A DNA stretch of 64,000 bases from Saccharopolyspora spinosa NRRL 18395 (lineage in GTDB: Bacteria > Actinomycetota > Actinomycetes > Mycobacteriales > Pseudonocardiaceae): NCBI RefSeq assembly GCF_000194155.1, contig NZ_GL877879.1:1004658-1068657 (forward strand), read 5' to 3'. Made by a program: the position numbers and the translations under genes. Shown here piece after piece: positions 1 to 64,000 of this stretch. The notes under the pieces are model-generated. The model did not search any database. It was not told where the DNA came from and worked only from the letters and a program-made list of their open reading frames with translations. Position 1 is the first letter of the stretch; each line of letters begins with the position of its first letter.

Positions 1-843
1 GATCCCAGCACCGCCAGAACCCAGAACACCACCAACAGCAACCGAAATCAGGCCGTCCGCCCCACTAGATGCCCGCACCGCGACCCACCAGGGCGGTAAC
101 ACACCACAACCCAGCGACCGGGCGAGGACAACCACCCGGCACCCGCACCACAACACACCACCCACAAACAATCCTCCCCCGGCGACAGAGCGAACCCTCA
201 CGCATGGTGTGTGCCGCGGACCCGACGATTGCCGGGTACCGAAGTCCCCGCCCTCACAGCCGGCGAGCACACAGGCCCGCGAGAACAGACCCAGCGCCGC
301 CAGAGGAGATCTCCAGGCTCTACTGGACCACCGGTCACGACCCACGCAAACCCCAACGATCTTGCACCAAGGGTGAGGCTTCAATCGCCAGCGTCCCACA
401 CCGCCGGGCACCCACCGCGATGACGAAAAGAGCACAGCACCGGGCGCCTCACCCATCACCCCACAACTCCCGGCCAACGGGGAACAACTCCATGCGATAG
501 CCGTGGCCGTGGCCGTGAAACACGACGACTCCACCGCGATACACCAGATCACCGAGGACAGTCCTGACCGATGCCCGCCTCACGCAAAGCCCGGATGCGA
601 CGCCACGCCCGCCAGGATGGCCCACGAACAGCCTCGTGATGAGCAGGTCATTCTTCCGCCCCAAGCTGATCATCCGCCCATCCCGCCGTCCGACGAGGCG
701 CCAATTCCAGCATGACGGCACAACAAGAGACACGAACATGAACAACAGTCACGACTGCCCCGAAAACCGAAAACCACTGCCCCAAAGTCCGTGACGACAG
801 ACACAAACCTTGACACACTCACACGCCCGTCAGGGGCTGCCCA
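1..843. other. No recognisable gene
   Basis: I see no supportable coding region. Short open frames on both strands are rich in Pro, Arg and Thr, as expected of non-coding high-GC DNA. On the minus strand a hydrophobic stretch (Leu/Val rich) opens towards position 1 and could be the start of a gene leaving the window, but I cannot support it. Confidence 0.5.
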
Positions 844-1101
844 GGGCTTGGTGACCTGCTCGCCGACGGGCTGATCGCCGAGGCAGGCGAAGGCGACGTG
901 CGCATCCACCCCCGACTGGACTCTTCGGGATTGGTCATGATCGAGATGAGCTCACCGTCAGGGCAGGCCACCTTCGAAGTGAACGCTGACCAGCTTGCGG
1001 ACTTCGTGAACGGCACCTACTACGTGGTCGCACCCGGTGATGAACACCGGTGGATGAACGTCGACGAGGCGCTGAGCCAGCTGCTCTCGCACAACCTGTA
1101 A
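844..1101 (+). pseudogene. SsgA/SsgB-like sporulation protein, C-terminal half
   Basis: The frame reads through DLLADGL, then a GDV-HPRLDSSG segment, IEMSSPSGQATFEV and PGDEHRWMN to a stop at 1101. That is the layout of the C-terminal half of SsgA-like proteins, which control septation in sporulating actinomycetes (family knowledge). The N-terminal strands expected upstream are missing, so the copy is 5' truncated. From the GTG at 898 the remainder is 67 residues. A second damaged copy lies inverted at 16102-16402 and differs at roughly a fifth of positions. Confidence 0.65.
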
Positions 1102-1278
1102 GAGCCCGGTTCTCCCGAAGCGCCGCACGCCAGGCTGCCGATCGCGGATCCTGGCGGCGCTGAACACCTGAAACTCCGCCACGCCGCGTCTCCGAGCCGT
1201 GAATCCACCCAGCCGAGTCGCAGCGCTGCATGCGGGGAATTCGTCGCCGTCGAATACGGCGTTGTACCGCTACCCGAA

Positions 1279-1640
1279 TTAGATCCAGCGGTTCGAGCCA
1301 TTGAGAATCCACGTGTCACCGTCGCGACGCGCGGTCGTCTCCAGCCCTCCCAAAACATCCGGGCAGCCGTGGGGCTCGGTCAGCGCAAACGCGCCGATCT
1401 TCTCAAACCGGCTCCTCTGCGACAGCCAGCGCGACCGCTGTTCTCCGGATCCGAGCGTGCTGATACTGCCCATCGCCAGCCCACTGTGTACGCCGAAGAA
1501 CGTCGTGATTGACGCATCTGCATGCGCAAACTCCATCCCGGTGAAGCGCGTCAGCAAATTGCTCGGCGCCTTGTCTGTCGAACGCGGATCCGCCCAGCTC
1601 AGAGGGCCGAGCTCGCGGAAGTCGTCGCACCCCTACTCGA
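1279..1640 (-). pseudogene. Acyl-CoA dehydrogenase fragment (copy 1)
   Basis: Minus-strand frames give ADPRSTDKAPSNLL, HADASITTFFGVHSGLAMG, IGAFALTEPHG and GDTWILNGSNRWI in the order found in the N-terminal and middle domains of acyl-CoA dehydrogenases, closest in style to glutaryl-CoA dehydrogenases. Both ends of the roughly 380-residue protein are missing and a frameshift lies near 1555. TEP is the FAD/substrate loop typical of the family. It converges on the Ssg relic at 844-1101; the same pair recurs inverted at 15745-16402. Confidence 0.7.
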
Positions 1641-1917
1641 GCGACTCCTGCACCGCTCCGTCGCGCTCACCCTCAAGGCCGTCAGCCGCATCGACTAGCA
1701 CTACACCTGCAACATCCACCCGCGCAGCGAGTACTTCAAGGCGATGGCCGCGAACAACCTGATCCCCATCAACGTCATCGACCTAACCGCCCATACCATC
1801 CCGTACTGGGAACTCCGAGCGAAGTCATCGGTGGCAACGGACATCGAAGACCCCTTCCTCACCGCCTACCGGGAGGGCAGCTTCCACTACCTTCTGATCG
1901 CTGCCGACCGCGTCTGA
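1621..1917 (+). pseudogene. Probable SAM-dependent methyltransferase C-terminus
   Basis: One frame runs from 1621 to a stop at 1917 and contains RSEYFKAMAANNL, IDLTAHTIPYWELR and GSFHYLLIAADRV, which resembles the C-terminal part of actinobacterial small-molecule methyltransferases. An in-frame TAG at 1696-1698 interrupts it and no SAM-binding domain is present. It overlaps the 5' end of the acyl-CoA dehydrogenase relic on the other strand, so an old junction lies here. The family assignment is tentative. Confidence 0.4.
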
Positions 1918-2136
1918 CCCGGAGCTCGTCCAACCGCACGCGGTGCCACGGTCCTCGAGATATGCGTCGAGGGCCGTGGTCCGAGAGGAGTTCGTGCAGG
2001 TGGCGCCTCGCCTGAAACCAACAGCGACCTGCAGCCGCTTCAGCGGGACTGTCAGCGACCACTTGTGCAGGTTCCAATACTCGGCGTTGAGCCGGTACGC
2101 CTGTTCGCACAACGGATCATCGTGACTAATCTGCAT
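1825..2136 (-). other. Possible unassigned coding remnant
   Basis: An ATG at 2136, preceded by a purine-rich stretch, opens a frame beginning MQISHDDPLCEQAYRLNAEY that looks protein-like for about 60 residues before composition turns arbitrary. I do not recognise it. It may be the 5' piece of a broken gene. Confidence 0.2.
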
Positions 2137-2205
2137 TGCTCTCTGTTCGCGATCGCCGCGGTCAGCGCTGTGTCCCGGCACGTTTTTATCGCGCTCAACC
2201 AGCTC

Positions 2206-2592
2206 GCCACCTCGACCTTCGGCTCACCGGCCGACGCCGGATCGCCGCCCGTATGATCGACGCACTACGTGAGCTGCCCGGCATCTCCGTGCCCGACATC
2301 CCACCCAGCTGCGAACCGTGGTACGCGCTCGCGCTCGTCTACCGACCCGACCAACTCGACGGCATCCCCCTCGCGACCCTGCCTGAAAGCACTCCACGCC
2401 GAAGGCTGCCTCGACGTCGACCTCCCTGGCTCCACCCGGCCGCTCAACGAACACCCCCTGTTCGACGCCCCTAACGAGCTGTTCCCGCTGCTCCCGGAAG
2501 GATGGCCGCGTTACCGCCCTGGCCAGTTCCCCCGGGCCGAACACCTCCACCGCCACACCCTCAAACTCCCCGTCCCCCACGACAACGACGAC
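2206..2592 (+). pseudogene. DegT/DnrJ/EryC1-type aminotransferase fragment (copy 1)
   Basis: Frames read ARMIDALRELPGISVPDIPP, PWYALALVYRPDQLDGIP and, after a one-base shift near 2385, KALHAEGCLDVDLPGSTRPL, then LFPLLPEGWPRYRPGQFPRA. This is the C-terminal third of a PLP-dependent sugar aminotransferase of the DegT/DnrJ/EryC1 family. The PLP lysine domain is absent. The last 140 bp (2453-2592) recur almost identically at 17411-17550, and the homology stops abruptly at 2592, where an antiporter fragment begins. Confidence 0.65.
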
Positions 2593-3080
2593 GCGGGTGG
2601 CCTTGCTCGGCTACGTGGTGAGCTTGGCGATCGCCGTGACGGCTGGCTTCTCATTCGGCGCGGCAGGCTGGGTGCATGATCCGATGCTGATCGCGGTGGC
2701 CTTGTCCGCGACGTCGCTGGGTCTGGTCGTCCCCGTGCTCAAGGACGCTGGGCGTGCGGACCAGGCGATGGGGCAAATGACGATCACAGCGTCCTCCGTG
2801 GCCGACTTCGCCGCGGTGGTTCTGCTGTCACTGCTCTTTTCCACGTCCGGCGGCAGCACCGGAGGCCGGCTCGTGTCGCTGATCGTCTTCGTCGCCTTCG
2901 TGGCCGCCATTGGGATGGCGGTGGCTTTGGCAGGGCGGTCGATGCGTCTGGGAGATCTATTCCTGCGGTTGCAGGACACCACCGCGGAGATCCGGGTTCG
3001 TGCGGCGGTCGTGCTGCTCGTGGCCTTCGTCGTGCTCGCCGAGGGATTCGGCCTCGAGAGCATCCTGGGCGCGTTCCTGA
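2593..3080 (+). pseudogene. CPA-type cation/proton antiporter fragment
   Basis: The frame encodes five or six hydrophobic helices with ALSATSLGLVVPVLKDAG, TITASSVADFAAVVLLSLLF and FGLESILGAFL, matching the central ion-exchange domain of CPA2-type Na+(K+)/H+ antiporters. It has no start of its own and stops short where an antisense recombinase fragment begins near 3085, so both ends are rearrangement junctions. Confidence 0.65.
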
Positions 3081-3084
3081 ACCT

Positions 3085-3346
3085 CACAGGTCTTGGCGAC
3101 GATTTGGCAGAGGCTGACGCCTTGGTCTTTGAGCAGCCGGGCGTATTCGATTTTGTCTTCGGGGTGGGTGACGGGACGGCCGATGCGGCGGTCGGCGGCT
3201 TCGGCGACGGCGCGGGCGTGTGCGGCGCGTTCGGCGGTGAAGGTGCGTTCCAGGAATGCGATGCGGCACATGGAACGGTCGCCGGAATGATCGGCCGAGG
3301 TCGTAAGATCCAGGAGCCTCCGCCGATCGGCTTGTTCCGCTTCCAA
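3085..3346 (-). pseudogene. Site-specific recombinase C-terminal fragment
   Basis: On the minus strand ERTFTAERAAHARAVAEAAD, then RRIGRPVTHPEDKIEYARLL and VSLCQIVAKT resemble the C-terminal linker and helix-turn-helix of serine resolvase/invertase proteins. It is cut off inside the HTH at about 3085 and has no catalytic domain. Confidence 0.4.
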
Positions 3347-3426
3347 TGAACTGGAACGGCTTCGCCGCGCCGGTCACAGCGATCACCCACGGGTCGACCG
3401 CTCGGTGTGGCGGCGGCTCGCGGGGC

Positions 3427-5688
3427 TCAGCTGTGCGCTGCGGGTGCCGCGGTCTGGGTGGTGTCGGCGGTGAGGTGGTCTTGCAGCCGGGCATGGCGGA
3501 TTTGGTAGACCGCGCCGGTTTGCCGTAGCACGCCTCGCTGGTAGGCGTCGGTGAGGAATGCTTGGACCCGCCAAGGCAGGCGACCGGTCAGCGGCAGCCA
3601 CCCCCGCACCAGAATCAGCCAGTAGATCCAGGCGCTTGTGGCGCGCACGCTCAGAAACATAGCCGCGAGCGCGACCGGGGGCCAAACGTAGGAACTAAAC
3701 ATCGCCCAGGCCCCGAGTCCGCTTAGGAGGGCGACGGTGAGCATCTTGCGGATGGCGTTTCGTCGGTCCCAGGCTAGTGATTGCGCGGCGCTGGCCACGT
3801 CAGAGACGTCGGTGGGTGCCTCAAGCCCGAACGCGAGCGCAAGCGCGGGTCCACCCACCAGAGCGGCCGGGAGCCCGAACGAGAGTCCGGACTGGAGCGC
3901 CCACGCGAGCCCGGACGTGAGTGCCTCTATGACGGCGGCCGCGAGCCCAATGCCAAGCCCAGCCGCGAGGCCGGCCGCGAACCTGCTGGCGACGATCCGG
4001 GCCCGGGTCTGAAGGCGGGCACGTGTTGGCCGGGGACCTTCGCTGCGAGGCCCGACGAGTCCGGCAACGAACGCGGCCGCGAGCCCGAACAGAAATCCGC
4101 TACCGAGCCCGATCCCGACCGCGAGCACCGATCGGTACTTGGCAAATAGGAGCTCCACGACCAATAGGAGTCCCACGATGGCGCTGATTATGAGTCCGAC
4201 CGCGAGTCCGCGGATGACCCCGCCGAAAACGGATCGCGGCGTGCCACGAGGGCGTTCGCTGCGGAACGCTCTCGTGAGCCCGACCGTGAGCGCGCTTGCG
4301 ACCGCGACCGCGAACCCGTACACGAGCCCGAGTGCGAGCACGAAGCCGAACTCGACGCTGCTGAACGCGCTACTGAGCGCGCCGCTGAGCACGAATGCCA
4401 ACCCGAAGACCAGCCCATCAGCGAGGGCGAAAATGAGGGTGCGGTGCCATCGGGGGATGGTGTCGCGGAGTTGCCACCATGCCAGGTCGCGGGTGCCTGC
4501 TTTGTCGAGGTGGCCAGCGAGGTAGGTCAGGTACCGGTGGGCGCGGTCGTAGGTCCACCGTGGTCGGGTGCTGTCTGGTTGGTCGGCTTGGTAGACGGTG
4601 GGGATGAACGCGGCCAACAGGCGGTCCTGCAGGGCCGGTGAGGTGGGGAACCGGTTGGTGTCGAGCAGTTCCGTGGGGTCGTGGCCGGGGGTGTCGCTGT
4701 AGATGGTGCGGGCCAAAAACACCATCAACGGGTTGGTCAACACGTGGCGCAGTGTGGCCGGGCCTGGGCCGTGCGGTTCGGTGCGCATCCGCTGTAGGAC
4801 CGGGTCCCAGATCCCGGTGCGGCGTCCGGCAGTAGTGCGGGGTAGGTAGTCGGCCAGGTCGTCCTGGGTCAACTCGTCGAGTTCGACGACGGCGGCTGCG
4901 GTGAGCACGTCCGCGCCGTGCACTGCGGTGGTGTACTGCTCGACCCGGCTGGTGATCACCATCGGGGATTTCGGGGCTGTGTTGAGCTGGCGTAGCGCGG
5001 CGGGATGCAGCCCGGCATCGATTTCGTCGAAACCATCCAGAATCGGCAGAACCCAGCCGGCGTCGATCAACGCGGCGGCTCGGGTCGGCCCACCCTTGTG
5101 GACAGGGGCGGCCAAACCTGGGTGGTCACGGGTGAGTTGCCCGGCCAGCCAGGCGTACAGTGGTGTGGTCCTGGGGTTCCAGGAGCCGACGCTGACGATG
5201 ACCGGCACCGGCTCACGTGGCTGGCGGGCTTTCAGCAGGTCCAACGCCAGGTGGGCGGCCAGCACGGTTTTCCCGGCTCCGGCTGGGCCGAGGAGGACTA
5301 CCCGGCCGGACGGGATGCTCCGGTAGATCTCCGCTAGTTGCTCGATACTCCCGGTCAGGGCCAAAGGTTCGGCGGGGGCTCCGACTGGGAGGCGGCGGAT
5401 GTTGGCCCAGTGATCGGCCAGCTCCGGGGTGGGGCGCCAGCGCACCGGCAACGGCGCGGGGTCATGGACCCGGCGGTGGTTTTCTTCCCGTTGCCATAGT
5501 TTCTGTACACCCTGGGCCAGGCCCTCGGTCCACTTGTCTACCTCGGACTGGGTGAGGGTCCCGGTGGTGATGACGACATCGCCAGTAATCGAGTGGGCCT
5601 GCACCACTGGACCACTGACCACGCCGCTGACCTCGTTGTGCGCGGCCGCTGGCGAGTGCTTCGACACATTGTCGCCGTCATCACCCAC
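3427..5688 (-). CDS. NACHT-type NTPase with polytopic C-terminal membrane domain
   Basis: From the GTG at 5688 the protein is 753 residues; an in-frame start at 5868 would add 60 residues that look non-coding, and a GTG at 5667 is also possible. About residue 130 carries the P-loop GPAGAGKT, followed some 80 residues later by a Walker B LPILDGFDEID, the acidic signature of NACHT/STAND ATPases. The N-terminus has a Val/Gly-rich VSGVVSGPVVQAHSITGDV segment. Roughly residues 430-720 are a run of Gly/Ala-rich hydrophobic helices with repeated AFGL- and ALAFGL-like patterns. STAND NTPases act as nucleotide-dependent switches, some in defence or signalling; the trigger here is unknown. It stands alone between relics. 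Confidence 0.75.
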   Translation of the reverse strand: MGDDGDNVSKHSPAAAHNEVSGVVSGPVVQAHSITGDVVITTGTLTQSEVDKWTEGLAQGVQKLWQREENHRRVHDPAPLPVRWRPTPELADHWANIRRLPVGAPAEPLALTGSIEQLAEIYRSIPSGRVVLLGPAGAGKTVLAAHLALDLLKARQPREPVPVIVSVGSWNPRTTPLYAWLAGQLTRDHPGLAAPVHKGGPTRAAALIDAGWVLPILDGFDEIDAGLHPAALRQLNTAPKSPMVITSRVEQYTTAVHGADVLTAAAVVELDELTQDDLADYLPRTTAGRRTGIWDPVLQRMRTEPHGPGPATLRHVLTNPLMVFLARTIYSDTPGHDPTELLDTNRFPTSPALQDRLLAAFIPTVYQADQPDSTRPRWTYDRAHRYLTYLAGHLDKAGTRDLAWWQLRDTIPRWHRTLIFALADGLVFGLAFVLSGALSSAFSSVEFGFVLALGLVYGFAVAVASALTVGLTRAFRSERPRGTPRSVFGGVIRGLAVGLIISAIVGLLLVVELLFAKYRSVLAVGIGLGSGFLFGLAAAFVAGLVGPRSEGPRPTRARLQTRARIVASRFAAGLAAGLGIGLAAAVIEALTSGLAWALQSGLSFGLPAALVGGPALALAFGLEAPTDVSDVASAAQSLAWDRRNAIRKMLTVALLSGLGAWAMFSSYVWPPVALAAMFLSVRATSAWIYWLILVRGWLPLTGRLPWRVQAFLTDAYQRGVLRQTGAVYQIRHARLQDHLTADTTQTAAPAAHS

Positions 5689-6338
5689 GCCCTCATGATC
5701 GCAGAGGACTGGGTTCAGGCTGGTACCAGCATCCGAATTCGTTGGCACTCGCCCTGGGAAACACCAGGTCGCCCGTGCAAGCGACCTCAAGAAGACGTGA
5801 CAGGCATGCCGGAATGGCGGCTGATCACGATGCTGCCCATGATCGCCGCAGTCTCTGTCGATGGTCACTGCCTATGCGGTCAGATCGGCGTGGTGCACGC
5901 CCTGGTCCGCCACGGTGGCGAAGGGGCCAGGTCGGGCGATGCCGCTGCGGGGTTACCCGCGGACTGGGTTCCCACCGTGGCCCCAAGGGCACCGGCCCTG
6001 CGGGTGATCGACGCGCGCCACCATGTGTCGATGACCGAAGTGGACTGCATGGATGTCCGAACTCCTGTGCACGTCGGGTGGTGATTCGTTCTTGTCCGTC
6101 GTATCTCGGCTTCCCGGGGTGACATCCGCATCGCGGGTGGAGCCTTCTACGGCATCGCCGGCGACGCAGGCGCCGGGGCCCTCGTTATGTGAAACAGTGT
6201 CGGTTATCCTCGACCTGAAGACACGGGTTGCGTGGCCGGTCGGATGCCATAATGACTTCATCAGTAGTGACGTCACCAGAGGCGGCGGTGTCGTGCAGGA
6301 CGACGCGGGCCGCGGTCTGCTAGGGAGTAGGTGCGCAG
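5689..6338. other. Intergenic region, no gene recognised
   Basis: This 650-bp stretch separates the divergent NACHT and CAP genes. It should hold both promoters, but I could not single out a convincing -35/-10 pair. Short frames in it have no recognisable content. Confidence 0.4.
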
Positions 6339-6887
6339 TTGCCCCCAAGCCGCAAACGCAAGCGGCGCGATGGAACGGTCGTCAAGTTCCGCGCCCGATC
6401 ACAATCGCCCCGCCAGGCAACGCCGGCTATATCCGAGAAACCGGAACCGGATCTCGGACCGGAGCACCCCTCGGCACTCGCTGCCGTGGTGGGGAGCACC
6501 GCTCACCAGAAGAAGAACGAGGATGCGGTGGTACGGCTGGTCAACGCGGCCCGGGCACAAGCGAATGTGGCGCCGTTGCAGACCGACGAGAGGCTACGCA
6601 CCGCCGCCCGAGACCACAGCAAAGACATGGCACGGCGTGACTTCTGTGCACACAACAACCCCGACGGGCTCACCCCGTCCGATCGGATGCGCGCGGCCGG
6701 CTACCCACAACCCGGCGCCGAGAACGTCGCCAAAGGCCAGAACAGCCCCCACAGCGTGATGCACGCCTGGATGAACAGCCCCGGACACCGCGCCAACCTG
6801 CTCAATCCCGAGTTCACCACCATAGGAGTCGGCGCCTACTTCGGCCGCTCCGACGGCCCATCCTGGACCCAGAACTTCGGCTACTGA
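6339..6887 (+). CDS. CAP (SCP/PR1-like) domain protein
   Basis: A TTG start at 6339 gives 182 residues; a GGAG lies about 11 bases upstream. Residues 62-182 form a CAP domain: VRLVNAARAQANVAPL, a DHSKDMARRDFCAH segment with the putative ligand His, then AENVAKGQNSPHSVMHAWMN, SPGHRANLLNPEFTTIGVG and the terminal WTQNFGY. CAP proteins in actinomycetes are usually secreted. Here the N-terminus starts with a basic PPSRKRKRRDG and shows no clear signal peptide, so either the true start lies elsewhere or the export signal is lost. Function is unknown beyond the fold. Confidence 0.8.
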   Translation: MPPSRKRKRRDGTVVKFRARSQSPRQATPAISEKPEPDLGPEHPSALAAVVGSTAHQKKNEDAVVRLVNAARAQANVAPLQTDERLRTAARDHSKDMARRDFCAHNNPDGLTPSDRMRAAGYPQPGAENVAKGQNSPHSVMHAWMNSPGHRANLLNPEFTTIGVGAYFGRSDGPSWTQNFGY

Positions 6888-7217
6888 CCGCCAAGGAGGC
6901 GCCGGCCGGGCTGTCCGACACCCAAACGAACGTTCGTGGGTCACTCCGGACCGCGAAGTGTTTCCCAGGTGGGGTGTGTATCGCTTGTCGTGTCCGCGCC
7001 AATGTTCTGCTGTCGGGGGTTCGCGATACGGTCCGGACCATGCGGATCGGCTACGACGCCAACTCGGCTACAAACCTTTCCACGAATGTGGAATATACGT
7101 TCGATATGCTCCCCTGCCAGTCGGCAGGGTTCGGCTATCACGGTCTTCTCCGGAACCGTCCTACACTGAACGCGCGGTCCCATCACGGTCGCTGGGGCTG
7201 TCGCCGCGCATCGTGAT
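6888..7217. other. Intergenic, possible small GNAT relic
   Basis: Around 7040-7130 one plus frame reads DHADRLRRQLGYKPFHECGI, reminiscent of the C-terminal helix and strand of a GNAT acetyltransferase, but it is too short to name. Nothing else is recognisable. Confidence 0.2.
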
Positions 7218-7545
7218 TCAGTACACTCCCGTGCCCCCATCATCTATCCCGGGCCCGTTGTTGGGGCTGTCCATGTCTTCGCGTTCTGCTCGGAGGATGT
7301 CGGATAGTGCCTCCAGGCAGCCCCGGCCCGCTTCTCCGAGGTTTGGCGGGGCTTCGAGGAAGCCGACTGCGAACATGTTCCGCTCCGACGGGCTCACCTC
7401 GGGGTAGCGGACTGCCACTCGGGCTGCAAAGCGGCTTGCTTCGTCGAACGTGCCTGGGTCGGTCTCGCGCGCGAGCCACGTCTCCGCATACCACTGCGCG
7501 ATCTCGCTGAGAAAGATCGTCGGCAGGACCTCGCCGAAGTCGTCC
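7218..7545 (-). pseudogene. Unrecognised protein, 5' truncated by IS30 fragment
   Basis: About 109 codons ending at 7218 read as a soluble, Glu-rich protein (EVLPTIFLSEIAQWYAETWL, then YPEVSPSERNMFAVGFLE). Its upstream codons run into the IS30-type transposase on the opposite strand near 7545, so the N-terminus is lost. I do not recognise the family; it could be a small immunity-type or DUF protein. Confidence 0.45.
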
Positions 7546-8266
7546 TGGAGTGGAGCCCGGAACAGATCGCCGCGCACCTGCGCAAACCTACCCGGACCGG
7601 CCGGACTGGCATGTCTGCCACAAGACGATCTACCAGGCGCTCTACGCGCCCACCACGCTGATCGATCACCGCCCGGCGGTCGTCGGCGAACGCACGCGGA
7701 TCGGGGATCGGGAAGGTGATCTCATCGTGGGACGCGGCAATCGGTCCGCGATCGCCACCCTCGTCGATCGCGCCAGCCGCTACCTGCACTTGGTGCACCT
7801 GCCGCTCAACCACGGCGCCGAAGCCGTCCGGGACGGGCTGATCTCCTTGCTGGGCGGGATACCCGAGGCGGGCAGGCTCACGCTGACCTGGGACCAAGGC
7901 TCGGAAATGGCCCTGCACAACCAGATAGCGCCCCTGCTGCGTGAGGGCGTGTTCTTCGCTCATCCCGGCAGTCCGTGGCAGCGCGGCACCAACGAGAACA
8001 CAAACGGCCTGCTGCGGCAGTACTTCCCCAAACGCACCGACCTATCGGTCCACACACCCGCGGACCTGCAAGCAGTTGAGGAACGGCTCAACCACAGGCC
8101 CCGCAAGATTCTGCGATGGCAGACACCCGCTGAAGTCTTCAACCTCGCTCTGACATCATGCACCCAGTCACCGTTGCGACGATCACGCGGATCCGCCTCC
8201 GGGCGAATTCTGACCTCACCCCGCGACGATCATGAGGCGGCACCGACCGGCGACCCACATCGGTGA
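7545..8266 (+). pseudogene. IS30-family transposase, 5' truncated
   Basis: After a remnant WSPEQIAAHLR and a one-base shift near 7585, the frame reads YPDRPDWHVCHKTIYQALYA and then the DDE core: GDREGDLIVG, IATLVDRASRY, LTWDQGSEM, and GTNENTNGLLRQYFPKRTDL with the catalytic Glu. The usual ending NHRPRKILRW..PAEVF is present near 8140; beyond it the frame drifts. The N-terminal helix-turn-helix third is missing, so it is inactive. I could not define inverted repeats. Confidence 0.8.
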
Positions 8267-8354
8267 ACAGGTCAGCGAACATCTCATCCGGGAACAACGC
8301 GAAGCACTCCCGGTGCAGCACACCGTAGATCGAATCCGCCGGGGAGAGACACAC
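8217..8354 (-). pseudogene. IS1182-like transposase N-terminal scrap
   Basis: A minus frame reads YGVLHRECFALFPDEMFADLFTD.VGRRSVPP in pieces, like the N-terminus of IS1182/IS5-type transposases, then shifts frame. It has under 50 codons and no catalytic residues. Confidence 0.4.
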
Positions 8355-8439
8355 CGATCCTTAGCCACCCAAAACACCAGCCACCTAGCACGCCGAGGGG
8401 CGCCCAGCGAACCCACTCGTCCATAGCCCCTCCCCCAGA

Positions 8440-8600
8440 CACGCGGCGAAGAACGCCGAGATACTCATCCTGCGGCACGAGGTCACGGTGCTACGCAGAC
8501 AGGTCACCGCGCCGAAGCCTGCTGACCGGATCGGGCGTTGCTGGCCGCGCTCGCTCGGCTCCTGCCTCAGCGACTCCGCGGCTACCTGACCCCCGGATAA
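8440..8600 (+). pseudogene. Integrase-core transposase N-terminal scrap
   Basis: The frame AEILILRHEVTVLRRQVTAP is the N-terminal helical motif of the DDE integrase-core transposases that recur in this window (16540, 20574, 39252). The copy loses frame within 50 codons. Confidence 0.5.
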
Positions 8601-8609
8601 CTTCGAAGA

Positions 8610-8736
8610 GCCACAAACTTTCCCGCCGCAGGATCGCGCACTTCTCCCCATTCGGGGCGTTCTCATACTCCGCGACGATCGCCAGCTTGTACTCCAGCAG
8701 CCTTGTACCCCGGATCCGAACGGTCTCCATGTACAC
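8610..8736 (-). pseudogene. IS3-type OrfA N-terminal scrap
   Basis: Begins TRLLEYKLAIVAEYENAPNG then KCAILRRE, a pattern found at the start of helix-turn-helix OrfA proteins of IS3-like elements. Truncated after about 42 codons. Confidence 0.45.
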
Positions 8737-8802
8737 CGAAAAGGCCAGGAGACTACGGATATTCGCTTTCGGCGGGAACGGCTCATCCGGACACTCAACA
8801 TC

Positions 8803-9837
8803 GTGACACCAGACATGGACCGCCTGGAGCGTGACCTCTGTTCAGCGGCCGGGGACGGCCTGACCTCAGACGAGATGGGTGAGGTCATCTCCCGCACCAT
8901 CGTCGGCCTGGTCGCACACGACTCCCTCCACGTGTGCTGGCGGAACCCGAATACGAACATGGCCTCATTCGGATTCTGGCATCGGCTTACCGCGAAGATC
9001 GGCCGAGCACAGATGATCAACTTGTACTCGGGCCAGCAGCCGGCCCATCCTGCCGAGCAGGCACACCGAGGCGTCCTGGCGCAGGTGGTGAACGCGCGCG
9101 ACCGGATTGCGTACAAGATCCTGCTGGACAACGGGTTCGGCAGCGAGTTGCGTCTGCTCCTGCGGGGCTCCCACGGGACGTGGGGAACACTCGTGCTGTT
9201 CCGGGAGCAGGGCGGTAGACCCTTCGAACAAAGCGATGTGGACCGCGTCGCGCAGCTTGTCAAACCACTGGTGGCGGCGTCGCGGAGCTACATCAGGGCA
9301 ACCCCCCTGCGTCCACCGGACCGGGACCTGCCCCCAGGAGTCATCGTGGTGGGTGCCGATCACGCGGTACGCGGGATCACTCCTGAGGGGCACGCGTGGC
9401 TACGTGAAATACGTCTGCCAGGGTCACTGGCCAAGCCCGAGTGGGCAGCGACAGCTCTCTCCAGCGAGGTGGCGATGGCCAGCCGGAGGTTCGTACGTGA
9501 CCCAACAACACCGCGCCCAGTGGCCTGTTTGCCCTCGGCATACGCCGGACGTTGGGTCAGCGTCCAAGGCCAACCTCTCAACGCGGATGGCACGGGCGAC
9601 GTAGCCGTGATCATCCAGGCGGCTGGTGTGGAACTGCTGCCCGCCCTGTCGGCCTGGTACGACGTCACTGCCAGAGAGCGCACCATCATCGACCAACTCC
9701 GCGAGGGCATACCCGCCAAGCAGATCGCCCGACGGCTCGACTTGTCGGTGCACACCGTGAACGATCACCTCAAGGCCATCTACCGGAAAATCAGCATCAC
9801 CAGCCGCGAGGAGATCATGGTTGTGCTGTCTCGTTGA
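8803..9837 (+). CDS. LuxR-family transcriptional regulator
   Basis: The gene encodes 344 residues from a GTG at 8803 (an ATG at 8815 is also in frame). The C-terminal 60 residues are a LuxR/FixJ helix-turn-helix: LTVxARER-like TARERTIIDQLREGIPAKQI then ARRLDLSVHTVNDHLKAIYR. The N-terminal 280 residues are a GAF-like sensing region with no receiver aspartate or LuxR autoinducer signature that I can identify. It converges on the secreted esterase gene with a gap of 19 bp, so it need not control it. The upstream 200 bp is filled with transposase scraps, which may have displaced its original promoter. Confidence 0.85.
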   Translation: MTPDMDRLERDLCSAAGDGLTSDEMGEVISRTIVGLVAHDSLHVCWRNPNTNMASFGFWHRLTAKIGRAQMINLYSGQQPAHPAEQAHRGVLAQVVNARDRIAYKILLDNGFGSELRLLLRGSHGTWGTLVLFREQGGRPFEQSDVDRVAQLVKPLVAASRSYIRATPLRPPDRDLPPGVIVVGADHAVRGITPEGHAWLREIRLPGSLAKPEWAATALSSEVAMASRRFVRDPTTPRPVACLPSAYAGRWVSVQGQPLNADGTGDVAVIIQAAGVELLPALSAWYDVTARERTIIDQLREGIPAKQIARRLDLSVHTVNDHLKAIYRKISITSREEIMVVLSR

Positions 9838-9856
9838 GGTCGACTGGTCAAGCACC

Positions 9857-10738
9857 TCACGGGAGCCGATTTTGCAGGAAGAAGTTCCACATACGGTTGG
9901 CGATATCAGTACGGTTGTCGTCCGCGGGCCAGAAGTGAGTGCCCCGATAGACGCGCCACACCACCTGAACGCCCGCACGGCACGGGCCGTACACGGCGGC
10001 TTCCACCGGTACACCCGGTTCCGTCACCGGGGTCGCCGGGCAACCGTTTCGTCGGAGCCATTCGTCGCGGTGCGCGACGGCGAACGGGGGAAGGCTGATG
10101 ACGTCACCATCGCTGTGGAACAGACCCACCGCGATCGGGCGGTCCGGTACACAGGGGCTGCCGGTGAACGAAGGGGACACACCTCCGTAGGCGGCAACCG
10201 AGGCGAACACCGTGGAGGCGTCGCACGCGAGCCTCGCCGACATGTTGGCGCCGCTGGAGAAGCCCTCCACGTGGATCCGGCGCGGATCGACACACCAGGT
10301 TCTGGAGATGTCCTTGACCACCTCACGGAGGTAGGTGACGTCACCGGACCGCTGGGCTACGTCCCACACCAGTCCTGCTCCTGCCGACGGGTAAGCGACG
10401 ATGAAAGACCTGGTGGCGGCGGCAATTGACCAACGGGTCTCCCTCTCGTGCAAGAAGTACGGCTGGAGCGCGCCGTGGAGGCTGAGCAGCAACGGCACCG
10501 AAGGTCCCGACAGACCCGGTGGCACGTTCACGTGGTAGGTCCTGCCCGCGGCCTCACGGCTGACGGTTCCCGAGGTGGGCGCTAGCGTGCAGCCGGCTCC
10601 CCCCGTCGCGGTTGCGGAAGCGCAGGGGGTGCCGGTGATCAGGAGTCCCACGCACATCGAGACCGCGAGCAACCGGGCGGTGAGCCGTCTGGCGCGGGTA
10701 GCGCGTGACAGTCTTCGGGGGAGGGTAGGTGCGTGCAC
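9857..10738 (-). CDS. Secreted PHB-depolymerase-like esterase
   Basis: 293 residues from a GTG at 10738 with AAGGAG nine bases upstream. A basic N-terminus and hydrophobic stretch (LLAVSMCVGLLITG) end at CASA, a plausible signal peptidase I site near residue 43. The mature part is an alpha/beta hydrolase of the polyhydroxybutyrate depolymerase/LpqC type: HGALQPYF oxyanion region, nucleophile elbow GFSSGANMS, acid in FHSDGD and catalytic His in RGTHFWPAD. Paired Cys residues (WCVDPRR, CVPDRP) fit an exported protein. Natural substrates may be polyesters, feruloyl or acetyl esters; the sequence does not decide. Confidence 0.85.
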   Translation of the reverse strand: MHAPTLPRRLSRATRARRLTARLLAVSMCVGLLITGTPCASATATGGAGCTLAPTSGTVSREAAGRTYHVNVPPGLSGPSVPLLLSLHGALQPYFLHERETRWSIAAATRSFIVAYPSAGAGLVWDVAQRSGDVTYLREVVKDISRTWCVDPRRIHVEGFSSGANMSARLACDASTVFASVAAYGGVSPSFTGSPCVPDRPIAVGLFHSDGDVISLPPFAVAHRDEWLRRNGCPATPVTEPGVPVEAAVYGPCRAGVQVVWRVYRGTHFWPADDNRTDIANRMWNFFLQNRLP

Positions 10739-11003
10739 CCTGGTTTCTCCTTGTCGGCGGTGTGATCAGCGGGAGTTACACGGTACTGCGCGTCCTGGCC
10801 GCCGACACGGCAGCATGGCCACACCCGCGCGTTACAGGCAACACGTGCTCTTGTCACCCCCCCAAAGCTTGGGATTCACGAACTTCCCGCGCCGAACGAT
10901 CCTCAAAGTTGCGCGCTGGTAGTTGGCTGACGGCCGAATCGACCGACAGACCACTACCTAGCGCGTCAGGGATCAAGGGCTATGAATACGATCGGGAGAA
11001 AAC
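10739..11003. promoter_or_regulatory. Divergent intergenic region between two secreted-protein genes
   Basis: 265 bp carry the promoters of the esterase (minus) and the FG-GAP-like protein (plus). A GGGAGA ribosome binding site sits five bases before the ATG at 11004. I did not find a clear operator. Confidence 0.4.
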
Positions 11004-11936
11004 ATGCGATCTGCTGAGCTGTCAAAACCAATGCTAGGAAGGAAAATCGGCGTCACACTCGCGGCGACTGCGGCGGCACTCGCGTTCTCTGTCGCGCCTG
11101 CCCAGGCCGCTGCGGGCAACGCGGACCTGCTGTGGCACAACCCGAGGACCGGCGACGTGGGCGCTTGGCTCACCGACGGTCACGGCACGGTGCTCGGGGA
11201 CAACAGGCTGTCCTGGAAGTGCGGGCCCGACTGCGCCAACCAGTGGCGCGTGGTCGGCGGCGGTGACTTCAACAACGACTTCACCTCCGACGTACTGTGG
11301 CACAACGCCACGACGGGCGAGCTGTCAGCGTGGATCCTGGACGGCAAGGGCACCGTCATGAATGCGTTGAGCCTCGACTGGAAGTGCGGCCCCGAGTGCG
11401 CGAACCAGTGGAAGGCCGTCGCCATCGGCGACTTCAACGCCGACAACAAGTCGGACATCGTGTGGCACAACGCGTCCACCGGCGAGGTGGGCACGTGGCT
11501 GCTCGACGGCAAGGGGCACGTGACCGGCAACCCGAATCTGTCCTGGCCGTGCGGGCCCAACTGCGCGAACCAGTGGACGGCCGTCGGTGCCGGTGACTTC
11601 AACGAGGACAACCTCGACGACCTGTTGTGGCACAACGCCACCACTGGTGAGGTATCGGCGTGGCTCACCAACGGCAAGCAGACGGTGACCGGTGACCTGA
11701 AGCTGTCCTGGAAGTGCGGGCCCGACTGCGCCAACCAGTGGAAGATCGTCGGTGTCAACGACTTCAACAACGACTTCAAGAACGACGTGGTGTGGCACAA
11801 CGCCACCACGGGTGAGGTCGCGACGTGGACGTTGAACGGCAAGGGCGCCGTGACCGGTGACCCGCGCTTGTCTTGGAAGTGCGGCCCCGGCTGTGCGAAC
11901 GACTGGAAGGCCGTCGCCACCGGCAACTTCGGCTGA
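11004..11936 (+). CDS. Secreted FG-GAP/VCBS-like five-repeat protein
   Basis: 310 residues. Residues 1-33 form a signal peptide ending APAQA. The rest is five tandem repeats of about 55 residues, each holding WHNxxTGExxxW, a loop with DGKG or NGK, a W.CGPxCANQW block and a G(D/N)FNxDxxxD segment. The last matches the calcium-binding DxNxDxxxD loop of FG-GAP/VCBS propeller blades. The paired Cys of each CGPxCAN could form an intra-repeat disulfide. Five blades are few for a propeller, so it may dimerise or be a shortened copy. Similar domains occur on secreted actinomycete enzymes and lectins; no catalytic domain is attached here. Confidence 0.85.
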   Translation: MRSAELSKPMLGRKIGVTLAATAAALAFSVAPAQAAAGNADLLWHNPRTGDVGAWLTDGHGTVLGDNRLSWKCGPDCANQWRVVGGGDFNNDFTSDVLWHNATTGELSAWILDGKGTVMNALSLDWKCGPECANQWKAVAIGDFNADNKSDIVWHNASTGEVGTWLLDGKGHVTGNPNLSWPCGPNCANQWTAVGAGDFNEDNLDDLLWHNATTGEVSAWLTNGKQTVTGDLKLSWKCGPDCANQWKIVGVNDFNNDFKNDVVWHNATTGEVATWTLNGKGAVTGDPRLSWKCGPGCANDWKAVATGNFG

Positions 11937-11979
11937 CGCTGACGAGCCCGGCGCTTCCCCCGGCTACGGCTGGGGGAAG

Positions 11980-12258
11980 CGCCGGGTTCGTACCGGATCA
12001 GCTCGGACCGCCACTGCGTACCGAGCGTCGCGCAGATGTTCTCCAGGTGGCGGTTGATCGTCCGTACGGCGATGCCGAGGTCGTCCGCGATCTCGCGGTT
12101 GTCGTACCCCTTGGCGAGCCCGCGCAGCACGTCCGCTCACGCGGCATGAGCTCACCCAGTTGGAACGCCCCGATCACCAGTGCGGTGGGCTGGCTGGTAT
12201 TGCCCGGCCGTTCGTCGGCGGCCAAGGATGCGGCCGTGCTGCGCAGAACGACCCCCAA
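11980..12258 (-). pseudogene. LuxR-type regulator, frameshifted C-terminal part
   Basis: AFQLGELMPRER is followed, after what looks like loss of one base near 12131, by VLRGLAKGYDNREIADDLG, then VRTINRHLENICATLG: a LuxR DNA-binding domain. The sensor region upstream is missing and the reading continues without a normal stop, so I regard it as a relic. It lies tail-to-tail with the repeat protein gene. Confidence 0.65.
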
Positions 12259-12505
12259 ACCGCGCCTGGACTGGGCGGACCGGGCAATCTTTCAGCGCTG
12301 ATAGCACCACTTTCTTTCATGGCCGGGACCTCCGCGGAACGCTTTTGGTGCTTGTCCTTCGAGGACTGAAATGAGACGGCGTCCCTGGGGGCCTGTGCCG
12401 GCGGCGGGTCGTCTTGGAAGGTGTCGTCCCAGCGAGGACTGGTCTATCAGCACGACGCAATGCCACCAACCCCGGTCGGTGACAACTGAAACCTGATGAG
12501 AGGCA

Positions 12506-13698
12506 ATGCTTTTGCTTGCTGTGGGGATAGACTGGGCCGAGTCGTTCCACGATGTGGCGCTCGGTCGGCCTGGTGAGGGCGTGATCGAGCAATTCCGCAT
12601 CGACCGCACCGCCGCGGGTGTGGCCCGACTGGTGGCCCGCTGCCTGGACCGCGAGCCCGATCCGGCCGAGGTGCGTGTGGTACTCGAGACCCGCCACGGG
12701 GTGCTGGTCGAAACACTCGTCGACGCGGGATTCACGCTGCTGCCGGTCAACCCGGACCTGGTCGTGCGCCGCCGCGGCGGGCGAAGAAGAAAGACGACGC
12801 CGAAGATGCCCGCATCTGCTGCCTGCTGGCGCTGGATCAGTTCCTGGACCTGCGTAAACTCGTCCCGCACGGGGATCTGGCCGGTGAACTGCGCGCCATC
12901 GCCCGCGACGACGAACGCGCCGCCCGCGACCAGCGCCGTCTGCTCAACCGGCTGCGCGCCGATCTGTTGGCGACGTTCCCGGCCACGCTGACCATCGCCG
13001 GTGACGACCTGGGTAGCCCGATCATGCTGAAACTGCTTGCCGCCTGGCCCATGCACACCCAGCTCGCCGATCTCGGCCGTGAGCAGTTGGAAGGCTTCGC
13101 CCGCGCCAGCCGGCACGGCTGGCCGGACCGGTTCGCCGCCCGCGTGCTCGACGCTCTCGCGGTCGAGCAGCTTCCCGTGCGTGACTATCTGGTCCGTGCC
13201 AAGGCCACCACGATCGCCCTGACCGCGACCCAGCTGCTCGCGCTGCGCGACGCCCGCCGCAACTGGGAGCGCCGGATGGGTGAACTGCTGCTCGGTGCCC
13301 GCCGCGAGGGCCGGGCCAAGCAGCCGAGGAATCCCGATCCGGGAAAAGCGATCCCGGGCGGTGAGATCTACCTGAGCTGCCCCGGTCTCGGAGACGTGCT
13401 CGCCGCCCGGGTCGCCGGTGAGATCGGTGATCACATCGAGCAATTCGAGGCCGCGAACGCGCTGCAATGCTACGGCGGGACCGCGCCGGACACCCGAAGA
13501 TCCGGCCGCAGCGAGTACGTCGTAGCCCGCCGTCTGGCACACAACCACTACCTCGGCGCGGCTTCGCACCAGTGGGCGTTCTGCAGCCTGCGCGGCTCGG
13601 GATGGGTGCGTGAGTTCTACGACGCCAAGATCGCCAAAGGGTTGACAGAAGGTGTCTCATACGGCTGCTACCCGCGCCCCTACGCGGACACCGGCTGA
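12506..13698 (+). pseudogene. IS110-family transposase with one frameshift
   Basis: ATG at 12506 with GAGAGG just upstream. The N-terminal DEDD-type RuvC-like domain has GIDWAESFHD, LETRHG and, after a one-base shift near 12780, KKKDDAEDARICCLLALDQF. The C-terminal transposase-20 domain has YLSCPGLGDVLAARVAGEIG, FEAANALQCYGGTAPDTRRS and the serine-region NHYLGAASHQWAFCSLRGSG. Corrected length is about 397 residues, normal for IS110. The frameshift makes it inactive unless it is a sequencing error. It sits inside an older transposase whose middle piece follows at 13697. Confidence 0.85.
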
Positions 13699-13779
13699 TC
13701 ACGCCAGGCACAGTCATGCGCTGGCACCGCCGCTTGGTCGCCAAAAAGTGGACCTACCCGCACCGATCCGACCGCCTCT
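13697..13779 (+). pseudogene. Integrase-core transposase middle scrap
   Basis: Directly after the IS110 stop a frame reads ITPGTVMRWHRRLVAKKWTY then PHRSDRL and stops. This is the segment between the N-terminal helices and DDE core of the integrase-core transposase family seen elsewhere here, so IS110 probably inserted into or next to such an element. Confidence 0.55.
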
Positions 13780-13872
13780 GACGTGCGCGGCTGCGGCCGA
13801 GGTGTTCGGCGGGTAGCACCCGGCCTGGAGCTCTACCGCCAATTACCGTTCCGATGTTCCTCGACAGCCGGA

Positions 13873-13919
13873 CGGTGTTCGCATCAGACGCGAAGCCTTC
13901 GCACCTGATGCGAACACCG
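13873..13919. repeat. 47-bp imperfect palindrome
   Basis: The arms CGGTGTTCGCATCAG (13873-13887) and CTGATGCGAACACCG (13905-13919) pair over 15 bp; inside, GCGAAG pairs with CTTCGC around a single central C, with only two mismatched pairs between the blocks. No T-run follows on either side. It may be an operator, a recombination site or the end of a small mobile element. Confidence 0.75.
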
Positions 13920-14339
13920 AAGGCCCACCAAGGATGTTGTCTCTCTGCTGACCAGCGAGAACAACCGCCACGGTCCCTAATGACTCTTTGGGAAGCCGGT
14001 TCGTACGGCAGAATCCCGGCCCGAACAGCCGCTGGCAGGTGAGCACTCGCGGCCCTTTTCTGCCAGTACCCCAGCCGCTCAACTGGTGAACAGGACAGCC
14101 ACGCCAGCCCCCAGCAGCGCGATCGCCCACACACGGTCGAGGTTGATCCAGGCGATTCGCAGGATTCGCAGGCCGAGGAACTCGAAGACGACCACGGCAA
14201 CCACGCCGGCCGCCGGCGAGCTTCGCGCTACGGGCCACCGCCCGCACCGCTTCCCGCCACAACGGGCCGGTCCTGATCGCAGCTGACGAGTGCCGAGACA
14301 AGGGCTCATCACCACCGCCTGACCACCGGCCCCTTAGCG
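13920..14339. other. Mostly unassigned; possible membrane-protein tail on minus strand
   Basis: A minus frame at about 14079-14220 reads VVVFEFLGLRILRIAWINLD then WAIALLGAGVAVLF and stops, resembling one or two C-terminal transmembrane helices. The family is unknown and the upstream part is not open. Nothing else stands out. Confidence 0.25.
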
Positions 14340-14415
14340 CACCAAGCCAACGCCCTCACGTTGCTACGCACCCGCGTCGTCAATGGACTTATCAACGAAT
14401 ACCGGTAAGCGGCTT
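14340..14415 (+). pseudogene. Integrase-core transposase C-terminal scrap
   Basis: LLRTRVVNGLINEYR followed by a stop matches the highly conserved end (..GGLINEYR.AA) of the transposases at 17371 and 20574. Only about 20 codons remain. Confidence 0.5.
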
Positions 14416-14871
14416 GACGTGCAGCCCGGGACTTTTCGAGCGGTACAGGATGGTGTGCAGCAGCTGCGGCCGCGACAACCAGGTCGGGGACGTGACCTGG
14501 CACGCCGTGATCGGCCTGGGGATCGGCGATGACGACCCACACGAGAGGCCCTTCCGGAACAACCACGCCATGATCGACAATCACAATCAGAGCGTGACCG
14601 CCGAAAGGGCCCCTGCGCATTGATTAACAGGGCGTATCGCGGGCCACGGCCAGGTCCGTCAACCCGGAACTTTCACGTCCGCCGCAGATGTGTTCCTAGG
14701 CATGATCGATCACTCCGTTCATGTGTGTTGGTGCTGCGAGGCGATCTCGCGGCCACCAGTCCACACCCGGCTTGACCTGCGATAGTGCCAATCTGGACGG
14801 TCATGGACACTCCTGAATGCCCCTGGATGATCTTGTGCCAGACTAGTTACCCACTGTGACCAAGGGGGTAG
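14416..14871. other. No recognisable gene
   Basis: 456 bp upstream of the XRE membrane protein. A 70-codon plus frame starting near 14414 contains a CSSCGRD knuckle but has no recognisable family. An AAGGGGG ribosome binding site lies at 14862-14868. Confidence 0.35.
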
Positions 14872-15651
14872 ATGGTGGACGACGCGGACCCGGCCCGGAT
14901 CCACACGCTGAGCGACCTCAAACGCGAACTCGATCTACTTCGCCGGGCCGAAGGCCGCCAGGAAGGCAAGCACCAGCTCTCACTGGATGACACGGTCAAA
15001 CGGTTGCGGGAGCACAGACGTGAAGTTCCGCGCAGCACACTCGGCAACTACCTCAGCGGCCGCACGCTCGCCCCGCAGAGCGTGTTTGATGACATTCTGC
15101 GGGCACTCGGCGTTGACACCGCCGCACAAGGGACATGGGCCGACGCGTGGGAGCGGCTCGACGACGCCAGACGGGAACCAACCTCAACCGACGAACAGGA
15201 ACCGGCTCCAGTTGCTGGACAAGAACCGGCCCCAACCGCCCCAGTCCCGGCATCCCGCCGCCTAAAGTGGATCATGACGCTGGGAACGGTTGCCCTCCTC
15301 GCGGGCGGCGTGGTCACCACCATCATCGCTATCTCAACCCCAACGCCCCCGGTCAACCCGGCCACGCCCGCGGACTCACCAAAGCCCGGCGAATGCACCT
15401 ATGAACTCGGATACACCCAGGTCGCGGTACGCCCGACACCCAGCTTCAACAACGACCTCGGCCGTCAGATGATGACCGACACCGGCCAACTCGTCATTGG
15501 CTCCTGCCAGCCCATCCGAGGCGAACCGGGTACTGGCGGTCCAAATGACCCTAACTGTGGCGTCGGCTCCATCCCGGTGGACACCTGGATCCAAGTCCGA
15601 TCCCCCCATCAAGGATGGGTGTTCAAACCCTGCCTGACACCACGCAGCTAA
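14872..15651 (+). CDS. XRE-like HTH membrane protein with C-terminal ectodomain
   Basis: 259 residues from an ATG at 14872. Residues 10-85 contain a Cro/C1-like helix-turn-helix region (LSLDDTVKRLREHRREVPRS, then GNYLSGRTLAPQSVFDDILR). Residues 95-130 are a Pro/Glu-rich linker with EPAPV repeats. One transmembrane helix (LGTVALLAGGVVTTIIAIS) follows at about 138-160, then a 95-residue Cys-containing outer domain ending VDTWIQVRSPHQGWVFKPCL, which looks SH3-like. This architecture occurs repeatedly in actinomycetes and could link an extracytoplasmic cue to a cytoplasmic DNA- or protein-binding domain. It lies alone between relics. Confidence 0.7.
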   Translation: MVDDADPARIHTLSDLKRELDLLRRAEGRQEGKHQLSLDDTVKRLREHRREVPRSTLGNYLSGRTLAPQSVFDDILRALGVDTAAQGTWADAWERLDDARREPTSTDEQEPAPVAGQEPAPTAPVPASRRLKWIMTLGTVALLAGGVVTTIIAISTPTPPVNPATPADSPKPGECTYELGYTQVAVRPTPSFNNDLGRQMMTDTGQLVIGSCQPIRGEPGTGGPNDPNCGVGSIPVDTWIQVRSPHQGWVFKPCLTPRS

Positions 15652-15744
15652 CCGCAGACACCGCCACGGGCACCCTTGTAGGCCCACCTTGACCATAACC
15701 CAGCGTCAGCGCACCAAGAACCTGACCAGGCAGTCGGCGGGCAC

Positions 15745-15990
15745 GCGCTCGGATCCGGAGAACAGCGGCCGCGCTGGGCTGTCGCAGATGAGCCGGCTTG
15801 AGAAGATCTGCGCGTTTGCGTCGACCGAGCCCCACGGCTGCCCGGATGTTACGGAGAGCTGGAGACAACCACGCGCCGCGACGATGACACGCGGATTCTC
15901 AACGGCTCGAACCGCCGGATCTAATTCAGGTAGCGATACAACGCCGTATTCGACGGCGACGAATACCCGCATACAGCGCTGCACCTGCGC
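15745..15990 (+). pseudogene. Acyl-CoA dehydrogenase fragment (copy 2)
   Basis: Reads SDPENSGRAGLSQMSRLEKI then CAFASTEPHGCPDV, corresponding to the segment around TEPHG of the copy at 1279-1640, but with more substitutions and frameshifts. It runs towards the Ssg relic on the other strand, as in the first copy, only inverted. The homologous part is about 15745-16100. Confidence 0.6.
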
Positions 15991-16101
15991 CGGGTGGATT
16001 CCCGGCCCGGAGACGCAGCGCGGCGCAGTCTTCACGTGTTCAACACCGCCAAGACCCCCAGCCAGCCGCCTGGCGTGCGGCGCTTCCAGAGAACCAGACC
16101 A

Positions 16102-16402
16102 CTACAGGTTGTGCGAAAGCAACCGGCTCAGCACCTCGTCAACATTCATCCACCGGTGCTCATCACCGGGCGCGACCACGTCGTAAGTGTCGTTCACGAA
16201 GTCCACAAGCTGATCAGCATCCACCTCGAAGGAGGCCTGCCCCGACGGCGAGCTCAACTCGATCACGACCACACCCGAAGAGTCCAGCCGGGGGCGGATC
16301 CGCACACCGCAGCTCCACGCCGACTGGCGCGATCACACCCGCCGGGGCTACCAGGTTGAAGATCATGGTGGCGAGCACCGTGCCGTGATCGTTTGCCATC
16401 AT
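16102..16402 (-). pseudogene. SsgA/SsgB-like protein with internal deletion
   Basis: The N-terminus MMANDHGTVLATMIFNLVAP, then AGVIAPVGVELR, is that of an SsgA-like protein. At about 16300 it jumps, out of frame, to RIRPRLDSSGVVVIELSSPS and ends PGDEHRWMN..LLSHNL at 16102. Roughly 60 central residues, including the VEWVFARDLL block of the family, are deleted and the frame is lost. Intact SsgA-like proteins are about 135 residues and guide septum placement. Copy 1 at 844-1101 lost the N-terminus instead. Confidence 0.7.
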
Positions 16403-16539
16403 GTCCGCACTCCCAAGCCTCGGCTTCCCATACCCTCATAACGAAGCATGCCCAACCCGGGTTCATACCTTCTTCACGAAGTCTTCAGACCCCCGCTCAC
16501 CCAGCAAACACCAACGTCCCGGAGCGAGGTGCCGGAGTG

Positions 16540-17371
16540 GATCATTCGCGCCAGTACACCTTGCAACCCACCGTGGTGAACAACTCCAGCCCGTCCATAC
16601 CGACCTCATCAACCATCCGACCGTCACCGACGGTCATCGTCCGCATGGCCACAGAGAACAACACCCGGGGTTACCAACGAATCCGGGGCGAGCTCCTCAA
16701 ACTCGGCCACCGCCTGGGCGCCTCAATGATCCGCAGGATCGTCAACCAGCGGCAGATACCGCCAGCGCCGCACCGGGACGCCGACACCCACTGGCGGCAG
16801 TTCCTGCGGACCCAAGCCTCGACCATGCCGGCCGTGGACTTCTTTCACGTGGACTGCGCAGTCACCCTGAAACGGGTCTACGTCCTGTTCGCCCTGGAAG
16901 TGCACAACCGCGCCGTGCACATCCTCGGGACGACAGCGAACCCGGACGGACCAGGGACCACGCAGCAGGCCCGGAATCTTCTGATGGATCTCGGCGAGCG
17001 CACCGCCGAGTTCACCTTCCTCGTTCGCGATCGAGCCGGCCAATTCACGGCATCGTTCGACGCGGTACTAGCCGACGTCGGCATCCGTGCTGTGAAGATT
17101 CCTCCCCACTGTCCCCGAGCGAACTGCTTCGCCGAACGATTCGTGCTCACCGCCAGAACCGAACTCACCGACCGCATGCTGATCTTCGGTGAACGACACC
17201 TGCGGACCGTACTGGCCAGTACTTACGGCACTACAACGGTCGGCGACCGCACCGAGGTCACCAACTCCGACCTCCACAGCCAGACCACCCGTCCCTAACC
17301 TCAACCACGAACGGATCACACGACACCCGGTCCTCGCAGGTCTCATCAACGAATACGAACCCGCAGCATGA
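16540..17371 (+). pseudogene. Integrase-core (rve) transposase, frameshifted
   Basis: From RMATENNTRGYQRIRGELLK the frame covers the DDE core: DFFHVDCAVTLKRVY (first Asp), FLVRDRAGQFTASFDAVLAD (second Asp) and PRANCFAERFVLTARTELTD (Glu). After about 17215 at least two frameshifts occur before NHERITRHPVLAGLINEYEP ends at 17371. The N-terminal helical domain is missing. Scraps of the same family lie at 8440, 13697, 14340, 20574, 25000 and 39252. Confidence 0.75.
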
Positions 17372-17399
17372 AACCGCAGATCAGCCCCACCAGCCGAGT

Positions 17400-17628
17400 A
17401 TCGGAACCCGACACCCTGTTCGACGCCCCCAACGAGCTGTTCCCGCTCCTCCCGGAAGGATGGCCGCGTTACCGCCCTGGCCAGTTCCCCCGGGCCGAAC
17501 ACCTCCACCGCCACACCCTCAAACTCCCCGTCCCCCACGACAACGACGACCTCGCAGACGCCTACCTTCAGGCGTTCACGAAAGTGCTCAGCAACTACCG
17601 CGACCTCAAGGAGGCCCACCCGGTATGA
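17400..17628 (+). pseudogene. DegT/DnrJ/EryC1 aminotransferase C-terminus (copy 2)
   Basis: Encodes the last 70 or so residues of a sugar aminotransferase (FDAPNELFPLLPEGWPRYRP, then RHTLKLPVPHDNDD and DAYLQAFTKVLSNYRDLKEA). Unlike copy 1 it keeps the natural end, and its stop overlaps the Nudix start as ATGA at 17625. The 5' part was replaced by the transposase that ends at 17371. The original operon was therefore aminotransferase then Nudix hydrolase. Confidence 0.65.
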
Positions 17629-18071
17629 GCCTGCCCGACGTCAATGACCTCACCCGCCAAGACACCGCTGACGGCATCCAGCAGCAAGTCGTCGGCGCCG
17701 TCATCGACCACAACGGACAGATCCTCCTCCTACAGCGACCGCTCAACGACTTCCGCGGCGGCACCTGGGAACTGCCCTCCGGCAAAATCGAACCCGGCGA
17801 AGACCTCACCACCGCACTGCACCGCGAAGTTCTCGAGGAAACCGGACTTACCATCAAAACCATCACCGGCTACCTCGGTGCCTTCGACTACATCTCCGGC
17901 AGCGGCAAACGAACCCGTCAGCACACCTGGTCCGTCACCGTCACCCACGACAACGAGGTCCGGCTGAGCGAACACGACGCCCACACCTGGGCCATCCCGA
18001 CCGATCCTCTGCCGGTCAGCGACGAAGTCGCCACCATGATCACCCAGCACACCCACCGGACGAACACCTGA
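17625..18071 (+). CDS. Nudix hydrolase
   Basis: 148 residues from an ATG at 17625 that overlaps the preceding stop; AAGGAGG lies ten bases upstream, so translation was probably coupled to the aminotransferase. The Nudix box G-x5-E-x7-REUxEExGU is complete: GKIEPGEDLTTALHREVLEE then TGL, at about residues 50-72. Motif surroundings (VVGAVIDHNGQILLLQRP, FRGGTWELPSG) are like MutT/ADP-ribose or nucleotide-sugar pyrophosphatases. Partnering with a DegT-type aminotransferase suggests a role on a nucleotide or sugar phosphate in a lost biosynthetic operon; the substrate is not readable from sequence. Confidence 0.85.
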   Translation: MSLPDVNDLTRQDTADGIQQQVVGAVIDHNGQILLLQRPLNDFRGGTWELPSGKIEPGEDLTTALHREVLEETGLTIKTITGYLGAFDYISGSGKRTRQHTWSVTVTHDNEVRLSEHDAHTWAIPTDPLPVSDEVATMITQHTHRTNT

Positions 18072-18099
18072 CAAATCCTTCTGGTCGGCTCGGACGCCG

Positions 18100-18330
18100 G
18101 ACCGCCGCTACGCGCAGATCTTGCGTCTCAAGGCCGACAACCGCGCACTCAGCGAGCGACTCGCCGAGGCCACCGGCAGGATCGACGAACTCACCGACTC
18201 CCGCGCACAAGCCATCGCGCGCCTGGCCGCCCAGCACGAGGAAATCACCCGCCTACGTCAGGCGGCTGAAGTCGCCAGAACGTCGATCACACGCCTGCCG
18301 CGGCGCAACGCGGTCATCGGTCCCTGCTGA
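18100..18330 (+). pseudogene. Coiled-coil protein tail, DUF6262/Tn554-TnpC-like
   Basis: Reads ILRLKADNRALSERLAEATG, then RIDELTDSRAQAIARLAAQH, a heptad-rich helix like the C-terminal coiled coils of DUF6262 (TnpC-type) proteins that accompany tyrosine recombinases. No start is present. A broken recombinase lies 600 bp downstream, consistent with an old mobile module. Confidence 0.4.
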
Positions 18331-18399
18331 AGAGGCGCCGAGGACCAAAACACAAGTACGACAGGCAGATCCATCCCCACGAACAGAATCGAGCCGACA

Positions 18400-18921
18400 A
18401 TGACATGGTCGATACCGCGAATCACCACCGGCGCTGAACGCCGTTTGCTCGAGAGCATGCTCGACCGCAACCGGGCCGAGTTAATCAACACGGCGCGCGG
18501 TCTGTCCGAAGCAGAGGCCCGCCGCCGCCTCGTTGCGTCGCCGACCACCCCGATCGGATTGCTCAAGCACGCCGCAGTCGCCGAACGGATCTGGTTCCAG
18601 CACATCCTGGCGGGCCTGCCCAAGAGCGAATGCGACGGCGGCACGACGGCGGGTGACGCCAGTTTCGTCGTCGACGACAACGAGACCCTGGCCGACGTGA
18701 TCGCCGAATTCGAGCGCGTCAGCGAGCGTTCCCGCACGATCGCCGCCGACTTCGACCTCGACGAAACCCGGACACACCCCCACGTCGGCGACGTCAACCT
18801 GCGGTTTATCTACCTGCTCATCATGGAGGACTTCGCGCGTCACGCCGGCCACGGAGACATCCTCCGCGAGCAGATCAAGCATCCCGCCGCACACACCCCC
18901 GACGTTTCAGAACAGCCATAA
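18400..18921 (+). CDS. DinB-family (DUF664) protein
   Basis: 173 residues from an ATG at 18400. The protein is a predicted four-helix bundle with the family's metal-site pattern: a His in GLLKHAAVAERIWFQ and paired His in EDFARHAGHGDILREQI, about 95 residues later. The central part (DNETLADVIAEFERVSERSR) and HVGDVNLRFIYLLIM are typical of DUF664. DinB-like enzymes include metal-dependent thiol transferases, some using mycothiol or bacillithiol; this member's substrate is unknown. It sits between two parts of a recombinase module, so it may have been carried as cargo. Confidence 0.8.
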   Translation: MTWSIPRITTGAERRLLESMLDRNRAELINTARGLSEAEARRRLVASPTTPIGLLKHAAVAERIWFQHILAGLPKSECDGGTTAGDASFVVDDNETLADVIAEFERVSERSRTIAADFDLDETRTHPHVGDVNLRFIYLLIMEDFARHAGHGDILREQIKHPAAHTPDVSEQP

Positions 18922-18925
18922 TCGA

Positions 18926-19225
18926 GTGATCTATGCCGCGTCATCGAGGCGGAAACCAAACACAGGCATTTCTTTGCGTCGCATATCCGTGCGGCGCAAA
19001 TCGAGGCAGCTCAATCGCCACACTCACCCATCTGAACACGGCGACTGCGGACACAAGTCGTCCTACGTCACGCACCTCATCGAGGACGGCTTTGACACTC
19101 GATTGGTTCAAGAACAAGCAGGTCACGACCATGCCAGCACCACGGCGATCTACACGTGCGTGTCCTCGGACTTCCGCACCCGCACCGTGCGGAGAGCCTT
19201 GGACGCCCAGTCGAAGCCGCGATGA
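18926..19225 (+). pseudogene. Tyrosine recombinase C-terminal fragment
   Basis: SYVTHLIEDGFDTRLVQEQA then GHDHASTTAIYTCVSSDF carries the GH of box II and the catalytic Tyr (AIYTCV) of a tyrosine recombinase. The preceding residues, where H-x-x-R should be, read GDCGHKSSYV, so the box is damaged and the catalytic N-terminal part is absent. Confidence 0.65.
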
Positions 19226-19289
19226 AACCCGCTGCCAGGAGGGCGAAAGGAAACGACAGGTCAGCTACAAGTGGCGACTGCGAGAGGTC

Positions 19290-19577
19290 ATGGCCGCACA
19301 TGGGATGTTCGCCGCCACTGACCTCGAACCGCAGTTCGTCGATCGAGGGATCAAGCTGTCATCGGTGCAGGTCTGGCGCTTGGTCACCCAGACCCCCGAG
19401 CGGCTCTCGCTGCGAGTGCTCTCGGCTCTCTGCGACATCTTCGAGTGCACCCCGGCCGAGCTCATCGCGACCAGAGCCGAGAACGCCGCACCCCGCAAGA
19501 CCAGCACCGCCGACGCTGAGGTCGTCGACCTGGCCACCTCCGTTCGCCCCAAGCGCGCCCGCATCCGGCCGGAATGA
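19290..19577 (+). CDS. Small XRE-type HTH regulator
   Basis: The frame begins upstream as SYKWRLREVMAAHGMF, but the expected start codon before Ser is GTC, so the first usable start is the ATG at 19290 (95 residues). It has a helix-turn-helix (LSSVQVWRLVTQTPERLSLR then VLSALCDIFECTPAELI) like small Cro/C1 regulators that follow tyrosine recombinases in actinomycetes. Its stop overlaps the next gene as ATGA at 19574. Loss of the original start suggests reduced or no expression. Confidence 0.6.
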   Translation: MAAHGMFAATDLEPQFVDRGIKLSSVQVWRLVTQTPERLSLRVLSALCDIFECTPAELIATRAENAAPRKTSTADAEVVDLATSVRPKRARIRPE

Positions 19578-20100
19578 CCGAACGCCCGTATGCCACCGCA
19601 GAGCGGTATGAGCGGTGGTTCATCCGTGATTGCGTTCGTTGCGGTCGTCGAGCGGAGAAGGCGGCGAACTGGGAAGGGCAGCTCTGCCGCACCGGCTACG
19701 ACAGGGCACTGAAGATCCGGGGGGCCTGCCCTAGCTGCGCGGCCGAGCGGCTGCTTCCTTGCCGTAACGAGGCTGGTGAGGCGATCTGCCGGGACTGCGC
19801 TGGCATCACACGCGATTTCTTCTGCAACCGCTGTGGATTCGAAGATCACCTGCACACCGGTCACCTCTGCACCCACTGCACCCTGTCCGATCAGCTCCAC
19901 CAGGCCCTCGCCGACGGCACCGGACGTTCCCGCGCCGTTGGCCCCACTGGTTACCGAGCTGGTGGCCATGCCGAACCCGAAGAACGGCCTGTTCTGGCTC
20001 CGCAGCCCCCAAATCCGCGCACTGCTCGGCGATCTGGCCACCGGAGCCCTTCCGCTAGCCCACGAAGCGCTGCACGAGTTACCGAACTGGCGGCACGAAC
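19574..20100 (+). pseudogene. Zinc-knuckle protein of a recombinase module, frameshifted
   Basis: The start ATG overlaps the XRE gene stop. Cys pairs are abundant: RDCVRCGRRAEKAANWEGQL, CPSC, ICRDCAGITRDFFCNRCGFE and CTHC, suggesting two zinc-binding sites. Near 19928 the frame shifts by one base; the corrected sequence continues APLVTELVAMPNPKNGLFWL and LPLAHEALHELPNW before running into the MFS fragment. Function is unknown; the gene order recombinase, XRE, Cys-rich protein is recurrent in actinomycetes. Confidence 0.6.
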
Positions 20101-20103
20101 GCG

Positions 20104-20400
20104 ATGACGGTCAGATCAGCGCACGGGGGCCGGCTCGCCCTGGTAGGGACAGGACTGGCCCTCTGCTACACAGTCCAGCAGTCGGCCATGCCCGTGCTCC
20201 TCCCGCTGGCCGTCCGGCTCGGTCTGGACGAGATCCGGATGGGCGTGGTCATCACGGCGTCCGGCTGCGCCTTCCTGCTCTCCAATCCTTTGTGGACGTT
20301 CCTATCGCATCGGAGGGGGACCAGACCGCTACTGCTGGGCGGGTTGATCGGTGTCCTGCTGAGCGCGCTTGCCTTCGCCGCTGTCCGCCGCTCTGATGTT
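20104..20400 (+). pseudogene. MFS transporter N-terminal fragment
   Basis: From the ATG at 20104 about 95 residues encode three hydrophobic helices with an MFS-type loop (NPLWTFLSHRRGTRPLLLGG) between helices 2 and 3. The frame ends where sequence next to the minus-strand transposase begins, so the gene was cut after its third helix. Confidence 0.6.
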
Positions 20401-20573
20401 CCGAGTGACCGCAGTTTCACTGGATGAAGAACCCCGACCGCTTGGCATATCGGCGGAGTTAGCACGTGTTCGCGCTGCTGGAAGCCAGGTTATCGCCTGT
20501 GCTTGTGAGGCTTGCGCGGGACTCGCCGAGATCCTGGCGGGAGCTGTGGGGCTCGAATATTCCTCGCTGCTGG

Positions 20574-21652
20574 TCACGCGGCGTATCGGTACTCGTTGAT
20601 CAGGCCGCCGAGGACGCGGGAGCGCAGGAGTCTCCGGCTGGCCGTTGCATCGACTGGAGGCGGTTGTTCCTCAACCTGGGGAGGTAGCTGGTCTCGGGCC
20701 CGGTGGGGGCGGTGCGCGTTGTAATGCCTCTGGTATTCGGCCAGGACCTGGCTCGCGTGAGCTTTGCCCAGGATCAGTATGTGGTCGAGGACTTCGCGGC
20801 GGAGGGTGCCGATCATTCGCTCGCAGTGGCATTGGCCTTCGGTGCTCGGACAGGTGTCTTGATGATTTCTATGTCCTCGGCTTGGAACACGGCGTCGAAG
20901 GCGTCGGTGTACTTGCTGTCGCGGTCTCGGATGAGGAAGCGCAGCGAGTCGATGCGCATGCCCAGGCTGATAGCGAGGTTACGGGCTTGCTGGGTGGCCC
21001 AGGCAGCGGTCGGGTGTGCGGTGACGCCGGCGACGTGCAGGCGCCGTGTGTGGTGCTCGAGGAAGACCAGGGCGTACAGGCGTTGCAGGCCTACGGTATC
21101 GATGGGGAGGAAGTCGCAGGCGATCACGGCGGTGGCCTGTGCGGTGAACTCGCGCCAGGTTGGACCGCTGCGCCGCGGGGCAGGATCGATTCCCGCTGCG
21201 TGCAGGATCTGCCAGACGGTCGAGGCAGCGATCGGGTGTCCGAGCCGGGCGAGTTCACCCTGAATCCGGCGATGGCCCCATCGGCTGTTCTCGCGAGCAA
21301 GGGGCAGCACGAGCTTCTTGATGGCGGCCTTCGTTGGCGGCCGTCCCGGACCACGTCGTTCGGAGTAGTTCCACCGGTAAGCGACGAGCTTGCGGTGCCA
21401 AGCCAACAGTGTGCTCGGTGTTATTGGGAAGACCTTTGCTCAGCGGCGGCGGGGGATCAGCGAGGACAGGGCCGCGAGCCACAGGCGATCCGCCGGCTCG
21501 TACCGAATTGGTCCTTGCAATTGGCGTCGTAGCACGACGTTTTCGTGCCGCAGGACGAGGAGCTCGGCATCCTTCGCGGTGGCCCGCCGTAATAGCACTG
21601 CCGGGACGGAGAGAAGACGCCGCGTTACGTGGTTCAGGAGCGACACGATCAT
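20574..21652 (-). pseudogene. Integrase-core transposase, near full length with frameshifts
   Basis: The N-terminus at 21652 (VTRRLLSVPAVLLRR, then AELLVLRHENVVLRRQLQGP) leads, after a frameshift near 21410, into AWHRKLVAYRWNYSERRGPG and the DDE core: VIACDFLPIDTVGLQRLYAL, FLIRDRDSKYTDAFDAVFQA, and RAPKANATASE. A second shift near 20815 leads to RMIGTLRREVLDHILILGKA and the end RVLGGLINEYRYAA. Two shifts make it inactive. It interrupts the MFS gene at 20104. Confidence 0.75.
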
Positions 21653-21792
21653 CCGAGCATGGTTGCAGCCCTACGCGCCGGCCTGTGGCCTTTTGGCCAG
21701 CAGCGATGAATAACCGAGCCCCACACGAACAACATCCGGAAACAACACGTCAGTATTCAGCCGGAAGCGACACTTCCTCAACCGTCTCGGCC

Positions 21793-24260
21793 TCACCCTC
21801 GTTTTGAGCCCGCACAACTTACCCACCCAACTCCCCCCGAGGGCCCCCACGCCGCCGAGCTTTTTCCTGTCCTGTATTCACCCACAACCCCACGACCACG
21901 CCACGCGGCGACCGCCGCGACGGCTTCGGGTGTCACCCGCCGGCCATCCGGCAACACCGCCACCCCGTCGGGCGTCACGTGCACACCGACGATCTGGGTG
22001 CCCGGCAAATCAGATGCCGACTCCGCAGCCTCCTCGATCGTCTCGACGGAATCACCGCTCCCCCCGAACAGTGCCGGTCGTGGCGTACGAGTCACCTCGG
22101 TGGGCGGCTCGACCGGCCTCGGCCGGCTTCCGTCCACCCGGTGCAACATCCACTTCGGACCCCGGCCCCGGTCCACCCACGCCAACACATCCGCACCGGT
22201 ACTGCCCCGCAGCTTGGCGACCTCGGCATGGGAGATGACCACATCGTCATGCCCGAGCACCAGCAGCGGCTTTCTGCCGTCCGGGAGCGCGGCGGCATGA
22301 TCCGGCGAGCGGGTCCACGCGGTGTACTCGGCAGTGTCGGTGGCGCCCTGGATCGCAAGAATCACCGGCACACGACGCACACCCCAACGGAAATCAGATC
22401 CTGATGCGGTCCCCAACCGCGCCCGGGCGCCGGAACTCGCCAACGCTGCAACAAGATCCGCACCGGGCAACCGCCGGGTACCACCCACGGCCGACAACAG
22501 GTACCAATGCCCCGCCGTCGCGGCCCGGGCCCCGCCGCCGACCATCCCGTCGATGCGTTCGCCCCAGGTCGGCAACCCACCACGAACGAAAAACAAATCA
22601 CAGGTCACCACTCGGCCATCGGCGGCACACCACACCACCTGATCGGCTGTGATCACATCAACACCCAGGGTGTCGCGCAGCCGGGCCGCATCGGAAAGGT
22701 CGAAAGATCCCGCAGATCCCACCAGCACGACCGGCCGCCTAGCCCAGCCCGGTAACTGCTCGATTCGCGCGGCCAACTCCCGCACCGTGAGGGTGCCGCC
22801 GGATGCGGTCAACCCGACCACCAGGTGGCCACGGATCCTGGGCAACAACGCCCCTGCGTCCTGGCCGCCGACGTGAGCCACCCACACCTCCGGCAACGCG
22901 TCCAGTACCGGCACCGGCCACTGCGCGTCCCCACCCGGCTCCGGACTCGCGACCGTACCGACAGCCGTCATCGCCGCCCCAATATCAGGCAACTTTCCCC
23001 GCGCCGCATCAACAGACTGTGCGACTTCACCCGAGGGCAAGTCCTGGAACACCGGGCTCAAGTAATAAGCCATCACGCCCAGGAATTGCGGATAGGAATT
23101 CAGAGGCGAGCCCAACACCCTGGACGCTGCCGCCGACAAACGGGTCTGTTCCTCAGCAGACAACCTCGCCAACTGCGATGTGGCCTCATCGCTCAATTCC
23201 CGCAGTTCCTCCCCCGTCAAAGCAGGAGGATCAACAGCCCCGGCAACGGCAGCCGACCCACCAGCAGACGAAGCGCCTTCCCCACCAGACGATCCCGCAA
23301 CGCGGCCCTCGGCAGCCGCGAACTCAGCCACCTCCGCCTGCACCGCCCCGATACTCCCCGGCACCGCATCCCACTCTGTTTGTTGAGCCTGAAGCCTTTC
23401 CAGCGACGCCCGCAACCGCGCAACCCGTAAATCCCGCTCCTTCTGTGCCTTCTCAGCGATGAGCTGCTCCAACCCCATCTGCAACGCCTCGACCTGCTCA
23501 CGCAGTGCCCGCCGGTCGGCGTCCCGCTGCTTCTGTGTTGCCCCGTTGCTTGCCGTCCGTCCCGCAGCCGTGTCGGCCCGGGTTGGCCCTGGCGTGCCCG
23601 TCCACCTGATCACCGGGACCGGCTGTGCTCCCTCCACCGAGCGCGGCATGGCCGAGTCGTTGACCTCCGCCCGCTGCTCAACCGGCTGCGGCCTACCCCC
23701 CTCCGCAGCCACGGTCATCGCCTTGCCCCGGCCGATCTCCCGGCGCAGATCCGGCGCCGACCACTGCCCCGCCGGTATCGCACCGGTATCCCGCTCGGTG
23801 CCCGCCCCAGCATCGTGTGTGGTTGTCGCCACGGGTTGTGCGTTCCCGGCCACCGGCCTCGCCAACGCAACCGATGTCTCATCCGAAGCCACCGCCTGCT
23901 CACCGGAGACCCGCCAAACCGGCCAGGTCCTCGCGCTTGCCCGCCGGCACCGGGCCAGCGGGCCCGCCCACCGGACTGGGAGCAGCACCATCCGCAGCGA
24001 ACACCGTCCACCGCGGCCCGCGCCCGCTCAACGCGACAACATCCCGCCCCACATCCCGCGCCAGAGCCGAACCCTGCCCCGGCGACACCACCACACCCAC
24101 ACCCGCACCCGCACCGCCCTCGGCGATCAGCACCACAGGACCACCAGCAGAACCCGCAACACCACCCCGCACGAACTCAACCAACGCAGGAAGGTTCACC
24201 GCGCTACTCGAATTCGGGAAGATGTCACTTTTGGACAGGCTACGCTGAGCGAAAGGGAAG
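21793..24260 (-). pseudogene. Fragment of a very large repetitive actinobacterial protein
   Basis: A 700-residue minus frame (from about 23905) continues an upstream frame (24260-23900: GGVAGSAGGPVVLIAEGGAG, VVVSPGQGSALARDVGRD) through a frameshift. It includes a coiled coil (about 23370-23540; QKQRDADRRALREQVEALQM), a helical segment LPSGEVAQSVDAARGKLPDI and several alpha/beta blocks such as VHVGGQDAGALLPRIRGHLV, then ends GTQIVGVHVTPDGVAVLPDG near 21900. I recognise the style of multi-thousand-residue polymorphic-toxin-like or surface proteins of Pseudonocardiaceae, but no toxin domain is visible. Both ends are truncated. Confidence 0.5.
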
Positions 24261-24304
24261 CTGCGGCACGGATCACACATCAAAACGCGTGGCCGAATTC
24301 ACTC

Positions 24305-24634
24305 CACCTCATTGGGTCTTCCGCTCACCTACTTCGAGAAGAGCCTGTCGGCTGCGGGGGGATCCGTACCTTCGCTCGCGGCGTCGCCGAGGTGCGCAAG
24401 ATGTTCGTTCGCCCCGACCAACGCGGGAGCGGCATCGGCCGCAGAATTCTGGCCGATCTAGAGAAGTTCGCTGCAGATCCGGAGTTGATCGGGGCGAACA
24501 GGATCCGACTCGAAACCGCCATCCGCGACACGAGCGCGATCGGCCTCTACGACTCCAGCGGATACGCAACGATCGACAGCTACGTTCCTGGGCACACAGA
24601 GGTAAACGTCGCCAGGGAGAAACAGATCGGCTAA
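24305..24634 (+). pseudogene. GNAT acetyltransferase, 5' truncated
   Basis: VGCGGIRTFARGVAEVRKMF then VRPDQRGSGIGRRILADLEK is the acetyl-CoA binding core (R-G-x-G-I/G) and AIRDTSAIGLYDSSGYATID is the C-terminal strand-helix of a GNAT fold. The first helices are scrambled or missing, and the homology begins at the truncation edge of the large protein on the other strand. Confidence 0.6.
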
Positions 24635-24739
24635 CCCGTTGGCCCGTGCCGATGGCGTGGGGCCGAGTCCAGCCTCCGCCGACGCGTTCGTCCGGATGGT
24701 GCACCGCCCACCGGTTGAGGACCCTGTGACGGCCCGGCC

Positions 24740-24960
24740 CGCGTCCGGTCGTGACGTCAATCACCAGCGCAGCGCTACCCTGCACGGCGCCTATCTTGCA
24801 CTGGCGCACCTCGCGAGCGCCGAGCTCGAAGAGGCAGCCGAAGCGACGGTCACCGCCGGGCAACGGCTCACCGTCGTCGCTTCCGGTCGTTGTCACGCAC
24901 TACTGCGACAACTCCGCAAGGCGTTTGAGCGTCACCGCCGGAATGACTCGGCCAACACTG
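24740..24960 (+). pseudogene. Possible TPR-type regulator C-terminus
   Basis: GAYLALAHLASAELEEAAEA..VTAGQRLTVV, then HALLRQLRKAFERHR resembles the final tetratricopeptide helices of XRE regulators with TPR sensor regions. Only about 65 residues are present, fused in frame to a transposase tail. Confidence 0.3.
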
Positions 24961-24999
24961 CCATTTCGGCACTTTCAAGCCGGTTTATCCCGGCGCTTC

Positions 25000-25172
25000 C
25001 CTTGATCTGGAACCAGCAGCACCAACTCCACATCCTGCGCAAGTTCGAACAGTTCTACAACTCCCACCGGCCTCACCAAGGCATCGCGAACCCGGACAAG
25101 ATCGCCCACCTCGACATACGGCGACGCGATCGCCTCGGCGGCATCCTCCACGAGTACGAGCATGCAGCTTGA
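25000..25172 (+). pseudogene. Integrase-core transposase C-terminal scrap
   Basis: LRKFEQFYNSHRPHQGIANP then RRRDRLGGILHEYEHAA and stop is the end of the same transposase family found at 16540 and 20574. The DDE core is absent. Confidence 0.6.
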
Positions 25173-25329
25173 CCTGCACCCATGAGGTTTTCGGCGAGGG
25201 CAACCGCGTATCCACGAAATGCGACCTCATTTGCGTGTCCAGTCAAGAAATTGACGCCCACGCTCCTGATTCGCTGGCTGGTCCCTGCTTGATCAGGCCG
25301 GTGCGCGTGAGGGTTCCAGAAATGATGCA

Positions 25330-25456
25330 GACGGGTGATCGAGCAGGCCGTCCACCGCCACCCTGTCACCCTGTCACCCTGAACGACGTTGAAGAAACCA
25401 TCCGGGAGCGCCGCCTCCTTCCAGAGCTCAGCTGCATCACGGTCAGGCTCATCCAT
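25330..25456 (-). pseudogene. Aldehyde dehydrogenase scrap
   Basis: AELWKEAALPDGFFNVVQGD on the minus strand matches the NAD-binding region of aldehyde dehydrogenases; the intact gene at 43210 has the equivalent AELWAEAGLPDGVFNVLQGD. About 30 codons survive directly downstream of coxG. Confidence 0.55.
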
Positions 25457-26111
25457 CGATCCTTTCGCGGGTACGGGCAGCGAACCGCTCGACGTTGAAC
25501 AGCAACTTGCTACAGGTCTTAAGCAGCCAGCTCACGACCACGCCCTTGAGGAGGGCACCAACAGCAAGTTCGGTACTGCCAGGTGATGAGGACGGCACAG
25601 CAGCGACGGACTTCGCCGGCGGCGCCTGCGCGTCGATCCCGGTGGATAGTCCCTTTTCAGAGCACAGGACCCGGCTCTCGATTTTCCGGGCTGCCTGGCC
25701 GACCAGCTGGTTGCTGACCTGTTGGAGCACTCCGCGGCCCATCGTGGCGACGCGGCCCACGATCGCGAGGTCGGTGCGGATGGTGACGCGCGACTGCCGC
25801 TCGACTTCGGCCACCGACATCTCCATCGTGGCCGCTACCGTGCCGGCTGCTCCTTGTTCTTCGCCCTCGGCACGGATTGTGGCGACCCGCTTGTCTTTGT
25901 CAACGGCTGTGATGTAGCCGCTTCCCCGGTAGCGCACCGTCACGGGACCGACCTTGACCTTGAGGTTCCCCTCGAACGTCGACTCGTCGATGACCTCGTC
26001 GATGGTGACGCCGGGGACGCAGGTGACGACGCTCGGCGCATCGAGCAGGAAGTCGAAGACGATGTCCGGTGGCGCGGCGATGTCGAACTCGTGCATGAGC
26101 TCCACGGTCAC
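25449..26111 (-). CDS. CoxG-type SRPBCC protein (Mo-hydroxylase accessory)
   Basis: The GTG at 26111 follows AGAAGGA and overlaps the upstream stop as GTGA; the product is 220 residues. Residues 5-145 are an SRPBCC domain of the CoxG kind (HEFDIAAPPDIVFDFLLDAP, then GNLKVKVGPVTVRYRGSGYI). A Pro/Ser linker and a C-terminal hydrophobic helix (VGALLKGVVVSWLLKTC) suggest membrane anchoring, as proposed for CoxG in recruiting CO dehydrogenase to the membrane. It is the last gene of the hydroxylase operon and probably anchors or matures that enzyme. Confidence 0.85.
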   Translation of the reverse strand: MTVELMHEFDIAAPPDIVFDFLLDAPSVVTCVPGVTIDEVIDESTFEGNLKVKVGPVTVRYRGSGYITAVDKDKRVATIRAEGEEQGAAGTVAATMEMSVAEVERQSRVTIRTDLAIVGRVATMGRGVLQQVSNQLVGQAARKIESRVLCSEKGLSTGIDAQAPPAKSVAAVPSSSPGSTELAVGALLKGVVVSWLLKTCSKLLFNVERFAARTRERIDG

Positions 26112-28477
26112 GATTCCTTCTGTTGAGTGGTCGTTGTCGCGATGAGGTGCCGCATCCGTTCCGGGGTCATCGGCATTCGGGCCACGGACACCCCGAGGGG
26201 TTCGAGTGCGTCTTCGATCGCTTCGGCGATAGCAGCTGCGACCGGGATGATTCCCGCCTCTCCCGTGCCCTTGATCCCCAGCGGGTTCCACGGCGACGGA
26301 GTCTGCATCTCGTCCAGGACGAGGGGCGGCAGGTCGTCGATGGTGGGCAGCCGGAAATTGAGGAAGCTGGTCGTGGTGGGCTGGCCGGTGGCGTCGAATG
26401 CGAAGAGTTCCAGGAGCGCGCCACCGATGCCTTGGACGAGCCCGCCCAGTACCTGGCCCTCGACGACGAGTGGGTTGAGCACCCGGCCACAGTCGTGGAC
26501 GACGACGTAGTTGAGCAGGGTCGTCTTGCCAGTGGCGATGTCAACTTCCACCTCGGCGACGTGGGCGCCGAAGCCGAACACCCACTGTCGGTTGCAGAAG
26601 TACTCGGTAGCTGCCAGGGCGATCGGCGGCGCGCTGGCACCGGTCCACGGCGTTGATGTCTCAGGTACGGCCGGGTACCGGATCGGGTTGACTCCGGTGG
26701 CGAGGTCTGCGAGAGAAAGGCGCGCGCCGGTCCCCGTGACCTGGACGAATCCGTCGTCGATGGACAGGTCTTCGGCGGAGCACTCAAAGAACTCTGCTGC
26801 CGTTGCGAGGATCTGCCGGCGCAGGTTCGTGGCCGCCGCGGCCACGGCGTTGCCGGCCATCACGGCGGCGCGACTGCCGAAAGTTCCGTGGCCCACTGCG
26901 CCGGCGCCGCCTGATGTTGCCCGAACGACGACGTTGGCGGGATCGCAGTGGAGGACGTCCGCGGCCAACTGGGCGAACGTGGTCGCGTGTCCCTGTCCTT
27001 GGGAGGGTACGGACACGTCGACGACGATCCGGCCGTTCGGGTTGAGCGCGGCGGTGCAGCCTTCGTACGGGCCGACGCCGGTACCCTCGACATAGGTTGC
27101 CGACCCGATTCCGGTGAATCGTCCCTCGCTTCGGTGCTGCTTCTGCCGGGCGCGGAAGGCGGTCAGGTCGGCGTGCCTCATCGCGAGCTGGAAGCCCTCG
27201 GCGTACCGGCCGCTGTCGTAGATCGCGCGACTCCCGTCGTGCAGGTCGAGACCGGTGTCGTAGGGGAACGCGTCATCCGCGATGAAATTGCGGCAACGGA
27301 CTTCGCTGGGCTCGAGGCCCAGTGACTTCGCCATCGCGCTGATGAGCCGCTCCATCACGAACACACCCTGTGGGCGGCCGGCCCCGCGGTACGGGCTGAC
27401 GGGCGGCTTGTTGGTGTAGACGATCTGGCCGGTGAACTCATAGTTCGGAACGTGGTACTGGCCGGGCAGGTGCGTTCCGGTCACGGCTGGCACCGCGATC
27501 CCGTAGGGGATGTAGGCGCCGGTGTCATGGACGAATGCGGTTCGTACCGCCAGTAGCTTGCCGTCGTCGTCATAGCCCACCGTGGCCCGGTGAACCTGGC
27601 CGCGTTCCTGATTGGCGCTGATGAAGTGCTCGTACCGGTCCTCGGTCCAGGCCACGGTTGCCTCGAGGCGCATGGCTGCGAGCGGGACGAGCACCTCCTC
27701 GGGATAGAACAGCATGATCTTGGTGCCGAAGCCACCGCCGACGTCCGGTGCGACAACCTCCAGTTGGTCGAGCGGGAGGTCGAGGATCCGGCTAAGCCCT
27801 TGCCGGATGGCCACGTGTGACTGGGTCGAGTCGGACACGTGTAGGCGGCGGGTACGCCGGTCCCACTCGGCGTGCACCCCCCGGCCTTCCATAGGCATGC
27901 CGCCGCTGCGCTCGATCTCCAGGTCAAGGGTGAGCTTGTGCGGCGCGGAGGCCAGCGCGGTGTCAACGTCGCCTCGAGACTGGTTGACCACAGCCGCAAC
28001 GTTGTCAGCAATGTCGTCGTGAACCATCCCACGGTCGGCGTCAGTGAATTCGACTACGGCGGGGAGCGGCTCGTAGTGGATCTCGACGAGTTCGGCCGCA
28101 TCCTCGGCCCGATACCGGCTGTCGGCGATGACCATGACGATTGCCTCGCCGACGTACCGCACTCGGTCCACAGCCAGGGGCAGCTGCGTCCGCGGCGCGA
28201 TGAGGTCCGGGTGTGGGCCGAGCAATGGCAACGGGCCGTTGAGCTCACCGAGATCATGCCCGGTCCACACGGCGTGGACGCCCCTCAGCCGCCTGGCCTG
28301 CTCGACGTCGATCGAGGTGATCCGGGCGTTGGCGTGCACCGATCGGACGAAGTAGGCGTGCAGGGTCCCGGGCATGGCCAGGTCGTCGACGTAGGTTCCC
28401 AGACCGCGCAGCAGGCGTTCATCCTCCACCCGCTCTATCGGCTTGCCGGTCCCCTTACCTGCGGTTGTTCCCGTCAT
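26108..28477 (-). CDS. Xanthine-dehydrogenase-family molybdopterin subunit (large)
   Basis: 789 residues from an ATG at 28477 that overlaps the FeS subunit stop (ATGA). The N-terminal aldehyde oxidase a/b hammerhead domain begins RVEDERLLRGLGTYVDDLAM. MoCo-binding parts follow: APDVGGGFGTKIMLFYPEEV, VSPYRGAGRPQGVFVMERLI, then GQGHATTFAQLAADVL and a C-terminal IKGTGEAGIIPV with the conserved Glu that activates water. The active loop has YRGAGRPQ rather than the Cys-containing loop of true CO dehydrogenase CoxL, so it is a generic hydroxylase of N-heterocycles or aldehydes. It works with the FeS subunit upstream and the divergent FAD subunit at 34161. Confidence 0.9.
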   Translation of the reverse strand: MTGTTAGKGTGKPIERVEDERLLRGLGTYVDDLAMPGTLHAYFVRSVHANARITSIDVEQARRLRGVHAVWTGHDLGELNGPLPLLGPHPDLIAPRTQLPLAVDRVRYVGEAIVMVIADSRYRAEDAAELVEIHYEPLPAVVEFTDADRGMVHDDIADNVAAVVNQSRGDVDTALASAPHKLTLDLEIERSGGMPMEGRGVHAEWDRRTRRLHVSDSTQSHVAIRQGLSRILDLPLDQLEVVAPDVGGGFGTKIMLFYPEEVLVPLAAMRLEATVAWTEDRYEHFISANQERGQVHRATVGYDDDGKLLAVRTAFVHDTGAYIPYGIAVPAVTGTHLPGQYHVPNYEFTGQIVYTNKPPVSPYRGAGRPQGVFVMERLISAMAKSLGLEPSEVRCRNFIADDAFPYDTGLDLHDGSRAIYDSGRYAEGFQLAMRHADLTAFRARQKQHRSEGRFTGIGSATYVEGTGVGPYEGCTAALNPNGRIVVDVSVPSQGQGHATTFAQLAADVLHCDPANVVVRATSGGAGAVGHGTFGSRAAVMAGNAVAAAATNLRRQILATAAEFFECSAEDLSIDDGFVQVTGTGARLSLADLATGVNPIRYPAVPETSTPWTGASAPPIALAATEYFCNRQWVFGFGAHVAEVEVDIATGKTTLLNYVVVHDCGRVLNPLVVEGQVLGGLVQGIGGALLELFAFDATGQPTTTSFLNFRLPTIDDLPPLVLDEMQTPSPWNPLGIKGTGEAGIIPVAAAIAEAIEDALEPLGVSVARMPMTPERMRHLIATTTTQQKES

Positions 28478-28950
28478 GGCGTGTTCTCCGCATCGGACTC
28501 GGCGAAGATCTCTTCGACGACGCGCTTGATACCCCGGTATCCGGTACACCGGCAGATGTGTCCCCGCACGCTGTCCAGTGCGTCCGCCCGGCATGGGGCC
28601 GGACGGTTCTGCTCGGCGGCCAGCGACATGAGGATCCCCGGCGTGCAGAACCCGCACTGGAGAGCGTGGTGCTTCCGGAACGCCACCTGGATGTCGTTCA
28701 GGTCCTGCCCGGGAGGTACCAAGTCCTCGACGGTTCGCACTGACCGGCCTGACATCTGCACCGCGAGAGTGAGACACGAACGAACTGCCTCACCGTCGAC
28801 AAGGACAGTGCACGCGCCGCAAACTCCGTGCTCGCAGCCGACATGAGTACCCGTGAGCCCGAGCTCGTGCCGAAGGTAGTCCGAGAGGAGGGTTCGCGGC
28901 TCCACGTTCGACTCGCGTGTGAGTCCGTTGACCTCGACGGTGATTCTCAT
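28474..28950 (-). CDS. (2Fe-2S) subunit of xanthine-dehydrogenase-type hydroxylase
   Basis: 158 residues from an ATG at 28950; a GTG at 28977 overlapping the previous stop would add nine residues, but the family normally starts at MRITVEVNG. Two clusters are visible: the plant-ferredoxin-type CEHGVCGACTVLVDG with a following Cys in RSCLTLAV, and the C-terminal four-helix site LQCGFCTPG with GHICRCTGY. It shuttles electrons from the molybdenum site to FAD. Overlaps the large subunit by four bases. Confidence 0.92.
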   Translation of the reverse strand: MRITVEVNGLTRESNVEPRTLLSDYLRHELGLTGTHVGCEHGVCGACTVLVDGEAVRSCLTLAVQMSGRSVRTVEDLVPPGQDLNDIQVAFRKHHALQCGFCTPGILMSLAAEQNRPAPCRADALDSVRGHICRCTGYRGIKRVVEEIFAESDAENTP

Positions 28951-28973
28951 TCCGGCTGCCCACCCTTTCCCAC

Positions 28974-30665
28974 TCACGCGCTGGTCGGCATCGGCATGCG
29001 CGCAGCGTACGAGGTCACGGGTGCGATCGCCTCGGGGTCGATCCGTGCATCGATCAGCGTCGGAGCGCGGCTCGCGTCCGCCTCCCTCAGCGCGTGCGCA
29101 AGCTCGGCGGGCGTCCGCACGGTGACGCCGCGGGCACCGAGGGCGGATGCCGCATCGGAGTAGCTCACGTCACCGAAGTCGTTGATCTCGGGGATGATGT
29201 TGCCCTCGACATACTTCTGCAGGTGGTACTCGAAGGCCAGGGTGCCGTTGTTCATGACCACGATCGTCGCCGGGATGCCCACGCGAGCGGCGGTCTCCAA
29301 CTCGGTGAGGTTGTAGCCGGCGCCTCCGTCTCCGGTGATGCACACGACCCGCCGATCCGGTGCGGCGAGCTGCGCGCCGAGGGCGCCCGGGATGGCCCAG
29401 CCGAGCGAGCCGGCGGCACGGAGGAAGGTCGCGCCCGTCGTCCGCTGCGGGTAGAGCACGCCTGCCCATGCGGCCATGTAGCCGGTGTCCGCGACGATGA
29501 CGTCCGTGCCGTCCAGCGCGGCCGCGATCGTCGAGACGACCTCGCGGGGGTGCATGTGCTCGGTGCTGGTGTTGGTGGTTTTCAGGGAGCACGCTCGCCA
29601 CGTGGCGACGGCGTCGGCACACTCCGCCACCCATGTGTGGTCACGAAGGGCCGTGGCGCGTTCCGCGTGGGCGGCGAGCGCCTCGACCAGGGCGGCGACG
29701 GTGGCCTTCACATCGCCGAGCACGTTGAGATCGGCCGCCGGGTCGAGGGAGCCGGTGGCGGTATCGACGCGGATCAGACGGACGTCCTCGAACAGGGTGA
29801 AGGAGTCGCTGGTCACCGATCCGGTGCGGCTGCCCAGAACCAGCACCTGGTCTGCGTCCCGAGCGATCCGGTTGGAGATCGGTGCCGCGTACCGGCCGAC
29901 GACGCCGGCGCTGAACCGGTGGCTGTCGGCGATGGTGCCCTTACCGCCGATCGAGGTCACAACCGGGGCCTGGAGGAGATCGGCCAGCTCGGCGATCTCG
30001 TGGCTGATACCGGAGACGCGTGCGCCGGACCCGGCAAGGATCACTAGGCGGCGGGCGGAGGCCAGCGCGTCAACCATCGAGTTGATCACTTCCGCGGACG
30101 GAAGCGGCCGGTACATCGGGGCGGTCAGCCGGGTCGTCGGCGCCGCGGTGGCGGCCACCGGATCAGTCGTCTCACCAATCACGTCCCGGGGCACGTCGAG
30201 GTGCGTCGGGCCGGGCGCGCAGACCGCCTCGTGCATCGCACGCAGGAGCATGCGCCGGACGTGGTCGCCCTGGCGGGCCTCGCCTGCCCAGTGGGTCACG
30301 GGCTGGTGGAGCGCGAGCTGGTCGAGCAGCTGGTACTCGTGACGGTCGCGGGTGGCGGCTGGCACGGAGCTCGTGAGGGAGACGACGGGACTCATGGCCC
30401 AGTACGCGTCGGCCAAGGCGGCTGCGACGTTCGCGGATCCGGGGCCGTGCTGGCCGTAGACGAAGGTCGGCCGGCCGGTGATGCGCGCGTAGCCGTCGGC
30501 CATGTACACGGCGCCCTGCTCGCTACGGCAGGGGATCATCCGGATCCCGCGTTGCTGGAACGCGGTCCACAGGGCGGGGTCGCCACCGGTGAGCATGAAA
30601 AAGGTGTCGATCCCCTGGTCCTGGAGGATTTGACCGATGATGTCGGCGACTCGGGTGTTGGTCAT
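28974..30665 (-). CDS. ThDP-dependent enzyme of the acetolactate-synthase family
   Basis: 563 residues. The N-terminal Pyr domain has the catalytic Glu in CRSEQGAVYMADGYARITGR and the QHGPGSANVAAALADAYWAM region; the PP domain has the ThDP/Mg motif GDGGAGYNLTELETAARVG ending near VVMNNGT. The family includes acetolactate synthases, glyoxylate carboligase, sulfoacetaldehyde acetyltransferase and cyclohexane-1,2-dione hydrolase. Its place between an amidase and the hydroxylase argues for a catabolic C-C lyase or hydrolase rather than branched-chain amino acid synthesis. No small regulatory subunit gene is adjacent. The gene starts 19 bases after the amidase stop. Confidence 0.85.
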   Translation of the reverse strand: MTNTRVADIIGQILQDQGIDTFFMLTGGDPALWTAFQQRGIRMIPCRSEQGAVYMADGYARITGRPTFVYGQHGPGSANVAAALADAYWAMSPVVSLTSSVPAATRDRHEYQLLDQLALHQPVTHWAGEARQGDHVRRMLLRAMHEAVCAPGPTHLDVPRDVIGETTDPVAATAAPTTRLTAPMYRPLPSAEVINSMVDALASARRLVILAGSGARVSGISHEIAELADLLQAPVVTSIGGKGTIADSHRFSAGVVGRYAAPISNRIARDADQVLVLGSRTGSVTSDSFTLFEDVRLIRVDTATGSLDPAADLNVLGDVKATVAALVEALAAHAERATALRDHTWVAECADAVATWRACSLKTTNTSTEHMHPREVVSTIAAALDGTDVIVADTGYMAAWAGVLYPQRTTGATFLRAAGSLGWAIPGALGAQLAAPDRRVVCITGDGGAGYNLTELETAARVGIPATIVVMNNGTLAFEYHLQKYVEGNIIPEINDFGDVSYSDAASALGARGVTVRTPAELAHALREADASRAPTLIDARIDPEAIAPVTSYAARMPMPTSA

Positions 30666-30684
30666 GTTCTCTGTGCCTCCTCGT

Positions 30685-31566
30685 TCAGCTCGTCGGGCGG
30701 TAGGTGTAGAGGTCCGGTCGTTGTGCGCCGCGCATGCCCATCTCGCGGGCCGTGGTTGCGACCGCGGTCCCCGCGAAGGTCGCGGTCGCCGTGCTCGCCG
30801 ATCCGGTGCCGGCGATCTGGACGATGCGTCCGTCCGGCCCGATGATCATGGACTGGCCGAGGTAGCTGACGTCGCTCTTGCCGAGGGCTTCACGTCCGTG
30901 CCGGTTGGCGACTGCCACGAGGACACTCTGTTGGAGCGCCATAGCTTGCATCTCGGCTGCGAATACCGGTTTCGTTCCCTCGGGCGACGCGGTGGGAACG
31001 GCGACGATGTCGGCCGAGTTCGCCGTGAGCGTCGCCCACGCGCCGGGGAAGTGCCGGTCGTAGCAGATGAGCACGCCGATGCGGGCGAAGTCGAGGTCCC
31101 AGGTCAGCAGCTCGGGCCCGGCGTGGAAATGGTCGTCCTCGACGAACGTCGACCCGTAGCCACGCACGTTGCACAGGTGTGTTTTGTCGTAGACGGAGCG
31201 GAAGTTGCCGGTGGTGCTGCCTTTGCCTTCGACCAGTTCGCCTTGCCGGTCGAGCACGACCGCCGCGTTGCGGACGCGCCGGCCATCGGTGAAGCACACC
31301 CCAACGACCATGTTGCTTGCCAACCGCCTGGCCAGGACCTGGTAAGGGTCGAGGACCTGCTCCAGCGGGAACGCCTGCCGCCCTGGCACGTACCGTGGGT
31401 CGACGCCGGCCAGGGGAAAGTACGGCGTGTTCGCCATCTCGGGGAAGACGATCAGGTCATGCCGTCTGAGGGTGCGCCCGAGGTCGAGGACGGCTGGCGG
31501 TTCGATGCCGCCCGCGGGGGTCTGGACGACGCCCACGGTGATGTCGTTGGCGAGCGGCTCAGACAT
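30685..31566 (-). CDS. Nitrilase-superfamily amidohydrolase (beta-ureidopropionase-like)
   Basis: 293 residues from an ATG at 31566, which overlaps the hydantoinase stop by eight bases. The Glu-Lys-Cys triad is present: VFPEMANTPYF, VYDKTHLCN and VLICYDRHFPGAWATL. The family hydrolyses C-N bonds of amides, nitriles or N-carbamoyl amines. Coupling to a hydantoinase makes N-carbamoyl amino acid or ureidopropionate the natural guess: hydantoinase opens the ring, this enzyme then releases ammonia and CO2. The exact substrate is inferred, not seen. Confidence 0.88.
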   Translation of the reverse strand: MSEPLANDITVGVVQTPAGGIEPPAVLDLGRTLRRHDLIVFPEMANTPYFPLAGVDPRYVPGRQAFPLEQVLDPYQVLARRLASNMVVGVCFTDGRRVRNAAVVLDRQGELVEGKGSTTGNFRSVYDKTHLCNVRGYGSTFVEDDHFHAGPELLTWDLDFARIGVLICYDRHFPGAWATLTANSADIVAVPTASPEGTKPVFAAEMQAMALQQSVLVAVANRHGREALGKSDVSYLGQSMIIGPDGRIVQIAGTGSASTATATFAGTAVATTAREMGMRGAQRPDLYTYRPTS

Positions 31567-32956
31567 CGTAGTTGTTGGTGTCCCGGCGGATGTACTTGCC
31601 GCGTCCCGGGCTGTGCAGGGCGTTGCCGCGCTCAGCGACCAGGTCGCCGCGTGAGAAGACAAGTCGCGGCCAGCCGTGGCACTCATACCCCTCGTACGGA
31701 TCGTAGTCGGCATTGGAGTGCATCTCGCCGACGGTGAGCCGGCGGACGTCCGCGGGGTCGATCACCGCGATGTCGGCGTCTGCACCCGGCGCGATAACCC
31801 CCTTGGCGGGATGCATGCCAAAGAGCTTGGCCGGGTTGGTGGAGGTGAGCGCTACGAATTGGCAGGCGTCGAGTTTGCCCGTTTGCACTCCCTCGGAGAA
31901 CAGCATCGGCACGCTGGTCTGAAGATTCGAGACACCGGCGGGGATCCGCCAGAACGGCGCTTCGGCAAGTTTCTGCTCGGCCTTCCAAGGAGCGTGGTCG
32001 GTCGCATAGGTCTGGATCTCGCCGGCCTGGAGACCCTCCCACAGCGCCTCGGAATCGGTGTTGGATCGGATCGGCGGGAGGCAGACGTACTTGTTGCCCT
32101 CCTTGTTCGGCAGCTCGTAGACGCTCTGCTCTAGGAACAGGTACACCGGACGCGTCTCGACGAAGATCTGGTCGAACTTCTTGCGGGCATCGCGGACGGC
32201 CTCGAGTGCTCCTGCGGTGCTCAGGTGCACGAAGTACACGGGCGCTTCGAGGAGCGCCGCGTACTCTGCAATCTTGCGAGTGGCGATCGCCTCCGCCTGA
32301 GGCGGCCTCGCCTGGGGCAGGAACTCGACTCCGAGGTCACCGCGCTGTTCGAACGTGCGGGTGAGGAAGTCGATGAGTGCGCCGTCCTCGGCGTGGACGT
32401 TGACGATCATGCCGGCGTCGCGGGCCGCCCGGAGTACCTCGAGGATGCCGGCGTCGGGCAGCTGAAAACCGGAGACTGCACCGAACACCTTTACGCTGGT
32501 CACACCGGCCTTGACGACCTGGGGGAACTCGGCTACGGCCTTCTCGGCGTGGTCCGTGACGACGACGTGGAGGCCGTAGTCGATGTTCGCGGTCGTCTTC
32601 GCCAGCTCGAGGTCGCGCTCGATGGCGGTCATCAGCGTTTCGCCTTCCTCCTGGAAGGCGTAGTTGACGATGGTGGTGATGCCGCCCGCGGCTGCGGCAC
32701 GGGTGCCGGAGTCGTAGTCGTCGGCGTTGTGCGAGCCGACGTACCCCACCCAGTGGTGGAAATGGGTGTGGACGTCGATGGCGCCCGGCACCACGAGACA
32801 ACCGGTGGCGTCGACCTCGTCGGCACCAGAGCCGTCGACGATGCCGACCTGGACGACCTTGCCCTCGCGGACGGCGACATCGCCGACGGCCATCTCGTCG
32901 GCGTTGACGACAGTGCCGCCGCGAATGACGAGGTCGTGCTGCTGGTGCGTGGTCAT
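31559..32956 (-). CDS. Dihydropyrimidinase/hydantoinase-type cyclic amidohydrolase
   Basis: 465 residues from an ATG at 32956 overlapping the permease stop (ATGA). All binuclear-site ligands of the amidohydrolase fold are visible: PGAIDVHTHFHH, the carbamylated Lys in VTSVKVFGA, His in IVNVHAEDGAL, His in PVYFVHLST and the catalytic Asp in YATDHAPWK. Loops such as PNKEGNKYVCLPPIRS match dihydropyrimidinase/D-hydantoinase more than allantoinase. It opens cyclic diamides. Together with the next gene it makes the classical two-step hydantoin or dihydropyrimidine pathway; no dihydropyrimidine dehydrogenase is present, and a Mo-hydroxylase takes that place in the operon. Confidence 0.9.
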   Translation of the reverse strand: MTTHQQHDLVIRGGTVVNADEMAVGDVAVREGKVVQVGIVDGSGADEVDATGCLVVPGAIDVHTHFHHWVGYVGSHNADDYDSGTRAAAAGGITTIVNYAFQEEGETLMTAIERDLELAKTTANIDYGLHVVVTDHAEKAVAEFPQVVKAGVTSVKVFGAVSGFQLPDAGILEVLRAARDAGMIVNVHAEDGALIDFLTRTFEQRGDLGVEFLPQARPPQAEAIATRKIAEYAALLEAPVYFVHLSTAGALEAVRDARKKFDQIFVETRPVYLFLEQSVYELPNKEGNKYVCLPPIRSNTDSEALWEGLQAGEIQTYATDHAPWKAEQKLAEAPFWRIPAGVSNLQTSVPMLFSEGVQTGKLDACQFVALTSTNPAKLFGMHPAKGVIAPGADADIAVIDPADVRRLTVGEMHSNADYDPYEGYECHGWPRLVFSRGDLVAERGNALHSPGRGKYIRRDTNNYDV

Positions 32957-33978
32957 GCTGGCTTGCCTCCGATGGTCAGTTTGGACAGTCGCTCGAGCAG
33001 GGCGGCGATGAGGATGAGTGAGCCGATGGCGACCTGTTGCCAGAACGCGGTGATGTCCATGAGGACCAGGCCGTTCTGGATGGTCGCGATGAGGAGCGCT
33101 CCGACGACGGAGCCACCGATGCTGCCGATTCCTCCGTTGAGGGAGGTGCCACCGATGACGACTGCCGCAATGGCTGCCATCAGGTCCTGGGTACCGACGG
33201 TGCCCGAGCCAGAGTCGAGTCGCGCAGCGATGATGAGGCCAGCCAGGCCGGCGAGCGCGCCGCTGAGGACCAGCACTCGGACTTTGACACTGGAGATATT
33301 GACGCCGGAAAGGCGTGCTGCCTCGCGGTTGCCGCCGACGGCGTAGACGTCAAGGCCGAAGCTGGTCTTGCGGAGCGTGACCGCCAGGCCTAGCGCCACG
33401 ACGCCCGCGATGACAACCGGGACCGGAATGCTGAGGACCTTTCCAATGCCCAGGAAGCCGAACTGGCTACCGAGGCCGAACACCGAGGTGCCGTTGGTCA
33501 ACAGGTTGGCTGCACCACTGGCAACGCTCAGCATGGCCAGTGATGCGACGAATGAGGGAACCGAGAACCTCGTGGCGACGATGCCATTCACGAGTCCGGC
33601 CGCAGCGCCGACGGCGATGCCACCGACGATGGCCAGCGGCCACGGAATGCCGTAGGTCACGATCATGACCGCAGCCGCCGAACCCGTCAGTGCTTCGACC
33701 GAGCCGACCGAGAGGTCGATCTCGCCTGCGATCAGAGCAACGGTCAGACCACAGGCCAGGATCGTCAGCGTCGACGCCGCGAGCAGGACGTTGAGGACGT
33801 TCCCGACGGTGGCGAAATCTGGCGCGATGGCCGACAAGACGCAGCAGACCGCGATCAACGCTATGGAGGTTCCGGCAATCGGCGACGCGACGACGCGTAA
33901 CCAGACGGGGCGGCGCTTTTGAGCGGGTGCCGAGGTCGATTCGACTGACTGCTTCGGTGGCAGTTGGGTAGCGCTCAC
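32953..33978 (-). CDS. Rbs-type sugar/nucleoside ABC transporter permease
   Basis: 341 residues from a GTG at 33978 with AAGGAGGAG seven bases upstream. About ten hydrophobic helices are visible with the branched-chain/ribose permease motifs LIAGEIDLSVGSVEALTGSA, VPSFVASLAMLSV and the ATPase-contact loop VGGNREAARLSGVN. RbsC-type permeases import pentoses, purines, nucleosides or hydantoin-like compounds. Its ATPase and binding protein lie 2.3 kb away at 36304-38917 on the same strand, separated by the FAD subunit, an IS1380 scar and the regulator, so an ancestral transporter operon was split. Confidence 0.9.
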   Translation of the reverse strand: MSATQLPPKQSVESTSAPAQKRRPVWLRVVASPIAGTSIALIAVCCVLSAIAPDFATVGNVLNVLLAASTLTILACGLTVALIAGEIDLSVGSVEALTGSAAAVMIVTYGIPWPLAIVGGIAVGAAAGLVNGIVATRFSVPSFVASLAMLSVASGAANLLTNGTSVFGLGSQFGFLGIGKVLSIPVPVVIAGVVALGLAVTLRKTSFGLDVYAVGGNREAARLSGVNISSVKVRVLVLSGALAGLAGLIIAARLDSGSGTVGTQDLMAAIAAVVIGGTSLNGGIGSIGGSVVGALLIATIQNGLVLMDITAFWQQVAIGSLILIAALLERLSKLTIGGKPA

Positions 33979-34062
33979 CAGCTCCTCCTTACTGGGGTGT
34001 GCACAGCCGGGTGGGGCCTGCATAGGACCACGGCAAGGTCCCCACCGTCAAGCAATTGGCCT

Positions 34063-34075
34063 TACCGATTCTCGG
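34063..34075. promoter_or_regulatory. Candidate operator in the divergent permease/FAD promoter
   Basis: TACCGATTCTCGG, with a CCGA/TCGG inverted repeat, lies between the divergent start codons at 33978 and 34161. Near-identical TACCGATTCTGGG (39089-39101) and related TACCAATTATTGT (39015-39027) stand upstream of the binding-protein gene. The adjacent FadR-type regulator is the likeliest reader. Confidence 0.45.
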
Positions 34076-34160
34076 TCTGGCAGCCAAATAACGGCCTGAT
34101 TTGCAGGAAATGGGCCCACAGTCGTGACACTGGTCAGTCCAACGAGTACCGTCATGAGGC

Positions 34161-35012
34161 ATGAAGCCGTCGCCGTTCCTGTATCGCGCACCGACCACCC
34201 TCAAGCGGGCGCTCGATGATCTTGCGGAGTGCGCAGAAGAAGGCGGCAAGGTGCTCGCGGGAGGGCAGAGCCTCATCCCGATGTTGAATTACCGCCTCGT
34301 TCGTCCGCCGGTGTTGGTGGACATCGGCAACGTCGCAGAGCTGTCCGAGCGGACCTTCAACGACCCGAGTTTCAGTCTGGGGGCCACGACCACGACTGGC
34401 TGGATCGCACGCTCACCTGCGGTGCGCGACGCCTGGCCGTTGTTGTCCGCAGCAGCGAGCTGGGTGGGCCACGTCCAGATCCGTTCGCGGGGCACGATCG
34501 GCGGCAGCGTGGTGCACGCAGACCCGTCCGCGGAAATAGCGGCGGCGATGGTCCTGGCGGACGCCCGGATCACGCTGAGGTCCGTTCGCGGTGGCCGTGT
34601 CGAGAACGCCGGCGACTTCTTCACCGGCTATCTAAGTACGGCCATCGAGGAGGACGAGATCCTCACCCGGCTGGATTTCGAGGTTCCTAACGCCGGCGGC
34701 CGGTGGGGCTTCGAAGAGTTCGCGCCCCGGCACGGCGACTTCGCAGAGGCAGGGGCGGCGTTGACTCTGCCGGCTGAGGGTGCTCAGGAGCGCGGGCGAG
34801 CAGTTGCGTTCGGCGTGGCGGACCGGCCGTTCCGGCTGCCCAGCCTCGAGACACTCCTCACCGCGTCCACCGAACGCGTGGCGCGCGGGGCGTTCGATGA
34901 GGCGGTTGGCAACGACTTCGACGCGATCGGCACAGTCACCTCCGAGAAGCGAGCAATGGGCGGCCACATGGTGGCGCGTGCGTTAGGCGCTGCCGGGGTC
35001 GTCGTCGACTGA
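34161..35012 (+). CDS. FAD-binding subunit of xanthine-dehydrogenase-type hydroxylase
   Basis: 283 residues from an ATG at 34161. FAD-contact motifs of the CoxM/CutM family are intact: VLAGGQSLIPMLNYRLVRPP and RGTIGGSVVHADPSAEIAAA. The C-terminal CO-dehydrogenase flavoprotein domain (FEEFAPRHGDFAEAGAAL) is present. It diverges from the permease operon carrying its partner subunits, an unusual split since the three subunits are normally co-transcribed. The region beyond its stop is an IS1380 remnant, which suggests that an inversion or insertion separated it. Confidence 0.9.
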   Translation: MKPSPFLYRAPTTLKRALDDLAECAEEGGKVLAGGQSLIPMLNYRLVRPPVLVDIGNVAELSERTFNDPSFSLGATTTTGWIARSPAVRDAWPLLSAAASWVGHVQIRSRGTIGGSVVHADPSAEIAAAMVLADARITLRSVRGGRVENAGDFFTGYLSTAIEEDEILTRLDFEVPNAGGRWGFEEFAPRHGDFAEAGAALTLPAEGAQERGRAVAFGVADRPFRLPSLETLLTASTERVARGAFDEAVGNDFDAIGTVTSEKRAMGGHMVARALGAAGVVVD

Positions 35013-35029
35013 TACCGGTCGACAGCGAG

Positions 35030-35383
35030 GAATACGCCCCGCGCCGACGACAGGCGGCGACCACATCAGCGGTGTAGAACTTCGAATCCGCCCGCACGAT
35101 CCGCATTCCGGCGCATCCGGCTTGGTCGGCGGCGGCCAAGGACTCGGCGACGAACCGGGCTTCGCCCACGCACATCTGCCGCTTTGCCCTCGCACAGCCG
35201 CACCGCGGCGATGACCAGCTCACCAAGCCGGGCCCGTTCCGCCAGCCGCACCACCGGCACCAGCCCGGCATCCGCAACCAGATTCGGATCATCAAACACC
35301 GCGCCCAGCCGCGCCGGACTATGAGAAGACCGCACTCCAGAGTGCCCTCTCACTAGGACGGATGGATCATTCAGCGAGATCAA
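35030..35383 (-). pseudogene. IS1380-family transposase, internally deleted
   Basis: The N-terminus (VRSSHSPARLGAVFDDPNLV, then GLVPVVRLAERARLGELV) and a middle piece (RFVAESLAAADQAGCAGMRI, then VRADSKFYTADVVAACRRRG) of an IS1380 transposase are joined near 35190 by a deletion with frame loss. The DDE domain end is missing. It occupies the gap between the FAD subunit and the regulator. Confidence 0.65.
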
Positions 35384-35488
35384 TCGTCCCAGCTCAAGAG
35401 GGCATCTCGCCTTCTCACCACCGAACCGGTACCCAAAACCACCGGTGGATCGAACCCAAATGCGGCCGGATCAACCTGATGGGACTCT

Positions 35489-36199
35489 TCAGTGCGCTTC
35501 GCTGGCCGATGCCGGGCACCCGGTGCCGGAACTACGGACCTGATCTTCGACCCGGGCGAGGTGGAGAAGCATCGCCGCCTTGGCACGTTCCGGATCGCCC
35601 TCGCGGATTGCCTTCCCAATGGCTCGGTGCTCGATCTGCGACTGCTCACGATTGACCGTGTTCGCCGCGGTCACCTCGAGGACCGTGAACTCCAGGTCTC
35701 GAATGCCCCTGATGATGCTGAGGAGCAGTGGATTCCCGGTCTGCCGGACGATCCATTCATGGAAGGCCAGATCGTTCTCCGGGAACGTGTCCTCATCGGG
35801 CTCGTCGAGGGCCTTGAGCAACTCGTCCATCTCGACCAGGTTGTCTTCCTTGACCGTGCTGGCTGCCTCCGCAGCCGCCGCTGGCTCGAGGAACCGCCTG
35901 ACCTGGAAGAGGTCGAGGTACGACCCGTGGACCAGCCGGAACGCGTAGCTCAGCGGAGCGAGCAGGAGCTCCGGGGTCAGATCCGTGACGTAGGTTCCAG
36001 CGCCGCGACGGGACTCGACGATGTTCACGGCTTCGAGGCTCCGCAGGGCTTCGCGCACCAGCGGGCGGGAGACCCCGAGGCGGATCGCGAGCTCCCGTTC
36101 GGCGGGGAGGGCTGCTCCGGGAAGCAGTTCGCCCGCCACGATCATCGACACGACATGATCACGAACATCGTGGAGTGGGCCTGCCATAGGCCGGAGCAT
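35489..36199 (-). CDS. FadR-type GntR regulator
   Basis: 236 residues from the ATG at 36199 (an ATG at 36187 gives 232; neither has a strong ribosome binding site). Residues 1-75 form a GntR winged helix: LLPGAALPAERELAIRLGVS, then RPLVREALRSLEAVNIVESR. The FCD ligand domain follows, with metal-type residues in PENDLAFHEWIVRQTGNPLL and IEHRAIGKAI. FCD regulators sense carboxylates. It lies between the ABC ATPase and the hydroxylase genes and is the obvious local regulator of both transcription units. Confidence 0.88.
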   Translation of the reverse strand: MLRPMAGPLHDVRDHVVSMIVAGELLPGAALPAERELAIRLGVSRPLVREALRSLEAVNIVESRRGAGTYVTDLTPELLLAPLSYAFRLVHGSYLDLFQVRRFLEPAAAAEAASTVKEDNLVEMDELLKALDEPDEDTFPENDLAFHEWIVRQTGNPLLLSIIRGIRDLEFTVLEVTAANTVNREQSQIEHRAIGKAIREGDPERAKAAMLLHLARVEDQVRSSGTGCPASASEAH

Positions 36200-36303
36200 A
36201 CCGAGGCGTGGACGCGGCGATGCGGCGGGCGGCCGGCGACCGCTCGTGGCAACAACCCGTGGAGTTGCCCGGTAGCCACCCCCGGCCAGATCACCGCCAT
36301 CAC

Positions 36304-37863
36304 TCATCTGGCACCCGCCAGGGGCCGTGTCGCGTGACCCATGATTTCCCGCTCGGTCGTCGGGCCGGGGATCTCCTTTGCTATCGCGCCGGACCGGAAC
36401 ACGCATACCCGGTCACTCAACCCGCAGACCTCCTGCATGTCCGAGCTCACCAAGAGCACCGCAACGCCCTGAGAAGCGATCTCGCGCAGAAGTTGGTAGA
36501 TCTGTGCCCGGCTCCCTACATCGACGCCCGCAGTGGGCTCGATAAGCACCAGCACGCGGGGAGACAACGAGACTGCTTTGGCGAGGACGATCTTCTGCTG
36601 GTTCCCCCCGCTCAGGGAACCAGCAGAGAGTTCCGGGCGTCGCGGGTCGACCGTGAACCGATCGATCGCCCGCACCGCGTTGGCCTTCGTCCGGCGGCGC
36701 GACATCCACCGCAGCCGGCGCCCGGTGCGGGAGGCAATCTGTGCCCGGCTCGAGTAGGTCAGCGCCAAGTTCTCGGCGATGCTCAGGCCGGCGATCAGCG
36801 CTTCTGACCGGTCAGCCGGAACTAGTGCGATGCCGTGCCGCATCCCATCGAGTGCGGTGCGAGGCAAGGCGTTGGATCCATCTACGGACACCGCGCCCGC
36901 TTCTGCCCGACGGCTGCCGCACAGGGCTTCCGCGACAGGAACCATTCCGGCGTCCACCAGGCCGGTGAGGCCGACAACCTCACCGCCGTTGACGATGAAG
37001 CTGACGGGCGGCTGCCCCGTGACTCTCAGACCCTCGACCTGGAGAACGGGCACCTCGGTCGGGTTGACCACACGGGGCGGGTACAACTGCTGGACGGGCC
37101 GATCCAGCATTGCCTCGATCATGGCGTCGACGGTCAACTCGTCCTTTGCCATCTCGCGAACGATCCGGCCGTCACGAAGGATGGTCGCACGGTCGCAGAG
37201 CGCGGTGATCTCGTCGAGACGGTGGCTGATATAGACCAGCCCGACGCCGTCGCCGCGGAGCCGATCGAGCTTCTCAAACAGGTTGTCCCGATCAGCAGGA
37301 GTCAGTGCCGCAGTCGGCTCATCCAGGACGAGAACCTTGGCCTCGGCAGTCAGCGCCCGCGCGATCTGGACTAGCTGTGCCTGCGGCAAGGAGAGCTGCG
37401 AGATCTTCGTGAACGGATCGACACGAAGTCCCACCGATGCCACAGCCTGCTCGACAACCTGAGCGGCCTCGCGCCTGCTGAGGAAGCCGAAGTGCCTGGC
37501 GCGTTCGCCGGCTTCGGTTCGTCCCAGCAGGAAGTTGTCGACGATGCTCAGACCTCGGACCAGGGCCAGGTGCTGATGGATGGCATGGACGCCCAGGCGC
37601 TCGGCATGGAGCGGCGACTGGAACGAAACCGGCTCGCCGTCGATCAGAACTTTCCCGTGGTCCGGGGAGTGAACCCCCGTCAGGATCTTCACGAGCGTCG
37701 ACTTGCCGGCGCCATTCTCACCCAGCAGCGCGTGGACTTCTCCGGAGGCGACCGTTAGGTCAGCATCCCGCAACGCGTAGACACCGCCGTAGCTCTTGGC
37801 GACCTGTTTGGCGGCCAGCACTGTCCGGCTCACTGACGTCGGTTCGGTAGCGTGGATCATCAT
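36304..37863 (-). CDS. Rbs-type double ABC ATPase
   Basis: 519 residues from an ATG at 37863 with GGGAG upstream, 19 bases after the binding-protein stop. Two ABC domains: the first has Walker A GENGAGKST (about residue 50) and Walker B LVLDEPTAAL, with a degenerate signature LSLPQAQL; the second has a degenerate P-loop (GLVDAGMVPVAEAL), a good LSGGNQQK signature, and Walker B LVLIEPTAGVD in which Ile replaces the usual Asp. A degenerate second P-loop is normal in RbsA/MglA proteins; the Asp-to-Ile change is less common. It powers import with the permease at 32953. Confidence 0.9.
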   Translation of the reverse strand: MMIHATEPTSVSRTVLAAKQVAKSYGGVYALRDADLTVASGEVHALLGENGAGKSTLVKILTGVHSPDHGKVLIDGEPVSFQSPLHAERLGVHAIHQHLALVRGLSIVDNFLLGRTEAGERARHFGFLSRREAAQVVEQAVASVGLRVDPFTKISQLSLPQAQLVQIARALTAEAKVLVLDEPTAALTPADRDNLFEKLDRLRGDGVGLVYISHRLDEITALCDRATILRDGRIVREMAKDELTVDAMIEAMLDRPVQQLYPPRVVNPTEVPVLQVEGLRVTGQPPVSFIVNGGEVVGLTGLVDAGMVPVAEALCGSRRAEAGAVSVDGSNALPRTALDGMRHGIALVPADRSEALIAGLSIAENLALTYSSRAQIASRTGRRLRWMSRRRTKANAVRAIDRFTVDPRRPELSAGSLSGGNQQKIVLAKAVSLSPRVLVLIEPTAGVDVGSRAQIYQLLREIASQGVAVLLVSSDMQEVCGLSDRVCVFRSGAIAKEIPGPTTEREIMGHATRPLAGAR

Positions 37864-37882
37864 TGAAACTCCCGTCGCGTAG

Positions 37883-38917
37883 TCAGCAGCGGCCGGCCAC
37901 TGCGTCATTCACGCGCTTGGCAAGGGCATCGTCGACATTGAACGGTTTTCCGTTGACGTCAACAGACTTGGCGCCGCCCGAGATCTCTTTGACCTGGTCG
38001 GTGGTGAGCAGGGTGATCGGTGGCTCGACCTTCTCCGGGATGCCTTGCCCGTCGAGGCGGGCAACGACCGAGTTGATGAACTCCGAACCGACGTGGTCCA
38101 GAAAAAGAATCCCGCTGGCGACGAACGTGCCTTGGTAGGTGGCCCGGAGGCCGATGCAGGTCCCGTTGTAGCCGATGACGGGTACCTTTCCCTTCAGGTT
38201 GCGGGTCTCGAGCGCCGAGATCGCACCGAACGCCATCTCGTCGTTGTCGGCGAACACCGCGTCTATTTCGGGGTGGGCTGTCAGGATGTCCGTCATCACG
38301 CGCAGAGCTTTGTCGCGCGCCCAGTCTGCTGGCTGGCGGGCGACGATAGTCGCCCCCGGGTTGGCTGCAGCCAGCCCCTGCTCGAACCCATTCGCGCGCT
38401 CGATGCCGGGCGTGTCAGCAGGGGCACCCTCGAGAACGGCGACTTTCGCCGCACCGTTCAGGTGGTGGCCGAGCCAGGTGCCCGCAACCTTGCCGCCTTC
38501 CGTCTCGTCTCCGATGATGGAGGTCACGACCAAGCCACGGTTTTGCGCGCCCTCGATCTCCGACTGCAGGATGAAAACCGGGATACCTGCGGCCTTCGCC
38601 TGCGTCAAGATCGGCATGATCTGCTGTTTGTCCCACGGTTCGATGCCAAGTGCCTTAACGCCTCGGCCGATCATCGCCTGCAGCTTGGTGACCATGTCCT
38701 GCATGTCCCGGCTGTCTTGAGAGAGCAGCTCGATGTTTCCTTTTGCGGCTGCCGCGGCCTCGGCTGCCTCCGACATGTCCTTGATGGCCGGGTTGTCCCA
38801 AGCCTGGGTCACCAGCCCAACCTTGATCTTGTGGCCGCTGTCCGTCCCCGCCCCCGCACATCCGGCCAGAAGCAAGACAGTCGCTGCGCCACACGCGATG
38901 AGCACCTTGCGCACCAC
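37883..38917 (-). CDS. Lipoprotein sugar-type substrate-binding protein
   Basis: 344 residues from a GTG at 38917, five bases after GGAGG (GTG at 38914 or 38923 is also possible). The signal peptide ends at lipobox LLAGC with Cys at about residue 20. The rest is a type I periplasmic-binding fold of the RbsB family: DMQDMVTKLQAMIGRGVKAL, IVARQPADWARDKALRVMTD, FADNDEMAFGAISALE and VPVIGYNGT. An aspartate-containing DNDEMA motif is usual in ligand contacts. First gene of the binding-protein/ATPase operon; ligand unknown, presumably the compound degraded by the neighbouring enzymes. Confidence 0.92.
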   Translation of the reverse strand: MVRKVLIACGAATVLLLAGCAGAGTDSGHKIKVGLVTQAWDNPAIKDMSEAAEAAAAAKGNIELLSQDSRDMQDMVTKLQAMIGRGVKALGIEPWDKQQIMPILTQAKAAGIPVFILQSEIEGAQNRGLVVTSIIGDETEGGKVAGTWLGHHLNGAAKVAVLEGAPADTPGIERANGFEQGLAAANPGATIVARQPADWARDKALRVMTDILTAHPEIDAVFADNDEMAFGAISALETRNLKGKVPVIGYNGTCIGLRATYQGTFVASGILFLDHVGSEFINSVVARLDGQGIPEKVEPPITLLTTDQVKEISGGAKSVDVNGKPFNVDDALAKRVNDAVAGRC

Positions 38918-38973
38918 TTTCACCTCCGGTTCCGAAGACCGCACAGCGGTCTCGCCTCCTCGCTTGGGGACGA

Positions 38974-39003
38974 AGTATGAACGACCGAGGTCAGAGCGGT
39001 CAA
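38974..39003 (-). promoter_or_regulatory. Putative promoter of the binding-protein operon
   Basis: On the minus strand TTGACC (39003-38998) and CATACT (38979-38974) are spaced 18 bp, with the GTG start 57 bp downstream. Possible operators at 39015-39027 and 39089-39101 lie just upstream of the -35, a position suited to activation. Confidence 0.45.
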
Positions 39004-39014
39004 CAGACTTGTCA

Positions 39015-39101
39015 TACCAATTATTGTCAAGAACAGCCAGTTTTGGGTAGATCGGCCGGACATGCCGTCGACTCAGCGAAACTGGTAATACCGATTCTGG
39101 G
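39015..39101. promoter_or_regulatory. Two candidate operator sites upstream of the transporter operon
   Basis: TACCAATTATTGT (39015-39027) and TACCGATTCTGGG (39089-39101) share the core TACCRATTMT with the site at 34063 in the other transporter/hydroxylase promoter. The first is embedded in TTGTCATACCA, which also fits the FadR-family TNGTNNNACNA pattern. Confidence 0.4.
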
Positions 39102-39251
39102 GCAGCGCGGTCGATACGCAGAGCTACGACACAGCGTTCAAGCTCGACTCGATGGAGCCTGGAGCGGTCAGCACCCTGTGCCGCTCGAATACTCATCGCC
39201 GCAGGCCCTTGGCCTGTAGATCACTGGCCGCGCGCCTGGGAACATGCCGGG

Positions 39252-39475
39252 ATGTTCATGTCGCTGCCGTACAAGGTCACCCGGCAACGCCTCACCGTCC
39301 CGGCCGCGCCCCTGCGCCGCGAGACTTCGAAGGAAGCAAAACTGCAGTGCTGTGGCAAGACAATGCGGAGCTGCGCAGCCAACTCCAGGTCCGTGTCCGC
39401 TACGAGCCAGCCGACCGGCTCCGGCTCACTGCACTGTCGTCCCTGCCACCCCGGGCCCCGCTAGGCACAGGTCTT
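39252..39475 (+). pseudogene. Integrase-core transposase N-terminal fragment
   Basis: VTRQRLTVPAAPLRRETSKE, then by frameshift QDNAELRSQLQVRVRYEPAD and RLTALSSLPP, match the N-terminus of the transposase at 20574-21652. Several shifts; nothing after the N-terminal domain. Confidence 0.55.
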
Positions 39476-39509
39476 CCCCGACTGGCAGCGGCGATGGGAG
39501 TGGAGTGAT

Positions 39510-39560
39510 AGGTGAGGGGCACCCTTAAGTGGTTTACCCGCCCAAGGGTGCCCCTCACCT
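39510..39560. terminator. Perfect 17-bp inverted repeat
   Basis: Arm AGGTGAGGGGCACCCTT (39510-39526) pairs exactly with 39544-39560 around a 17-base loop. There is no T-run. It could be a factor-dependent terminator or the end of a lost mobile element; no intact gene ends here. Confidence 0.5.
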
Positions 39561-40099
39561 GGTTCCCTCGGACTCCATCGGCTGGTCCCAGGTGCTTGAG
39601 GTCGCCGATCGGACCGAGCGGGCACGACAGGCAGGCAGCCACGGCGTGGTCATCAGGCCGCGCGCCCGCACGGCGGGCCGAACCATCTAAACGTTCGCAC
39701 GAATCGTGGCGCGCCGATTTAGACGCATGACGTATTCTCCAGGCGGTGATTTAGGCCATAGCCTGCCTCCGTGTAGGGCTAGTAAGACCAGTCGCACAAC
39801 CGCAGTCGAGTGGTGCAACTCCCCGGGCGTCAGTGAACGAGCCTGAACGGACCAGAGGTCAAGGCAGCAGCATTCACGGATGTCCGATCACGCAGTTCCC
39901 ATGAGTTCGATCTGTGGTCGTAATGCGGCCGCCTCCGGCGAGGACCGCTAGTCGATCCACGACCAACGGCTCCTCACCGTCGAGCGGAGGTTTGGAAGAT
40001 GACATCCGACTTGTCCCCCACCTCGGAGCGAACGCGTCCTCCCATGCATTTCCCACCCGACGAGGACCGGATCGTCGGTGGTAGATCCGCGATCCCGGC
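39561..40099. other. No recognisable gene
   Basis: About 540 bp between a hairpin and an aldolase scrap; only short frames without recognisable content on either strand. Confidence 0.4.
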
Positions 40100-40192
40100 G
40101 ACCGAGCAGCAACTGCGCCGCTAGCTGGCCGCGACCTACCGACTCGTGACTCTGTACGGCATGACGGACCTGATCTACACCCACATCTCGAT
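40100..40192 (+). pseudogene. Class II aldolase/adducin scrap
   Basis: LAATYRLVTLYGMTDLIYTH then IS is the N-terminal helix-strand of class II aldolase/adducin proteins, preceded by an in-frame stop (CTGCGCCGCTAG). The homology ends where the IS630 fragment begins. Confidence 0.5.
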
Positions 40193-40194
40193 GC

Positions 40195-40540
40195 AGATCC
40201 AGGCGATCGACCGCGCGGCCCCGATCCTGCCGATGATGCCCACCACCCCGGAGCGCGCCACCCACGACTACATCCGGCACGGCACCACCAGTTTGTTCGC
40301 CGCGTTCGACATGGCCAGCAGTTCCGTCATCGCCCAGCACTTCCGGCGGCACCGGCACCAGGAATTCCTGCGCTCCCTCGAACTGATCGACGACGCGGTG
40401 CCGAAAAGCCTTGATCTGCAACTGGTTCTGGACAACTACGCAACCGGCAAGCCCCCCAAGGTCAAGGAATGACTGCTGCGGCATCCCCGGTTCCACCTGC
40501 ACTTCACCCCGACCTCGTCGAGTTGGCTGAACCTCGTGGA
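40195..40540 (+). pseudogene. IS630-type transposase fragment
   Basis: The frame IQAIDRAAPILPMMPTTPER then THDYIRHGTTSLFAAFDMAS and LDLQLVLDNYATGKPPKVKE (second Asp of DDE) stops at 40472; one base out of frame it continues RHPRFHLHFTPTSSSWLNLV with the Glu (VER). N-terminal half missing. It abuts and truncates etfB. Confidence 0.7.
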
Positions 40541-40793
40541 ACGCGCCTTGCGCACCGCATCCTTGGCCGCCTCCGGGCCGACGGTCAGCACGGTGACCTG
40601 CGAGTCACCCGCAGCCTCCCCGATCCGCAGCGCCTGCTCGACGGCGTACTCATCCAACTCGGGAAGCAGAGCGTCCACCGACTCGCGGCCGGTCGTTAGG
40701 TCATCGATGAACCGCCGCTTCCCCATCGCATCGGGAACGTACTTCATGCACACCACAATCTTGCTTCATGCACACCACAATCTTGAGGTTCAT
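40541..40793 (-). pseudogene. Electron transfer flavoprotein beta subunit, broken
   Basis: ATG at 40793 after AAAGGAAC. The start MNLKIVVCMK is followed by a 22-bp tandem duplication that shifts the frame; without it the protein continues YVPDAMGKRRFIDDLTTGRE and PELDEYAVEQALRIGEAAGD, a clear EtfB N-terminus. After about 85 codons IS630 sequence replaces the rest. No etfA is nearby. Confidence 0.75.
40742..40785. repeat. Exact 22-bp tandem duplication
   Basis: Positions 40742-40763 and 40764-40785 are identical. The duplication falls within the first codons of etfB and, not being a multiple of three, destroys its frame. Confidence 0.9.
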
Positions 40794-40829
40794 CGCAAGT
40801 TCCTTTGTCGGGATTTCTCGTTCGTTCCG

Positions 40830-41259
40830 CTTCCCGCTGACAAGGACGGGTTGAGCGCGCCGTGGCGGGCTCGAGAGTGTCGGTCCATTCAGGTCGGCGG
40901 ACACCGATCGCCGTTCCGAAATCGGCTTGTCCCAAAGGACCTTCTCGGCCGGGTTCAGCAGGATCGGCGCGGAGAACTTCTCGGACCTTCTCGGCCGGGT
41001 TCAGCAGGATCGGCGCGGAGAACTTCTCGGCCTGGGCCGGTGCCTGGTTGACGTGGTCGTCGTGCGCGTGGGTGCACACGATCGCCTTAACCCGGCGATC
41101 CCGCACAGCTTCCGCGATCACGTCGGCGTCGTGCGCTGCGTCGATCACCAAGACTTCGTGTTCGTCGCCGACGATCCAGACATTGTTGTCGACGTCGAAG
41201 CTGCCACCGTCGAGATTGAACGTGCCAGAGGTGACGACGTGGTCGACCGGGGACGCCAT
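40830..41259 (-). pseudogene. MBL-fold metallo-hydrolase N-terminal fragment
   Basis: ATG at 41259 overlaps the stop of the alcohol dehydrogenase relic (TGATG). [20 protein letters not shown] and IVCTHAHDDHVNQAPAQAEK carry the HxHxDH zinc motif. At 40985-41030 an exact 46-bp duplication shifts the frame, and even with it removed only about 115 residues of the usual 210 remain. MBL hydrolases commonly follow the mycothiol-dependent formaldehyde dehydrogenase gene in actinomycetes. Confidence 0.75.
40939..41030. repeat. Exact 46-bp tandem duplication
   Basis: Positions 40939-40984 and 40985-41030 are identical. The unit starts and ends with CTTCTCGG, a microhomology that would favour slippage. 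It lies inside the MBL-fold gene and breaks its frame. Confidence 0.9.
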
Positions 41260-41790
41260 CAGAAAACCACCACCGAACGCAGCACCTCGCCGCGGTGCAT
41301 CTTCTCGAAGCCTGCTCGGCCTGGCCCAGGGCGATCTCTTCGGTCACGAACTTCTCCAGCGGCAACCATTCCTGCAGGAAAAGGCCGATGTAGAGCGGGA
41401 AGTCGCGGCTGGGCAGACAGTCGCCGTACCAGGACGACTTCAGCGCCCCACCCCGGCCGAAGTACTCGATCAGCGGGATCTCCGGGGCCATCAGCTCCGG
41501 TGTTGGAACGCCCACCAGCACCACAGTCCCGGGCAAGTCGCGAGCGAAGAATGCTTGCGTGTAGGTCTCCGGACGCCCCACCGCCTCCACGGCGACGTCC
41601 GCACCGTGGCCGCCTGTGACGCTGCGGATGAACTCCACCGGGTCGGGCTCGGTGGCGTTTACGGTGTGGGTGGCACCGAACTCCGCAGCCCACTTCAGCT
41701 TCCGCGGATCGGTGGCCACCGCAACGATCGTGGTCGCCCCGGCCAACCTCGCCCCAGCGATCACGGCATCACCCACACCGCCGCAACCGA
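41259..41790 (-). pseudogene. Zinc-type alcohol dehydrogenase (mycothiol-dependent type), truncated
   Basis: Begins abruptly with [18 protein letters not shown], the NAD-binding glycine motif, then [20 protein letters not shown] and [20 protein letters not shown] and, after loss of one base near 41315, [15 protein letters not shown]. This is the C-terminal half of an S-(hydroxymethyl)mycothiol dehydrogenase-like enzyme. The zinc-binding N-terminal half is replaced by the terminator of the aminotransferase operon at 41792, a rearrangement junction. Confidence 0.7.
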
Positions 41791-41791
41791 T

Positions 41792-41833
41792 CGCACAGCC
41801 GGAACGGCCCGGGTGGGCCGTTCCGGCTGTGCG
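41792..41833 (-). terminator. Terminator-like hairpin of the aminotransferase operon
   Basis: A 19-bp perfect stem (41792-41810 with 41815-41833) closes a GGGT loop, starting 12 bp past the aminotransferase stop. No U-tract follows, as is common in actinomycete terminators. Confidence 0.7.
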
Positions 41834-41844
41834 GACGCGGTGGG

Positions 41845-43197
41845 TCAGCCCTTGTTCGCTTCGTCGACGAGGTCGTCGACTCGACTCAGGACCTTGTCGA
41901 GGATGTCCAGCCCTTCCTGCGCCTCCTGCGGGGAAACGGTGCAGGGCGGCACGACGTGGATGCGGTTGGAGTTGGTGAACGGCAGCAGACCGAGGGACTT
42001 CGCCGTCCGCACGGCCTCGGCCATGATCGGGCTGCCGCCGCCGGTCGGTGCGACGGGTGCGCGGGTGTCGCGGTCGGTGACCAGCTCGATCGCCCAGAAG
42101 ACGCCGAGACCGCGCACCTCCCCCACGCTGGGGTGTCGTTCGGCGAGCTGCGCCAGCCCCGGCGCGATGACCTCCTGACCGATTCCGAGGGCGTTCTCGA
42201 CGACCACGTCGTGATCCATCACGGTGATCGCGGCTACGGCCGCAGCGCAGGCCAGCGGGTGCCCGGAGTAGGTCAGACCGCCCGGGTAGGGGCGCTGCGC
42301 GAAGTGCTCGGCGATGCGGTCCCCGATTAGCACCCCACCGAGCGGGACGTAGCCGGAGTTGACGCCCTTGGCGAAGGTCAGCAGGTCGGGCACGACGCCC
42401 TCGGTCGCGGAGTGGAACCAGGCGCCGGTGCGGCCGAATCCGGTCATCACCTCGTCGATGATCAGGACGATGCCGTACCGGTCACACAGCTCGCGCACCC
42501 CGGCGAGGTAACCCGGCGGCGGAACCATGATCCCGGCAGTACCCGGGATCGCCTCGAGCAACACCGCCGCGACAGTCTGCGGCCCCTCCAGCTCGATGAC
42601 CTGCTCCAAGTGCGCCAGCGCCCGCTCGCACTCCTCGGCCTCGGTCCGGGCGTGGAAGTGGCTGCGGTACAGGTACGGGCCGAAGAAGTGGACCACGCCG
42701 GCGTTGCCGGCGTCGTTCGGGAAGCGCCGGGGATCGCCGGTCAGGTTGATCGCGGTCTGCGTTCCGCCGTGGTACGAGCGGTACCGGCTCAGGACCTTCG
42801 GGCGTCCCGTGACCAAGCGTGCCATGCGCACCGCGTGCTCGTTGGCATCAGCTCCACCGTTGGTGAAGAACACGCGGTCGAGGTCCCCCGGAGCCCGTTC
42901 GACGATTAACCGGGCGGCCTCGGAACGCACGTCGTTGGCGTGCTGCGGGGCGATCGTGGTCAGCCTGCGGGCCTGTTCGACGATCGCTTCCACGACGTCG
43001 GGGTACTGGTGGCCGATGTTGGTGTTCACCAGCTGCGAGGAGAAGTCGAGCAGCCGGTTGCCCTCGCCGTCCCAGACGTAGGACCCTGCCGCGCGGGTGA
43101 TGACCAGGGGATCCAGGCCCGCCTGCGCCGACCAGGAGTGGAACACGTGGCGGCGGTCCAGCTCGTAGGTCCGGGCCGCATCGTCGATAAGAGCCAT
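41845..43197 (-). CDS. Class III omega-aminotransferase (beta-alanine:pyruvate type)
   Basis: 450 residues from an ATG at 43197 with AAGGAGA upstream, 12 bp after mmsA. Class III PLP fold: the cofactor Asp in [14 protein letters not shown], the Schiff-base Lys in [20 protein letters not shown] and the RTGAWFHS segment. Substrates of the class are omega-amino acids such as beta-alanine, 3-aminoisobutyrate or GABA. Pairing with methylmalonate-semialdehyde dehydrogenase points to beta-alanine or 3-aminoisobutyrate, the amine products of pyrimidine-type ring degradation. This would complete the route begun at 25-33 kb. Confidence 0.9.
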
Positions 43198-43209
43198 CAG
43201 GAGATCTCC

Positions 43210-44715
43210 TTACGCCGTCTGCGGGAAGCCGAGGTTGAGGCCACCGTGACTGGGGTTGAGCCAGCGGGAGGTGACGACCTTGCCGCGGGTGAAGAAGTGC
43301 ACTCCCTCGGTGCCGTGCGCGTGGGTGTCGCCGAACAGCGAGCTCTTCCAGCCGCCGAAGCTGTAGTAGGCCATCGGGACGGGGATCGGCACGTTGATGC
43401 CGACCATGCCGACCTCCACCTCGTTGTGGAAGCGCCGCGCCGCACCACCGTCGTTGGTGAAGATCGCCGTGCCGTTGCCGTACGGGTTGGAGTTGATCAG
43501 CCGCAGCGCCTCGTCGTAGGACTCGACGCGCACCACCGACAACACCGGGCCGAAGATCTCGTCGGTGTAGCAGCTCATGTCCGGGGTGACGTTGTCGAGA
43601 AGCGTCGGACCGAGCCAGAACCCGTTCGCCCCGCCGTCGGCGCGCACCTGCCGGCCGTCGACGACGATCGCCGCGCCGTCCCGCTCGGCCGCGTCGACGT
43701 AGGAGGCGACCTTGTCCCGGTGGGCCTTGGTGACCAGTGGCCCCATGTCGCAACTGCGGGTGCCGTCCCCGGTCCTGACCGACCGCGCGCGCTCGGCGAT
43801 CTTGGCCACCAGCTCGTCGGCGATCCGACCGACCACCACGACGGCGGAGATGGCCATGCAGCGCTCCCCGGCGGAGCCGAACCCCGCATTCACCATCGCA
43901 TCGGCGGCCAGATCGAGATCGGCATCGGGCAGGATGACCGCGTGGTTCTTCGCCCCACCGAGGGCCTGCACGCGCTTGCCGTTCGCGGTACCCGTGGCGT
44001 ACACGTAGCGGGCGATCGGCGTGGAGCCGACGAAGCTGATCGCCTTCACCGCCTCGTGCGCGAGGAGTTCGTCCACGGCGAGCTTGTCGCCCTGCAGCAC
44101 ATTGAAAACCCCGTCGGGGAGACCTGCCTCGGCCCACAGCTCCGCCAGCCACAACGCGGCCGACGGGTCCTTCTCGCTCGGTTTCAACACCACCGTGTTG
44201 CCCGCGGCGATCGCGATCGGGAAGAACCACATCGGAACCATCGCCGGGAAGTTGAACGGCGAGATGATACCCACCACCCCGAGCGGCGGGTTCACGGAGA
44301 ACGAATCCACCTCGGTGGAGGCGTTCTCCGTGAACCCGCCCTTGACCAGGTGCGGCATCCCGCAGGCGAACTCCACGACCTCCTGACCGCGAGTGACCTC
44401 GCCCAGCGCGTCGGAGACGACCTTGCCGTGCTCGCTGGTGATGATCGCGGCCAGCTCGTCCTTGCGCTCGTTGAGCAACTCGCGGAACCGGAAGACGATC
44501 GCGGTCCGCTTCGCCAACGAGGTGTCGCGCCAGGCCGGGAAGGCGGCCTCCGCCGCTTCGATCACCGTCCGCGCGTCCTCGGCGTTGGCCAGCGCCACCT
44601 CCCGCGTTACCTCACCCGTCGCGGGGTTGGTCACCGGAGCCGTTGCTCCGCTCGAACCGTCGAACGGCTTGTTGTTCACCCAATGCACGATCTGTGACTG
44701 ACCGGTGTTCGCCAC
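43210..44715 (-). CDS. CoA-acylating methylmalonate/malonate-semialdehyde dehydrogenase
   Basis: 501 residues from the start codon at 44715. Family marks: NPATGEVTREVALANAEDAR, SPFNFPAMVPMWFFPIAIAA, the catalytic Cys in GFGSAGERCMAISAVVVVG and DEIFGPVLSVVRV. MmsA converts malonate or methylmalonate semialdehyde to acetyl- or propionyl-CoA; it lacks the general-base Glu of hydrolytic aldehyde dehydrogenases, and the NAD-binding LGGAKNHAVILPDADLD fits MmsA. First gene of the operon with the aminotransferase; the divergent PucR regulator lies 130 bp away. Confidence 0.92.
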   Translation of the reverse strand: MANTGQSQIVHWVNNKPFDGSSGATAPVTNPATGEVTREVALANAEDARTVIEAAEAAFPAWRDTSLAKRTAIVFRFRELLNERKDELAAIITSEHGKVVSDALGEVTRGQEVVEFACGMPHLVKGGFTENASTEVDSFSVNPPLGVVGIISPFNFPAMVPMWFFPIAIAAGNTVVLKPSEKDPSAALWLAELWAEAGLPDGVFNVLQGDKLAVDELLAHEAVKAISFVGSTPIARYVYATGTANGKRVQALGGAKNHAVILPDADLDLAADAMVNAGFGSAGERCMAISAVVVVGRIADELVAKIAERARSVRTGDGTRSCDMGPLVTKAHRDKVASYVDAAERDGAAIVVDGRQVRADGGANGFWLGPTLLDNVTPDMSCYTDEIFGPVLSVVRVESYDEALRLINSNPYGNGTAIFTNDGGAARRFHNEVEVGMVGINVPIPVPMAYYSFGGWKSSLFGDTHAHGTEGVHFFTRGKVVTSRWLNPSHGGLNLGFPQTA

Positions 44716-44845
44716 TGACTTCTTCCTTCGCTCGACAACTCAGGATGTGGATCGCCGGGGCCGCGACCTCGGCACCTCATGACGTTGCCAGCCGCACTGC
44801 CGACATGATGGAAAGAATCAGCCATATTGCCTTACACTTCGTCAG
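44716..44845. promoter_or_regulatory. Divergent mmsA/pucR-type promoter region
   Basis: 130 bp between the two divergent starts should contain both promoters and the PucR operator. I could not define a clear repeat. Confidence 0.4.
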
Positions 44846-46435
44846 GTGATCCTGACTGTTCGCGACGTGCTCGCCCTGCCCGTCGTCGCGGCCGGTCACC
44901 CGCGCGTCGTCGCAGGCCACACCCTGCTCGCCCGCCCGGTGCGCTGGGTGCACATCAGCGAGTCCACCGACCTGACCGACCTACTGGAAGGCGGCGAGCT
45001 GGTGCTCAGCACCGGGCTGCCCCTCACCGGCGCACCCGAAGCGGTGTCGGGCTACCTCGCCATGCTCGGCGCGCAGCAGGTCGCCGGGCTCGTCGTCGAG
45101 CTGGGCACGCACCTGCACAAGGTGCCCGACGGGCTCGAAGCCGTGGCCGAGGCCGCCGGTGTGCCGGTCGTCGTGCTGGACACCGAGATCCGCTACGTCG
45201 AGGTCACCGAGCAGGTCCACCGCCGGATCGTGGCCGAGCAGTACGACGAGGTGGAGTTCGCCCGCACCACGCACGAGGTCTTCACCTCGCTCAACATCGC
45301 GCGGGCTTCCAGCACCGACATCGTCACCCGGGCGTCGCAGATCCTCGACGCCCCGCTCGTGCTGGAAGACCTGAGCCGCCACGTGCTGGCCCATTGCGCT
45401 GCGGGCACCAAGACCGCGCAGCTGCTGGAGAACTGGGCGGAACGCTCGCGGCTGCACGATTTCCCCGGCACCGGTACGACGTCCGGGTGGTCGACGGTGT
45501 CGGTCGGTGTCGGGACCGAACGGTGGGGGCGCCTCGTGCTCCCAGTCGAGGTGCCCGACGCAACGCGCGCGAAGATGGTACTCGAACGCGCAGCGCAGTC
45601 CCTGCAGCTGCACCGGATGCTCCAGCAGGAGCGCGATGCCCTCGTCGTGCACGCCCTCGGTGGCCTGTTCGACGACATGCTCAACGGCCGGATCGGCGAC
45701 GAAACCGAAGCCCTCGTCCGCGCCAGCGCACTCGGGCTGCGGATGAACCACAACTACGTGCCGGTCGTGGTCCGGATCCCGCAACGCCCGAACGCGCATC
45801 CCCTCACCCAAGGCGAGATCGACCGCCGCCTGCTCACCGCCCTCCGCCAGGCGGTCGCCGAGACCGGCCACACCGCGATCGTCTCCATCCGCCGCGAAGG
45901 CACCGTCTCGGCGGTGATGTCCTGCACCGACCCTGACGACGCGCTCCGCGCGGTGTGCACCGGCCTGGGAACACGACTGTCTAAACGAGACGGAACCGAA
46001 TCCTGGGTCGCAGGAACGGCACCCAGCAGCCCGAGCCTGCTCGCCGCGGCGCGGGAGATCACCGAAGCCGAACACGTCGCCGACGTCGGCGTCACCATGC
46101 CGGCAGCCAACCGCCTCTACCGTTCCACCGACGTGCGGCTGCGCGGCCTGATCGCCCTGCTCCGCCACGACCACCGCGTCCAGGCCTTCGCCGAAACCGA
46201 ACTCGGCCGTCTGCTCGAACACGACGCCCGCAACAACGACGACCTCCTCGGCCTCCTGCGGACCTACCTCGACAACAGCGGCTCCAAAACCGAAACCGCG
46301 CGGGACACCGGGCTCAGCCGCCCAACCCTCTACGCTCGCCTGCAAACCATCGAACGAATCCTCGGCATCCTGCTGGACACAGCCGAGTCACGCACCTCCC
46401 TGCACACCGCCCTGATGATCGTCGACAGCTCTTAA
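44846..46435 (+). CDS. PucR-family transcriptional activator
   Basis: 529 residues from a GTG at 44846. The N-terminal PucR domain has LARPVRWVHISESTDLTDLL, GGELVLSTGLPLTG and PVVVLDTEIRYVEVTEQVHR; the central GAF/GGDEF-like region is followed by the C-terminal PucR helix-turn-helix (LLRTYLDNSGSKTETARDTG, then LSRPTLYARLQTIERILGIL). PucR regulators activate purine, GABA or beta-alanine catabolic genes; GabR of Corynebacterium is one example. Divergence from mmsA and the aminotransferase argues that it controls them in response to an amino acid intermediate. Confidence 0.92.
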   Translation: MILTVRDVLALPVVAAGHPRVVAGHTLLARPVRWVHISESTDLTDLLEGGELVLSTGLPLTGAPEAVSGYLAMLGAQQVAGLVVELGTHLHKVPDGLEAVAEAAGVPVVVLDTEIRYVEVTEQVHRRIVAEQYDEVEFARTTHEVFTSLNIARASSTDIVTRASQILDAPLVLEDLSRHVLAHCAAGTKTAQLLENWAERSRLHDFPGTGTTSGWSTVSVGVGTERWGRLVLPVEVPDATRAKMVLERAAQSLQLHRMLQQERDALVVHALGGLFDDMLNGRIGDETEALVRASALGLRMNHNYVPVVVRIPQRPNAHPLTQGEIDRRLLTALRQAVAETGHTAIVSIRREGTVSAVMSCTDPDDALRAVCTGLGTRLSKRDGTESWVAGTAPSSPSLLAAAREITEAEHVADVGVTMPAANRLYRSTDVRLRGLIALLRHDHRVQAFAETELGRLLEHDARNNDDLLGLLRTYLDNSGSKTETARDTGLSRPTLYARLQTIERILGILLDTAESRTSLHTALMIVDSS

Positions 46436-46784
46436 CCCTAAGCAGCCGTTTGGTGCACGCCCTGAAGGCACCGGACCGCAGGCCCTCGGGTGGGATGCGG
46501 TCAACGAACTGTGGCGCAACGCCGCGAGGCTCTCACGGTGTGCTGTCGAAGATCGCCGACGGGGCGTCCGATGCCGACCAGCGTGCCGGGATCCGGTCCG
46601 TCTCGAAGCAGCGATTGCCCCGAACTTGGTATCGGAGGCAAGCAATACCCAGTGGCCGGTTTCACGTTGGGTTTCCCGGCGGAAGGCATCAGTGAACGGC
46701 AAACCGAGGAAGTAGTGCTGTGCGAACCACCAGATGACCTACGGCCTGAACTCGCTCAAGGTGACAAGGCGTGCAGGAATGGCA
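46436..46784. other. Intergenic; possible oxidoreductase relic
   Basis: A plus frame near 46630-46720 reads YPVAGFTLGFPAEGISERQT, loosely like nitroreductase loops, but the match is short and unsupported. Confidence 0.2.
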
Positions 46785-47840
46785 TCACACCCGCACGAGC
46801 ACCTTCCCGCGATTGGCCTCGCACCCCAGGTAGAGGCTGCGGTAAGCCGCCGGAATGGCATCGAAGCCATCGTAGATGGTCTGGTCGTAGGTGATCTCAC
46901 CGCGCCGAACCATGCCGCCGAGGTCTTCCTCCAGCGCCTTCCAGTTGTCGTCGGTGAACCACTCCAGAGCGTAGATTCCGCGGATGGTGGTGCGCGGGTA
47001 CATGATCTCGGGCAGCAGGCGCGGACCGGTGTCCTCCTCCCCGACCTGACTCTCCCACTGCCAGCACACCGCCACCTGGCTGTGCACGTTGAGCATCCGG
47101 AACACCACGTCGGTGATGGTGCCGCCCATGTTGTCGAAGTACTTGTCCACGCCGTCCGGCGCGGCCTTCTCGAGTGCGTCGCGCACCGCGTCAGCGGTGT
47201 CGCCGTGCCGGTAGTGGATCACCTCGTCGAAACCGAGACCAGTCAGGTACTCCGCCTTCCCGGCGGAACCGGTGGTCCCGACGACCCGGGCGCCCGCCCG
47301 CTTGGACAGTTGGCCGACCAGGGTGCCGATCGCGCCGGAAGCAGCGCTGATCACCACCGTGTCACCGGGACGGACCGTCAGGAACTTGGTCATCGTGCCC
47401 CACGCGGTCAAGCCCGTACCGCCCATGACGCCCAAGGCCGTCGGAAGCGGAAGTACATCGTCGAAGTGCTGCGGGTTCAGCTTGCGGAAGGCCGGGAAGA
47501 CCATCGGGAACGGACCGACGTCCCAAGGCATCTCGGCACCAGTGCTCACCAAGTGGGTGCGCCAGCCGCCCCAGCCTTGCACGAAGTCCCCGACCGCGAA
47601 CGCCGCTCGCGGCCCGGCCTCGATCACCTCCATGATCGAGTCGCCTCCCGCGTGCATGCCCAGCGGAGTAGCCAGGGTGATGCCGTGCAGGAAGAGGTCG
47701 ACGGAGACGTACCTTGTCCGGAGCAGCATCTCGTCGTCGGCGAGGTCGACGTCGAGGTCCTCGACCACCTTCTGGTACATCCGGTCGACATCGGGCACGC
47801 CACCGACGTTCTCCCGCACGATCCACTTCTCGACCTTCAC
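46785..47840 (-). CDS. NADP-dependent MDR oxidoreductase (CurA-like)
   Basis: 351 residues from an ATG at 47840. Zinc-free medium-chain dehydrogenase/reductase: dinucleotide motif VVISAASGAIGTLVGQLSKR, then AGARVVGTTGSAGKAEYL and FDEVIHYRHGDTADAV, with YFDNMGGTITDVVFRMLN typical of the double-bond reductase branch. Such enzymes reduce activated C=C bonds with NADPH. The N-terminus is less typical than that of CurA, and the substrate is unknown. It is a single gene; a strong hairpin lies immediately upstream. Confidence 0.85.
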   Translation of the reverse strand: MKVEKWIVRENVGGVPDVDRMYQKVVEDLDVDLADDEMLLRTRYVSVDLFLHGITLATPLGMHAGGDSIMEVIEAGPRAAFAVGDFVQGWGGWRTHLVSTGAEMPWDVGPFPMVFPAFRKLNPQHFDDVLPLPTALGVMGGTGLTAWGTMTKFLTVRPGDTVVISAASGAIGTLVGQLSKRAGARVVGTTGSAGKAEYLTGLGFDEVIHYRHGDTADAVRDALEKAAPDGVDKYFDNMGGTITDVVFRMLNVHSQVAVCWQWESQVGEEDTGPRLLPEIMYPRTTIRGIYALEWFTDDNWKALEEDLGGMVRRGEITYDQTIYDGFDAIPAAYRSLYLGCEANRGKVLVRV

Positions 47841-47882
47841 TGCACGCTCCTCGTTTCATCGTGGAATATTCGAATCCCGCAG

Positions 47883-47943
47883 CCCGCTCCGCACCCGGCC
47901 CCACCAGGATGTGCCATTGCGCTGGGGCCGGGTCCGGAGCGGG
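47883..47943. terminator. Terminator-like inverted repeat
   Basis: Arms of 21 bp (47883-47903 and 47923-47943) pair with a single mismatch around a 19-base loop. It lies 43 bp upstream of the oxidoreductase start, isolating it from upstream transcription. Confidence 0.6.
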
Positions 47944-48838
47944 TCGAAGCCGTTCCTGCCACCGCATAGGTGAACGGCGTCGGCACGACTGGTTCAGAAG
48001 GATACGCGGAGATCCGTATCTGATGTGGAGAACAGGCCGAACTGGGGGGTAGTCCGCTGACCTGAGTCGCGCGACGATGAAACGGTGGACGATCACTGCA
48101 GTCAGGAGCGGTCGACCTCCCTGGACAGATCGTTGCTTTCGGCTCCAGGACACCGACCGTAGGTGGCGGGACCAATTCGGGCCACTGGAGATCACGTAAT
48201 GCACCCGCCCGGGCAATGCGCAGCGTTGCCCAGCGAAAAGCACACGACAATCCGAAAGTCCGGTCCGCGTCAATTTTCGTCCAGGGCTCTTCGCACCCAA
48301 CCTCGATCCGGCGACTGGCGGTGCCGGACGCCGCGAACGGCCTACCCGAGACCGAAGCCAACGAAATGCAGGCAGCCGCGCTGGACCTCATCAAGCTCGC
48401 GACGAACAGTTGGCACGCATATGCGACAGTGACCACCGTCCAGCTAGGACCTCCCGATCTGATCGCCGACCGGGCCCTGAGTCCGGGCACGGCCTGGTAA
48501 GCACCATCCGCTGACCCTTTTAGCTTTGTCCGGCAGCAGTGACCGCACGTTTTCTCCGTCCGAAGCTCCGGAAAACTGTAGTATCGCCGGGCTCCCCCGT
48601 CCTGTGGCGGTTGCTTCGCGTAGAGGCGTGCCAGACCTTCGAGAAAGACGAAGAGCTGCTTTCCGGCTCTAGAACCCTCAATCTGCTCACGGTGCCGCAC
48701 CCATCGGTAGTACAAGTCCAGGTCATCGAGAGGCCGTCGGTGAGCCGTTCAAGATCCATCAGCGGCATGTCCAAGCTCCGAAGTCAAAGGGTCGATAAGC
48801 GGCGTGCTTGACTCCGAAGAACGAACTATAACCACGAA
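47944..48838. other. No assigned gene
   Basis: Two protein-like frames are visible but unrecognised: plus 48240-48500 (LAVPDAANGLPETEANEMQA..) and minus 48774-48520 (LPLMDLERLTDG-like start, Ser/Arg rich end). Either could be a relic or a small novel gene. Confidence 0.3.
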
Positions 48839-48878
48839 AAGAGGGTCTTCACAGTCTCTGACCTGCGAAGACCCTCTT
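48839..48878 (-). terminator. Intrinsic terminator after the tRNA remnant
   Basis: AAGAGGGTCTTC (48839-48850) pairs with GAAGACCCTCTT (48867-48878); on the minus strand the stem is followed by TTTTCG. It lies five bases past the tRNA 3' end. Confidence 0.8.
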
Positions 48879-48882
48879 CACC

Positions 48883-48919
48883 GTCGGGCTGACAGGATTT
48901 GAACCTGCGACCCCTTGAC
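48883..48919 (-). tRNA. 3' end of tRNA-Pro only (attachment-site scar)
   Basis: The minus strand carries GTCAAGGGGTCGCAGG, then TTCAAATCCTGTCAGCCCGAC: the 3' side of the anticodon stem, variable region, T-arm with GGTTCAAATCC and the acceptor strand of a proline tRNA. The 5' half, D-arm and anticodon loop are absent; upstream sequence is unrelated. A tRNA 3' end with its terminator is the usual trace of site-specific integration. The element would lie on the high-coordinate side. Confidence 0.65.
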
Positions 48920-49031
48920 CTCCCGACATGTCCTATATAGACACTCACTTACGAAAACCGAGAAACCGCAGTACAAAATGCGTCGATTCAAATCAGTTCC
49001 TCGCCGTCCCTTGCGATCCCGCAGTCGAAGA

Positions 49032-49056
49032 TGCCCCTGGTGATCTCCCAGGGGCA
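49032..49056. terminator. Small hairpin after the GH18 relic
   Basis: TGCCCCTGG and CCAGGGGCA pair over nine bases with a seven-base loop, 15 bp beyond the stop of the minus-strand relic. Confidence 0.4.
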
Positions 49057-49070
49057 ACGCCCCCAGTCCT

Positions 49071-49262
49071 CTACCGGGCGCGTTGCCCGCATTCTCGAAA
49101 GACCACGAACGGCACACGCTCAATCCGGCCGTCGTTGATGTAGGCAGATATGACGATTCCGATGTCCAACACGTTGGCGCCGCCGCTGGCGAGCGTGTAC
49201 TTGACGACTTTCGTCATGCTGTTGCTGCTCACCTCGACGTAGGACACACAGACCGGCCCCTT
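49071..49262 (-). pseudogene. Endo-H-like GH18 endo-beta-N-acetylglucosaminidase fragment
   Basis: GPVCVSYVEVSSNSMTKVVK then YTLASGGANVLDIGIVISAY and IND match the N-terminal strand and helix of Endo H-type glycosidases, which release N-glycans. The DxxDxDxE active-site strand is absent, so it is a relic of about 55 codons. Confidence 0.55.
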
Positions 49263-49635
49263 CTTGGCGGCAGTTCCTTGGTGCCTGTCGTGGCGCCTCC
49301 GGCGGATGCGTTGCTCCGCATGGTCATCCGTTCCTCCGAAGGGACTGGAACTTCGCGATTAATACGTGGCGGTTCCACGTGAGGTTCGCCCACCACCGAA
49401 GGCCCTGCTGACCCCTGCCGGGGACGTTGCTTCTCTCCAGCACGAAGTGACCACACGTCGGGCAGTCACAGCGCAGCCCTGGTAGCAGGCCCGCACCGCA
49501 ACTGTCCACAGTGTCCAGTCTGCATCATCGAGTGAACCCGGCCACCTTCTCCGGTGGTTGTCCTCTGCGACAGCGGCGCCCCAGATGCGTCGCTGTCAGG
49601 CTTGATGCGGAAATCGAGGCGGAACCGGTTTCCAG
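49263..49635. other. No recognisable gene
   Basis: A minus 61-codon frame ending at 49324 holds a CDCPTCGHFVLE knuckle, probably the displaced 5' region of the GH18 relic or noise. Nothing else is supported. Confidence 0.3.
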
Positions 49636-49860
49636 AAGGGTAAGAGCGTGCATGGTGAGGTCGCGACAGCCTGGATCCTGGAGGGCACGGCGGGCGGGGT
49701 GCCTCTGGAGGCCGCCGTCCAGGCTGAGATGGAGCGGTTGTTCGCGGCCGATTTCTCCGGGATCCGGGTGTGCCATGACGCCGAGGCGGATCTTGCGGCC
49801 CGCCGCGCCGGGGCGGCTCGACCACCGTCGACGTCGTGTTCGTCTCCACCGCAGCCTGAG
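49636..49860 (+). pseudogene. DUF4157 domain fragment
   Basis: VPLEAAVQAEMERLFAADFS then GIRVCHDAEADLAARRAGA is the core of DUF4157, a domain found on effectors and accessory proteins of extracellular contractile injection systems and on polymorphic toxins. The metallopeptidase-like HExxH part that often follows is missing and the frame degenerates after 49810. Confidence 0.55.
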
Positions 49861-49889
49861 CAGATCCAGATATCCCAATGGGAGGAATC

Positions 49890-50321
49890 ATGAGGGAACG
49901 TAAGGTGTTCGCAGTCGCGGCGATGTTGTTCGGTCTCGCCGCCGCGACCGCGCCGGCGGCGGCCAGTGAGCAGTCCGGCGCGCAGGCGACCGACACCGGA
50001 ACGCGTGTGGTCCGGGTCATCACGGGGCAGGGCAAGGACAAATGTCCGGCGGACAAGCTGTGCCTCTACGAGCTCGCTGCGTTCAACATGGCGAAACCCG
50101 GGCGAATCCTCGTTACCGACGAGGACATCAACGATCTAAGCAAGTACAACTTCGACAAGCAGACCACATCCCTGTTCAACAACCGGGATCGCCAAGTGCG
50201 GGTTTGCAATTCGTTCTACTGCGACGGTGACACTATGGACATACCCAAGGACTACAGCGTCGACTGGGCGGGTACGCCGTTCGACAAGTGGATCTCGGCG
50301 CTGCGGTTCTTCCCCAAGTAA
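49890..50321 (+). CDS. Secreted peptidase-inhibitor I36 / crystallin-like protein
   Basis: 143 residues from an ATG at 49890 with GGAGG four bases upstream (an ATG at 49878 is in frame). Signal peptide FAVAAMLFGLAAATAPAAA, cleavage near residue 28. The mature part has a Cys pair CPADKLCLYE, a NNRDRQVRVCNSFYC block and ends SALRFFPK, as in the beta/gamma-crystallin-like I36 (SMPI) family. It may inhibit proteases or simply be a stable secreted fold. It is convergent with the large operon, the two separated by a shared terminator. Confidence 0.7.
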   Translation: MRERKVFAVAAMLFGLAAATAPAAASEQSGAQATDTGTRVVRVITGQGKDKCPADKLCLYELAAFNMAKPGRILVTDEDINDLSKYNFDKQTTSLFNNRDRQVRVCNSFYCDGDTMDIPKDYSVDWAGTPFDKWISALRFFPK

Positions 50322-50338
50322 GCCCGTTCTCAGATATA

Positions 50339-50376
50339 CCGGGGTATCGGTGCCCGTCCGGGCGCCGATACCCCGG
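50339..50376. terminator. Bidirectional terminator
   Basis: Arms 50339-50355 and 50360-50376 pair over 17 bp with a single G-T pair and a GTCC loop, between two convergent genes whose stops lie 18 bp and 5 bp away. Confidence 0.75.
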
Positions 50377-50380
50377 CGCT

Positions 50381-53086
50381 TTATGAGCTGCGCACGAGGG
50401 TGCCGACGCCGATCGGCTGCCACTGCAGCTCCGTGGCGAACGCTTGGATGTCCGGAACGGGCTGGGTGTCCTTGAGCGACCAGCTGATCTTGACTTTGGA
50501 ACCCGCCGGAACCGCGACGGCGATGGGCGGTCCGGGCTCGAACAACTCGTCGTGGCCTCCCACGGCCCGGACGCGGGTCGTGTGGCTGCTCCCCTCGGCC
50601 GGGGTGACCTCCACGGTGAGGTCGGCGGTGGCGGTGGCGCTGAAGGTCTGGACCGAGCCGAACAGCAGCCCATCGGTCTCGGCCGTGTAGGTGTCAGTCC
50701 GCTCCGTGACGATCGGCTCTGGTGCCAGGGGAACCCGGACGTGAGGTTCGAGGAGCAGTTCGGTGTCACCGAGAACGGTCAGGTTCTGCACCGCGAGGTG
50801 GGGTTGGGACACGGTGACGAAGGTGCGCATCGACGCCGTGACCTGTCCGTTCTTCGTCTTCTCGGTGACGGTCAGGTCGAACGCGGAATCCCGTTGGATC
50901 GAAACCATTTTCGCGTGGTCGGTGCTGACGTCGATGTCCGCGCTACCTGTCCAGCGCAGGGTCAGGGTCTGCCCGGGTTGCCGTTTCTCGCACGTCCAGG
51001 AGACCGTGACGTCCTGGTAGGGCGTCGTGGCCATCCGGTCGGGTTTGAAGTTCCCGAACACGAAACCGCCCGAGAACTTGGCCACCGGGAGGCTGTCGGA
51101 CACAGTCACCCCGTCGATCGTCCCCTTGACGTCCACGATGGCGCTGCCCGCTTGGCCGTTGACGCTGATGGTGTGCAGCGTCACCTGGATGGACTTGTGG
51201 CCCGGGATCTGACCCTGCTTGAGAGGATCGGGTTTGACCGTGAACACAGGCGGTTTTGGTGATGCCAGACGTTTCCACTTGAGCGGCAGGCGAACGCCGA
51301 CGAACTCCGCCGCGTTGGTGGGCACCAGATCGGTCTCGCCGTCGCCCGCGGGCAGTGTGATCGTCAGATCCGAGCACGTGATCGTGGAACTCGTGCGGTT
51401 TTCGATCGTGATGGTCAGCTGCTGCTTGGACTCGCCCGGAACCAGTTGCACCGGTTCGGGCTTGGTGATCCGGTAGGACGCCTTGGGTGTCGACAAGGAG
51501 TGCTCCGTTCCCGTCACGACCACCGGGGTGCGGCGGCCACCGCGTTGCTGCGCCCTCCCGGGTCGAGCGGGATGACGCCGGCGACGAACTTGCCCGCCAC
51601 GTCCACGACCCAGATCGAAGGCGTCTCCGACGGGTCCAGGACGCAGGCGTAGCGGCTGTTCGGTCAGCGGGATGGTGGTCGGGCTGTCGGTGGCCGTGTC
51701 GATGACGATCAGGCTCGGGTCGGTGCTCTGCGTCGCGAGCGCGGCAGCACCGTCGGGAGTCACCACGATGTCGAGAAGCCCGCCGCCCTGCGCTACGTCA
51801 TCGCCCTTCGGGGTTTCCCCGAGGGTGATGCGCCGGACCTTCCGCTTGGGCTTGTCCTCGTAAACGGCGTAGAGCTTGTTCCCGTCCGGGGTGATCGCCA
51901 GGTCCAGGGGACGGCGGGTTCCCTTGTCGATCGGGTCCCCCGGGGTCAGGGTCTGCGTGTCCACTGGGCTGATCGCGAAGTCGTTGCCGGTGGGCGTGCT
52001 GCTGACGTAGACCTTCGAGGAATCCGGGGAAACGGTGATCGCCTGCCCCAGGGCGTTGGTGAACGGCTTGGATTCCGGCTTGGGCTGGCCGTTCTTGATG
52101 CGCACCCCGGTGATCGACCGGGCGTTCTGGTTGTCCACGGTGACCGCCCAGACGCTGTCCCACTCCACGGCGGAGGCCGGGCGAACGAAGGTGCCCAGCG
52201 CCTGGCTCCACACGACCGGCGGCTTGTCCGCGGTGAGGTCGAGCGCGGACAGCGCTTTCGTACCGGGATCGGGTACGTAGGCGCGCCGGTTGTCGGAAGT
52301 GGCGTAGAACCGGAAGTTCGGCGGTTCCGGGGAGGACAGGTCGTTCTCCAGCGGGACGCACTTGGCGGTGATCTTGCCAGGGTTTCCCGACTCGTAAGTG
52401 GTGATGTCGAGGTCCGTGCGCACCCGGATGAGCTGGGCGTTGTGGTAGTACAGGTCGAGCGTCGGGGTGCCCAGCGGCGCGGCCGGCCAGATGTCGGTGA
52501 TCTTCGTCTTCGAGTCCGCATCAACCGTGACGGTGGCCTTCTTGTCGTCGACCGTCGCGGTGTAGCACGAGTCGCCGCTGAACAGGTAGACGGTGCCGTC
52601 GGCCACCATCGCCGCGTCCACGCTGTTGAGCACGCCGAGATCGCGCGCCTCCCCCGCCACGTTGTTCTTGGCGGAGCAATACTTCTTGCCCTTGAACAGG
52701 TACACCCGCTGCGAGGTGTTGAACGCGGCGTCGACGCCCTTGTTGAAACCTTCCGGGAGGCTGCCGATGGTTCCGCTCAGCGTCTTGTCGGTGTAGACAT
52801 TCAGCTTCTGCGGGTCGTACTGGACCAGGTCGTCGCCGTGGGTGAACCACATCAGCCCCTTGGAATCGCGCCACGCGGCGTCGAAACCGGTGCGTCCGAC
52901 CGTGCGGACCAGCTTCGGCCACCACCGGGCCACGTGCCGTGCGGTGCTGAAGGGACCGACCATCTCCCAGCCGGTGTCGTACTTGCTGTAGCAGGTCACC
53001 CAGGTTCCCTTGGCCAGGTACACCGTCGGGATGTCGTAGACGTTGAAGGCGATCGCTGCGCTGAGCCGTGGTGCGGTCATGGTCAT
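50381..53086 (-). CDS. Hemopexin/beta-propeller protein, last gene of the DUF6603 operon
   Basis: 901 residues from an ATG at 53086 after CAGGGG. Residues 1-200 carry hemopexin-like units (DAAWRDSKGLMWFTHGDDLV, DAAFNTSQRVYLFKGKKYCS, DAAMVADGTVYLFSGDSCYT). Residues 230-470 are YncE/NHL-like propeller blades (ITVSPDSSKVYVSSTPTGND, LAITPDGNKLYAVYEDKPKR, VVTPDGAAALATQSTDPSLI). The C-terminal 380 residues are Ig-like sandwiches ending in a TYTAETDGLLFGS module shared with the next protein. Between 51665 and 51528 the frame is wrong: the shifted frame restores YACVLDPSETPSIWVVDVAG, so two compensating indels are present. No signal peptide. Role unknown; the domains suggest adhesion or scaffolding. 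Confidence 0.75.
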   Translation of the reverse strand: MTMTAPRLSAAIAFNVYDIPTVYLAKGTWVTCYSKYDTGWEMVGPFSTARHVARWWPKLVRTVGRTGFDAAWRDSKGLMWFTHGDDLVQYDPQKLNVYTDKTLSGTIGSLPEGFNKGVDAAFNTSQRVYLFKGKKYCSAKNNVAGEARDLGVLNSVDAAMVADGTVYLFSGDSCYTATVDDKKATVTVDADSKTKITDIWPAAPLGTPTLDLYYHNAQLIRVRTDLDITTYESGNPGKITAKCVPLENDLSSPEPPNFRFYATSDNRRAYVPDPGTKALSALDLTADKPPVVWSQALGTFVRPASAVEWDSVWAVTVDNQNARSITGVRIKNGQPKPESKPFTNALGQAITVSPDSSKVYVSSTPTGNDFAISPVDTQTLTPGDPIDKGTRRPLDLAITPDGNKLYAVYEDKPKRKVRRITLGETPKGDDVAQGGGLLDIVVTPDGAAALATQSTDPSLIVIDTATDSPTTIPLTEQPLRLRPGPVGDAFDLGRGRGGQVRRRRHPARPGRAQQRGGRRTPVVVTGTEHSLSTPKASYRITKPEPVQLVPGESKQQLTITIENRTSSTITCSDLTITLPAGDGETDLVPTNAAEFVGVRLPLKWKRLASPKPPVFTVKPDPLKQGQIPGHKSIQVTLHTISVNGQAGSAIVDVKGTIDGVTVSDSLPVAKFSGGFVFGNFKPDRMATTPYQDVTVSWTCEKRQPGQTLTLRWTGSADIDVSTDHAKMVSIQRDSAFDLTVTEKTKNGQVTASMRTFVTVSQPHLAVQNLTVLGDTELLLEPHVRVPLAPEPIVTERTDTYTAETDGLLFGSVQTFSATATADLTVEVTPAEGSSHTTRVRAVGGHDELFEPGPPIAVAVPAGSKVKISWSLKDTQPVPDIQAFATELQWQPIGVGTLVRSS

Positions 53087-53108
53087 CCCCTGATCCTGAG
53101 TCGGGTAG

Positions 53109-54215
53109 TTAGGACAGACCACCGGTTCCCAAGGGGTACCAGGTGGCCTGGTAGTGGAACGGTTTCCCGTTGGCGTTGGCGTTGATGTCGAGCGTGTAGC
53201 CGTTCGGCACTGGGAAAAGCAGGTTCCCCGGGGCGTCTTTGGTACCGATCACGCTGTAGCACTGGCCGACTTCGCGGTCGTCGTCGTAGACGATCGCGGT
53301 GATCGTCGCGGTGCCGTCCTTCAGCGGGTGCGCGTTGGCGGCCAGCAGCCCGTCGGTGGCGGCGGTGTAGCTTTTGCCCCAAGCCTTTTGGTACTCGAAG
53401 GGCTGATCGCAGAGTGCCTGTGGGTTGGTGAGCAGCTTGATCTGTCCCGTGGCGGACAGCCGACCGACTTCGAGGTCCGGCTTGTTGACGGTCACGGCGA
53501 TGGTCGCGGTCGGCGGATCGTTGCTGCCGGTGTCGGCGACCAGCCCGTACGAAGTGGCGGTCGTCAGCGGCCCGGTGTCCCAGGAGCCCTTGCCGTCGGC
53601 GTCCATGTACTTGGTGACGTCCTCCCCTGCGTTGGCACCCACGTAGAGCCAGTAGGTGGGGTAGGGTTTTACGTCCTTCTTGGGACCTTTCCAGTGCAGC
53701 GTGGTCGATTTCCCGTTGTCCACGGTGAGTTTGTCCGGCCTGAAGTACTCGATCAGCGGCGTGTTGCCGGTGCGCAACCGGTACCGGAACGGCCCGAAGT
53801 CTTCGGGACGGCCGGCGTGTTCTCCGTGCAACCGGACCCCAATCGACGCCGTTCCCGGCTCGGTGTCCACGCCGACCCCGTCCAGGGCCAGCTCCAGCGG
53901 CGCACCGGGGACGATCTCGGTGGGCTGCGGAGGAGACAGGGCGAACACGTCGTCTCCGGTGTGCTCCACCCGCCAGCCGTCGGCCGAGGTGTGCAGCCTC
54001 AAGCGCGCCGGATCCGCGACCAGGTGCTGCGGCCCGGTCCCCACCGGGAGGTGGAGTTCCACGCGATGGCAGACCAGCACATCGGTGTCCGGTGTGGACA
54101 GAACCAGCCGCAGCGGGTCGGCGTCGGGCCCGGTACGGAGGTGGTCCGGGGTCGTCGTTTCCAGCGCAGCGACCAGCATCGGCGGGACCGCGCCGTCACG
54201 GTCGGCGGCGGTCAC
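53109..54215 (-). CDS. Unassigned beta-sandwich protein of the DUF6603 operon
   Basis: 368 residues from a GTG at 54215 that overlaps the upstream stop (GTGA). About residues 30-130 hold a beta-rich domain (LRLVLSTPDTDVLVCHRVEL), residues 150-240 an Ig-like domain (SKxTLHWKG pattern: GKSTTLHWKGPKKDVKPYPT), and the C-terminus SYTAATDGLLAANAHPLKDG, then GNLLFPVPNGYTLDINANAN, parallels the end of the next protein. No signal peptide or membrane helix. Function unknown; probably a structural partner. Confidence 0.7.
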   Translation of the reverse strand: MTAADRDGAVPPMLVAALETTTPDHLRTGPDADPLRLVLSTPDTDVLVCHRVELHLPVGTGPQHLVADPARLRLHTSADGWRVEHTGDDVFALSPPQPTEIVPGAPLELALDGVGVDTEPGTASIGVRLHGEHAGRPEDFGPFRYRLRTGNTPLIEYFRPDKLTVDNGKSTTLHWKGPKKDVKPYPTYWLYVGANAGEDVTKYMDADGKGSWDTGPLTTATSYGLVADTGSNDPPTATIAVTVNKPDLEVGRLSATGQIKLLTNPQALCDQPFEYQKAWGKSYTAATDGLLAANAHPLKDGTATITAIVYDDDREVGQCYSVIGTKDAPGNLLFPVPNGYTLDINANANGKPFHYQATWYPLGTGGLS

Positions 54216-57109
54216 GGCTGGCGCCCTTCCCGGTTGATGGGAGTCGGCCCGGCGTCTCCCACGGGGTTCGGTGTGAAGCGCAGGTATCCGGTTCGGGCGA
54301 CCGGTGGCTCGTCGGGGGGCCGGACGGCGGTCTCGGTGCCTGCGAAGGTGTAGTCGGCCCAGGGGTACAGCGCGTCGGGCTCGGTGCGTTCGCTCCAGGC
54401 CCAGGTGCCCCGGGTCCCGGTGGGCACCGGCAGTGCGATGCCCTCGGGCAGGTCGGGGCCGGGGCTGCGCAGGCCCGCAGGCAGCGGGCCGGTGCGCAGG
54501 AAGACCGACATCCGGGCCAGCGGATCGGACAGGAACGCCTCGGGCACCTGCGCGGTGGTCACCGGCAGCACCCCGGTGTAGGCGTGCACCGGAGCCCACG
54601 GGGCGACCAGCGCGGTGATCCACGCTGCGCCCGGTTCGCCCGTTGCGGGACGGGAATGCTCGACCTCAGCAGGCGGTTCGGTGGCGACCACGACCGGGTC
54701 AGACAGGCCGTCGGTGGGCTGGAGGTAATCGGATTCCGAGAGCGCGTGGGAATGCGGGATGAAGAGGGTGTTGTAGTCGGTGTCGTGCGCCTTTTCGGGC
54801 GCGCGCGGGCGGCAGAAGCCAATCAGGCCATCGGTGCGCCGCCACGGGTCTCCCAGGCGCACCTGCCACCGGATCGTCCGCAGCGGGTTGCCGTCGTCGG
54901 TGTCCGGCCCGGCCAGGATGCGCTTCCACTCGGCGGCATAGATCGGCGGCCCGGACAGCTCGATCCGGAGCCGGGCTCGCACCACGGCCAGCGGCAGGCC
55001 GGTGAACACCGACCGGTAGGCCGGCGAGTGGTTCGCAGGCGGCGCGATCGTCTGCAGCGCGGTGTCGATCGTGGCGATCAGGTCGTTGAGCGCTGCCGCC
55101 GCGTCGGTCCGGGTGAGCACACCGGACAGCAGCGGCCCGAGGTGCGGATGCGCCTCGGCGAACTCCGGGGAGAGGAGCTGATCAATGGTGAGCACGGTTG
55201 ACCCCGGCAGCGGCAGCCACGCCACGCGGGGACCGTCGGGGTCGTCGGTGACCAGCAGTTCGCCGATCCCGGTGCCGTCGGCCGCGAGCACGAACAGCGA
55301 CCGGCCGCCCCGGTCCGGCACCAGCCAGCCGCAGATCGGGTCGGGCGCGCCGGCGTAACGCGGCGAGTCCCACGGGCGCAGCGCGACGTCGTCGTCGCGG
55401 GAGTGGACCAGTTCGAGCAGGGTGCGGGCAGGTTGGGCCAGCCGCGGGCGGAACTGGACGAACCGGTCGCGGTTCTCGCTTTCGACGGTCAGCGGCACAC
55501 CCTTCGAGTCGAGGTCGGGTTTCACGTCGCGGGACCGGCGTGGCCGGAACGCGTCCGGGTTCCCGCGCACGAGGTCGACGCCCCGGCCGAAGCGGTCCAC
55601 CACAACGAGCTTCTCGAAGTACAGCTGCCCGGCCCTGATCGGCTGGTACTGCCCCTTGCCCGGCAGAGCCACGGTCGGCTGCGGGGTGAGCAGCGCGGCA
55701 CTGGTGCCGTCGAACGGGTCGAAGTGATTGGCCTGGTCCCGCTCGGCGAACCACGGGTCGAGGCCGGCCAGGCCCTGGGCGACCTGGTCGCGGTTTTCCC
55801 TCTCGGCGAGCATCTTGCGCAGCTTCGCCGCCACCTCGCCGTAGGGGTCGGCCAGCGTGTTGATGTACTGGTCGACCCGACCGGCCAGCGCGAAGGGAGG
55901 CGCTCCGGTCAGCAGAGACCGCCCCTCGACGAACTTCGCTCCCGGTGCCTCGCCCCCGGTCCAGCAGTGGCGGCGGCCGTCGAAGGTCCAGTACTTCGTA
56001 CCGCCGGAGTCGTAGTGCAGGGGGTAACAGTGGGCCTGCCACCACAGGTACATCGGCGCCCAGTACTGCCGCCACAGCCGGGTGAACCAGCCCGTGGTCG
56101 TCTTCCCGGACTCGGCGTCGCCCGGCGTGAACCCGAGACGTTCCAGGGCCGCGTCGAAGGACTTGTCCGGTTCGACCGAGGGGGTGTCGTTGATCCGGGC
56201 GGCGGCTTCGGCCAGCGTCCAGAACTCCGCCACGGCCGCCTCCAGCGGCGCCCAGGACAGGGCTTTCTTCAGCGCTTCGTACCCGTTGGGGGTCGGCACG
56301 GGAATCGGTGGCGTGATGGGGTTTGCGCCGGTCATCTTCGCGATGAGCCGGGTAGCGGCGCGGACCGGCACCGGCGCGGTGCTCGGCAGGTCGACGCGCA
56401 TCCCGTCGCCGCGCAGCAGGGTCAAGGGGTCGGTGCCGCGGCGGTATGGCGGGAGCGGAGTCCGGCGCAGCGTCCGGGCGGGCGGCAGTTTCACCTTGGC
56501 CTCGTAGGCAGCAATGCTGCGGGCGAGTTCGTCGGGGGTGGCACCCTGGGGCACCGCGTCGCGCAGCCCGGTGGTCGTCTCGTCACCGACGCAACGGAAG
56601 ACGAGATCGCCCACCTGCCCGGCGAGTGAGCCTGCGAAGTCCGGATCGAGCTGCTCCTTCACACGGGCGCGGAAATCGGCCGGTGCCTTCCTGTCCTCGA
56701 GCTCGTCGTCGGACAGCCCGGCCAGCCACCACAGCGCATGCAGGCGTTCCCGGGCGATCGCCAGGTCGCGCAACGCGTCGTCGTAGGCCCGCTGGTCCTT
56801 GTTGAGCTGTTCGACGATCTGCTGTTCGGAGGCGATCTCCTCCGGGATCCCGGAGTTGGGCGAGACCCCGGAGTCGGGCCGGTCCACGGCTGACCACGCG
56901 TACCCGGCGGCGCTGTCGGCGAACCAGGTGGCGTGGGCCTCGGCGTCGAGGATGTCCTGACCACCGTCGAGCCAGGCGTCGTCGAGGCGGTCCAGCACGC
57001 CGTACTCGAACGCCTCGCTCCACCGGCGGGCCTCGGGGTCGGTGCGGTTGTCGAGCGCGGTGCGGGCATCGACGACGCCGTTGCCGACCGCCGCGTCCGG
57101 GACGTTCAT
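54212..57109 (-). CDS. Unassigned 965-residue protein of the DUF6603 operon
   Basis: ATG at 57109, overlapping (if its frameshift is corrected) the stop of the gene before it. The N-terminal 250 residues are helical (EEIASEQQIVEQLNKDQRAY, DALRDLAIARERLHALWWLA); the middle has WAPMYLWWQAHCYPLHYDSG and TKYWTFDGRRHCW; the C-terminal third reads WITALVAPWAPVHAYTGVLP. No signal peptide, no catalytic motif that I recognise. Trp/Tyr-rich, Pro-rich composition resembles large structural proteins. Its size and central place in the operon suggest a scaffold or tip component. Confidence 0.7.
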   Translation of the reverse strand: MNVPDAAVGNGVVDARTALDNRTDPEARRWSEAFEYGVLDRLDDAWLDGGQDILDAEAHATWFADSAAGYAWSAVDRPDSGVSPNSGIPEEIASEQQIVEQLNKDQRAYDDALRDLAIARERLHALWWLAGLSDDELEDRKAPADFRARVKEQLDPDFAGSLAGQVGDLVFRCVGDETTTGLRDAVPQGATPDELARSIAAYEAKVKLPPARTLRRTPLPPYRRGTDPLTLLRGDGMRVDLPSTAPVPVRAATRLIAKMTGANPITPPIPVPTPNGYEALKKALSWAPLEAAVAEFWTLAEAAARINDTPSVEPDKSFDAALERLGFTPGDAESGKTTTGWFTRLWRQYWAPMYLWWQAHCYPLHYDSGGTKYWTFDGRRHCWTGGEAPGAKFVEGRSLLTGAPPFALAGRVDQYINTLADPYGEVAAKLRKMLAERENRDQVAQGLAGLDPWFAERDQANHFDPFDGTSAALLTPQPTVALPGKGQYQPIRAGQLYFEKLVVVDRFGRGVDLVRGNPDAFRPRRSRDVKPDLDSKGVPLTVESENRDRFVQFRPRLAQPARTLLELVHSRDDDVALRPWDSPRYAGAPDPICGWLVPDRGGRSLFVLAADGTGIGELLVTDDPDGPRVAWLPLPGSTVLTIDQLLSPEFAEAHPHLGPLLSGVLTRTDAAAALNDLIATIDTALQTIAPPANHSPAYRSVFTGLPLAVVRARLRIELSGPPIYAAEWKRILAGPDTDDGNPLRTIRWQVRLGDPWRRTDGLIGFCRPRAPEKAHDTDYNTLFIPHSHALSESDYLQPTDGLSDPVVVATEPPAEVEHSRPATGEPGAAWITALVAPWAPVHAYTGVLPVTTAQVPEAFLSDPLARMSVFLRTGPLPAGLRSPGPDLPEGIALPVPTGTRGTWAWSERTEPDALYPWADYTFAGTETAVRPPDEPPVARTGYLRFTPNPVGDAGPTPINREGRQP

Positions 57110-57995
57110 CTTCTCTTCACGTCGGGGATGTCCGACGGGAAATGCCCCTCTGGTTCCCAGCCGATGTCCAGCGCGGTACCGACGTAGAGGCAGCGCCGGG
57201 TGATCGGAAGAGTTCGGCGTCCGTCCAGCCCAGGGCGGCCAAACCTGCCGCGAAGCGCTGGGAATCGGTCATCTTCTCCGGTGACTCACCGCGGAAGGCG
57301 AGCAGGGCGCGGAGGTTGGCGTCGGTGAGCGGCTCGTCGATATCGCGGGAGTGCCAGCCGACCACCAGGTAGCTCAACCGGTAGGACTCCTTCGTGCTGT
57401 CCCCGGCGAAGTGGTCCTGCAGGGAGAAGACGTCCTGGTTGTACGGCTGGTAGGAGGCGAACGTGGGCAACCCGGCGCCGACCACCGACAGGAACGGCTG
57501 GTCGCCCGGATCCCGCCACTTGTCCAGCTCCACGCTGCGGCCGATACGCGTGACCCGGGGCTTGCCCCCGTTCCGGACCAGGTAGGGGTTCGTGCCCTCC
57601 TCGTCACTGAGGTAATCGCTGTGCACGACCCAGCCCGCTGTGCCCAGTTTCGTCCCGTCTCCGGTGTACTGGTGGCGCAGGACCAGCCATCGGTTCGGCA
57701 CCAGCGGAAAGGTGACCGCTCCGGGCTTGGGCTGTCCGGGCCCGCTCGCCGCGGACAGGTCGACCCGAGCACGGGCGAGTGCGGCCGGAATCTCCCAGTG
57801 CAGGTGGGTCCCGACGAACCAGTCGTCATCTCCACCGACCTCGGTGGTGTTGCCCGGCGGGCTCTCAGGGCTGTGCCGTGGCTCCCGGTCCTTGAAGTCG
57901 ACCATCCAGCGCCAGAACTTCTCCTTCGTGCGCACGTCCTTGTTGACCGCCAGAGCAGTGACGTTGAGCGGGACGATGAGGCAGGACGGGGTCAT
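57106..57995 (-). CDS. Unassigned ~295-residue protein of the DUF6603 operon (frameshifted end)
   Basis: ATG at 57995 overlaps the upstream stop. N-terminus CLIVPLNVTALAVNKDV, then VGTHLHWEIPAALARARVDL and TFPLVPNRWLVLRHQYTGDG: a beta-rich protein with a recurrent LHW-P..LP-V-PNRW pattern that I have no name for. The raw frame ends at 57117 in arbitrary sequence; moving one base near 57200 restores RRCLYVGTALDIGWEPEGHF then PSDIPDVKRR with a stop at 57106 overlapping the next ATG (ATGA), which I take as the true end. Either a sequencing indel or a recent mutation. Confidence 0.65.
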
Positions 57996-60163
57996 GACAG
58001 GTCCTCACTGCCGTGGGCGTGCGGGGGCGAGAAGACGAGCTCTCCCGGCGTGTCCACCAGTTGGAGTGCGACGGCAGCCGGTGCGAGATCGGCGTCGGAC
58101 TCCCATTGCCCGCGGTCGACCAGGCTCGTTTTCAGCTGCTCCACGAACGACTCGATGTCGAACACCTCCACCGGGAAATCCCCGCTGCGGCGGAGCATTC
58201 CGTCGATCCCGGCGAGCTGGTCGTCGTCGCCCATGCTGCCTCCGATGTCGTCGCCGACCAGGTAGCGCAGCTGGAGGTACCAGTCGCCGTCGAGGCCGAA
58301 GTGCGGCGCCTGCGGCGGCTGGCGCAAGGTCACCGCGTCCGGGACGGCGTTGAAGTAGGCGAGCAGCAGGTCGGGGGCGAGCACGCGGACCTCACGCAGC
58401 ACGGAGCCGGAGCTGTCGCGGGCGTCGACGATCAGGCCGGGCCAGTCGCGCACCAGGGCCGACCGGACCAGCATTCCGGCGACGGGAAGATCGGCGCCGG
58501 TCAGCAGCTGGTCCCGCAGCCTGTGCGTCACGTGGGTATCGAGCTCGGTGTGGCCGCCCACGTCTGCCGCCCCGGCGACGAGCGCGGCGACCCAGTGCGG
58601 GTCGATGTGGAAGAACCGCACGGTTTCCCCGGGCAGCATCCGGTGCTCCGGCACCAGGTGTGTGAAGGGCACACGAGCCAGCAGCTCTACGGGCTTCAGC
58701 TCGTCACAGGCGTCGATCACGGTGTCCACCAGGTGCCCGAGGACCCGGTGACCTCCGGAGTCCGGGGTCGTCACCGCCGTCATCGCGGTCGCGAACCGTT
58801 CCTCCGGTGCGATTCCGGAACCGGATGTCTCTTCGTCGCGGAGGATCATCGCCTCGAACGCTCGGCGGGACCACCGACCTGATGCGACGTCCGCCGCCAT
58901 CCGCTCCGCGTTTTGCCCGGCCCACGCCTCGGCGTCCCGGCCGGCGTGGCCCGAGGCGATGTGAGCGAGCAGATGAGCGGCGTCGGCGCGCAACCCGGCC
59001 AGCGCCGGGCTGACCGCAGGGTGGACCAAACCGAGCACCTTGCCCAGGGCGAATGCGGCGGCGTAGCTGACGTCGAACACCGCGTCCGCGGGCTCGTAGA
59101 TCATCGCCTCGGCTTCCGATGTCGGCGGCGTGCCCTGTTCCGGCGGGCTGCCCGGCGGTACCGGCGTGAACGGCCCGCGGTACCAGGCGTGGGTTCGTTC
59201 TCCGGTCGGGAGATGGTGGCGCAGCGGGACGTAACCGTGTTCGAGCCGCCACCCCACCCTTGCGGTCCCGTCCGTGACGGTCGGCTGGAAAGGCAGGCGC
59301 AGCAACGGAATGGCACCCGAGTTGTGGACCACGCGCTTCGCGACGGTGAGGAAACTGGGCCTGTTGCCAGTGTCTGTGGTGAAGTGCCACGAGTGCAGCG
59401 ACACCAACCGCACGGTCTTGACCGGTCCCTTCCCGTTGGTCCCGGTGTTCGGCAGCGTTGTCAACCATGTGCCGTGGCCTTCCAGACTCACCAGGTGAGC
59501 CGAATACGCCCCGGACCGGGGCAGCCGGTTGGCGATCACGACCGCGACGTCCTCCGGCCCGGGCTCCGGGGCGTGCTCGTCCGCGCGGCGCACGTGCACG
59601 AGGCGGTGGATCTCGGCCAGCCTGGGTACCACGGCGGTGAACGTCGCCGCCGTCAGGTCGATCGTGCGGCACGTGTCGGGGCCGACCAGCACCTGCTCCG
59701 ATGTCAATGCGGGCAGCAGCAAACCGTCGGCGACTGCAGACGGGTCCGCCGGGAAGAACTCGGCGACCGGCCGGTTGGAGATCTCGTCACGCGTCAACGA
59801 GTCCGGTATCAGCTCGTTGTGCCGAAGCAGGATGAGTGCCAACCACGGCGTACCCGACTTCTCCTCCGGCGGATCCGCCGTGCGCTGCCAGGGCAGTGTG
59901 GGCCCCGACAGGCACACGTGCGGCAGGACGCGCGCGAGGTCGCCGCTGGTGCCCGCGACCGGGAAGGCCGTGTGGAGCAGCCGTTGATCCAGGGTGAACC
60001 GGGGAGCCTGGACGTCGACTTCCCGCACATCGGAGTCGAATTTCTGCTGGGTGCCGTCGTTGTCGTTCACCTCGTGACCGACCTCGACGGTGTACCGCCC
60101 GGCGTCCAGCGAGGGCTTCCAGGCGTCGATCAGCACCATCGGCGTGTCGGGTGCGTGAAGCAT
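57992..60163 (-). CDS. Unassigned 723-residue protein of the DUF6603 operon
   Basis: ATG at 60163 begins one base after the DUF6603 stop. The N-terminus is beta-rich (RFTLDQRLLHTAFPVAGTSG, VLPHVCLSGPTLPWQRTADP, then GTPWLALILLRHNELI); residues 360-480 are helical (VFDVSYAAAFALGKVLGLVH, AEAWAGQNAERMAADVAS); the C-terminus has RDWPGLIVDARDSSGSVLRE and DWYLQLRYLVGDDIG. There is no signal peptide or recognised active site. I remember similar LPH-x-L..LPW patterns only in uncharacterised proteins. Confidence 0.7.
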   Translation of the reverse strand: MLHAPDTPMVLIDAWKPSLDAGRYTVEVGHEVNDNDGTQQKFDSDVREVDVQAPRFTLDQRLLHTAFPVAGTSGDLARVLPHVCLSGPTLPWQRTADPPEEKSGTPWLALILLRHNELIPDSLTRDEISNRPVAEFFPADPSAVADGLLLPALTSEQVLVGPDTCRTIDLTAATFTAVVPRLAEIHRLVHVRRADEHAPEPGPEDVAVVIANRLPRSGAYSAHLVSLEGHGTWLTTLPNTGTNGKGPVKTVRLVSLHSWHFTTDTGNRPSFLTVAKRVVHNSGAIPLLRLPFQPTVTDGTARVGWRLEHGYVPLRHHLPTGERTHAWYRGPFTPVPPGSPPEQGTPPTSEAEAMIYEPADAVFDVSYAAAFALGKVLGLVHPAVSPALAGLRADAAHLLAHIASGHAGRDAEAWAGQNAERMAADVASGRWSRRAFEAMILRDEETSGSGIAPEERFATAMTAVTTPDSGGHRVLGHLVDTVIDACDELKPVELLARVPFTHLVPEHRMLPGETVRFFHIDPHWVAALVAGAADVGGHTELDTHVTHRLRDQLLTGADLPVAGMLVRSALVRDWPGLIVDARDSSGSVLREVRVLAPDLLLAYFNAVPDAVTLRQPPQAPHFGLDGDWYLQLRYLVGDDIGGSMGDDDQLAGIDGMLRRSGDFPVEVFDIESFVEQLKTSLVDRGQWESDADLAPAAVALQLVDTPGELVFSPPHAHGSEDLS

Positions 60164-60164
60164 G

Positions 60165-62687
60165 TCAGTGTCCCCCCGCTCCGCTGAGCATCGGTTCGGC
60201 CCGCAGGTGCGCCCGAACCGCGGAGCCGTAGTCCGACAAGAGGTCCTCGGTGCCGTGAGATGCCTGGTGCTCGTCATAGATGCCGTATGTGTGCAGAGCG
60301 TCCAGCAGCGCGCAACGTGCTCCGTGCGAACCGACGAGGTGCGCGGCAATGTCGTCGCGCACGGTGCCCGGACGGGTCGGGGACGGATCAGCCGGATCAT
60401 CGGACCGGATAGGCACCGGCGGCCCGGAAACGGGCTCGTTGCCCAACTTGCTCTCGCTCGTGCGCACCACGGGATCGTCCGGTTTCCGCGTGGGAGCGGA
60501 GACCAGCAGACCGACCACGCCACGCGGCGCGGTCGAACCGGACAGCGGCGGCTCCTTCCTGGCACCCACCGGGTCGCCCCACAGCGCGTCCGGGACGCCA
60601 CCGGCGGCGGCCTGGACATCCCAGCCGTCCTTGCGCAAGTCGAGCACGGCACCCTTGTGCTTGACCCGCAATCGGTGGGTAGACCGCAGCCGACCCTCGA
60701 TCCCCACCGGTCGCACGGACAACAGCTCACCATCCGGTAGATCCGGTGCTGCTTCGGTCGCATCACCGAGGCGGATTTCCTGCACCGGCACAGCACTTTG
60801 GGTGGTGAACCGGAAACCGTCGGTGTCCACGAGCCACGGAGCCGACTCCTTCGGCATCGAGGTGGCCTCCGCGCCCGGCAGCAACCCGGCGGTGGGTGTC
60901 GAGCGCACCACCGGTGCGGGCAGCGAGCGCTGCGCGAACTGCTCCCACTTCAGCAGTTCGGGCGCCGCAGGGCGCGCGTCTCCGAACCGGATGTCGAAGT
61001 CCCACAGCAGAACGTGGATCGTCGCCAGACCGCCGGTGGGCGGCCCCCACACGTCCAGCGAGACCGAGACCGAGCCGTGGAATCCCGGCCAGATGTCGAT
61101 GGCCACCCCGACCGACAGCCGGATCGCCACCTCGTAGTGGAACGGGTCCCACTGGACGAGGGCGTCGAACCCGGCGGACAGCCACGCGCGGATCGGACCG
61201 GCGTGGAAGGTGACGTCTATCGACGCACCGACCATGAACGCCGAGTGCGTCAACGCGCCGTAGCATTCGCCGCGCACCGAGACGGTGTCCGACACCGACC
61301 ACTGCAACGCCAGCCGTTGCGGCTTGGGGTAGTGCACGGGTGGGCTGAACTTCGGGTGGTACCCGCCCAGGCTCACCACGAAGTCGCCGGGATGCGCGCT
61401 CCGGCCGAACCACACGCACAACGCGGCCTGCCCGGTCAGCTCGCAGGACGGGTGCACCACGAACGATCCGGGTGACAGGGCGGCGAACACCTCGACCGTG
61501 TCGGTGGTGGTGTCGTAGGACGCGGAGATGGTCAGTTCGACGTGCGCGTACCGGATCCCGTCCTTGGCCTTGCGCGGGAAGTCCACGCCCGCCCGGCCCA
61601 GCAGCATGATCATGAACCGCTGCGGGCCGCTGGTGGAGAACTCCGCGAGCGCCAGGACGCTGCCGCTGAGGAACTTGAAGGAGTCGAACTCGATGCCGCC
61701 GGCGATCCAGATCCGGTTGTCTGCCTCGGAAATCCACGCCTTGCCGCCACCGGAGCCCTGCAGTTCGCCCAGCAGCGCCAGCGGATCCGACGAGGTGACC
61801 GCACCCGGCATCAGCGGGAAGCTGTCTACCTCGGTCAGCGTCGGCTTCGCGACCGAGCTGTTGTAACCGAACCCGGCGCTCGCACCGGTCACCCGGAAGT
61901 ACACCGGGCCGATGCCCTTGCCCTCGCCGAAAGCCAACCGTCCGAACACGAACACCGAAGGCTCGTGCCCGATCTTCTTGGCGTACCCACCAACCGCGGC
62001 CAGCACCAGCGCCGGAGTGGTGATGCTCGCCCCTCCCTGGATGAGCAGTTCGTACCCCGGAGACTCCCGGTAGACCAGCGCACCGGTGACCTCGACCGGC
62101 TTCCGGCTCCACGACAGGCCGAGCCCTCCGATCGTCGGCCGCACGCTGGTGGGCTGGCCGGACGGGAAGCCCAGTCCCATGCCCCGTCCGCTGACCGTCA
62201 GCGCCGACACGGTCAGGGACGCGTCAGTCAGAACCCAGACCGTCGCGTCCGCGTACCGCACACCGATGCGGTCCAAGCGCAGCGGCCCAAGCACTTTGTC
62301 CACCGGGTACCAGCGGGTCAGTTCGTCGTCGGACGTTGCCGTGGACGTGGCGATAATCTCCTTGCGCTGCAACGGAGGTGCTTGCAGCACCCGGTCTTCC
62401 TTGCCAATCCGGGCGACGACACCGAATCGGGCCTTCGCCGTGTCCTCCTGCTCGGAAAGCTTGAGCAAGGCATCCGGCAGGTTGAGCTCTCCCAGCAACG
62501 CGTTGACCTGCGCGGCCTTCTTGGGCTTCACGACATCGCTCGCACCGATGAACATCATCGCCTTCAGCCGCACATCCACGTCACGCGGAATGTGCGTACC
62601 GACGACCGGGAGATCGCTGAGTCCGGCGTCCGCCCGGGCGCGCAGCAACACCACCCACAGCCGTTTCCCTTGCCCAGGCTCGGTCAT
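60165..62687 (-). CDS. DUF6603-type protein, first gene of the operon
   Basis: 840 residues from an ATG at 62687 with GGAAGG upstream. The central 400 residues have the amphipathic strand pattern of DUF6603: LGPLRLDRIGVRYADATVWV, LTVSALTVSGRGMGLGFP, FGYNSSVAKPTLTEVDSFPL, then GSFVVHPSCELTGQAALCVW and long strands around VTFHAGPIRAWLSAGFDALV that look like a beta-helix or barrel. Residues 600-840 are Pro-rich. No signal peptide. DUF6603 proteins are uncharacterised; this first gene defines the locus with at least six partners. Confidence 0.7.
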   Translation of the reverse strand: MTEPGQGKRLWVVLLRARADAGLSDLPVVGTHIPRDVDVRLKAMMFIGASDVVKPKKAAQVNALLGELNLPDALLKLSEQEDTAKARFGVVARIGKEDRVLQAPPLQRKEIIATSTATSDDELTRWYPVDKVLGPLRLDRIGVRYADATVWVLTDASLTVSALTVSGRGMGLGFPSGQPTSVRPTIGGLGLSWSRKPVEVTGALVYRESPGYELLIQGGASITTPALVLAAVGGYAKKIGHEPSVFVFGRLAFGEGKGIGPVYFRVTGASAGFGYNSSVAKPTLTEVDSFPLMPGAVTSSDPLALLGELQGSGGGKAWISEADNRIWIAGGIEFDSFKFLSGSVLALAEFSTSGPQRFMIMLLGRAGVDFPRKAKDGIRYAHVELTISASYDTTTDTVEVFAALSPGSFVVHPSCELTGQAALCVWFGRSAHPGDFVVSLGGYHPKFSPPVHYPKPQRLALQWSVSDTVSVRGECYGALTHSAFMVGASIDVTFHAGPIRAWLSAGFDALVQWDPFHYEVAIRLSVGVAIDIWPGFHGSVSVSLDVWGPPTGGLATIHVLLWDFDIRFGDARPAAPELLKWEQFAQRSLPAPVVRSTPTAGLLPGAEATSMPKESAPWLVDTDGFRFTTQSAVPVQEIRLGDATEAAPDLPDGELLSVRPVGIEGRLRSTHRLRVKHKGAVLDLRKDGWDVQAAAGGVPDALWGDPVGARKEPPLSGSTAPRGVVGLLVSAPTRKPDDPVVRTSESKLGNEPVSGPPVPIRSDDPADPSPTRPGTVRDDIAAHLVGSHGARCALLDALHTYGIYDEHQASHGTEDLLSDYGSAVRAHLRAEPMLSGAGGH

Positions 62688-62949
62688 GCGCACACCTTCC
62701 GCAGGAGTCGTTCGCCGCTCGCAGAGTCCCATCGCTGCGACTGCGCGGGCGGGGCCAAACGCGACCTTTCGTCCGGTAGAGCAAGGGACCACGCCTTCAA
62801 GTGACCGCCTATCGCGTTGCCGGAGCTATATCCTTTGTGGACTTATGTGCCGCTTGGCGAGAACAACCCGCAGGCCCTAGCCTCCGGAGAAGATGCCGCT
62901 GTCCGCGCTCGACGCCATCGCACTAACGTTCCCAATAGGGAGGTAAAGC
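62688..62949. promoter_or_regulatory. Divergent promoter region of the DUF6603 locus
   Basis: 262 bp between the divergent starts at 62687 and 62950. GGGAGG at 62938-62943 is an ideal ribosome binding site for the plus-strand GTG. Promoters for both sides must lie here; I did not resolve them. Confidence 0.45.
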
Positions 62950-64000
62950 GTGATCAAAAGAAACCTGACAATACCCGCCGACAGGAAGGTTGTTTCCAAT
63001 CCCTTCGGATCCCGAACCCCCGAAACATACGGCAAGGACTTCAAGTCCTGGAAATGGGACGAGAACCCGAAAATTCCGCTTTCCCGGCACCACATAATAT
63101 CGTTCCCAACACTGCGATTGTTCTGGAACGACCTCGTGGCGAACGGGCACAAAAACCATACCCAGGAACTACTGGACAGCATGAAAAACCACCTAGACCG
63201 GTACGGACAATTCGTCGCCGGATTCAACAAAGCCGAACTTGAAAATCTGATCACGAACTGGCACGACTACGAACACGACCCCAACGCCTCAAACCAACTA
63301 CCCGGACTACCGGAACTGGGGAGAATGTTCTGCTGGCTTCCCACCTTGGTCTTCGTAGGCCCGAGCAACAGATCGGAAGACCCAGCGGGCGACAACAACG
63401 ACGGCCGCGTCGAATTCGAAACACACTGCAATGGCGTCCTTCAGCCTTCAGAAGATCCATTGATGGAGGAAGTCGATCGAAACCAGGCTCTTCTTTACAT
63501 CGACTTCTACCGGAAAGCAGCGAAAGAAACTGAGGACTACTCTCGGGACTACGCCCGGTTCGCCGTGAGAGCGCTGACTCGCCTCAATGAGAAGCGGTTC
63601 GAATTCTGGCCACTCCACACCGACGGGTGGCTGTGCTACAAAACTGCCGGGAAGTACAAGTTCAGGATCGAAAAAACCCGTCCTCCCGAGACCACGACGG
63701 AATCCGAAGCCCTGTCGACGAGTGAGGAGCCCTCGATGGAAATCGACAGGGTCCCGATCAACTTCAGCCTGCTGGACCAGGATTCCGAGACCGGCCAGAA
63801 GTACTACGAAGGGCGGGCCACTGGCATCACCCTCCCCGGCATCCTGGCCTGGTGCCGGGACGCGGGATTCAAGAACGCCTCGGTGCCGGACGCGTTGTCG
63901 TCGGTGAAGATCAGCAGCTTGGTCGTGGGAGTGTGGACCGCGCCCGAATACACGCACTGGACGTTCACGGTGAACACGGAGTTCGAGGTGGGCGGGAATA
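62950..64000 (+). CDS. Unassigned protein divergent from the DUF6603 operon (partial)
   Basis: Open from a GTG at 62950, six bases after GGGAGG, to the window edge without a stop: at least 350 residues. It starts IKRNLTIPADRKVVSNPFGS, is rich in Trp, Asp and Lys, and ends with TGITLPGILAWCRDAGFKNA then SSVKISSLVVGVWTAPEYTH and WTFTVNTEFEVGG. That final stretch resembles the alternating helix then amphipathic-strand start of DUF6603 domains, so a second DUF6603-like domain may begin here. The codon use is slightly lower in GC than in the operon. No signal peptide. Confidence 0.65.
   Translation, partial: MIKRNLTIPADRKVVSNPFGSRTPETYGKDFKSWKWDENPKIPLSRHHIISFPTLRLFWNDLVANGHKNHTQELLDSMKNHLDRYGQFVAGFNKAELENLITNWHDYEHDPNASNQLPGLPELGRMFCWLPTLVFVGPSNRSEDPAGDNNDGRVEFETHCNGVLQPSEDPLMEEVDRNQALLYIDFYRKAAKETEDYSRDYARFAVRALTRLNEKRFEFWPLHTDGWLCYKTAGKYKFRIEKTRPPETTTESEALSTSEEPSMEIDRVPINFSLLDQDSETGQKYYEGRATGITLPGILAWCRDAGFKNASVPDALSSVKISSLVVGVWTAPEYTHWTFTVNTEFEVGGN

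What the first reader, a model, noticed from the sequence alone, without database searches (positions are those of the whole stretch)
50381..64000. Seven-gene locus of large leaderless beta-rich proteins around DUF6603
Six minus-strand genes (840, 723, ~295, 965, 368 and 901 residues), most of them overlapping or nearly abutting, plus a divergent partial gene. None has a signal peptide, membrane helix or catalytic motif I recognise. One is DUF6603-like, one combines hemopexin, propeller and Ig-like parts. Seen: the tight operon, domain patterns, absence of leaders. Inferred: they form one assembly, perhaps a structural or adhesive particle. A DUF4157 fragment, a domain linked to extracellular contractile injection systems, lies 0.7 kb away, but no sheath, tube, baseplate or AAA gene is visible here.
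Basis: partly seen in the sequence, partly recalled or inferred. Interest (0 to 1): 0.8.

Follow-up and report, generated by a model that had tools for sequence, protein, structure and literature searches.

The report
Undescribed operon with exchangeable binding tips
A row of very large proteins with no known function turns out to be one conserved gene set found in many bacteria (and a related set in archaea), perhaps building a surface or released particle whose outer ends are swapped like those of phage tail fibres.

Summary
The tight leaderless operon is real and is a conserved unit. In 57 of 58 loci holding F (DUF6603), E and DC, they stand in this order on one strand, mostly followed by fibre-like B genes, in Actinomycetota, Bacteroidota, Pseudomonadota, Bacillota and others. 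Of 396 sampled actinobacterial genomes, 12 have DUF6603; all 12 have E (4) or a diverged E (8, a second class also on haloarchaeal plasmids) next to it. E and DC have no family match of their own; a confident E model found no fold match; F is predicted as an amphipathic beta-meander. B has a conserved N-terminal stem and exchanged C-termini; members carry F5/8C, hemopexin, kelch, PLAT or S74 domains. Corrections: the window's genes 3 and 4 are one gene, interrupted by frame changes; A is disturbed too; the divergent gene is not part of the unit; the eCIS link is not supported (tube gene in 30 of 48 operon genomes, 132 of 199 in one comparison genus). Exceptions exist (L020, L035, L081). Best reading: a phage-tail-independent surface or released particle with swappable receptor-binding tips, possibly delivering an enzyme. 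Assembly, location and function are inferred.

The parts
60165..62687 (-). F: DUF6603 protein, 840 aa, first gene of the unit; predicted amphipathic antiparallel beta-meander
   Evidence: Pfam PF20248 E 2e-128; AlphaFold2 pLDDT 81, pTM 0.63; strand amphipathicity, 0 of 1000 shuffles
57992..60163 (-). E: 723 aa, no family match of its own and no fold match found; AlphaFold2 pLDDT 85.5, pTM 0.76
57117..57995 (-). D: N-terminal part of the DC gene (model positions 3-231), followed by an out-of-frame tail
57112..57204 (-). junction of D and C: model positions 238-266 lie in a third frame, so the DC gene is interrupted here by two frame changes (sequencing error, decay or real split not decided)
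   Evidence: (weak piece, i-Evalue 0.0027)
54212..57109 (-). C: 965 aa, remainder of the DC gene (model positions 266-1166)
53109..54215 (-). B: 368 aa, fibre-like family, conserved stem and variable C-terminus
50381..53086 (-). A: 901 aa, second member of the B family, with an N-terminal partial hemopexin match and a weak propeller-repeat match; apparent compensated double frame change at about 51.6-51.7 kb

Best explanation
The operon encodes a multi-subunit, phage-tail-independent particle that is displayed on, or released from, the cell. F (amphipathic beta-meander, DUF6603), E and DC form the conserved core; the B family (B and A here) forms the outward parts, each a conserved stem that docks to the core plus an exchangeable end that binds a partner surface or glycan. 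In a minority of relatives an enzyme gene lies directly upstream of F (metallo-beta-lactamase fold, RIP-like, LCAT-like; PhoD-like in class II), a candidate payload, so delivery through or beside the F sheet is plausible. Shown here: conserved unit, correlated distances, exchange of B C-termini, binding-type domains in some B proteins, absence of leaders in E, F and B, amphipathic strands. Inferred: physical assembly, stem docking, location outside the cell, release without Sec (for example by lysis), receptor binding, delivery.
For: Of 66 loci, F in 60 and DC in 63; F or DC missing at contig ends in L042, L045, L067, L072, real exceptions L020, L035, L081. F-E-DC on one strand in 57 of 58, F-E gap median 14 bases. 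Independent sample: E in 4 of 396 genomes, all among the 12 with DUF6603; the other 8 carry a diverged E adjacent. Distance correlation of F, E, DC 0.71-0.77 over 55 loci, permuted maximum 0.29. In 96 locus pairs with E identity of 55% or more, the first B's N-terminal 240 residues average 67% (0 of 96 under 35%), its C-terminal 130 average 29% (81 of 96 under 35%; shuffled 20%); C-terminal 130 of E, DC, F average 69, 65, 63% (7, 8 and 2 pairs under 35%). 27 loci in six groups hold 19 end types. Domains in 67 B-family proteins: F5/8C 4, hemopexin 4, kelch 3, S74 chaperone 2, PLAT 1; in L041 the F5/8C is C-terminal. CBM_2 inside one E; tail collar gene downstream in L062. Upstream enzymes. Amphipathic F strands.
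Against: No experiment; no complex could be modelled with two jobs. Only 16 loci have a same-strand gene within 200 bases upstream of F (L050 discounted), and several of those genes are unassigned, so a payload is not a constant part. Most B ends have no Pfam match, and in A the hemopexin part is N-terminal. F's matches to barrels have rmsd 9-16 A and F has no leader, so a pore is one reading only. DC was not modelled. Loci were collected by E, so co-occurrence is conditional except in the 396-genome sample; locus pairs are not independent. Three end groups (3, 2, 2 loci) show no exchange.
Confidence: 0.45

Rival explanations
1. An adhesive or matrix assembly on the cell or spore surface without any delivery: F/E/DC build an anchor, B proteins bind neighbours, substrates or hosts.
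For: Pfam matches in B proteins are mostly binding or propeller domains; CBM_2 in one E and F5/8C in 2 of 36 DC; most class I loci have no adjacent enzyme.
Against: No leader seen in E, F, B; RIP-like and LCAT-like genes directly upstream of F in single loci are unusual for pure adhesion. Anchor motifs were not searched for.
Confidence: 0.27
2. A lipid- or hydrophobic-cargo particle: F is an apoB-like amphipathic beta-sheet that coats lipid, with E and DC as structural partners and B as address label.
Against: Porins match as well; amphipathic strands also occur in ordinary beta-sandwiches; apart from one LCAT-like gene (L061) no lipid gene was recognised inside the operon runs.
Confidence: 0.1
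3. An accessory module of an extracellular contractile injection system (eCIS), for example spare fibres and effectors.
For: The host genome has eCIS tube and eCIS_core matches on contig C5, and an eCIS_core remnant lies 0.6 kb from the operon; eCIS fibres have a conserved base and variable end (PMC12923769, passages); in Paenibacillus polymyxa VgrG- and DUF4280-type genes lie about 9-15 kb upstream.
Against: Tube gene in 30 of 48 operon genomes against 132 of 199 genomes of one large genus; host eCIS ORFs give no match in 66 loci beyond an SsgA-like gene, and 29 ORFs show no profile similarity to the four families. A very divergent eCIS could escape this test.
Confidence: 0.06
4. A defence or toxin-type conflict system acting inside the producing cell or on kin.
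For: Sporadic distribution, plasmids, CHAT/CATRA genes near one plasmid copy (L017), variable C-termini as in polymorphic toxins.
Against: No PADLOC match; Pfam matches in B proteins are not toxin domains (25 of 27 families shown); no small partner family recurs in three or more loci inside the operon.
Confidence: 0.1

Closest known systems
eCIS (Afp/PVC-type contractile injection systems) and their tail fibres
   Same: Fibres with conserved base and exchangeable end, S74 and collar-type domains (PMC12923769, passages); environmental microbes (PMC8213781, passages)
   Different: No sheath, tube, baseplate or AAA gene recognised in the unit; core proteins unrelated in sequence to the host's eCIS region
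Streptomyces umbrella toxin particles (UmbA/B/C, PMC11062931, passages)
   Same: Non-phage protein particles with diverse lectin-type tips, in Streptomyces
   Different: No ALF-repeat or trypsin-like family among the Pfam matches shown for the four families; different gene set, found also outside Actinomycetota
DUF6603 (Pfam PF20248)
   Same: F is a full-length member
   Different: A family of unknown function; no paper in the held library contains the name or accession
Outer-membrane beta-barrels and apoB-100 (fold resemblance of F only)
   Same: Long antiparallel amphipathic beta-meander
   Different: Rmsd 9-16 A, low TM, no leader; most loci here are from Actinomycetota, which lack that outer membrane (general knowledge)

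Membership tests
Pfam DUF6603 | match over the curated cut-off across the model | tested here: met
   F 429 bits, positions 1-501 of 502, cut-off 27
eCIS | sheath, tube, baseplate, AAA genes in the same cluster | tested here: not met
   ORFs of the host's eCIS region (C5:15000-46000) give no tblastn match under 1e-6 in 66 loci except an SsgA-like gene elsewhere in the window; 29 ORFs against F, E, DC, B profiles: none. Flanking genes were not all scanned with Pfam; in L016 a baseplate-V-type gene is annotated about 9 kb upstream
eCIS | intact DUF4157/eCIS_core protein in the cluster | tested here: not met
   in the window only a 38 of 79 position remnant outside the operon; not tested in the other loci
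eCIS | co-occurrence in genomes | tested here: not met
   PF06841 in 30 of 48 operon genomes (49 handles given, for 48 of 59 loci and the own genome; one not held) against 132 of 199 genomes of one genus; the 48 span several phyla, so the control is only partly matched
Umbrella particles | ALF repeats and UmbA trypsin-like domain | tested here: not met
   not among Pfam matches of window proteins, 33 F, 36 DC, 46 E members, nor among the 25 of 27 families shown for 67 B members; that Pfam holds an ALF model is recalled
Tc (ABC) toxins | TcA/TcB/TcC domains | tested here: not met
   not among the same Pfam matches (same limits); content of Pfam recalled
phage-type tail fibre / receptor-binding protein | conserved attachment part with exchangeable C-terminal end | tested here: met
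   B family, pattern of conservation only; attachment itself not tested
phage-type tail fibre / receptor-binding protein | fibre-typical domains (S74 chaperone, collar) | tested here: inconclusive
   S74 in 2 of 67 B members; collar in the one L062 downstream gene scanned; none in the window
outer-membrane beta-barrel | barrel fold | tested here: inconclusive
outer-membrane beta-barrel | signal peptide | tested here: not met
   0 of 64 F by a hydrophobicity rule
multi-subunit particle | physical complex of F, E, DC, B | not testable with these tools
   needs purification or complex prediction

The most novel reading that the evidence does not exclude
A categorically new, phage-tail-independent delivery particle spread through bacteria and, in a second class, haloarchaea: a DUF6603 amphipathic beta-structure is the membrane-crossing part, E (perhaps a new fold) and DC (or X in class II) the scaffold, B-type fibres carry swappable receptor-binding tips, and a swappable enzyme encoded upstream of F is the payload.
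Probability: 0.25. Interest if true: 0.93.

Novelty: categorically new. Interest (0 to 1): 0.76.

Why it matters
It turns a list of unnamed giant proteins into one defined, testable system: DUF6603 is in 12 of 396 sampled actinobacterial genomes, each time beside E or its diverged form, and the unit recurs in several other phyla and, as a second class, on haloarchaeal plasmids. It gives DUF6603 a constant partner and marks which part is conserved and which is exchanged. If it is a particle with swappable tips, it would stand beside eCIS and umbrella particles as a further architecture by which microbes recognise other cells.
Full report
What is there. The window lies in an 8.58 Mb, 22-contig actinobacterial genome. 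On the minus strand, in reading order, are F (60165-62687, 840 aa), E (57992-60163, 723 aa), D (57117-57995, 292 aa), C (54212-57109, 965 aa), B (53109-54215, 368 aa) and A (50381-53086, 901 aa). Of the seven ORFs given to Pfam, only F (DUF6603, E 2e-128) and A (partial hemopexin, E 8e-6) match over a cut-off; PHROGs and NCBIfam add only weak matches.

D and C are one gene. In relatives the two parts lie in one frame, mostly 1,050-1,340 residues; besides the window it is in pieces in L020 and L063 of the 66 loci. In the window the family profile runs in three successive frames: positions 3-231 at 57992-57201, 238-266 at 57204-57121 (weak piece), 266-1166 at 57112-54257. In a further relative (L099) one in-frame stop lies near the same boundary. 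Whether the window's frame changes are sequencing errors, decay or a real split is open. A shows a similar, compensated disturbance by eye. The divergent gene (473 aa) has no Pfam match and no plasmid relative.

One conserved unit. An alignment of E found 59 loci in the genome collection and no relative in viral contigs. With the window and six plasmid loci that makes 66; profiles find F in 60 and DC in 63. F or DC is missing at contig ends in L042, L045, L067 and L072; L020 lacks F, and L035 and L081 lack both. After clustering (two duplicate loci left out) the B family is in 48 of 64 loci, often in two or three copies. F, E and DC are in this order on one strand in 57 of 58 loci; the exception, L045, comes from a wrongly clustered neighbour where the contig begins inside E; the F-E gap has a median of 14 bases. 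Pairwise distances of F, E and DC over 55 loci correlate at 0.71-0.77, permuted maximum 0.29; joint inheritance of a linked cluster would give this too. Hosts by record title include Actinomycetota (most), Bacteroidota, Acidobacteriota, Pseudomonadota, Bacillota, Myxococcota and SAR324 (phylum names from my own knowledge).

Independent sample. Of 396 actinobacterial genomes 12 have DUF6603 and 4 have E, all four among the twelve. In the other eight, a diverged E (E2) lies directly downstream of F on the same strand (five first seen by profile comparison). Where the stretch is long enough the second class continues with X and Y: X in 4 and Y in 2 of these eight, both in the six plasmid loci looked at (in L106 and L108 some of these genes are in two pieces). 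On plasmids, 13 of 13 records with E2 also have F, among them four haloarchaea, Rhizobium, Paraburkholderia and Gemmatirosa. E2 and E align at 96.9% probability over 201 columns, F and F at 99.9%; X and Y show no similarity to DC and B.

Stem and end. For the 47 loci with all four genes the first B after DC was compared. In 96 pairs (36 loci) with E identity of at least 55%, the N-terminal 240 residues of B average 67% (none under 35%) and the C-terminal 130 average 29% (81 under 35%; shuffled 20%), while the C-terminal 130 residues of E, DC and F average 69, 65 and 63% (7, 8 and 2 pairs under 35%). Eight loci with E at 82% hold seven end types; nine hold six; three hold three; but three groups (3, 2 and 2 loci) keep one type each. 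Pairs are not independent. Pfam on 67 B-family proteins (27 families, 25 shown) gives F5/8 type C in 4, hemopexin in 4, kelch in 3, S74 chaperone in 2, PLAT in 1, bactofilin in 1. In L041 the F5/8C domain is C-terminal; in A the hemopexin match is N-terminal; other positions were not looked at, and most members have no match. F5/8C occurs in 2 of 36 DC; one E of 46 has CBM_2 (L050, residues 429-522) and one matches GTP_EFTU_D3, not followed up. Downstream of B in L062 the one gene scanned has a phage tail collar domain, E 3e-11. From this I read B as the outward part.

Upstream genes. Sixteen loci have a same-strand gene within 200 bases upstream of F (not counting L050, where the reference was a wrongly clustered gene). 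Six are a metallo-beta-lactamase-type cluster; of three scanned, L018 matches Lactamase_B over the cut-off, L055 just below, L058 not at all. L061 is LCAT-like and L073 RIP-like, both over the cut-off. L046 and L060 have sub-cut-off hemopexin matches, L019, L024 and L053 none, L034 only a sub-cut-off SPOR match. In class II, L105 has a PhoD-like gene. A sub-cut-off M91 match in L050 lies 0.8 kb upstream of F. This suggests, but does not show, a variable payload.

eCIS. The host has tube matches at C5:19375 and 21504 and eCIS_core at C5, C4 and the 38 of 79 position remnant near the operon. The tube family is in 30 of 48 operon genomes (49 handles given, covering 48 of the 59 loci and the own genome; one not held) against 132 of 199 genomes of one large genus; the groups are only partly matched. 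ORFs of the host eCIS region match nothing in 66 loci except an SsgA-like gene, and 29 of them align with none of the four families. In Paenibacillus polymyxa VgrG- and DUF4280-type genes lie about 9-15 kb upstream of the operon, a lead not followed.

Literature. In the held open library no paper contains DUF6603 or PF20248. Six further word searches listed no title that points to this operon; I saw listings only. Subscription papers and preprints were not searched. Passages read: eCIS fibre catalogue PMC12923769, eCIS survey PMC8213781, umbrella particles PMC11062931.

Verdict. A real, widespread gene system, not found described in what I could search, with a three-protein core and exchangeable B ends. 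I think a surface or released particle most likely (0.45), with pure adhesion (0.27), lipid-type particle (0.1), conflict system (0.1) and eCIS accessory (0.06) as rivals. Assembly, location and function remain to be shown.

Noticed in passing
window 49702-49815 (+): Remnant of an eCIS_core (DUF4157) gene, 38 of 79 model positions in a 95-residue open frame, next to an I36 peptidase-inhibitor gene (49878-50321).
   Followed up: partly
L002:17608-19029, divergent gene starting at window 62950: 473-residue protein without Pfam match or plasmid relative; an N-terminal 'RHHIIS' stretch looked nuclease-like by eye only.
   Followed up: partly
L099:6250-9777: A relative's DC gene has an in-frame stop near the same D/C boundary as the window's frame changes: coincidence, assembly error or a tolerated split.
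   Followed up: partly
L054, L057, L062, L064, L065, L077, L078, L080, L082: E is encoded as two adjacent ORFs (Bacteroidota, Hydrogenophaga, a betaproteobacterial MAG); in L054, L057, L064, L077, L078 and L080 F is over 3200 residues with about 2070-2180 residues before the conserved core.
   Followed up: no
L016/L022 (Paenibacillus polymyxa p-YT9A 11220-20378): VgrG-like and DUF4280 genes with pentapeptide, ankyrin and GH-E nuclease genes on a Gram-positive plasmid, no sheath or tube among the annotations seen, upstream of the DUF6603 operon.
   Followed up: no
L105-L110 (class II loci): Giant families X ('LLPVRLETRF') and Y ('RQWQLGEFxGEDAGTPV') without Pfam match in the members scanned, shared by haloarchaea, Rhizobium, Streptomyces and Nocardia plasmids; in L105 the record calls them BGTF surface domain and lamin tail domain proteins.
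   Followed up: partly
alignment A3 (E family): One E member matches GTP_EFTU_D3 at E 8e-29; the locus was not identified.
   Followed up: no
L062:17878-21428: Six tandem similar-looking genes downstream of B in Mucilaginibacter; the one scanned has a phage tail collar domain.
   Followed up: partly
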